From contig JAKCEV010000008.1 in assembly GCA_023539495.1 (NCBI GenBank), positions 1 through 33,995 on the forward strand: a stretch of 33,995 bases of DNA. The letters are read 5' to 3'. Below, one piece after another: positions 1 through 33,995 of the stretch. The position numbers were made by a program, and so were the translations under genes. Origin of the DNA: Candidatus Wolframiiraptor allenii. Lineage in GTDB: Archaea; Thermoproteota; Nitrososphaeria_A; Caldarchaeales; Wolframiiraptoraceae. Numbering within the stretch: the stretch's first letter is position 1; every line of letters starts with the position of its first letter. A model generated the notes under the pieces. The model was not told the DNA's origin and searched no databases. It saw nothing but the letters and a program-made list of their open reading frames with translations.

Positions 1-63
1 TAGCCCTTGGCCGGGTCTCCGGCCATTACCCCTACCCTTTTCAGGGCTTGGGGTTACTGGCAT
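1..63 (+). repeat. Structured dispersed repeat copy 1 (candidate omega-RNA / IS605-type right-end scaffold)
   Basis: TAGCCCTTGGCCGGGTCTCCGGCC-ATTACCCCTACCC...GGGG-TTACTGGCAT closely matches 24593-24655. It contains the perfect hairpin GGCCGG-GTCT-CCGGCC and a second C-rich/G-rich hairpin. Similarity stops after GGCAT. Confidence 0.5.
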
Positions 64-149
64 TATTTAAACGATGTGCTACGGTGCGTGGATGCCTTGT
101 TCAGCCACATGCATTTGAATAACCTCTCTTCCCTTCTTCCTTTTTATTC

Positions 150-191
150 CTCCATTTTCAGAAAGACCCCAAAAACAGGGGCGGGGTCTTT
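150..191 (-). repeat. Dispersed hairpin repeat (diverged member of the GCCTGCCC...GGGG...CTGAAAATGG family)
   Basis: Reverse complement reads ACCCCGCCCCTGTTTTTGGGGTCTTTCTGAAAATGGAGGAATAAAAA. Perfect 9-bp inverted repeat AAAGACCCC (162-170) / GGGGTCTTT (183-191). Confidence 0.5.
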
Positions 192-550
192 ACTCCTAGG
201 CTTGTAGGGCCATGACGGGGTATAGGGTCTTGGAGGAGGCTTTTCCCAATATTGAGGAGGATGGGAGGGAGGTGGCGAGGTTACTCAACCAAAAGCGCGA
301 AGACCGGGCGATTATTATGAGAGGGTCGAGGGATACGGCTCACGGACGAGCAGGGGAAGCTCAAGAGGGTTATGAGCGAATTATACGCCTCCGAGATTAT
401 AAGGAGGAACATGGAGAGGGCCGGGGCCACGATAGGAGGGGGTAGGAGCGAGGGGGAGATGGAAGTAGATGGATGAGAGACTCGTTAAGGAGTTCTGGAG
501 GCTAGTAGAGGATAATGGCTAAATTATTCCATTTTCAGGGACATCTTGAC

Positions 551-712
551 ATGCCGATAAGGGACATCATGCTTCTTCAGCTGGCTCAAAGACGCAGGCT
601 CTACTATAAGATCTGCATGAAATGCGGGGCTAGGAACGCGCCCACCGCGGAGAAATGTAGAAGATGCAGGAGCTATGACCTGAGATGGAAGCGAAGGGAG
701 ATAAAGAGGTAG
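551..712 (+). CDS. rpl40e: 50S ribosomal protein L40e
   Basis: MPIRDIMLLQLAQRRRLYYKICMKCGARNAPTAEKCRRCRSYDLRWKRREIKR, the classic archaeal L40e zinc-ribbon. The ORF track starts at 515, but the family N-terminus matches the internal Met at 551. Confidence 0.92.
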   Translation: MPIRDIMLLQLAQRRRLYYKICMKCGARNAPTAEKCRRCRSYDLRWKRREIKR

Positions 713-763
713 CCCGTCGAAACAAATTTATCTAAAGCCTTGAATCACGTTAGGATGCCGGCT

Positions 764-852
764 GGGCCGGTAGTCTAGAGGCTATGACGCCGCCCTGACA
801 CGGTTTCCGGGGGAGGCGGCGGAGGTCGTGGGTTCGAATCCCACCCGGCCCA
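764..852 (+). tRNA. tRNA-Val(GAC) with a ~16-nt intron at 37/38 (801-816)
   Basis: Acceptor GGGCCGG/CCGGCCC, T-arm GTGGG-TTCGAAT-CCCAC, anticodon stem CCGCC/GGCGG and loop CTGACA|C form only after removing CGGTTTCCGGGGGAGG. Confidence 0.9.
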
Positions 853-1593
853 CACTTCCCCAAACCCAATGTGCTTGAGGATCTCTCCTACTTGAAGACT
901 ACCGGACTCCAGGAATTCAGAGACTTGGCTCCATGGAAGCGGCTTGATGATTACGCCGCGGGGAAGCTTTTGCCGCAACCTATTCACAAGTTTATCAAGC
1001 CTTGCTCCAAGCCGCAGGTATAACATATGTGATGAAAGAGTTAGATGGTCATGATGCGCTATCTGATCTCTGAAAATATCTACGGATTTGTCAACCTCGC
1101 CTATAGCGGCATTTAGGATCATTACCCGATCAAGCCCCCTCATCACCTGCTCGGCGAGGAGCTCGAGCTGTACGAGTGATGGCATTCTGGCTGACAGGCT
1201 CACGGGCGCCCCTTCAAGGACGCCAACGTTCTCCAGAAACTCTAGGGGCTTATCGCCGCTATATCCCAAACTCGCCGCGAACGCGCTGGCTGATAGAACT
1301 CTGCTCACCGTGATGCCATTAGGGCTTGGATACTCCACAACAATCCTTGATCCTGAGATATCCTTGACACGGGCTGTATAGGGTGGCTTCCCCGACGAGA
1401 TGGGATTGATCCTGGCCTGAAGCCGGATTATGGTCTCAACAAGCTCCTCATCCGGCGCTATGATGATCCATCCATCAACCCCCTCCCTCGCCTCGACCCT
1501 GAGCCCCGAGGCTTCTTCAAGAAGCCCATTGAGCCACTCCTCAATAGCCCTTACCAGCTCCTCCCTCCCCCCACACTTCTCAGCGAGGATCAT
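775..1593 (-). CDS. DUF2110-type conserved archaeal protein; the ORF reads into antisense tRNA-Val
   Basis: Divergent from tfe, an arrangement I recall for DUF2110. The last ~26 codons (WAGWDSNPRPPPPPPETVSGRRHSL) are antisense to the tRNA. Confidence 0.65.
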   Translation of the reverse strand: MILAEKCGGREELVRAIEEWLNGLLEEASGLRVEAREGVDGWIIIAPDEELVETIIRLQARINPISSGKPPYTARVKDISGSRIVVEYPSPNGITVSRVLSASAFAASLGYSGDKPLEFLENVGVLEGAPVSLSARMPSLVQLELLAEQVMRGLDRVMILNAAIGEVDKSVDIFRDQIAHHDHLTLSSHMLYLRLGARLDKLVNRLRQKLPRGVIIKPLPWSQVSEFLESGSLQVGEILKHIGFGEVWAGWDSNPRPPPPPPETVSGRRHSL

Positions 1594-1642
1594 GTTCGCG
1601 GAGGAAGTTTTTTAGGCGACACTATAAGCTCTATTCCATAGG

Positions 1643-2197
1643 ATGCTTCTGATAATCGAGAAGGAGACATTAGTCGAGCTGGCGAGGCTCGTCGGAGGGG
1701 AGGAGGCCGCTAAGGTCATGCGGCTCCTTATAAGCAGGCCGGGGATAGTTGATGAGCAGATTGCGAAGAAGCTTAACATGGATGTACGTGAGGTGAGGAA
1801 GATACTTCACAGGCTTAACAGTATTGGAATACTTTACTATGAGCTTGCGAGGGATAAAAAGACTGATCACAGAATATTCAAGTGGTATGTCCAAGAGGAG
1901 CAAGCGACGGGATTTATAATATCAAACATGCAGAAGATCCGGGAGAGGCTGATCGAGAAGCTCCAAGCCGAGGAGAGCAACCAGTTCTACTGGTGTGGCA
2001 TCCTAGGCCATCCCAGGCTCTTATTTGACCAAGCTATGGAGCAGCTCTTCAGATGTCCAGTATGTAAAAAGCCGATGGAACCCCATGAGAACAGGGACCT
2101 GATAGAGGCTCTCAAGCGGAAGATCGAGGAGATTGAGAAGGCATTAAGTGAGATGACCGAGGCGAGGAAGTCCGAGGTAGCTGAAAAGGCAGAATAG
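1643..2197 (+). CDS. tfe: Transcription factor E alpha subunit (TFE)
   Basis: N-terminal winged helix (VMRLLISRPGIVDEQIAKKLNMDVREVRKILHRLNSIGILYYELARDKK) followed by a (degenerate) zinc ribbon and a coiled coil. Confidence 0.9.
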   Translation: MLLIIEKETLVELARLVGGEEAAKVMRLLISRPGIVDEQIAKKLNMDVREVRKILHRLNSIGILYYELARDKKTDHRIFKWYVQEEQATGFIISNMQKIRERLIEKLQAEESNQFYWCGILGHPRLLFDQAMEQLFRCPVCKKPMEPHENRDLIEALKRKIEEIEKALSEMTEARKSEVAEKAE

Positions 2198-2206
2198 TGT
2201 GGGGAG

Positions 2207-2770
2207 ATGTCCAAGATAACGGTCCTGAGGCTCGGCCATAGAATAGCAAGAGATAAGAGGGTTACGACGCACGTTGCCTTGGTCGCGAGAGCATATGGTG
2301 CCCACGAGATAATAATCACGGGAGACCGCGATGATTCCCTCATACACCGCATAGAGAGCATAGTCGAGAAATGGGGCGGGCCATTCTCAGCAAGATTCGA
2401 AGATAACTGGAGAGGGGTGATTAGGAGGTTCAAGGAAGCCGGGGCAACAATAATACACCTGACAATGTATGGGGTGAACCTCCCTGATATAATAGATGAA
2501 GTCAGGAGACTCTGGAGAGATGGTAAAGATCTATTGGTGATTGTTGGGGGAGAGAAGGTCCCGGGAGAGGTCTATGGTTTGGCAGACTATAATATTGCTA
2601 TCGGAAACCAGCCCCATAGCGAGATCGCAGCCCTAGCAACATTCCTAGATTGGCTTCAAGAGGGAGAGGAGCTGAGGAAGGAGTTCTTGAACGCGAGGTT
2701 GAAGATAATCCCGAGCCTGAGAGGGAAGATTGTTATACACCTAGAAAGTAGCGGTTCGCTAAAACAATAG
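2207..2770 (+). CDS. trm56: tRNA (cytidine(56)-2'-O)-methyltransferase aTrm56
   Basis: [27 protein letters not shown]...[39 protein letters not shown], aTrm56 family motifs. Confidence 0.9.
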
Positions 2771-2785
2771 GAGTCAGGCAGATCA

Positions 2786-4060
2786 TTAGATGCCATTATC
2801 AGTTAAGGGTATGACATAGGGGCCCTCCGGGATCACCATTATCTCAGCATCACTCCTCCCAATGATACTTAATGCTATCTCCAGCGCCTCCTCCACGGTC
2901 TTGGCACGCTCGAGCATGAAGCTACTCGCAAGCCTCTCAGAGATATAATCGCTCACCAGGATCACCTTGGCTCTCTTCAGGACCCTTGCCAGTATCTGTG
3001 CCTCCCACTGATCATTTATCGGCTCATTCTTCCTGATATTTTCGAGGATTTCATCGGGGCTGCCAGCACCTTGGAAGATTCTCAGGAACTCCTCGTGGCC
3101 GCCGAGCCCATCCCTGCACTCCGAGGCGATTATTATGACTCCTCCATCCTTAACCACATAAGCGGCGGTATCCATCCCTTTGACAGCCTGATAAAGATCC
3201 CTATCCAGCGGAAAGCCACCATTAGTCGTTATTATGATGTCAGCGGGTCTCTCAACGCGAAGCTTGACAAATCTATCTAGGAACTCGATCCCAGCTAGAT
3301 GAGCCCTTACTGGATCACCCGCGAATATTCCAGTAATCTCCCTTCTTTCATTTATTGTCACATTGATTATGAAGTCGAGCCGAGTCATCTTCATGAACTC
3401 AATCATATCCATGTGGATCGGGTTCCCCTCAAGTATTCCGGCCCTAGATCTCTGATTGTCAATCATCCTAAAGCCGTGATTCTTGAATATCGCCTCCTTC
3501 CCCGCAACCCCCGGCAAGATTATCTTCCTGCCGCCGCTGTACCCAGCGAAGAAATGAGGTTCAATGAGCCCAGCCCCTATAACGACATCGCTCTCGAGAA
3601 CAAGTCTATTAACATGGATCGGCGTCCCATAGCTCGTCCTTGCATCAAGCTTCACAACCTGCTCATCATCGGATGCCCTATGATTGACTATATCATATTT
3701 CTCTAGGACATCCTTACCAAACATCCTCTCTAGCTCATCCCTCTCAACTTCTCTATGGAGGCCGGTCGCAACTAGAACTTGGACTTCCGCCATGGGGTTA
3801 GCCCTCTTCACATGATCCAGCACACGGGGGATTAGACGCCTAGATGGGAGGGCCCTAGTATTATCCGGTACCACCAACAGGACCCGACTAGCCCCCTTTA
3901 AGAGATCACCAAGACTTGTGCTCGAGATAGGCTTCCTCAGAGCCCTCTCAAGCTCACTTTCAACAGACGCCAAAGCGGGCATCTCCATAGATCTTAAGAT
4001 CCTACATCTCTCAAGTTTGATCTCAAGCCCGCGCTCACCATAAGGCAGCTTGACCCTCAT
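2786..4060 (-). CDS. larA: Nickel-dependent lactate racemase family (LarA/DUF2088)
   Basis: LLVVPDNTRALPSR, YDIVNHRASDD, IEPHFFAGYSGGRKIILPGVAGKEAIFKNHGF: LarA-type His/Lys catalytic positions are present. Confidence 0.82.
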   Translation of the reverse strand: MRVKLPYGERGLEIKLERCRILRSMEMPALASVESELERALRKPISSTSLGDLLKGASRVLLVVPDNTRALPSRRLIPRVLDHVKRANPMAEVQVLVATGLHREVERDELERMFGKDVLEKYDIVNHRASDDEQVVKLDARTSYGTPIHVNRLVLESDVVIGAGLIEPHFFAGYSGGRKIILPGVAGKEAIFKNHGFRMIDNQRSRAGILEGNPIHMDMIEFMKMTRLDFIINVTINERREITGIFAGDPVRAHLAGIEFLDRFVKLRVERPADIIITTNGGFPLDRDLYQAVKGMDTAAYVVKDGGVIIIASECRDGLGGHEEFLRIFQGAGSPDEILENIRKNEPINDQWEAQILARVLKRAKVILVSDYISERLASSFMLERAKTVEEALEIALSIIGRSDAEIMVIPEGPYVIPLTDNGI

Positions 4061-4112
4061 AGCTACCTCTATGTAAGTAGGTCCCGGTTAATTCGAGTAA
4101 CGCTTGTTTATG

Positions 4113-4129
4113 CTTTAAAATTTTTAAAG
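4113..4129 (+). promoter_or_regulatory. Archaeal TATA/BRE-like promoter for tRNA-Val(CAC)
   Basis: gctttaaaatttttaaagc lies about 25-40 nt upstream of the tRNA start in an intergenic AT-rich stretch. Confidence 0.5.
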
Positions 4130-4152
4130 CAGAGCGTGAATAGGGACGGCTT

Positions 4153-4242
4153 GGGCCGGTAGTCTAGGGGCCATGACGCCGCCCTCACACGATCATCAGG
4201 AGGATACGGCGGAGGTCGTGGGTTCGAATCCCACCCGGCCCA
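4153..4242 (+). tRNA. tRNA-Val(CAC) with a ~17-nt intron at 37/38 (4190-4206)
   Basis: Same body as tRNA-Val(GAC). Anticodon CAC at 4186-4188; the intron CGATCATCAGGAGGATA must be removed to form CCGCC/GGCGG. Confidence 0.9.
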
Positions 4243-4325
4243 TATTATAGGATTTAGGATCTAGGATATATTCTAGCAGACATAATCTTTTTCAGGTCTC
4301 TCATCACCTATTTTGATGTAGTAAG

Positions 4326-4493
4326 TTGGCTCGGAAAAAGATTCTGAAATGCCCTAGCTGCGGTTTCCAATTCGAGGTTAGTTATGCTAGAGCCTTTGCT
4401 TGCGGTGGATGCCCATCATCCATCTCATGCGACTATGTCAAATGTCCAAGATGTGGTGAGGAATTTCCGGAGGCTCCTGCAATAACATATTAA
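4326..4493 (+). CDS. Small zinc-ribbon protein (55 aa, TTG start)
   Basis: Not in the ORF track. Reads (M)ARKKILKCPSCGFQFEVSYARAFACGGCPSSISCDYVKCPRCGEEFPEAPAITY*, with CPSC, CGGC and CPRC knuckles. Confidence 0.6.
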   Translation: MARKKILKCPSCGFQFEVSYARAFACGGCPSSISCDYVKCPRCGEEFPEAPAITY

Positions 4494-4535
4494 TTCGATC
4501 ATTAGGACAAGATTTATGCTTGAATGAGTTAGTTA

Positions 4536-5855
4536 TTGTATCGAGTTATGAGGTATGAGGAAAGGACCCGGGCTTCTAGAAGAATGTTTGAGAAAGCCTG
4601 TAGATATCTTCCCGGAGGAGTATCTTACTCTATAAGATACTTCGAGCCGTATCCAGTCTATGTCTCGGCTGCACGCGGCCAGAGGATCCGGGACCTTGAT
4701 GGAAATGAGTATACTGATTACTGGATGGGGCATGGCGCGTTGATCATGGGACATGGTTATCATCCGATTATCGAGGCGGCGGTAAGCCAGCTACGGGAGT
4801 ATGCCCATATCGGTTTTCCACATGAGTGGGAGGTTAAGCTGGCGATGCAGATATCAAGGATGGTTGAGAGCGTCGAGATGATGAGGTTCACGAATAGTGG
4901 GACGGAGGCGGCAATGTATGCTTGTAGGCTTGCTAGAGCATACACGGGCAGAAAGGTGATCGCGAAGTTCGAGGGCGGATGGCATGGCGGATACGACTGC
5001 CTCCATATAGGGGTTCAGCCGCCATATGAGGTCCCCGGAAGCTTAGGGATACTCGAGGAATCGCTCAGGTACACAATACTCCTGCCATTCAATGATCTCG
5101 AGGGTGTTGAGAAACGCGTGAGAAACCTCGATCTCGCGGCGATAATCGTCGAGCCTGTTCTCGGGGCTGGCGGAGCGATACCGGCTGAACCTGAATTCCT
5201 CAAAGGGTTACGGGAGATTTGCGATATGCTCGGCGCGCTCTTAATATTTGACGAGGTTATCACGGGTTTTAGACTGTCCCCCGGCGGGGCGCAGAAACTC
5301 TATGGCGTCAAGCCTGATCTAACGATCTTCGGGAAGATATTGGGCGGCGGGATCTTCCCGGCCGGGGGCTTTGGAGGGAGGGCTGAGATAATGGAACTTC
5401 TTGACCAGATAAGGCGTCCTCGACCGCATGAAAGGGCATTTCAGGGCGGGACTTATGCTGCGAACCCGCTGACCACAAGAGCGGGATACACGCTTCTCAA
5501 GGAGCTAGGGGAGAGACCTGAAATATATCAAAGACTTAATCAGCTTGGAGAATATGCTAGAAACGGTCTCGAAGATGCTTTCTCTAAGCATGGGTTGGCG
5601 GCTCACATCACCGGGATCGGCTCGATGATAGGGATACACTTCGCAAAGAAGAAGCCCCGAGATGCCAAGATGGCCCAGCAGATGAAGGATATGGAGATGG
5701 CTAAGAGATTCTTCAGACATGCACTGGAGAATGGAGTGATTTATCTGACACCCGAGATCCCGCATTTATTCATCTCCGCGGCGCACACCCGGGAGGACTT
5801 GGACAATCTAATATCGGTCGCGGAAGATTTTGTGAGGAGGAACGCTACTCCCTGA
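4536..5855 (+). CDS. Class III (HemL-like) PLP-dependent aminotransferase/aminomutase
   Basis: FEKACRYLPGGVSYSIR, RFTNSGTEAAMYACRLARAYTGR, LIFDEVITGFR, PDLTIFGKILGGGIFPAGGFGG (PLP lysine). Confidence 0.85.
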   Translation: MYRVMRYEERTRASRRMFEKACRYLPGGVSYSIRYFEPYPVYVSAARGQRIRDLDGNEYTDYWMGHGALIMGHGYHPIIEAAVSQLREYAHIGFPHEWEVKLAMQISRMVESVEMMRFTNSGTEAAMYACRLARAYTGRKVIAKFEGGWHGGYDCLHIGVQPPYEVPGSLGILEESLRYTILLPFNDLEGVEKRVRNLDLAAIIVEPVLGAGGAIPAEPEFLKGLREICDMLGALLIFDEVITGFRLSPGGAQKLYGVKPDLTIFGKILGGGIFPAGGFGGRAEIMELLDQIRRPRPHERAFQGGTYAANPLTTRAGYTLLKELGERPEIYQRLNQLGEYARNGLEDAFSKHGLAAHITGIGSMIGIHFAKKKPRDAKMAQQMKDMEMAKRFFRHALENGVIYLTPEIPHLFISAAHTREDLDNLISVAEDFVRRNATP

Positions 5856-7974
5856 AGTAAGGTTGGAGGAATGCTTTGGGCGGCCTCGCCCTCTTGCCAA
5901 GGACTGCCGAGATCGCGACGGTCAATAGGTATGGTATGGATTGAAAGAACTGGTATGGTAGCTGGACTATCGTGACAAGCCATGCTTGAAGGGCGTTTAG
6001 GAATCCGAAGAAGATGCATGCAAGCCATATCCATGCGGGGTTCCAGTTTCCGAGTACGACGAGGGCCATGGCTATCCAGCTCCACTCGCCGCCAACGTTT
6101 AGGTTGAATGATCTTAGGTCTATGAGCGAGTAGAATGCGCCTCCTATGGCCATCAGCGCGGAGCCTGCCAATATTGTATAATATCTCACCGCGTGAACCC
6201 TGATCAGGGATGAGTCCGCGGCTCTTGGGTTCTCGCCGACGGCCCTCAACATGAGGCCCCACCTAGTCTTAGACAGTATGAAGATTAGGATCAGTGGCAG
6301 GATGTATACCCCAGCATAGATATATAGACTCTGGCTGAAGGCTGAACCTATTATAGGCAGGTCTCCAAGGGGCCCAAGCTTTAAGGGAGGCGTGGCCGGG
6401 ACTGTCGGCTCGACTAGTGGCGACCCAATTAGTACACGGTGCACGAAGTATGTCAGGTTCATGGCGTAGAATGTTATCGTTATTCCCGAGATGTGCTGCT
6501 GGCATCCGAGGCTAACTACTAGGAGGGCGTGGAGTAGGCCGAGGAGCGCGCCGATGAGGGCCGCGGCCATTATCCCGATTAATATGCTGCCGGAGAGGTA
6601 GGCGGCCATGAAACCCCATCCAGCGCCGGCTATCATTATTCCGAGTATTCCAAGATTTAGAACACCGGTCTTCTCTATGAGCATCTCGCCTAAGGATGCG
6701 AAGATTATTGGCGTCGCCGAGACTAGCGTTAAGCCCACAATGCTGGAAATGATCCTCTCCAAGTAGCTTCCCCGGGTGATCACGCCGACAATCGCGAGGA
6801 TTACAAGCACCATAATTATGTAGAGCATTATCATTAGAGTCCTCCTGCTGGGGATGATCCGGAATGATTGGCGGCCACCATCTAGATTACTTGAGGCAAC
6901 GGGAGGCTTTTCGAGCCTAACAATTCTCCTGAGCCCGATGCGTATCCTGTATGTCGTGATGGCTCCTAGTATCAGGAAGATTATGAGGGTCTGTGCTTGT
7001 ATGAGGTCTGATAGGAATGATGGGACGCCAGTGTTCCAGCTCATGGCATTTGCGCCGTTTATCAATATGCTGAAGAATATTCCAGCTAATGCCGCCCCTA
7101 TCGGGTCGAGACCGCCGAGCATAGCTATCGCCAAGGCTATGAGGCCGTAGTTGGGGCCGACGAATGGCGTCATGTAAAATAGTATTCCGGTTACCTCACA
7201 TGCCCCGGCAAGCCCAGCAAGGCCGCCGCTGATAAAAGCTACCCAGAAGTAGATCTTCGGGAGGCTGAATCCCTCGAGCTCCGCAACCCTTGGCGAGGTC
7301 GCGGCTATAATCCAGTTTCTGAGAATGGTCCTATTCATTAGGATCCAGAGAACTCCTAGGATGATGAAGGGTACTATCACGCCTAGATGGAGTCGAGTTC
7401 CCGGGATGAGTATCGGGAGCTTCGCATTAGCTCCTATCTCGGCTGACTGTGGATAGGTGGTGTAAGGGGCTCTCATCGGCCCCGTGAGAAGGCCAGCGCA
7501 TATCTGGAGAACCGCGCTCCAGATTAGAAGTGTTGTCAAGACCTCATCTTGGTTGCGCTGGACCTTCAGCCACCAGCTCACGAGACATACGGCCGCGCCC
7601 CCAAGCCAGCTCAACATGAAGATTAGCGGTATCAGGAGCTGGGGCGGAAGATGCTTTAACTGGACTCCGACATATGCCGCGATTAGGCCGCCGATTATGA
7701 ACTGGCCATGTACTCCGAGGTTCCAGAACCTGGCCTTAAATGCGACTAGGATCGCGAATGCTAGGAGTACTAGCGGCGATGCAGTGACTAGGATTTCCGC
7801 GGGGTTCTCGAAGGGCCACGTGAGAAGATAATAGTATACTGCTCCAAGGTCTCCCCCGGCCATCAGGACATATATCGCGGAGGCTAGGATTGAAAGGATG
7901 ACTGCTAGAACGGTAATGCTCAGCCTCTTGATGGGTGTGAGGGCTCCTCTTCTCTCGAGGCTAAGCTCGAGCAA
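5845..7974 (-). CDS. BMP-family (nucleoside/sugar-type) ABC transporter permease, two permease domains fused
   Basis: 709 aa with two tandem BPD_transp_2-like halves. Operonic with the ATPase and BMP binding protein. Confidence 0.85.
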   Translation of the reverse strand: MLELSLERRGALTPIKRLSITVLAVILSILASAIYVLMAGGDLGAVYYYLLTWPFENPAEILVTASPLVLLAFAILVAFKARFWNLGVHGQFIIGGLIAAYVGVQLKHLPPQLLIPLIFMLSWLGGAAVCLVSWWLKVQRNQDEVLTTLLIWSAVLQICAGLLTGPMRAPYTTYPQSAEIGANAKLPILIPGTRLHLGVIVPFIILGVLWILMNRTILRNWIIAATSPRVAELEGFSLPKIYFWVAFISGGLAGLAGACEVTGILFYMTPFVGPNYGLIALAIAMLGGLDPIGAALAGIFFSILINGANAMSWNTGVPSFLSDLIQAQTLIIFLILGAITTYRIRIGLRRIVRLEKPPVASSNLDGGRQSFRIIPSRRTLMIMLYIIMVLVILAIVGVITRGSYLERIISSIVGLTLVSATPIIFASLGEMLIEKTGVLNLGILGIMIAGAGWGFMAAYLSGSILIGIMAAALIGALLGLLHALLVVSLGCQQHISGITITFYAMNLTYFVHRVLIGSPLVEPTVPATPPLKLGPLGDLPIIGSAFSQSLYIYAGVYILPLILIFILSKTRWGLMLRAVGENPRAADSSLIRVHAVRYYTILAGSALMAIGGAFYSLIDLRSFNLNVGGEWSWIAMALVVLGNWNPAWIWLACIFFGFLNALQAWLVTIVQLPYQFFQSIPYLLTVAISAVLGKRARPPKAFLQPYFRE

Positions 7975-9502
7975 TCTCCATCAGCCCGCTTATCATCATC
8001 CCAAGCTTCTCAACAGTTATCTCGGAGGGCTTGAATGTCCCGAGAATCCTCCTATTCGCGAATGCTGAGACCCTATCACATATTGCTAATAGCTCCTTCA
8101 GGTTCGGGGAAAATATTATCGTTGTTAATCCTCTCCGCCGCCTTTCCAAAACCCTGTCAAAGAACAACTTTACACCGCGTGGATCTAGACCTACGGTTGG
8201 GTGAAGGGCTATCAGGAGCTTATCCCACCTTCCTAGCACTCTCCCGATATATGTTCTCTGCATGTTTCCGCCCGAGAGTGTTTCAATGGGATCCTTCAAG
8301 TCCCTGAAAACCATCTGGAACTCGCCCGCAAGTCTCTTAGCAAGCCTCCTCCGCTTCTCCGGCTCAAGGAATATCCCATGTGAGAAGAGGCTCTCGCTCC
8401 CGATAGTGAGATTATCCTCTATGCTCGCCCCGAGGATCAGGCCATCCCGTATCCTATCATCCGAAAGGAATCCGACGCCGCGCCTCCTGAGCTCTGCCGT
8501 GCCTAGGCCGGTAACATCCTCGCCAAACAATATTATCCTCCCAGATGCGGACTTCCTAACACCATAGATGCATTCTGCCAGCTCTTTCTCCCCGGTCCCG
8601 GGCACAGCCGCTATCCCATGAATCTCCCCCTCAAAAATCTCGAGATCAAGATCCTGTACGACGACCTCGCCCCTATCATCCACGACAACCAGATTCTCAA
8701 GCCTCAGAGCCGTCCTCTCACCAGTTTTCTCCAAGATCTCAACCTCCTCCGATGGCTTGAAGTACTCCACCTCCTCAAACATGCTCTTGATGAGATCCTC
8801 GAGCCTGGCCTCTCTCGCATCGAATCTCGAGACTATCTTGCCGCCAGTCATCACGAGAATCTCGTCAACGACTTCGATCAGGTCCGAGAGATCATGGGAG
8901 ATGAGTATCATGGTATACCCGCGGCTGGTCAGCTCTCTCAGGTACTCGCTTATCCTCCGCTTCTGCTGCGCCGGGAGATAAGCCATGCTCTCATCCAGTA
9001 TCAGGACAGGCCTCCTCCCCATCTCATGGAGCATCTCACAGAGTATTAGGGCCCGGATGATCTCGAATGTCCTTAGCTGCCCTATCGGAAGCCTCTCTGC
9101 CGGCTGATCAAGATTGAGCTTAACGCCGATTTCACCAGCTATCCTCTCAGCCCTCCTCCTAACCCCATCTAGATCGGGCATTATGCCTGGATGAAGAAGC
9201 GCGAGTTGTTCGAGAAGCGTTAGAGCTGGAGCAAGGTTAGGATGCTGCTCAACTTTAACAACGCCTGCCTCGATCACCGCCTGATGATATTCCTTAATCC
9301 TAACATTATTGACAAAAACATCCCCGCGATCAGGTCTCAAGTATCCAGAGATTATGTTTGTCAGTGTTGATTTCCCAGCTCCATTGGGCCCAACGAGCCC
9401 GTAAACCCTGCCCCCATCAAGTTCCAAGGTGACATCATCTAATGCTGTTGCACCCCCAATGAAGGTCTTCCTCACATTTATCAGCCTGATCGCGGGGATC
9501 AA
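7961..9502 (-). CDS. BMP-family ABC transporter ATP-binding protein (two NBDs)
   Basis: NBD1 Walker A GPNGAGKST. NBD2 has signature LSGGNMQR and a degenerate Walker A (AVPGTGEKE). Confidence 0.88.
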   Translation of the reverse strand: MIPAIRLINVRKTFIGGATALDDVTLELDGGRVYGLVGPNGAGKSTLTNIISGYLRPDRGDVFVNNVRIKEYHQAVIEAGVVKVEQHPNLAPALTLLEQLALLHPGIMPDLDGVRRRAERIAGEIGVKLNLDQPAERLPIGQLRTFEIIRALILCEMLHEMGRRPVLILDESMAYLPAQQKRRISEYLRELTSRGYTMILISHDLSDLIEVVDEILVMTGGKIVSRFDAREARLEDLIKSMFEEVEYFKPSEEVEILEKTGERTALRLENLVVVDDRGEVVVQDLDLEIFEGEIHGIAAVPGTGEKELAECIYGVRKSASGRIILFGEDVTGLGTAELRRRGVGFLSDDRIRDGLILGASIEDNLTIGSESLFSHGIFLEPEKRRRLAKRLAGEFQMVFRDLKDPIETLSGGNMQRTYIGRVLGRWDKLLIALHPTVGLDPRGVKLFFDRVLERRRRGLTTIIFSPNLKELLAICDRVSAFANRRILGTFKPSEITVEKLGMMISGLMEIARA

Positions 9503-9518
9503 AGCGATCTCACCAGCC

Positions 9519-10757
9519 CTACTTCTTCGGCCTCATGGTTCTCCGCGCCAGCAAGGCTATCACTATAGCCTCGATTACGACCACCGCCGCCAGCACATAC
9601 GTCGTTATCTCGAAAATCTGTGCTGGTTGCTGGGACGTCATGCCTCCAGCCTGCCTAAGCTCCGGCCAAACTTGCTCCGGCGGCAGCTCGATTATTGGAA
9701 CCCAGGTCATCCCTGTTCTAATCTTATCCTCCCACTCCCTAACCAGCGCTAGGATATCTTCATTTAGCGGCGGGCTCGGCTTACCGAAGTGATGGAATGA
9801 GGCGAGATAAGATCCATTAAAGCTCATCCACGAGTATGTTCCGAGGTTATCGGCAGTATATGATCCCGATAGGACCCTATCGAAGACCACTCGGACCGTC
9901 GGCCTCATATCCCATATGAGACTTGTTATTGTGACTTCGGGCGCCCTCTCATATTGATCCGCCATGTTGCCTATGACCCATACCTCCCTGCCCGCGGCAT
10001 AAGCCTCCCTGGCAGCCTCTTCAGCCCCAACTCTCTCAGCGAAGATCACATCAACCCCACTATCTATCAAGGTCTTCGCCAGCCTCTTTGCGGTCGCTGG
10101 ATGATACCATGGAGACTCGCCTGGCGGAATATTGCCAAGTAGATAAACCACCTTTACCTCAACATTCGGGTTAACCATCTTGGCGCCATAGATGAATGCG
10201 TTGACGATCCTATTCACCTCGTTTATCGGCATCGCGGCGACAACACCTATCTTATTGGTCTTCGTGATCTTTCCAGCAATGATCCCTGCGAGGAATGCTG
10301 GCTGATGAAGCCAGTTATCAAAGACCGCGAAGTTCGGTGGGGTTGGGGAGTACTCGCTGCCGGCGGCGAAGGCTACATTCGGATAATCTTTCGCAACCCT
10401 CCTCGCGATATCCTCCTTAAGAAATGCATCGAGGAAGACTATATCAGCAACCTTCGCCGCGTCCCTAAGCGCGAGCTCGAACTCCTTGGGATCTTGCTTC
10501 CTATCCACAAACTGGTAATCAACCTCTATACCCTTCGCCCTATACTCCTCAGCGACGGCGAGAATTGCTTGGTGTATAGCTCCATCCCATGGCTCGCTAA
10601 CAGGCGTCTGGAAAACCGCCCGGACAACGAGCTTCCTACGCGCCTCTTGGCCTTCAGCGGATATCAGCGAAAACCCGGCGAGAATAATGCAAAGCGAAAG
10701 CAACACGGCGAGAAACGCTACCCGCCTCGCCGCAAAACTCCCACTCACTCGGGGCAT
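9519..10757 (-). CDS. BMP family substrate-binding protein with C-terminal membrane anchor
   Basis: N-terminal signal peptide; BMP/PnrA-like fold motifs (IAGKITKTNKIGVVAAMPINEVNRIVNAFIYGAKMVNPNVEVKVVYLLG); C-terminal TM YVLAAVVVIEAIVIALLARRTMRPKK. Confidence 0.85.
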   Translation of the reverse strand: MPRVSGSFAARRVAFLAVLLSLCIILAGFSLISAEGQEARRKLVVRAVFQTPVSEPWDGAIHQAILAVAEEYRAKGIEVDYQFVDRKQDPKEFELALRDAAKVADIVFLDAFLKEDIARRVAKDYPNVAFAAGSEYSPTPPNFAVFDNWLHQPAFLAGIIAGKITKTNKIGVVAAMPINEVNRIVNAFIYGAKMVNPNVEVKVVYLLGNIPPGESPWYHPATAKRLAKTLIDSGVDVIFAERVGAEEAAREAYAAGREVWVIGNMADQYERAPEVTITSLIWDMRPTVRVVFDRVLSGSYTADNLGTYSWMSFNGSYLASFHHFGKPSPPLNEDILALVREWEDKIRTGMTWVPIIELPPEQVWPELRQAGGMTSQQPAQIFEITTYVLAAVVVIEAIVIALLARRTMRPKK

Positions 10758-10897
10758 ATTGAACGAGTGTCAAAGCTTCATTTATACCCTTTCTGGGCGG
10801 GGGAATCGAGAAGGTATACTTGGAGATTACGCGTTTGCATAAGATTACTGGAGAAAATTTTTAAGAAGCCGGTAAAATATTCTGAAAGCAGCCCGCT

Positions 10898-10969
10898 GCC
10901 CCGGTAGCTCAGCGGGAGAGCGCCCGGCTGAAGACCGGGTTGTCGTGGGTTCAAATCCCACCCGGGGCA
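10898..10969 (+). tRNA. tRNA-Phe(GAA)
   Basis: GCCCCGG/CCGGGGC acceptor; D-arm TAGCTCAGCGGGAGAGC; anticodon loop CTGAAGA; T-arm GTGGG-TTCAAAT-CCCAC. Confidence 0.92.
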
Positions 10970-10988
10970 AGGTACACCTCTTCCACGT

Positions 10989-11297
10989 TTACCTTCCTGT
11001 CCCACATTCTCCGTGGGAAAGGTTAAGGAAAAGTCTCGATATTCCCATTTTTGGACGATGAACTGCCCATATACCGAGCTCTTGGAGATTTTCCCCGGCG
11101 ATGAGGATCCCCCTTGATGCTGATATATAGACTGAGCCAATCTTGGTCTTAGGAAAGGAAATGATGAGTTCTACTTCGACTGAAGCCGGCTTTATGATGA
11201 ACCTGGCTTTGTTGATTGGATCAAAGTTAACATAATATAGAGCCGGCGTATGCGTGAAGGCGGAAGAGGGGTCTAAGGGATAATTTACGCGTTTCAT
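10989..11297 (-). CDS. Hypothetical small protein
   Basis: 102-aa ORF in an otherwise empty gap. The sequence is protein-like (ALYYVNFDPINKARFIIKPASVEVELIISFPKTKIGSVYISASRGILIAGENLQEL), but no family was recognised. Confidence 0.35.
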   Translation of the reverse strand: MKRVNYPLDPSSAFTHTPALYYVNFDPINKARFIIKPASVEVELIISFPKTKIGSVYISASRGILIAGENLQELGIWAVHRPKMGISRLFLNLSHGECGTGR

Positions 11298-11309
11298 GGT
11301 GGTTCCACT

Positions 11310-12113
11310 ATGAGCAATCAGGGCTTTAACATAATAGTCCTGATAAAGCAGGTTCCTGACATTGAGAAGGTTAGGTTCGATGTTGAGACGGGGAGGATTG
11401 ATAGGAGCTCAGCGCCCGGCGAGACAAATCCATTTGATCTACACGCTCTGGAGGCCGGACTACAGATTAAGGAAAGGTTTGGGGGGTTAGTCACCGTTAT
11501 TAGCATGGGGCCGAGGCAGGCTGAGTCCTCGCTTAAGGATGCCTTGGCCAGGGGAGCCGATAGAGCAATACTATTGACGGATGCTAGGCTGGCCGGAGCC
11601 GACACGATAGCGACCGCGAAGGCACTTGCCGCCGCCATTAAAAAGCTGGGAAAATTCGACCTAGTGCTCTGCGGTGAGAAGACTGTTGATGGCGATACTG
11701 GGCAGGTTGGCCCGGAGGTTGCCGAGCTCCTAGGAGTACCCCATGCGGCCTACGTCTGCGAGATCAGAGAGGTAACACGAGATAGCGTTAAAGTTGTCTC
11801 TGATATGGGCGACAAATATCTTTACGAGCTGAAACTGCCAGCCCTGTTAACTGTAACTAGGGAACTCAACTCGCCAAGGCTCCCGACATTAAAGGATCTC
11901 CTAAGGGCCAAGAGATTGAATGTTGAGATCTGGACCGCCGACCATCTCTCAGAGATAATCCCAGTTAATCAGCTTGGTTTCCAGGGATCTAAGACTAAGG
12001 TTGTTAAGGTTGTGATACCAAGCACGGAGCATAGGAAGGGGTTGATACTAAAGGGCGATGACGCGGTTGAGAAAATCGGCGAGATAATCTTGAGGGAGGT
12101 GGCTGGTGGATGA
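11310..12113 (+). CDS. etfB: Electron transfer flavoprotein beta subunit
   Basis: IIVLIKQVPD...CGEKTVDGDTGQVGPEVAELLGVP. Confidence 0.92.
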   Translation: MSNQGFNIIVLIKQVPDIEKVRFDVETGRIDRSSAPGETNPFDLHALEAGLQIKERFGGLVTVISMGPRQAESSLKDALARGADRAILLTDARLAGADTIATAKALAAAIKKLGKFDLVLCGEKTVDGDTGQVGPEVAELLGVPHAAYVCEIREVTRDSVKVVSDMGDKYLYELKLPALLTVTRELNSPRLPTLKDLLRAKRLNVEIWTADHLSEIIPVNQLGFQGSKTKVVKVVIPSTEHRKGLILKGDDAVEKIGEIILREVAGG

Positions 12114-13093
12114 CTGGGATACTCATATACGCCGAGGCCAATGGCCCCGAGATACATCCAATATCATTCGAGCTCCTTGGAAAGGCTAGGGAGCTGGCCG
12201 AAAAGCTCGGGCTGGAGGTCTGGAGCGTGGCCCTCGGATGCAGAATCTCGGATAAGGCCTCCGAGCTAATATATCATGGCGCTGACAGGGTCTACATCTA
12301 TGATGATGAAAGGCTCCGGGATCTAAACGTTGTAGCATACAAGAATGTGCTCGTGGAACTTGTGAGGGAGACTAAGCCGGAGATCTTCCTCCTCGGCGCG
12401 ACTCCTTGGGGCCGGAGCCTAGCTCCAAGGGTGGCCGCAGCCCTTGATACAGGCCTAACAGCGGACTGTATAGATCTCCAAGTCAGCGAGAATGGAAAGC
12501 TCATTCAAATAAGGCCCGCATTCACTGGGAACATCCTCGCGCATATAGAGACTGTTAGCAAACCAGTTATGGCCACCATAAGATATAGGGTAATGAAGAA
12601 GCTTCCCCGAGACGTAAATAGGAGAGGGGAGATAATAGTCCGCAGGCTCGAGGAGATAGACTGTGATGGGATAAAATGCTTGGGAAAAGTGTCGGAGAGA
12701 GGGATAAGTCTTGCTGATGCAGAGATAGTGGTTGCTGGCGGAAGGGGCTTGAAGAAGAAAGAGGATCTAAAGATGCTGGAAGAACTAGCAAACCTGATTG
12801 GTGGTGTTGTCGGGGCGAGCAGGCCATTAGTCGAGGAGGGTTGGATATCAAAGGATCACCAGGTCGGCTTTAGCGGAAACGTTGTCAAGCCAAAGCTATA
12901 TATCGCGTGTGGGATATCTGGCTCGCCACAGCATCTAGCTGGAATGAGGGACTCAAATATAATAATAGCGATAAACACTGACCCATCAGCGCCAATTTTC
13001 AGGCATGCGGATTATGGCGTGGTTGCCGACCTCTACGACTTCATGCCAAAACTCATTAACTATCTAAAAGAGAGGACTGGAAAAACTGCATAA
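12110..13093 (+). CDS. etfA: Electron transfer flavoprotein alpha subunit
   Basis: C-terminal FAD domain GISGSPQHLAGM...NIIIAINTDPSAPIFRHADYGVVADL; ATGA overlap with etfB. Confidence 0.92.
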   Translation: MTGILIYAEANGPEIHPISFELLGKARELAEKLGLEVWSVALGCRISDKASELIYHGADRVYIYDDERLRDLNVVAYKNVLVELVRETKPEIFLLGATPWGRSLAPRVAAALDTGLTADCIDLQVSENGKLIQIRPAFTGNILAHIETVSKPVMATIRYRVMKKLPRDVNRRGEIIVRRLEEIDCDGIKCLGKVSERGISLADAEIVVAGGRGLKKKEDLKMLEELANLIGGVVGASRPLVEEGWISKDHQVGFSGNVVKPKLYIACGISGSPQHLAGMRDSNIIIAINTDPSAPIFRHADYGVVADLYDFMPKLINYLKERTGKTA

Positions 13094-13133
13094 ATAAAAA
13101 TGGCTTAAATAACGGTTGCAGTCAATCAAGCGG

Positions 13134-15020
13134 TTACTTTATTCTCTCCAAGAGCCTCTTATATGCCTCGAATTTGCTTTCCTCCAAGCATTTCATGAGC
13201 CCGAGTCTCTCAAGAGTCTCCCTTTTCGGGTAACCATCCGGATTCCATCCCCGATACTCATAGTATTCTTTCAACATTCTATCCAGCTCAACGACTTGGC
13301 CTGCAGCTCCACCATCAGATAGGGGTTCTTTGAGCAATCTCTCAGGGAGCTTATCGTCCTCGCCACTCATACCGCATGCCAAGTTGAATAGCCTCTTCAG
13401 GTTGAAGATCGCCGTTCCTCTTTGATGCAGGTCTTTTGCAGTGGCCTTTCTCCCCGTGGCTAGCGAGTAGACTGAGGCGACGTGTCCAGGGGTTATCATG
13501 AGAAACTTACATATCCCTAGAGACTCAATGACATCATGCCAGTCCTGCATTATCGCCACAATCCTACCCTTCCCATCCACGTCAAACCTCCAGACCCTCT
13601 CATGTATCCCTAAATCCGTTACCCTCTCACCCTGCTCTATCCTGAAGACAAGACCATATAGGTGGTCCGCGCCCCTATTGGATGTCGCATACTGAAGCCC
13701 CATTCCTTTAAACGCCCTAGGATCATGCATGGGTATCTCGAGACCCTTAGAGTGCATTGCAAATGATTCCGATCCCTTAACCTCCTTAGATGCTTCTCTC
13801 ACACCCCTCGCTAATAACTCCCCAATACCTTCTCTTTTCGCGATCTTCATAATCAATTCTTCAACGAGCTTATGATCTCCCCATTTGGGCCTGATTCCAC
13901 CTAATCTTTCATTACTTATCAGTCCTTTTTCATATGCCTCTATAAACCATGCTACGACAACGCCGGTTGAGATCGCATCTACGCCGAGCTTATTACAGAG
14001 CTGATGCAGCTTCGCCACCTTCGCGGGGTCGCTTATCAGGAGAAGGGATCCTAAAGCCCCTATGCTCTCATATTCAATGGCCCTCCCAACAACTTTCTCT
14101 CCATCAACCTCACAGTCAACATATCTCCAGCACCCTATTGGGCAATTGAAGCAGGCTCTATGTCCTTTAACTATCCTCTTTGCTACTTCCTCGCCCTCTA
14201 GATTGCGTACCTCATCCCATGTTCCCATACTGAAGTTTTTTATCGGAAGATCTCCATAGGTATACATTGGCCCAACTTCGGCGGTCGTGCCATATGTCGA
14301 ATAGAGCTGCGTGGTTGGGAAAGACATTATTGATGGAAGTATCCTCTTAAGGTATTCTCTTAGGCTGGGTAGATTCTCCACCTCGACTTTGCCCGAACCT
14401 TTCACCGCTATTGCCTTCAGGTTTTTAGAACCCATGACGGCGCCCATACCACATCTTCCAGCAACCCTCGGACCATCCGGCCTAACATCGAAGAATACCC
14501 CCGCGATGCTGACGAGGTTCTCGCCAGCTGGGCCTATGATTGCGCATCTAACATTCTCGCCAATAAGCTTCTTCAACTCGATATCAGCTTCATAAGTATC
14601 TAGGCCCCAAAGCTTACTGGCATCCCTAATCTCTACCTCCCCGTCATGGATATAGATGTATACCGGTTTCTCCGACCTCCCGGTCACAACTATCCCATCA
14701 TATCCAGCTCTCTTCAGCTCGGTGCCCCAGAAGCCTCCAGCATGAGCCTCGCCCCAGCCCCGTGTTAACGGAGACTTCGCCGCCACAGTCATGCGAGCTC
14801 CAGTCGGCATTATTGTCCCGGTTAGAGGCCCAGTCATGAAGACAAGGGCATTCTCCGGTGAGAGCGGATCCACTGTAGGATCCACCAAATCGAATATCAG
14901 CCTAGCGGCCAGCCCGCTTCCACCAAGGAAGTTCACAAGATATTCTTCCGGAATCTCTTTAGCCTCCACCTTGCCATCGCTAAGGTTAATATACGCTATT
15001 TTCCCACAATAGCACTTCAT
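13134..15020 (-). CDS. Tungsten-type aldehyde:ferredoxin oxidoreductase family (AOR-1)
   Basis: FLGGSGLAARLI, GRCGMGAVMGSKNLKAIAVKG, CFNCPIGC cluster motif and a distal Cys (LACGMSGEDD). True start probably 15020 (MKCYCGKIAYINLSDG). Confidence 0.9.
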   Translation of the reverse strand: MKCYCGKIAYINLSDGKVEAKEIPEEYLVNFLGGSGLAARLIFDLVDPTVDPLSPENALVFMTGPLTGTIMPTGARMTVAAKSPLTRGWGEAHAGGFWGTELKRAGYDGIVVTGRSEKPVYIYIHDGEVEIRDASKLWGLDTYEADIELKKLIGENVRCAIIGPAGENLVSIAGVFFDVRPDGPRVAGRCGMGAVMGSKNLKAIAVKGSGKVEVENLPSLREYLKRILPSIMSFPTTQLYSTYGTTAEVGPMYTYGDLPIKNFSMGTWDEVRNLEGEEVAKRIVKGHRACFNCPIGCWRYVDCEVDGEKVVGRAIEYESIGALGSLLLISDPAKVAKLHQLCNKLGVDAISTGVVVAWFIEAYEKGLISNERLGGIRPKWGDHKLVEELIMKIAKREGIGELLARGVREASKEVKGSESFAMHSKGLEIPMHDPRAFKGMGLQYATSNRGADHLYGLVFRIEQGERVTDLGIHERVWRFDVDGKGRIVAIMQDWHDVIESLGICKFLMITPGHVASVYSLATGRKATAKDLHQRGTAIFNLKRLFNLACGMSGEDDKLPERLLKEPLSDGGAAGQVVELDRMLKEYYEYRGWNPDGYPKRETLERLGLMKCLEESKFEAYKRLLERIK

Positions 15021-15022
15021 CC

Positions 15023-15691
15023 TTAAATCCCCCAATACTTCTTGGCAACCTCTATCTCTTCTGGCGGAACCTCCGGAGGCTCCCTCCCTAAGGTATAGCA
15101 AACGAACTCTATGGTGGCTATCGCCTCGAGGAGCTCCACTATCGCCTCCGCTTCTAGTAAATTTGTTCCGAGAGCGAGGACTCCATGATTCTTCAGGATT
15201 ATTGCGCGCGCGCCTCTTGATGCGGCCTGAGCAACGGCCTCGGCCAACTGAGTGGTTCCCGGGAACTTAAACTCGATTTCCTCAATTCTCCTAAGCAATA
15301 GAACCGCCTCATCCGTTATGGTCGTTTTAATTCTCTTGCCAGCGAGGGTTAATCCTAGGACCATAGGGTTATGGGCATGCACCACCGCGTTGACATCGGG
15401 TCTAACTTTGTAGACTGCCGCATGCATGGGCCACTCGATAGACGGCTTGAGAAACCCCTCAACAAGATCGCCATCAAGATTAAGCTTGACAAGGTCATCG
15501 GGCTTGAGAGCACCCTTGAAGACCTGGCTTGGAGTTATCCAGAATTCTCTCGCCCCGGGAATCCTTGCGCTAATATTGCCGCCTAGGGCCGTGATCAGAG
15601 ATCTCTCATAAAGCGTCTTCGAGATCCTGATAATCTCCTCCTTAAGCTCATCTTCTGAGAAGAGTTCAAACTCGCTCATAGATCCGATCAC
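15023..15691 (-). CDS. Class II aldolase, L-fuculose-1-phosphate aldolase-like
   Basis: GGNISARIPG, VVHAHNPMVLGLTLAG (HAH metal site), IILKNHGVLALG. Immediately upstream of AOR-1, same strand. Confidence 0.85.
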   Translation of the reverse strand: MIGSMSEFELFSEDELKEEIIRISKTLYERSLITALGGNISARIPGAREFWITPSQVFKGALKPDDLVKLNLDGDLVEGFLKPSIEWPMHAAVYKVRPDVNAVVHAHNPMVLGLTLAGKRIKTTITDEAVLLLRRIEEIEFKFPGTTQLAEAVAQAASRGARAIILKNHGVLALGTNLLEAEAIVELLEAIATIEFVCYTLGREPPEVPPEEIEVAKKYWGI

Positions 15692-15772
15692 CTAAAAATC
15701 TATTCAGCAGATTAAAAAACTTATACTCTCATGAGGCTCTCCAGCAACAGGCTTTCTCAGATGTTCTAATGA

Positions 15773-15787
15773 GATATTTTAAATATC
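15773..15787 (+). promoter_or_regulatory. Palindromic TATA-like element upstream of the FGGY kinase
   Basis: GATATTT-T-AAATATC perfect inverted repeat centred ~26 nt upstream of the TTG start at 15806, consistent with a leaderless transcript. Confidence 0.45.
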
Positions 15788-15805
15788 ATCGAGCATGAGG
15801 ATGCT

Positions 15806-17329
15806 TTGACGGATATGATGAGCCAGAAGCAGGATCTTGTTTTAGTTTATGATTGTGGTTCTACGAATCTTCGAGTGCTGGCTATGAATTCCCATGGGGA
15901 GGTTATTGCTCATAGGAGGGAGTCGAATTCCACTAAGCCCCAGCCAGGCGGCCACCCAGAATGGCGTATTTGGGACCTTGACGAGATATGGAAGAAGCTG
16001 TGCATGCTTACGCGCGGGGTGCTATTCGATCTCGGAGACAAGTATAGGGTTGCTGGCGTGATAGTCACTACTTGGGGGGCTGATGGCGTGTTCGTTGATG
16101 AACGGGGCAACCCAACCTACCCCGCGATATCATGGCAGTGCCCCAGAACTAGGGAGGTTATGGATTATGTCCGGGAGCTGATTGAACCGTGGGATGTCTT
16201 CAGGATAACGGGATACCAGTTCATATCATTTAATACGATTTTTAAGTGGATCTGGATCAGGAAGAATGCTCCGGATGCGATAAAGAGGGCTAAAGCATTC
16301 CTCATGATCCCCCATTACATATCATACAAGCTCACGGGGGAGTTTCATATCGAGCCAACAGATGCCTCGACAACCATGGCGATGGATCTGGCTAAGAGGG
16401 ACTGGTCGGATGAGATGCTATCAATAGCTGGGGTTGATCGGGCAATATTTCCGGAGTGGAGAGAGCCAGGAGACTATGCTGGCTATGTAACCGAGCAGGC
16501 GAGTAGGGAGACGGGCCTGAAGAAGGGCCTCCCTGTAATAGTCGGCGGCCATGACACGCAATTCGCGATCTTCGCGGCTGGCGCCCAGAGGGATGAGGCC
16601 ATACTCTCGAGCGGAACATGGGAAATACTCTCATTCAGATCGGAAGAGTACTTCGCGAGTAGAGATGCTTATGAGCATGGCGTAGTTGTTGAACTTGACG
16701 TTGAAAAGAACAAATGGAACCCGCAGTTCCTGATGATAGCATCAGGCGTCTTAGAATGGCTTAGCAGGGTAGCATACCCTGAATCCGAGAAAAAGTATGA
16801 GTTGATGGTTGAGGAGGCGTTACAAATTCCTCCAGGATCGGAGGGTGTATTCTTCCTTCCAAGCTTTTTCCCCGGCTCCGGCCCCACCGGTAAATACGGT
16901 GTCCTAGGCACAATCGTAGGGTTAACATTATCGGTTACCAGAGCGCATCTGTATAGGGCCGCTCTAGAGGGACTCTCATATCAACTGAGGCTCGCATTAG
17001 AGCTTCTGGAGAGGTCGTTCAACATAAGATTCTCGGCTATACGTGTGGTTGGGGGTGGGTCGAGAAACGAGCTATGGAACAGGATTCGGGCGAGCGTCAC
17101 CGGGAGAAAGATAATCACGAGCAGCTTTGCTGAGACAACGGCCTTAGGTGCGGTAGTCGTGGCCTTCAAGGGTATAGGGCTATTCAGAACCTTCGAAGAG
17201 GCGAGGGAAAACCTAGATTACGGCTTAAAAGTAGTCGAGCCTGAAAAGGAACGGGCAATATATGAGGAAGGCTATGAGCGGTATCTCCGGCTATATCAGA
17301 GTCTTTCCAAGTTTTTCAAACGAGAGTAA
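15806..17329 (+). CDS. FGGY-family carbohydrate kinase, L-fuculokinase-like
   Basis: LVYDCGSTNLRVLAMN, TTWGADGVFVDERGNPTYPAISWQCPRTREVMD, GGHDTQFAIFAAGAQRDEAILSSGTWEIL, strongly FucK-like. TTG start. Confidence 0.85.
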   Translation: MTDMMSQKQDLVLVYDCGSTNLRVLAMNSHGEVIAHRRESNSTKPQPGGHPEWRIWDLDEIWKKLCMLTRGVLFDLGDKYRVAGVIVTTWGADGVFVDERGNPTYPAISWQCPRTREVMDYVRELIEPWDVFRITGYQFISFNTIFKWIWIRKNAPDAIKRAKAFLMIPHYISYKLTGEFHIEPTDASTTMAMDLAKRDWSDEMLSIAGVDRAIFPEWREPGDYAGYVTEQASRETGLKKGLPVIVGGHDTQFAIFAAGAQRDEAILSSGTWEILSFRSEEYFASRDAYEHGVVVELDVEKNKWNPQFLMIASGVLEWLSRVAYPESEKKYELMVEEALQIPPGSEGVFFLPSFFPGSGPTGKYGVLGTIVGLTLSVTRAHLYRAALEGLSYQLRLALELLERSFNIRFSAIRVVGGGSRNELWNRIRASVTGRKIITSSFAETTALGAVVVAFKGIGLFRTFEEARENLDYGLKVVEPEKERAIYEEGYERYLRLYQSLSKFFKRE

Positions 17330-17445
17330 TCGGAGGCAACACCCTAACTTGGGTTAGTCAAAATCATGCTTGAAAGTAGATGACGAAACGGTTAAACGCC
17401 AGATTTATATCATCTTGCCTACCTTTGCCTAAACTGATAGGGTGA

Positions 17446-18831
17446 GTGGGAGAGGTGAGGCGGGAGGCAATAGAAGAGCTTAAATCAATCGTTGGGGATG
17501 AGTGGGTTGTATCTGCTAGGGAGGCTATCGAGGGATACTTGTATGATGAGACCCCCATGCCTATTAGGCCCGAGGCATGCGATGACGTTGTCGTGGTTAA
17601 GCCTGGGAGCGCTGAAGAGATATCAAAGATACTCCGGCTCGCGAACAAGTATCTGGTTCCAGTTTTTCCTAGGGGTGGGGGGACGGGCCTCGCTGGGGCA
17701 TGTATCCCAACCATTAGCGGGATAATCCTGTCGCTTGAGCGGATGAATAAGATCATCGTTGATGTTGATAATTTGATGGCTGAGGCCGAGGCTGGGGCAA
17801 CGCTCAAGGATCTTATTGAGGCCGCTGATAGGGCGGGCTTATCCTTTCCGCTTCATCCAGGAGATGAGGGTGCTCAGATTGGCGGATTAATAGCGTGTAA
17901 CGCTGGTGGCGCTAGGGCGATTAAAACCGGCATAATGAGGAACTGTGTTAAGGGGATTGAAGTTGTCCTGCCAACAGGCGAGATTGTTAGGCTAGGTGGA
18001 AAGGTTCTGAAGAATAATGTCGGCTATGACCTGATGCATCTGATTATCGGCAGTGAGGGGACGCTTGGAGTGATAACCAAGGCTTGGATAAGGCTCCAGC
18101 CTAAGGATGTTGCCTCCGCCACGATAATCATCCCATTTGAGGAGAGGGAGCAAGCTCTGGGAATGGTTCCAAGGATATTCAGGGAGGGGATAGTGCCCTT
18201 AGCCATAGAATATGTTGAGAGGAACCTCGTCGAGATGGTTGCGAAAAGCCTTGGGCTTAAATGGCCATGCACCTCGGCGGAATACCAATTGATAGTCATT
18301 CTGTCCGAAACCTCTGAGGACGCGCTCCTCGGCACCCTAGAGAGACTTCTCAACCTCTGCGAGAAGTCAGGTGCCCTCGAGCCTGTGGTAGCGGAGACAA
18401 GGAAGGAGCAGGATGAGATCCTGAAGATCAGGAGCGAGATCTACTCTACCCTCAAGCCGAATATGGTTGATATACTAGATGCAACCGTCCCTCCAGCTAG
18501 ATTAATAGATCTGATAGAAACCGTGAACGAGCTTGAGAGAAAGCACGGCGTTTACATGCCCGTTTATGGACATGCGGGGGATGGGAACCTACATGTGCAC
18601 CTGATGAAGTGGAATGGATGGACTAAGGAGAGATACGATGAGCTTAGAAGCATAATTTATGCTAGGGCCCTCGAGCTCGGAGGGACGATAACCGGGGAGC
18701 ATGGTATAGGATACGTTAGGAGAAAGTATGTTGAGATGGTGCTCGATAGAAAATCGATCGAGCTCATGAGGGCGATTAAGAGAATCTTCGACCCAAATAA
18801 CATATTAAACCCTGATAAGGTTCTGCCATAA
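17446..18831 (+). CDS. FAD-binding oxidoreductase, GlcD/D-lactate dehydrogenase family
   Basis: VFPRGGGTGLAGACIPTISGIILSLERMNKI, LKNNVGYDLMHLIIGSEGTLGVIT, PVYGHAGDGNLHVHL, TGEHGIGYVRRKY. Confidence 0.9.
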   Translation: MGEVRREAIEELKSIVGDEWVVSAREAIEGYLYDETPMPIRPEACDDVVVVKPGSAEEISKILRLANKYLVPVFPRGGGTGLAGACIPTISGIILSLERMNKIIVDVDNLMAEAEAGATLKDLIEAADRAGLSFPLHPGDEGAQIGGLIACNAGGARAIKTGIMRNCVKGIEVVLPTGEIVRLGGKVLKNNVGYDLMHLIIGSEGTLGVITKAWIRLQPKDVASATIIIPFEEREQALGMVPRIFREGIVPLAIEYVERNLVEMVAKSLGLKWPCTSAEYQLIVILSETSEDALLGTLERLLNLCEKSGALEPVVAETRKEQDEILKIRSEIYSTLKPNMVDILDATVPPARLIDLIETVNELERKHGVYMPVYGHAGDGNLHVHLMKWNGWTKERYDELRSIIYARALELGGTITGEHGIGYVRRKYVEMVLDRKSIELMRAIKRIFDPNNILNPDKVLP

Positions 18832-18838
18832 GTGATGG

Positions 18839-20614
18839 TTACTTCACGTGATTATGCTTTTTGACGATGTTATCGAATTCTTTAAGCGCTTCCTCAAAAT
18901 ATTCTTTTGAGATCTTTCCAAGCGGTGTCGGCGTTTCAGTTATCCTTTTTGGTATTCTTAGATTACTTGCTCTGAAACCCTCCTCCCACTTTAGCCTCTG
19001 CTTCTCGAAGTATATCTCCCTCCCAAGCTTCCTAAGATCCGCTGAGGAGTAGCTGTAGCCGAGGCTTCCCAGTGCCTCTGAAGTGAGGTTCTCGTCATAG
19101 ACCCCCCTAGCGAAGAGGCATAATACGAGTGATGTGAGGACCTGCCTCCAGGCCTCCTCTTCGATGATCTTCTGAACTGCTTCTCGTGGACTTGGTAGCT
19201 CCTCACCCGAGGAGAATATTCTCTGGTCTAGGGAATATGCGCCGGAGTCTAGGTGTGAGTGTCTGAAACCTATCGCGAGGGAGATGAAGAATAGTGGGCC
19301 GGTCAGGTATCCGGCCGGCTCAACCTTGTTGAAGGACATGGCGAAGTCCTCTCCACCATATCTTTTAGCTGCCTCCTCGACACCCATTGCGAGGACTTTA
19401 TAGAATTCGTTGGGTTGCCTCACGATATTCTCTATAGCTGCTACGTAGCTCCTCCAATTACCCCACCTGAGATCCACAAGTGTCTCGGATTTCGTGATTA
19501 GGCCGCGTTCAAGGGCCTCCGTCGCCCATGCCAAGATAACTCCTGTGGAGATTGCATCAAGACCCCAGTCCTCCACAGCTTTAAAGAGCTTGAGGAGGCC
19601 GAATCTATCCTTGACTCCGAGGTTTGTGCCGAGGGCATAAATGGGCTCATAATCATATGATATGAACTCGGTCTTATACATGAACTTCTCATCCTCATAT
19701 TCCTCTCTTATGGCTGCGAGGTGTATGCAGGCAACGGGACATGCTGAGCAGGCGACTCTGCGCGCGAGCACGTTCTCGACCAAGGCCTCACCGCTAATCT
19801 CCCCAGCCCCATCAAACCTACCCGAGCTGAAGTTCTTCGTGGGTAGAGCTCCTATCGCGTCGAGGACGAGCACGTTCTCCGCGGTCCCGAGGTCGTGATA
19901 CTTCTTGGTCTTTGGGCCCTTAGCGAGATCATAGATCTTCTGGTAGATGTCTCGGTAGCGCTTCATGTCCGGGAACCTGTAGACCTTTCCCGGGGCTATG
20001 ACTATGGCCTTAAGCTTCTTGGAGCCGAAGACCGCGCCGAGGCCCATCCTCCCGAAGTGGCGGAAAGTTTCAACCATGACCATCGCGTATCTCACTAGCT
20101 TCTCTCCAGCCCCACCTATCCTAAGAATGCTCCTCACCCCAGCTCCCGGTGTAATTTCCCTGAGTATTCTCCCGACGGTCTCGGCGCTTCTAACGCCCCA
20201 GAGAGCGCTCGCATCTCTAAACCTCACTCGATCAGGCTCTATCACGAGGCATATCGGCCTCTCGCTCACACCTCTTATCACGATCGCGCCATATCCCGCG
20301 AACCTTATCGCCGATGCTGACCTTCCACCCGCATGGGACTCCGCGAAATAGCCATTTAAGGGAGACTTGAAGACCGCTATAGTCTTCGATGCCATCGGAA
20401 ATACGCCAGTCAATGGGCCGACAGCGAATATTATCGTGTTCTCCGGGCCAAGTGGGTCGGCAGCCCTCGGGACCTCCTCCTTATAGAGCTGGGACGCTAC
20501 ACCTATTCCGCCAAGCCACTTACCGAAGAGGTCCTCGCGATCCTCAACCCAATACCTTTTCCTAGCCAAGTCCACGTAAAGCACTCTTGAGAGCGTCTTC
20601 ACCCAGTCGCTCAT
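18839..20614 (-). CDS. Aldehyde ferredoxin oxidoreductase family protein (AOR-2)
   Basis: GRMGLGAVFGSKKLKAIVIAPG, CSACPVAC cluster motif, distal Cys in VLCLFARG. Overlaps the ferredoxin gene by 4 nt. Confidence 0.9.
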   Translation of the reverse strand: MSDWVKTLSRVLYVDLARKRYWVEDREDLFGKWLGGIGVASQLYKEEVPRAADPLGPENTIIFAVGPLTGVFPMASKTIAVFKSPLNGYFAESHAGGRSASAIRFAGYGAIVIRGVSERPICLVIEPDRVRFRDASALWGVRSAETVGRILREITPGAGVRSILRIGGAGEKLVRYAMVMVETFRHFGRMGLGAVFGSKKLKAIVIAPGKVYRFPDMKRYRDIYQKIYDLAKGPKTKKYHDLGTAENVLVLDAIGALPTKNFSSGRFDGAGEISGEALVENVLARRVACSACPVACIHLAAIREEYEDEKFMYKTEFISYDYEPIYALGTNLGVKDRFGLLKLFKAVEDWGLDAISTGVILAWATEALERGLITKSETLVDLRWGNWRSYVAAIENIVRQPNEFYKVLAMGVEEAAKRYGGEDFAMSFNKVEPAGYLTGPLFFISLAIGFRHSHLDSGAYSLDQRIFSSGEELPSPREAVQKIIEEEAWRQVLTSLVLCLFARGVYDENLTSEALGSLGYSYSSADLRKLGREIYFEKQRLKWEEGFRASNLRIPKRITETPTPLGKISKEYFEEALKEFDNIVKKHNHVK

Positions 20615-21021
20615 ACAGCCTCCACCTCCTGAAGCGTTATTACTTTATGGGGGCAGAACTGGGCACAATACCCGCAGTAGACGCAGACTATGGGCTTCCC
20701 GGTCTCCTCATCCATCCATATTGCGCCTATATCGCACGCCTCGACACAGTGGCCGCAGCCATTACATCGCTCGGGTCTCAGGATGATTCCTCCACCAGGT
20801 CTCGGGATCAGCGCATCCTCAGGGCATACTCTGGCACATGGAGGATCCAAGCACGCCCTACAGACAACTACGGTGAAGCCCCTCTCAACGCCGCCGGCAC
20901 TACGAACCCTGATCGCCGACTTCTCATACCCGGCGAAGCCCAGCCTCCTAGAGCAGGCGAGCATGCAAAGCTGGCACCCAACACACCTATTTGCATCAAG
21001 AATCGCCAGCCTCTTAACCAA
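20611..21021 (-). CDS. 4x[4Fe-4S] ferredoxin subunit of AOR-2
   Basis: CVGCQLCMLAC, CRACLDPPCARVCP, CNGCGHCVEAC, CVYCGYCAQFCP: 16 Cys, four cluster motifs. Confidence 0.88.
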   Translation of the reverse strand: MVKRLAILDANRCVGCQLCMLACSRRLGFAGYEKSAIRVRSAGGVERGFTVVVCRACLDPPCARVCPEDALIPRPGGGIILRPERCNGCGHCVEACDIGAIWMDEETGKPIVCVYCGYCAQFCPHKVITLQEVEAV

Positions 21022-21168
21022 AGAGTAACCCTCAAATGATTAGAAAAGCCGCCAGCTTTAAACATTTTCTAAAGTCGTCACACAATACATAACACATATT
21101 ACATGATGGACTCCTCGTCGGGACGAACCCAAAAACTATTAAACTGGGTATTCCCTAGAGAAATAACA

Positions 21169-22143
21169 ATGCTATATGTCGAGCTTGGCAGGACGGGACT
21201 TAAGGTCTCTCAGATCGGAGTTGGCTGCTGGCAGATAGGCAGTAGGTCATGGGGGTGGGGAGCTGAATACGGTGAGGAGGAGGTGATACAGGCGATCAGG
21301 ACAGCCATAGATCATGGAGTGAACTTCATAGACACTGCAGAGATTTACGGCGGCGGAGAGTCGGAGAAAATAGTTGGGAGGGCGATTAAGGAAATTAAGG
21401 AGAAGGTGATTATAGCCACAAAGGTCTGGCCCACTCATTTAACTTATGACAACGTCCTAAAAGCATGTGAAAGAAGCCTAAGCAGACTTGGTGTGGATGT
21501 GATCGATCTCTATCAGATCCACTGGCCTAACCCATTCATACCCATAAACCAGACGATGAGGGCTATGGAGAGGCTTGTGAAGGAGGGGAAGATAAGGCAC
21601 ATAGGGCTTTGCAACTTCTCGTTAAAACAATTCATTAGAGCGCAAGAAGTGCTCAAACGTGAAGAGATAGTTTCTAATCAGGTGAAGTATAACATGATTG
21701 AGAGGGAGGCGGAGAAGGAGCTTATCCCCTACGCTGAGAAGAACAAGATCACGATAATTGCTTACAGCCCGCTCGCACAGGGGCTGCTGACTGGAAAATA
21801 TGACCCAGCAAACAGGCCGAGAGACTATGTTAGGAGGATAAACATACTCTTCGACGAGGAGAACCTTAAAAGGCTGCTACCCCTAATTCAACTCCTCAAA
21901 GAAATTGCTGGCAGGCGGGGGAAGACTCCTGCTCAAGTAGCACTCAACTGGCTGATAAGAAGGCTGGAGGTGATAGCGATCCCCGGGGCTAAACGGCCAG
22001 CTCAGGCCGAGGAAAACGCGGGGGCGGCAGATTTCAAATTAACTGATGATGAGCTGAGAATCATCGAGGAAACATTAAGAAACATCAGGATCCGTAAGAC
22101 CGTTAGCCTGCTTAAGATTCCACTACGACTCCTAAGAGGATAA
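21169..22143 (+). CDS. Aldo/keto reductase
   Basis: LGRTGLKVSQIGVGCWQIG, NFIDTAEIYGGGESEKIVG, DLYQIHWPNP, IIAYSPLAQGLLTGKY. ORF open from 21103; family start at 21169. Confidence 0.88.
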   Translation: MLYVELGRTGLKVSQIGVGCWQIGSRSWGWGAEYGEEEVIQAIRTAIDHGVNFIDTAEIYGGGESEKIVGRAIKEIKEKVIIATKVWPTHLTYDNVLKACERSLSRLGVDVIDLYQIHWPNPFIPINQTMRAMERLVKEGKIRHIGLCNFSLKQFIRAQEVLKREEIVSNQVKYNMIEREAEKELIPYAEKNKITIIAYSPLAQGLLTGKYDPANRPRDYVRRINILFDEENLKRLLPLIQLLKEIAGRRGKTPAQVALNWLIRRLEVIAIPGAKRPAQAEENAGAADFKLTDDELRIIEETLRNIRIRKTVSLLKIPLRLLRG

Positions 22144-22195
22144 GCCTCTACTATTTCGACGATAACAAGATTCGCGATAACAGACCTGCAATTTC

Positions 22196-22214
22196 CCCCG
22201 TTATTGCGGGGTTT
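22196..22214 (+). terminator. Hairpin + T-run between the aldo/keto reductase and tmcA
   Basis: CCCCG-TTATTG-CGGGG followed by TTT. Confidence 0.3.
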
Positions 22215-22249
22215 AGTTTAGATTAAAATGTGCCGAGGATTTTCCTATC

Positions 22250-24535
22250 GTGGTCATGAAGGAAATAGAGCTGCTCGCGGAGATTGCACGAAGGCTCGAG
22301 GGGGCTGCCAGGTCAAATCATCGAGTCTTAGTATACTTGGCGAATGAGTGCGTCCAGCGTGGCATCTTCAAGTCAATCCTGAACCAGTTCATTGGCCTCA
22401 AGGATAATCCCCGGATCCTTTTCGCATATAGGGAGAGGGAAGATTTGACGACGAGAATGATCATCAACGAGATGCAAGGGATAAGGTTCAGCGAGGTAAA
22501 TTATGATGACGTTGAGAAGATCCTTGGAACGACGTGGGATGCCGTCATGATGGATGTTAATCGACAGATGAGGCCGAATGACCTCGGGATACTCATTGAG
22601 GTTGTAAGGGGCGGCGGGATTGTGATGATGGTCGGGCCATCAGCCCAAGAGATCGATTCATGGGTGACGGACTTCCACCTGAAGTGCGTAACGCCGCCAT
22701 TTGGGATAAATGATCTAGTGAGGAGATTTGAGAGGAGGATGTTCTCTAAGACGATCGGGAGACCGGGCGTCATCTACATAGATCCTGACGGCGAAGTGGC
22801 CTTCGGCGACATGCCACCATCCCAGCCTAGGGTGATCACGGAGCCATTTGGCACAATCTTCCCGAGAGAGATCTATGAACTCTGTATAACGAATGATCAG
22901 ATTCTGGTGTTGAAAGCTGTTGAGAAGCTCCTGCCTAAGAGGAGGTGGGCTCTCATCTTAAAGGCTAATCGTGGGAGGGGCAAGTCGGCGGCACTGGGTC
23001 TCATAGCCGCATGCCTTATACTAAGCAGGAGGAAGAGGAAGTTCAAGGATATACTTGTGACTTCGCCGGAGCCCGAGAACGTCCAGATGGTATTCGAGTT
23101 TGCTTGCAAAGGACTGGATAGGGTTGGTGTGGAGTATGATCTTAGGGAGCGACAAGGTCTGCCGATAGAGCTGAAGTGCAAGTTTACGAGGATGTTCTAT
23201 AGAAGGCCTTTATCGGCATTGAATGCAAAGGCTGGGATAGCACTAATAGATGAAGCGGCTGGGATACCTGTCCCGATACTCCTTGGCTTCAAGAAGAGGT
23301 TCTGGAGGGCGATCTACTCCTCGACAATACATGGCTATGAGGGCGCTGGCAGGGGGTTCATGGTAAGGCTCCTCACAAGGCTCAGGAAGGAGTTCCGCCA
23401 AGACTTCATGGAGCTGGAGATGAAGGAGCCGATAAGATATAGCAATGGGGATCCGGTTGAGTCATGGCTCTATGACATACTTCTCCTCGACTCTGAGCCG
23501 GCGACCCTAGACCCGGATGAACTAGAACTAAGACCCGAGGAATGTGAATACATGGAGCTTGACAAGGATAAGCTGTTCACGGAGGATGAGCATATCCTGA
23601 GGCAGCTTATAGGCCTCTATGTCCTAACGCATTATAGGAATAGGCCGAATGATGTCGCCATGCTAGCGAATTCGCCGCATCATATGATCCGGGCGCTGCT
23701 CTCGCCGAGCGGCAAGGTGCTCGCAGCCCTCCATCTCTGTCTCGAGGGCGATCTATCAGATGAGCTGCTACGAGAAATTGAGACCCTGCCAAAGGGCCAC
23801 ATGATACCATCGGTGATAAGCAGATATTATCCATACATGAAGAGCTTTGGAAGGCTTAGGGGCTTAAGGGTCGTGAGGATAGCAGTCCACCCATCACTAT
23901 GGGGAAGGGGCTTTGGCTCCCATGTTCTCCAGAAGCTCTGCGAGGAGTTCAGGCGGAAGGACTTTGACTGGGTTGGAGCAGGATTCGGCGCGAGCCCGCA
24001 GCTACTACGTTTTTGGTTCAAGAACGACTTCTATCCTGTGGCGATAGGGCCGCTCAGGAACAAGGTTTCTGGAGAGTTCAGTGTGATAGTTGTGAAGCCA
24101 TTAACCCCGAAAGCTGAGAGATTCGTCGAGGAACTTGGGAGAGAGTTCAGGCTCAGGCTGATAAACGGTCTCTCGGACCCATACTTCGACATGGATCTCG
24201 AGACCGCTTGGATACTATTATCAAAAACTGCCGGCAGCTATAGGCCCAGACCATATTTCAGGGGCTCTCAGAAGATGAGGCTCGAATCCTACTTGAAGGA
24301 GTATGTGAATTATGAGGGCGCATCCGACGCGATCAAGTGTCTCGTCGAGGCCCACTTCCTATCAACGGAGAACAAAAGGGTTAATCTCTCGGAGAAGGCC
24401 GAGAAGCTCCTGATAGCAAAGACCCTTCAAGGAAGAAGATGGGATCAGATAGGCAAGATACTCAGGGAGAAGCCGGAGGACCTGATAAGCCTGATGAGGG
24501 AGACGGTCATCAAGCTCTCAGAGCATTACCTCTGA
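22250..24535 (+). CDS. tmcA: tRNA(Met) cytidine(34) acetyltransferase TmcA (helicase + GNAT)
   Basis: LKANRGRGKSAALGL P-loop, ALIDEAAGIPVPIL, FMVRLLTRL, RIAVHPSLWGRGFGSHVLQKL GNAT motif. Confidence 0.92.
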   Translation: MVMKEIELLAEIARRLEGAARSNHRVLVYLANECVQRGIFKSILNQFIGLKDNPRILFAYREREDLTTRMIINEMQGIRFSEVNYDDVEKILGTTWDAVMMDVNRQMRPNDLGILIEVVRGGGIVMMVGPSAQEIDSWVTDFHLKCVTPPFGINDLVRRFERRMFSKTIGRPGVIYIDPDGEVAFGDMPPSQPRVITEPFGTIFPREIYELCITNDQILVLKAVEKLLPKRRWALILKANRGRGKSAALGLIAACLILSRRKRKFKDILVTSPEPENVQMVFEFACKGLDRVGVEYDLRERQGLPIELKCKFTRMFYRRPLSALNAKAGIALIDEAAGIPVPILLGFKKRFWRAIYSSTIHGYEGAGRGFMVRLLTRLRKEFRQDFMELEMKEPIRYSNGDPVESWLYDILLLDSEPATLDPDELELRPEECEYMELDKDKLFTEDEHILRQLIGLYVLTHYRNRPNDVAMLANSPHHMIRALLSPSGKVLAALHLCLEGDLSDELLREIETLPKGHMIPSVISRYYPYMKSFGRLRGLRVVRIAVHPSLWGRGFGSHVLQKLCEEFRRKDFDWVGAGFGASPQLLRFWFKNDFYPVAIGPLRNKVSGEFSVIVVKPLTPKAERFVEELGREFRLRLINGLSDPYFDMDLETAWILLSKTAGSYRPRPYFRGSQKMRLESYLKEYVNYEGASDAIKCLVEAHFLSTENKRVNLSEKAEKLLIAKTLQGRRWDQIGKILREKPEDLISLMRETVIKLSEHYL

Positions 24536-24564
24536 CCCCTCCTCACTCAGGGTAGGGGAGGTTT

Positions 24565-24655
24565 GGGCTACATCCCCTCTTTTTTGAGGGTTTAGCCCTT
24601 GGCCGGGTCTCCGGCCCATTACCCCTACCTTTCGGGGCTCGGGGGGTTATCGGCA
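24565..24655 (+). ncRNA. Structured repeat copy 2: three consecutive hairpins, candidate orphan omega-RNA / IS605-type right end
   Basis: GGGCTA(24565-24570)/TAGCCC(24593-24598) enclosing CCCTC-T6-GAGGG; GGCCGG-GTCT-CCGGCC (24601-24616); C-rich/G-rich hairpin 24622-24646. Part 24593-24655 repeats window 1-63. Confidence 0.4.
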
Positions 24656-24725
24656 TCAAGAGGATCCTAGGCCGCAGCATGCCCGTCATACCAATCTAGC
24701 GCCAATAATATCTTCTTGAGATTAA

Positions 24726-24834
24726 GCCTGCCCTTATTCGTTTGGGGGCAGCCTGAAAATGTATGAGGCCTTGAAGCAGGCTTTCATAATACTATTACTA
24801 TTCAGGAATGGGGACCATGTCAAGTATTTTGTCG
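24726..24834 (+). mobile_element. Remnant of the same short element as 33001-33390
   Basis: Starts GCCTGCCCTTATTCGTTTGGGGGCAGCCTGAAAATG. The block TTCATAATACTATTACTATTCAGGAATGGGGACCATGTCAAGTATTTTGT matches the reverse complement of the 33235-33275 region. Confidence 0.5.
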
Positions 24835-25000
24835 AGATTTTCCTGGCCAAAGCAATTTTGATATATTAAGATTAAGACAAATAAAGACAAATAGTCCATG
24901 CAAGGCGCGCTGGGCTTGACGTATCTCAATAGTCTATGTATAAGATCATAAATTATGGAGGGATGATATTTATGGCGATAACACGAACCTGTAATGGGCT

Positions 25001-26038
25001 CTGGATACCACCACAATCGCGCTAGGGATAGGCTACTTTCTTTCCTTCTTGATGGCGGTAGCTCTGGGTGGAAATGATGCCGCAACACCATGTGATACCT
25101 CTGTCGGCGCTAGGGTTATCTCGATCAGGAATGCACTCATCCTCTTCGCGATCTTCACGAGCGTCGGCGCGCTGACGCAAGGATACATGGTAATGAAGAC
25201 TATCGGTAGGGGCATAGTGCCGGCCATAGACCTGCTCGGCGTCCTGATAACAGTCTCAGTAGCATTCGCATGGATAATGTTCTGCAACTTCTATGGCCTC
25301 GAGATCTCCGTCACCCACTCGATAATAGGCTCCGTTCTAGGCTATGGGATCGCGGCCTATGGCATCGGCCGCGTCAACTGGAGCATCATGACAAACATAA
25401 TCGTGAGCTGGATAACATCACCCATATTCGCAATGTTCATGGCATATTCCGTCTACAAGCTCCTAGCGCGCATGATAAGAGGGAAAAACTCGCTGTCCTC
25501 AAGGATAATGCCCATTCTCCTCATAGCAGCCCTCTGTTACTCGGCTTATGCATTTGGTACAAATGATATAGCGAATGCCACGGGTGTCTACGTGACAATA
25601 AGCCAGATAATCTTCGGGGGGTTGCCGGAGCAGAACATAATGTTCATCCTCGCGGCGTTTGGGAGCATTGGCGTGGCTATCGGAGGCTTCCTTCTAGGGG
25701 CCAGGGTCATAGGGACCGTGGCCTTTAGAATAACTAGACTTGACCCGGTCTCAGGATTCGCCGCAGAGCTCGCGAACGCCTTTGTGGTACATATGTTCAC
25801 AACTATACCATACATGCTCATCGGTTATGGTATACCGATCTCAACATCGATCGCCGGGGTGGGCTCTGTGATAGGGGTTGGCCTCGCCATGTATAGGTCA
25901 GCTGGCGTGAATAAAAGGACTGTTCTAAAGCTTTTCATGGCCTGGATTGGAACGGTCACCATCACAGCCGCTGCGAGCTATATACTCTACACGCTCATAG
26001 CACCGATAACAGGTCCTATACTTGAACCAAAAACTTAA
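25001..26038 (+). CDS. PiT family inorganic phosphate transporter
   Basis: ALGGNDAATPCDTSVGARVIS and AFGTNDIANATGVYVT PiT repeats, followed by a DUF47 gene. The frame is open from 24995. The annotated TTG at 25049 would remove most of TM1; CTG 25001 or another non-AUG start is likelier. Confidence 0.85.
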   Translation: MDTTTIALGIGYFLSFLMAVALGGNDAATPCDTSVGARVISIRNALILFAIFTSVGALTQGYMVMKTIGRGIVPAIDLLGVLITVSVAFAWIMFCNFYGLEISVTHSIIGSVLGYGIAAYGIGRVNWSIMTNIIVSWITSPIFAMFMAYSVYKLLARMIRGKNSLSSRIMPILLIAALCYSAYAFGTNDIANATGVYVTISQIIFGGLPEQNIMFILAAFGSIGVAIGGFLLGARVIGTVAFRITRLDPVSGFAAELANAFVVHMFTTIPYMLIGYGIPISTSIAGVGSVIGVGLAMYRSAGVNKRTVLKLFMAWIGTVTITAAASYILYTLIAPITGPILEPKT

Positions 26039-26088
26039 TTATGATCAGGATGAGTAGCTCATGTAAGGGTCTTCGGAGGTAATGATTT

Positions 26089-26769
26089 TTGGCGTTTAAG
26101 GGTCATCCAATGATCTGGCTCGGGAGAAAGCGAGAGCGGGAGATGCTGAGGCTCTCTAAGCTCCACTTCGATAAGATCATGGAACTTACAAAAGTCTTCA
26201 AAGAGTATATCGTGCTGTACTCTGGCTGTAGGCCGGAGGAATATTCCAGCAAGTATCAAATGATATTCAGGCTCGAGAGAGAGGCGGATGAGGAGAAGGA
26301 GAGGATAATCTCGGAGGTTTCGAAGGGGCCATTCCATCCGATCGACCGTGAGGATATAATCAGCCTAGTATTGACCGTTGATGATATCGCAGCGAACCTG
26401 AAGTCAGCTTCTCGAAGGCTTCTATATACTGATTCGAGGAACGTCCCCGAGGCTGTTAGGGGTAAGCTGGTGGGGCTGGCGGATCTCATAGTCGAGATAG
26501 TCGAGAAGTTGGGAGAAGCTTTCAACGCGCTGATAGATGGGTCGAGGGATACGCTAAAGCTCGCCGACCTGGTTGAGCGGAAGGAGGAGGAGATAGACGA
26601 GTTCAGGCATGACCTGATTCATGATGTGCTGAAGTGGGGGGACTCCTCTGGAAGGCTCAGCGATGTCTTGATGGTAAAGGAGGCTGTGGAGAATATTGAG
26701 ACCGCATCAGATAAGGCCGAGGATGTCGCTGACCTCATAAGAAGAATAACTGTCACGAGGATTCCATAG
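26089..26769 (+). CDS. DUF47 (PhoU-like) PiT accessory protein
   Basis: All-helical DUF47/TIGR00153-type sequence directly downstream of PiT. Confidence 0.82.
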   Translation: MAFKGHPMIWLGRKREREMLRLSKLHFDKIMELTKVFKEYIVLYSGCRPEEYSSKYQMIFRLEREADEEKERIISEVSKGPFHPIDREDIISLVLTVDDIAANLKSASRRLLYTDSRNVPEAVRGKLVGLADLIVEIVEKLGEAFNALIDGSRDTLKLADLVERKEEEIDEFRHDLIHDVLKWGDSSGRLSDVLMVKEAVENIETASDKAEDVADLIRRITVTRIP

Positions 26770-27175
26770 CATTGTTACTGGGTGTCTCTCCCACGGCCTC
26801 TTGTGCCTCCCGGAGCTTGAGAGCATCCTCGATCGCCTTCTTAACAACGCTTTCCCCAATCTCCCTGAAAGCCCTAACCCTTAGATTCGGGTAGTCCCAG
26901 ATTATCCTCCCCCCAGACATAGTGTATGGGGCCTCTATCCTGACTAGATCGCCCTTCGATAGGGCGAGATACTTGACAAGTGCTTCATAGAGCACGGAGT
27001 TGAGCTCGCCTGCTGCCCTCGCGACCTCCTCCTTATCTATCTCCCCAGACTTTACTTTCTGGGAGAGTTGAGCGAAAAGAACTCTCCTTACCCTATTTGC
27101 ATAGGCTCCTGCGAGGACGACCCCCGTCCTCACAATCTGTTTCTCCTCGGGCTTTCCAGCCCCCTCCATAACCAA
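26753..27175 (-). CDS. Conserved archaeal protein (possibly DUF2258-like)
   Basis: TGVVLAGAYANRVRRVLFAQLSQKVKSGEIDKEEVARAAGELNSVLYEALVKYLALSKGDLVRIEAPY; coherent ORF convergent with DUF47. Family recalled, not verified. Confidence 0.55.
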   Translation of the reverse strand: MVMEGAGKPEEKQIVRTGVVLAGAYANRVRRVLFAQLSQKVKSGEIDKEEVARAAGELNSVLYEALVKYLALSKGDLVRIEAPYTMSGGRIIWDYPNLRVRAFREIGESVVKKAIEDALKLREAQEAVGETPSNNAMESS

Positions 27176-27213
27176 TATGTAGTTATGCTAGCAGACTTAT
27201 AAGTAATCGAGGC

Positions 27214-27906
27214 TTGCGAGGCGGAAAACTTACATTATACATGTATGCCACATATTCCATGGCCATTCTCGGCGATAGGGAGAGGAAGTATCTCAGGTCT
27301 AAGTTCGAGAAGGAGCTCTCGGGCAGGGTTAGACTCATCGTCTTCACTCAGGAGTTCGAGTGCGAGTATTGTGCCGAGGTTAGGAGCCTTGCGGAGGAAA
27401 TCGCGGAGCTCGATAACAGGATAAGCGCCGAGGTCTATGACTTCCAGTCCGATAAAGAGCTTGCGGAGAGGCTAAAAGTAGATAAGATTCCAGCCTTACT
27501 CGTCTTCGGCGAGAAGGAGTATGGGGTTAGGTTCTTCGGCATACCAAGTGGATATGAGTTCATGACGCTCGTTGATGACATCATCTATGTCTCTAGGGGA
27601 TCCTCAAACCTCCCAGCACCCCTCAAGGAGAAGGTTAAGCAGATCGATCGCCCAGTCCATATCCAAGTCTTCGTTACGCCAACATGTCCATATTGCCCGA
27701 TAGCCGTTAGAACGGCACACCAGATGGCAATCGAGAACACGAATATAACCTCGGACATGATCGAGGTTCTTGAGTTCCCACACCTTGCCCACAGATACCA
27801 AGTTATGGCGGTCCCGAAGATAGTGATTAACGATAGGATTAGCTTCGAGGGAGCATTGCCCGAGGCATTATTCGTGGAACATGTTCTCGCCGCCTTGAGG
27901 GGCTAA
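27214..27906 (+). CDS. Protein disulfide oxidoreductase / glutaredoxin-like PDO with two thioredoxin folds
   Basis: CEYC motif in the N-half and CPYC in the C-half (VTPTCPYCPIAVRTAHQMA). Confidence 0.9.
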   Translation: MRGGKLTLYMYATYSMAILGDRERKYLRSKFEKELSGRVRLIVFTQEFECEYCAEVRSLAEEIAELDNRISAEVYDFQSDKELAERLKVDKIPALLVFGEKEYGVRFFGIPSGYEFMTLVDDIIYVSRGSSNLPAPLKEKVKQIDRPVHIQVFVTPTCPYCPIAVRTAHQMAIENTNITSDMIEVLEFPHLAHRYQVMAVPKIVINDRISFEGALPEALFVEHVLAALRG

Positions 27907-27943
27907 GCTTAAACAAGGCCCAAGCCAAGATCTTCACGGGATA

Positions 27944-28312
27944 ATGTCCCTTGCAAGAATCCCGGTGAAGATTGAGATAGAAGGTCTTGGTGAGTTAAAT
28001 GGCGAGCTAATCAGATTTCATGCGCCACTCACGGTCAGCACACTTGTCAAGATGCTCCCGATAGGCGGTGCTATAGCCAAGTGGGATTATGCAATATACT
28101 TTCATGTCCAGCTTGAGAGGGGGGCGGAGAAGCCAGTGAGTCGCGTAAGCGCGGGTGATATTCTATACTGGCCGCCCGGGAGTTGCATAGCATTAGCGTT
28201 CGCGAACGCAATCCCGCCAGCCCAGATGACCAAGATCGGCAGATATCAGGCTGACTATGAGATGATTAAGTTAGCTCAGGTTGGGGCGAGGATAACAATT
28301 AGGAGGGCCTAG
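27944..28312 (+). CDS. Cyclophilin-like domain protein (PF04126-like)
   Basis: IPVKIEIEGLGELNGELIRFHAPLTVSTLVKMLPIGG...GDILYWPPGSCIALAF. Confidence 0.7.
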   Translation: MSLARIPVKIEIEGLGELNGELIRFHAPLTVSTLVKMLPIGGAIAKWDYAIYFHVQLERGAEKPVSRVSAGDILYWPPGSCIALAFANAIPPAQMTKIGRYQADYEMIKLAQVGARITIRRA

Positions 28313-28317
28313 GCGGT

Positions 28318-28671
28318 TTATTGTTTCTTCTTCGGCTTTTTCACCTTAACCTCGGCCAGAGCCTCCTTAACCGGTGCATATATTTTGAGTCTCCTATCCC
28401 CGACGACGAGCCTGATGAGTCCTCTTCCAGCGAGGTCGCGGAGAACCTGTCTAGCAATGGAGATCCTTACCCCGAACTTCTCCGCCAGAAGATTCGGTGT
28501 AACATACGGCTGCTCCCTAAGAAATTCTACGACGTCATCGATGGGCGGCGGGATAATGCTAGCGACAACCTTCTCCCTTGCCTCGGGGCCGGCTGCCACC
28601 CCACCCTCCCGCGCACGCGCAGTCTTCTTCTCAAGCTGGCTTATGCTCGGCTTCTTCGGAGGCACAGCCAC
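28318..28671 (-). CDS. rps25e: 30S ribosomal protein S25e
   Basis: VTPNLLAEKFGVRISIARQVLRDLAGRGLIRLVVGDRRLKIYAP winged helix with a basic C-terminus. Confidence 0.88.
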   Translation of the reverse strand: MAVPPKKPSISQLEKKTARAREGGVAAGPEAREKVVASIIPPPIDDVVEFLREQPYVTPNLLAEKFGVRISIARQVLRDLAGRGLIRLVVGDRRLKIYAPVKEALAEVKVKKPKKKQ

Positions 28672-28725
28672 ACCTCCCGGCTAAAGGGGGACAATACCCC
28701 TCATAAATATTTTGAAAGGCGGGAC

Positions 28726-29574
28726 ATGGTGATTATTCTTGGCTTGAGGCTGAAGGACTACCTTGCTCAGAATATTCGAGATGTTCCAGCGGAGTATCTC
28801 CCATCTCATGCGAAACTGATAGGCCGCGTGGCTCTTGTCAGGCTGAGGGAGGAGGTTGAGGGTCTTAAGCGCGAGATAGGAGCCCTTATTCTCAGGTTCT
28901 ACAACGTGCAGGCGGTGTATCTTGTACGGGGCGTTGAGGGCGTTGAGAGACGCCCCATTCTCGAGCTCATAGCCGGGGAGCCTATCCGAGAGATAACTCA
29001 CCGAGAATATGGCTGCGTCTTCAGGCTGGATATCACGAGGCTCATGTTCTGCCTCGGCAACAGCTTCGAGAGGCTTAGGCTCGCAGGCCTCGTTTCGGAT
29101 GGCGAAATCGTGGTCGACATGTTCGCTGGAGTGGGGCAGTTCACGATCCCGATAACTGTCCTCGCAAATCCGAAGAAGGTCTATGCGATAGAGATAAATC
29201 CAGAGGCATACGCCTACCTCACAGAGAACATTAGGCTGAATGGGGTTGAGGATAAAGCTCAACCTATTCTCGGGGATTGTAGGAGGGTTGCTGAGAAGGA
29301 GCTGCATGGCGCCGCGGACCGTGTCATCATGGGCTACTTCTGGGGTACGATAGAGGCTCTCGGCCCAGCCCTAAGCGCCCTTAAGCCCGAGGGAGGAATA
29401 GTACACTTTCATGATCTCGCGAGGAGGGGTAGCGAGAGGGAGTTCATCGAGGACGTATTGGAGAGGGCAAGGCGGATGGGATACAGGGTCGAGCCCATAG
29501 GGTGGAGGCGGGTCAAAAGCTACTCTAGGACAAGAAACCACGTGGTGATAGATTTCTTCGCGATGCGCGTCTAA
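28726..29574 (+). CDS. Trm5/TYW2-family tRNA methyltransferase-like enzyme; Taw2 more likely than Trm5
   Basis: VVDMFAGVGQFTIPI, VYAIEINPEAYAYLTENIRLNGVE, DRVIMGYFWGT instead of the Trm5 NLP motif. The upstream ORF extension is antisense to S25e; start ATG 28726. Confidence 0.75.
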   Translation: MVIILGLRLKDYLAQNIRDVPAEYLPSHAKLIGRVALVRLREEVEGLKREIGALILRFYNVQAVYLVRGVEGVERRPILELIAGEPIREITHREYGCVFRLDITRLMFCLGNSFERLRLAGLVSDGEIVVDMFAGVGQFTIPITVLANPKKVYAIEINPEAYAYLTENIRLNGVEDKAQPILGDCRRVAEKELHGAADRVIMGYFWGTIEALGPALSALKPEGGIVHFHDLARRGSEREFIEDVLERARRMGYRVEPIGWRRVKSYSRTRNHVVIDFFAMRV

Positions 29575-29602
29575 AGTCCTGGCAAAGCTTATTATCAGTG
29601 TA

Positions 29603-30604
29603 TTGCGAGATAGCAGTGTAATGTCCGGCGGGATTTCTAGGAGAAGGTTCGTGAAGCTTCTAGGCGGAGCTGCCGCCGCTATAGGCTTAGCATCACTTGG
29701 ATACTCGCTGGGATGGTTTAGCGCTGGTGAAAGAGCCGTTCTCGAGAGGAGCATTAGCGGCGAATCCAATCTCGAGAGGCCGTTAGTATCGCTGGTTAAA
29801 GGCCGTGATGTCAATGCAATGGTAAGGAGGGCAATCAAGGCCATTGGCGGGATCGAGGCGCTTGTGAGCCCGGGCTCTAGGATTCTGATAAAGCCTAATG
29901 TTGGCTTCAATAGACCTGAGGCCGTGACATCGCCGGAGGTGCTAAGAGCAGTGATTGAGGTTATCAAAGACGCCGACCCAAAGGAGATAATAGTGGCTGA
30001 GAGTGCTGTCCGCGGCTATAATACATCTAATAACTTCGGGGTAACTGGGATAGCCGATGTGGTTAGAGGACTTGGTATCCGCCTAGTAGACTTAGATAAG
30101 AGCAGTGAGATTGTAAAGGTTAAGACCTCAGGAAAACTCCTTGGCGAGGTTAGCGTCTTCAAGCTAGCATGTGATGCCGATGTGATTATAAGTGTCCCAA
30201 GGCTTAAGAGGCACTCTCAGGCAATTGTCACGATCTCCATGAAGAATATGATGGGGATTCTACCGAGTGATCAGAAGGGCATGTTCCACGTGTTGGGGCT
30301 GCAACAATGTATAGCTGACCTGAACACCGTGTTCAGGCCGGATCTGGCGATAGTTGACGCGACAGAGGTCATGACCGTCAGCGGGCCGGGGATGGGTAGG
30401 ATGGTCCCGGGGGAAGCAATTCTAGCGAGCAGGGACCCGGTAGCGCTGGACCTCATAGCAGCCGAATACCTCTTTAGGCTCGAGGGAAATGAGAACCCAC
30501 TCGAGACAGCATTGAATGTGCCTCATATCAAGCTCGCGGCCGAGCTCGGCATAGGCATAAACGACCCATCAAGAATACGCGTGGTCGAGGAGAGAGTGAG
30601 TTGA
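29603..30604 (+). CDS. DUF362 protein with Tat signal peptide
   Basis: SRRRFVKLLGGAAAAIGLASL twin-arginine signal; ILIKPNVGFNRPEAVTSPEVLRAVIE; ISVPRLKRHSQAIVTISMKNMMG. Confidence 0.85.
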   Translation: MRDSSVMSGGISRRRFVKLLGGAAAAIGLASLGYSLGWFSAGERAVLERSISGESNLERPLVSLVKGRDVNAMVRRAIKAIGGIEALVSPGSRILIKPNVGFNRPEAVTSPEVLRAVIEVIKDADPKEIIVAESAVRGYNTSNNFGVTGIADVVRGLGIRLVDLDKSSEIVKVKTSGKLLGEVSVFKLACDADVIISVPRLKRHSQAIVTISMKNMMGILPSDQKGMFHVLGLQQCIADLNTVFRPDLAIVDATEVMTVSGPGMGRMVPGEAILASRDPVALDLIAAEYLFRLEGNENPLETALNVPHIKLAAELGIGINDPSRIRVVEERVS

Positions 30605-31212
30605 CCACGCGAAGGGAGTTATTCAGGATGGTATTAGGACTTCTCTTCATCCCGCTGGCCGGCAGCTTTCTCTCGATGCTACCGAGCAGGAGGGTGGTGC
30701 GCCCCCCGGGCGCCGTAGACGAGAAGCTCTTCCTAGAGCTCTGCACACGCTGTGGAATATGCGTGGATGCATGCTCCAGTGAGGGGAGAGGCACACTCGA
30801 GCCATGTGGTATCTTGGATGGAGTGTCCATGATGGGCACGCCCAAGGTCAATCCTCTGAGAGCTCCCTGCGAGGCCCGGTATGGGATATGTGAGGGCAGG
30901 CTTCCATGCGTCAAGTCCTGCCCCACGGGGGCCTTGAGATGGATTGAGCCCGAGGAGATAAAGCTGGGATCTGTTAGCTGGAGCCCTGGTCGCTGCATTG
31001 CGGTTCTTGGGGGCGAGTGCTTGGTCTGCGCTGAAGTATGCCCGGTGCCCGGCGCTATAACCCCGAGAAATGGGATCCCGGTCTTCCATAGTAATAGATG
31101 TGTGGGGTGTGGGCGATGCGTTTACGCATGCCCAGCCGACCCAAAGGCATTAATTCTCATGCCTGAGGGGGAGAGGAGGCATCATTGGGGTCGAGCAGGC
31201 TTCTCAAGATAA
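30601..31212 (+). CDS. NapG/MauM-like exported or membrane-attached polyferredoxin
   Basis: TTRRELFRMVLGLLFIPLAG N-terminus; CTRCGICVDACSSEG, CVKSCPTGAL, CLVCAEVCPVPGA, CVGCGRCVYACP. TTG start overlapping the DUF362 stop. Confidence 0.85.
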   Translation: MTTRRELFRMVLGLLFIPLAGSFLSMLPSRRVVRPPGAVDEKLFLELCTRCGICVDACSSEGRGTLEPCGILDGVSMMGTPKVNPLRAPCEARYGICEGRLPCVKSCPTGALRWIEPEEIKLGSVSWSPGRCIAVLGGECLVCAEVCPVPGAITPRNGIPVFHSNRCVGCGRCVYACPADPKALILMPEGERRHHWGRAGFSR

Positions 31213-31964
31213 ACCTGCTAACGGTCGCGGCAGTCATAGCCACCTACGTGGCCCTGAATTTATCCGGCGTGGCTTTGGGTGGATACTGCCTACTATCCCT
31301 CGGCAACATGCCCTTCATCTGCCCGCTGGGTTTTCTCCAGCGCCCAAGTATTGTTGAGGCCACCACACATGCGATCCTCATAGGCCTAGCGATCACCTTG
31401 GCTTTAATCGCGCTGCATGGAAGGATTTTCTGCGGCTGGATATGCCCCATAGGGCTAGGCCTCCGCTTCCTGAAACACGATAAAGGTAATGGCCGCGGAA
31501 TAATCCTCGCATTCTCGATAAGCTTAGCCTCGATGCTTATCGTATCATGGATCCTAGGCTTCCCAATATTCTGCCTCATATGCCCAGTCGGGATCGTGAG
31601 CAGGATCATCGCTTCCGCCCTAACTGGATCACTCGACCTATGGAGCATACTTTGGGGTATAACGATATTCGCGGTGATAACGCTAGTGCTCAGAATACAT
31701 AATTGGTGTGGCGGTGTATGCCCACTAGGCGCTCTCCAAGCACTCCTAAGCCCCCTCAAGATACTGAGGATAAAGGCGAGCAGTAGATGCACGAGATGCA
31801 GAATCTGTGCGAGGAACTGTCCATTAGGCTTGGAGATACATAAGGATAGAGAGGTTGATCATATGAGCTGCACGGCCTGTATGAAATGTGTTGCAGAGTG
31901 CCCCTTTAAGGCGCTGAAGCCCGCCCTGAGCAGCCCCTTATCCTCCACGAGACTGAGAAATTAG
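31185..31964 (+). CDS. NapH/MauN-like membrane polyferredoxin
   Basis: Several TM segments, FCGWICPIGL, CLICPVG, CGGVCPLGALQ, then CTRCRICARNCPLG and CTACMKCVAECPFKAL. Confidence 0.88.
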   Translation: MGSSRLLKINLLTVAAVIATYVALNLSGVALGGYCLLSLGNMPFICPLGFLQRPSIVEATTHAILIGLAITLALIALHGRIFCGWICPIGLGLRFLKHDKGNGRGIILAFSISLASMLIVSWILGFPIFCLICPVGIVSRIIASALTGSLDLWSILWGITIFAVITLVLRIHNWCGGVCPLGALQALLSPLKILRIKASSRCTRCRICARNCPLGLEIHKDREVDHMSCTACMKCVAECPFKALKPALSSPLSSTRLRN

Positions 31965-31983
31965 TTATCGGACCTACAGCTGT

Positions 31984-32427
31984 TTAGATGATTATGCTCG
32001 CGGCGTTAGCTATTCTAGGCCAGCGCTCGGCAGCCTCCCTAGCCACGGGCCCCTTGATCTCCGTTGCCTTGAGATCTCCCTCGGGCGTTACTAGGACCGC
32101 CGCTGTATCCTCGAACATTATCCATGTCCCATCAGGTCTACGATACGGCTTTCTCTGTCTTATTATCACCGCGTGCATCGGCTTTTTCCTAAGGTCTATC
32201 GGCCCCTTCTTCACAGTGACCGAGACTAGGTCCCCGACAGCGGCGCATGGATGCCTTCCCCTCCTAGTCTTAATGCCATGTACTTGTATTATTTTGAGGA
32301 GCTGGGCTCCCGAGTTATCGGCGCATGGAATGAGAGAGCCCACATTAATCGTCCTAGGCAGGTCAGGCCTTCTTTCGAGAATTCCTACAGCCGCGACCGC
32401 CCTACTCCTCTTAGACATACCGCACAC
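31984..32427 (-). CDS. rpl14: 50S ribosomal protein L14 (uL14)
   Basis: VGSLIPCADNSGAQLLKIIQVHGIKTRRGRHPCAAVGDLVSVTVKKG...ALVTPEGDLKATEIKGPVAREAAERWPRIANAASIII. Confidence 0.93.
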   Translation of the reverse strand: MCGMSKRSRAVAAVGILERRPDLPRTINVGSLIPCADNSGAQLLKIIQVHGIKTRRGRHPCAAVGDLVSVTVKKGPIDLRKKPMHAVIIRQRKPYRRPDGTWIMFEDTAAVLVTPEGDLKATEIKGPVAREAAERWPRIANAASIII

Positions 32428-32458
32428 CTCCCCTAGGATTTCTGGGGCTTTTTAAGGA

Positions 32459-32803
32459 TCACTTCTCCTCAAGCTTCTCAATAACCACGAAATGGACGGT
32501 CTTGCTTAGAGGCCTGCACTCCGCGATCCTCACCTTATCCCCCTCCTTGACATCGATGCATGGCGGGAGGTGGGCGGGTATATTGCTCCTCCGCCGCTCA
32601 TACCTCTTATACTTCCTTACATAGTGGAGATACTCCCGCCTAACAATAATCGTCCTAGCCATCCTCCTCTTGTAGACTACCCCCGTGAGAACGGTTCCCC
32701 TAACCTTCAAGTGGCCGTGGAATGGGCATTTCGGATCATCGCACTCATTCTCCGGAGGCTTGACTGGTATCCCGATGTTCTTCGCAGACATGCTCATGCT
32801 CAC
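32459..32803 (-). CDS. rps17: 30S ribosomal protein S17 (uS17)
   Basis: [86 protein letters not shown]. Confidence 0.92.
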
Positions 32804-33000
32804 CTTCCTCCTCGAGCCGCCAGCGCTGGCACCGACTCGGAGAAGCCTCCTAATAATGTTTCCAGCTCTCCTACCATCTCCTCACCCCCAAAACTTCCCT
32901 AACAGCCCTCTTGGCAACGCTAAATATCTCCCCAAAGCGAATATGCCTCCGGTTCATTATCATCGCGTTCATCCTATCCCATAACCGAACATGATGAAGA

Positions 33001-33390
33001 GCCTGCCCTTATTTCTTGGGGAGCCACTCGAAAATGGGAAATAAAAATGTGGGACATCATGATGCTTATGGCATGCTTGTCTCGGCAAGCTTCAGCTTGA
33101 ATAGTGTCGCGTCCCATAGCTCCCCCCATACGTCCCCGAGATATTCTATCAATTGATCCCAGTCCATTACCCTCACCATGTCGCATCTCGTCACGCGCCT
33201 ATCGCCCTCGCTCACGCCTCACACCACGAAATATTTGACATCCTCCCCGTCCTTGAATGGTATTATGAAGATCTACTCCGAGGTTCCTCTATCGCCATGG
33301 AATCCTATTTTTAGCCGGCTTCCCCGGCATCTAGGCATCATCATAAGAATCTTCCACTTTCAGGCGGGTCCCCAAGAAATAAGGGCAGGC
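33001..33390. mobile_element. 390-bp element bounded by 22-bp perfect terminal inverted repeats (MITE-like)
   Basis: 33001-33022 GCCTGCCCTTATTTCTTGGGGA equals the reverse complement of 33369-33390 TCCCCAAGAAATAAGGGCAGGC. Weaker similarity continues to ~38 bp. Confidence 0.65.
33066..33215 (-). pseudogene. Short/frameshifted ORF inside the TIR-bounded element
   Basis: VSEGDRRVTRCDMVRVMDWDQLIEYLGDVWGELWDATLFKLKLAETSMP*. Just upstream in another frame is IFIIPFKDGEDVKYFVV*, similar to the peptide encoded at ~24783-24834. Confidence 0.35.
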
Positions 33391-33416
33391 ATGTACTGAG
33401 ATGATATTGTGGAGAC

Positions 33417-33674
33417 ATGATCGGTTACGTGGATGCCTTCGAGGAGGCTGGTCTCCTGATGGAGTTTATCATGGTCTTGGATTACGTGGACTCGGCGCTT
33501 GCCGTTGTTGGGAGGCATGGGCCGCCATCAGCCATCGCTAGGACACTTGTATATGATAGGCTCAGGATGCTCGACGACTTCGCCAGAAAATACCGCGGAT
33601 ATGTTGGCAAGGTGATGGATTACGTCTGCGAGGAGCTTCATGGCTTACTCTATGAAGTCCTCGGAGGTGGATGA
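33417..33674 (+). CDS. 85-aa uncharacterised ORF coupled to tnpB
   Basis: MIGYVDAFEEAGLLMEFIMVLDYVDSALAVVGRHGPPSAIARTLVYDRLRMLDDFARKYRGYVGKVMDYVCEELHGLLYEVLGGG; stop overlaps the tnpB start (ATGA). Confidence 0.6.
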   Translation: MIGYVDAFEEAGLLMEFIMVLDYVDSALAVVGRHGPPSAIARTLVYDRLRMLDDFARKYRGYVGKVMDYVCEELHGLLYEVLGGG

Positions 33675-33995
33675 AAGTGAGGAGAAATTGCGTTGTGGAG
33701 CTGGTGGTTGATGAGGAGACCGAGAAGAGGCTGAGACAGCTATGTGATCTTTCATCGAAGCTATGGAACGAGGTCAATTACGCCAGGCTGAGGATGTGGC
33801 TAGAGAAGAAACACATTGACTTTAAGGCGATATATAGGGAGTTCTACGAGAAATACAAACCATTGATAGGCGCCGTCACGACGCAGACGATCATAAGAAA
33901 GAATAATGGCGCGTGGAGGAGCTTCTTCAAGCTATTGGAGCTGAAGAGGGAGAGGAGGCTGCCGCCATTCATAACTTGGGTTAGTCCGCCGGGAT
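33671..33995 (+). CDS. tnpB: TnpB (IS200/IS605 OrfB) N-terminal part, truncated by window end
   Basis: MKVRRNCVVELVVDEETEKRLRQLCDLSSKLWNEVNYARLRMWLEKKHIDFKAIYREFYEKYKPLIGAVTTQTIIRKNNGAWRSFFKLLELKRERRLPPFITWVSPPG. Not in the ORF track. Confidence 0.85.
   Translation, partial: MKVRRNCVVELVVDEETEKRLRQLCDLSSKLWNEVNYARLRMWLEKKHIDFKAIYREFYEKYKPLIGAVTTQTIIRKNNGAWRSFFKLLELKRERRLPPFITWVSPPG

What the first reader, a model, noticed from the sequence alone, without database searches (positions are those of the whole stretch)
11310..21021. Candidate ferredoxin/ETF-coupled deoxy-sugar (or pentulose) catabolic island: FucK-like kinase + FucA-like aldolase + AOR + GlcD + EtfBA
Seen: EtfB-EtfA, AOR-1 and class II aldolase (3-nt gap, same strand), a divergent FucK-like kinase, a GlcD-type FAD dehydrogenase, and AOR-2 with a ferredoxin subunit, all contiguous. 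Known: FucK/FucA yield DHAP + L-lactaldehyde; AORs oxidise aldehydes with ferredoxin; GlcD-family enzymes oxidise lactate/glycolate, and LDH-EtfAB complexes (Acetobacterium woodii type) can confurcate reduced ferredoxin and lactate electrons to NAD+. EtfB has VDGDTGQVGPEVAE, resembling the anaerobic/bifurcating ETF class rather than the QTGQM class. Inference: aldehyde oxidation via AOR makes reduced ferredoxin that LDH/ETF then uses. Alternatives are glycolaldehyde/glycolate from ribulose-1-P, or acetaldehyde from 5-deoxyribulose-1-P. No fucose isomerase is in the window.
Basis: partly seen in the sequence, partly recalled or inferred. Interest (0 to 1): 0.72.

Follow-up and report, generated by a model that had tools for sequence, protein, structure and literature searches.

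The report
Archaeal lactate-oxidation locus with sugar-aldehyde cassette
A heat-loving tungsten-dependent archaeon carries genes for what looks like a ferredoxin-coupled lactate-oxidising enzyme complex and a lactate racemase, with a kinase-aldolase-tungsten-oxidase set inserted into the operon that could feed it lactate from a sugar, a combination not described for these archaea in the papers I could search.

Summary
All eight genes are there. The window is from Wolframiiraptor (Caldarchaeales); W. gerlachensis has the same order.

Across 61 genomes EtfB-EtfA-GlcD is a compact conserved operon (13 other genomes, six genera). In the window and W. gerlachensis it is split by AOR1-FucA-FucK. GlcD's nearest solved relative is the lactate dehydrogenase LctD of A. 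woodii Ldh-EtfAB. EtfB keeps the bifurcating b-FAD motif, and this genome shows one EtfA. So the GlcD-EtfAB part is well supported.

It is a variant. EtfA has no ferredoxin domain, the EtfB NAD motif and SPT anchor are altered, and four LctD pocket positions are changed.

It co-occurs with EtfBA-GlcD, which favours lactate over glycolate. FucA-AOR is a recurrent gene pair, which favours aldehyde hand-over.

The sugar half is weaker. The full cassette is in three of eight congeneric genomes. The only clear FucI homologue in this genome is broken. LarA-bearing Wolframiiraptor lack LarBCE.

Best reading: aldehyde to L-lactate (AOR), D-lactate (LarA), pyruvate (GlcD-EtfAB); AOR ferredoxin pays for the last step. 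Substrates and bifurcation are inferred.

The parts
11310..12113 (+). EtfB, bifurcating-class ETF beta subunit
   Evidence: b-FAD motif DGDTGQVGP; best PDB hits are the five bifurcating EtfBs at 158-188 bits, against 81 bits or less for canonical ones
12110..13093 (+). EtfA, alpha subunit without N-terminal ferredoxin domain
   Evidence: best PDB hit LctC 7qh2_A, 290 bits, from LctC residue 73 onward; residues matching D189 and R205 kept
13134..15020 (-). AOR1, tungsten aldehyde:ferredoxin oxidoreductase
   Evidence: AFOR_N and AFOR_C; PDB 1aor 440 bits; adjacent to FucA in G003, G004, G001 and G058
15023..15679 (-). FucA-like class II aldolase (ketose-1-phosphate aldolase)
   Evidence: Aldolase_II 157 bits; SIEWPMH, VVHAH and KNHG motifs; below the FucA curated cut-offs
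15806..17329 (+). FucK-like FGGY kinase (start likely 15815 or 15818)
   Evidence: TIGR02628 fuculokinase 419 bits (cut-off 470.9), xylulokinase 241
17446..18831 (+). GlcD/LctD-type FAD 2-hydroxyacid dehydrogenase
   Evidence: 7qh2_C LctD 320 bits, next best 226; catalytic residues kept, pocket changed
18839..20614 (-). AOR2, tungsten aldehyde oxidoreductase
   Evidence: AFOR_N and AFOR_C; PDB 1aor 251 bits; tail-to-tail with GlcD in four other Wolframiiraptor genomes
20611..21021 (-). four-cluster ferredoxin subunit of AOR2
   Evidence: 16 Cys in four CxxC-type groups; hits 9mqx_E and 8c0z_C, Fe-S subunits of AOR complexes
2786..4060 (-). LarA, nickel-pincer lactate racemase homologue
   Evidence: NF033504 475.3 bits, cut-off 460; PDB 2yjg 338 bits; lactate-racemase residues mostly kept; co-occurs with EtfBA-GlcD
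5845..10757 (-). BMP/PnrA-type ABC importer (fused permeases 5845-7974, ATPase 7961-9502, binding protein 9519-10757), divergent from EtfB
   Evidence: PF02653, PF00005, PF02608; conserved near EtfBA in G002, G003, G005 and G010, and near LarA in G004

Best explanation
The locus is a lactate-oxidation module with an aldehyde-producing cassette placed inside it. GlcD and EtfAB form a soluble flavin complex that oxidises a D-2-hydroxyacid, most likely D-lactate to pyruvate. Electrons pass from the GlcD FAD to the EtfA FAD and then to the EtfB b-FAD, where they are probably merged with electrons from reduced ferredoxin (confurcation) to reduce a nicotinamide carrier. LarA interconverts L- and D-lactate. 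FucK and FucA turn a ketose into a ketose-1-phosphate and split it into dihydroxyacetone phosphate plus an aldehyde, most likely L-lactaldehyde. AOR1, encoded directly after FucA, oxidises that aldehyde to the acid and reduces ferredoxin. The ferredoxin made by AOR1 equals what the lactate step consumes, so the two halves would balance (lactaldehyde + 2 NAD+ to pyruvate + 2 NADH). Shown: gene families, operon structure, motifs, co-occurrence. Inferred: complex formation, confurcation, every substrate, and the direction of flow.
For: EtfB-EtfA-GlcD is co-directional and near-contiguous in 13 of 61 genomes in six genera, and split in the window and G003 only by AOR1-FucA-FucK. This genome has one EtfA hit. 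GlcD is nearest LctD, and the LctD catalytic residues R328, D346, H377, H384, E422 and H423 are kept in all 15 proteins. The b-FAD stretch is kept in all 16 linked EtfBs (last Pro replaced by Ala in four) and absent from 12 unlinked ones. The 16 form one clade, 100/99 support. LarA is above the lactate-racemase cut-off; 14 of 15 EtfBA-GlcD genomes have a LarA-family hit against 6 of 46 others (Fisher p = 2e-8; by genus 6 of 6 against 6 of 23, p = 0.002). LarA lies in the same block in G000, G003, G004 and G005. FucA-AOR pairs recur in G001, G048 and G058, and LarA lies beside an aldolase and AOR in G049 and beside an AOR in G026. Confurcation stoichiometry is that of A. woodii Ldh-EtfAB (PMC9232219; PMC12630350).
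Against: EtfB lacks Arg at the R87 position and has Leu for Phe89; the SPT anchor reads SKT. Mutating R87/F89/G91 or SPT in A. woodii removed or strongly cut NAD-coupled activity (PMC9232219). EtfA lacks the ferredoxin domain that is essential in A. woodii. GlcD pocket positions 155, 332, 344 and 386 differ from LctD in all 15, so lactate is not assured. LarB, LarC and LarE above cut-off are missing from this genome and the other LarA-bearing Wolframiiraptor. The only clear FucI homologue in this genome is broken. FucK and FucA score below curated cut-offs. The full cassette is in only three of eight congeneric genomes. A GlcD-type Ldh can also use a canonical ETF (Fusobacterium nucleatum, PMC12630350).
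Confidence: 0.5

Rival explanations
1. Pentulose/glycolate route: FucK makes D-ribulose-1-phosphate (or xylulose-1-phosphate), FucA gives glycolaldehyde, AOR1 gives glycolate, and GlcD-EtfAB oxidises glycolate to glyoxylate.
For: The haloarchaeal FucA homologue is a ribulose-1-phosphate aldolase of broad aldehyde range (PMC9700705). GlcD has Tyr at the LctD Leu332 position, as in glycolate oxidase 9qgz. A BMP-type importer (family linked to nucleoside uptake) sits beside EtfB. W. gerlachensis prefers xylose (PMC9246946).
Against: Glycolate is achiral and would not need LarA, yet LarA tracks EtfBA-GlcD. LctD beats glycolate oxidase as nearest relative, 320 against 203 bits.
Confidence: 0.22
2. 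Two independent units that happen to be neighbours: EtfBA-GlcD plus LarA uses lactate from outside or from methylglyoxal, and FucK-FucA-AOR1 is an unrelated sugar cassette that landed inside the operon.
For: EtfBA-GlcD and LarA occur without FucK, a close FucA or AOR1 in G005. FucA-AOR1 stands apart from EtfBA-GlcD in G058 and G001. FucI is broken here.
Against: The cassette lies against EtfBA-GlcD in two different arrangements (G000/G003 and G004). In G049 LarA, an aldolase and an AOR are adjacent.
Confidence: 0.22
3. The ETF is a simple electron carrier and does not bifurcate; GlcD passes two electrons through EtfAB to another acceptor.
For: R87/F89 and SPT motifs are altered and there is no ferredoxin domain. 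F. nucleatum Ldh works with a canonical ETF (PMC12630350).
Against: The b-FAD motif, including the Gly that makes room for the flavin, is kept in all 16. The nearest solved EtfA and EtfB are all bifurcating.
Confidence: 0.15

Closest known systems
Ldh-EtfAB (LctBCD) of Acetobacterium woodii, PDB 7qh2
   Same: EtfB-EtfA-dehydrogenase gene set; nearest solved GlcD and EtfA; catalytic His and metal ligands; b-FAD motif; a lactate racemase gene also occurs in described bacterial lct clusters (PMC12630350)
   Different: no EtfA ferredoxin domain, RxFxG and SPT motifs altered, pocket positions 155/332/344/386 changed, archaeal, interrupted here by AOR1-FucA-FucK
E. coli type FucK-FucA L-fucose pathway
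   Same: FucK-like kinase divergent from a FucA-like aldolase with the Glu and His motifs
   Different: below family cut-offs, aldehyde apparently oxidised by a tungsten AOR (no FucO or AldA at the locus), isomerase broken in this genome
Haloarchaeal ribulose-1-phosphate aldolase (non-carboxylating pentose bisphosphate pathway, PMC9700705)
   Same: archaeal FucA homologue making DHAP plus a small aldehyde
   Different: there the aldehyde is reduced to ethylene glycol; here an AOR is encoded beside the aldolase
AOR with polyferredoxin subunit (9mqx; Aromatoleum AorAB, 8c0z)
   Same: AOR2 plus a four-cluster ferredoxin
   Different: no AorC-like FAD subunit found at the locus

Membership tests
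Ldh-EtfAB confurcating lactate dehydrogenase (LctBCD) | EtfB-EtfA-Ldh gene linkage | tested here: met
   contiguous in 13 relatives, split in the window and G003
Ldh-EtfAB confurcating lactate dehydrogenase (LctBCD) | Ldh catalytic His423, metal ligands His377/His384/Glu422, Arg328 | tested here: met
   all kept in 15 of 15 proteins
Ldh-EtfAB confurcating lactate dehydrogenase (LctBCD) | lactate-pocket residues Leu332, Glu344, Tyr386 | tested here: not met
   Tyr, Ile, His in 15 of 15
Ldh-EtfAB confurcating lactate dehydrogenase (LctBCD) | EtfA ferredoxin domain | tested here: not met
   the EtfA match begins at LctC residue 73
Ldh-EtfAB confurcating lactate dehydrogenase (LctBCD) | ferredoxin-dependent lactate:NAD+ activity | not testable with these tools
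   needs protein
Bifurcating ETF | EtfB b-FAD motif DGDTxQVGP | tested here: met
   DGDTGQVGP; in four relatives the last residue is A
Bifurcating ETF | EtfA Arg205 contacting b-FAD N5 | tested here: met
   QIRPAF aligned with LctC
Bifurcating ETF | EtfB NAD motif RxFxG and SPT anchor | tested here: not met
   ARLAG and SKT in the window; the first R kept only in G049 and G057
LarA lactate racemase | curated family score | tested here: met
   475.3 against cut-off 460
LarA lactate racemase | catalytic and cofactor residues, Phe-Phe loop and Trp358 | tested here: met
   D72, R75, H108, H174, F175, F176, K184, H200, K298 and W358 equivalents kept, by reading the alignment to 6c1w
LarA lactate racemase | LarB, LarC, LarE for cofactor synthesis in the genome | tested here: not met
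   none above cut-off in G000
L-fuculose-1-phosphate aldolase (FucA) | Zn-binding His and catalytic Glu motifs | tested here: met
   SIEWPMH, VVHAH, KNHG
L-fuculose-1-phosphate aldolase (FucA) | curated family score | tested here: not met
   122.7 against 250 for NF040649
L-fuculokinase (FucK) | curated family score | tested here: not met
   419.3 against 470.9; still the best family by far
L-fucose pathway | working fucose isomerase in the genome | tested here: not met
   only clear FucI homologue at G000:C48 lacks about 54 internal codons and changes frame
Tungsten AOR | AFOR domains and CxxCxxxC...C cluster ligands | tested here: met
   both AORs

The most novel reading that the evidence does not exclude
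A new archaeal kind of ETF-dehydrogenase complex. It keeps the bifurcating flavin but has a remodelled nicotinamide site and no ferredoxin domain, so it may use a different carrier or a direct link to the AOR ferredoxin, forming a closed aldehyde-to-ketoacid ferredoxin loop. Its LarA partner would work with a scavenged nickel-pincer cofactor, since the genome lacks LarBCE.
Probability: 0.2. Interest if true: 0.8.

Novelty: new variant of a known kind. Interest (0 to 1): 0.57.

Why it matters
Lactate oxidation by a confurcating Ldh-EtfAB complex is known from bacteria; my searches found no paper placing it in archaea with a racemase and tungsten enzymes. If right, Wolframiiraptor would use tungsten AORs not only to harvest ferredoxin for its hydrogenase but also to pay for lactate oxidation, which adds a testable reason for its tungsten dependence. 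The altered EtfB nicotinamide site (the key Arg is missing in 14 of 16 linked EtfBs) is a natural variant for asking what a bifurcating ETF needs. LarA without LarBCE raises a plain question about where the nickel-pincer cofactor comes from.

Tried and rejected

L-ribulose-5-phosphate epimerase instead of aldolase: less likely, since the motif is SIEW (Glu, aldolase type) and not the Asp I recall for AraD.

5-deoxyribose salvage: not favoured, because that route phosphorylates the sugar before isomerisation (PMC6079011 abstract), while the kinase here is a ketose-type FGGY.

ISO2 (G000:C72) as fucose isomerase: its best family is sulfoquinovose isomerase (166 bits, cut-off 700), and Fucose_iso_C hits of the same strength occur in G002 and G005, which lack this FucK.

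FucK neighbours in G053 (amidase, CofD, nucleoside phosphorylase-like) gave no clear pathway; in G004 a second FucK sits beside a RhaI-like isomerase, ribulose-phosphate epimerase, ferredoxin and AOR, which suggests ketose use but not which ketose.

The EtfB tree did not resolve which solved bifurcating ETF is sister to this clade; several branches are long.

Papers on lactaldehyde together with aldehyde ferredoxin oxidoreductase: none in the library. Structure prediction was not run, because only single chains were allowed and the open questions concern complexes and ligands.
Full report
What was checked. The window is contig 25 of a 1.3-Mb archaeal genome (G000). Its closest named relative is Candidatus Wolframiiraptor gerlachensis A8 (L002; FucK 91% identical), of the Caldarchaeales. 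The junctions are tight: EtfB-EtfA overlap by 4 nt, FucA to AOR1 is 2 nt (AOR1 starting at 15020), AOR2 and its ferredoxin overlap by 4 nt, and GlcD and AOR2 end 7 nt apart.

Conservation. I searched 61 genomes (own plus 60 relatives) with EtfA, FucK, FucA and the two AORs and mapped gene order. EtfB-EtfA-GlcD is contiguous or nearly so, on one strand, in G001, G002, G004-G007 and in more distant G023, G026, G049, G051, G053, G057 and G058; G002 has a 0.3-kb gap before GlcD. Only in the window and in W. gerlachensis (G003) are EtfA and GlcD separated by AOR1-FucA-FucK. In G004 the order is AOR1-FucA (-), FucK-EtfB-EtfA-GlcD (+), AOR2 (-). In G002 and G005 EtfBA-GlcD meets AOR2-Fd tail to tail with no FucK, close FucA or AOR1 beside it. 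So EtfBA-GlcD is the old core and the kinase-aldolase-AOR1 set is an addition. FucA-AOR pairs recur away from EtfBA-GlcD, in G001, G048 and G058, and with serS between them in G056.

The dehydrogenase-ETF pair. GlcD's best solved relative is LctD of the A. woodii Ldh-EtfAB complex (320 bits, next 226), and EtfA's is LctC. Compared with residues named in PMC9232219, the Ldh catalytic set R328/D346/H377/H384/E422/H423 is kept in all 15 GlcDs, but M155, L332, E344 and Y386 are replaced in all 15, the last three uniformly by Y, I and H. EtfB keeps the DGDTxQVG b-FAD stretch in all 16 (final Pro becomes Ala in G023, G026, G049 and G057), while 12 unlinked EtfBs lack it. The RxFxG motif reads A-R-L-A-G in the window; the first Arg survives only in G049 and G057. 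The SPT anchor is SKT here. EtfA has no ferredoxin domain, as in Bcd-EtfAB. By tree the 16 linked EtfBs are one clade (100/99), but its place among solved bifurcating ETFs is unresolved. I infer that GlcD and EtfAB work together (about 0.9) and that they bifurcate or confurcate (about 0.7).

LarA. The gene at 2786-4060 scores 475 bits against a cut-off of 460 for nickel-dependent lactate racemase, is nearest solved lactate racemases, and by reading that alignment keeps the catalytic, cofactor and Phe-Phe/Trp residues listed in PMC7583248. It sits in a block with a glutamate-semialdehyde-aminotransferase-like gene and a BMP-type ABC importer in G000, G003, G004 and G005, with EtfB next in line in G000 and G003 and on the same contig in G005. 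A LarA-family hit occurs in 14 of 15 EtfBA-GlcD genomes and 6 of 46 others; relatedness inflates this, but by genus it is still 6 of 6 against 6 of 23. Some of these hits are weak (27-38% identity) and may be other racemases; with a stricter set the counts are 9 of 15 and 1 of 46. A racemase favours a chiral acid, so lactate over glycolate. Against this, LarB, LarC and LarE above cut-off are missing from G000 and the other LarA-bearing Wolframiiraptor; genomes with LarBCE mostly lack LarA.

The sugar half. FucK is nearest the fuculokinase family but below its cut-off, and FucA is a competent-looking class II aldolase without a clear substrate. A FucI homologue exists in G000 (C48), but relative to 72%-identical full-length proteins it lacks about 54 codons and changes frame. 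It is found only in genomes with EtfBA-GlcD (6 of 6). W. gerlachensis FucA carries a one-base insertion, in a low-coverage contig, so this may be an assembly error. An ORF with a weak GH106 rhamnosidase match (42 bits) lies upstream of EtfB in G049, and an ORF of similar size in G057. The ketose could be 6-deoxy (fuculose, rhamnulose) or a pentulose; I lean to the former only because of LarA.

Mechanism. AOR on lactaldehyde would give one reduced ferredoxin (two electrons) and L-lactate; LarA gives D-lactate; GlcD-EtfAB would use one reduced ferredoxin and two NAD+ as in A. woodii. The two steps balance. Everything past gene family, motif and linkage is inference. The W. gerlachensis paper (PMC9246946) counts six tungsten oxidoreductases and routes their ferredoxin to a membrane hydrogenase; its main text does not contain the terms lactate, aldolase, electron transfer flavoprotein, glycolate or a word beginning 'fuc'. 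Culexarchaeia have been credited with GlcD as lactate dehydrogenase and, separately, with EtfAB for beta-oxidation (PMC9723716).

Verdict. The single-island idea and the fucose route are only partly supported. I file it as a new variant of a known kind, not as a member of LctBCD, because several LctBCD features were tested and not met.

Noticed in passing
G000 and relatives: LarB, LarC and LarE occur together in about a dozen of 61 genomes that mostly lack LarA, while LarA-bearing genomes mostly lack them; G051 has both.
   Followed up: partly
L231:1960-3320 (G000 contig 48): FucI-like isomerase with an internal deletion of about 54 codons and a frame change compared with 72%-identical relatives.
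   Followed up: partly
L002:9221-9875: W. gerlachensis A8 FucA has a one-base insertion against the window copy; contig coverage is low.
   Followed up: partly
window 21103-22143: Aldo-keto reductase between the ferredoxin and TmcA genes is absent at that place in L002 and L168, so it looks specific to this genome.
   Followed up: no
L170 (G007 contig 44), G006 contig 9: AOR2-Fd follows an FGGY kinase, xylulokinase-type in G007 (TIGR01312 575 bits, cut-off 380), and in G007 lies beside the BMP-type importer.
   Followed up: partly
L232 (G000 contig 72), L240 (G003 contig 23): A sulfoquinovose-isomerase-like gene next to a ribulose-phosphate-epimerase-like gene, 94% conserved between the two genomes.
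   Followed up: no
window 4152-4243: ARAGORN reports a tRNA-like gene with a two-base anticodon; possibly an intron-containing archaeal tRNA.
   Followed up: no
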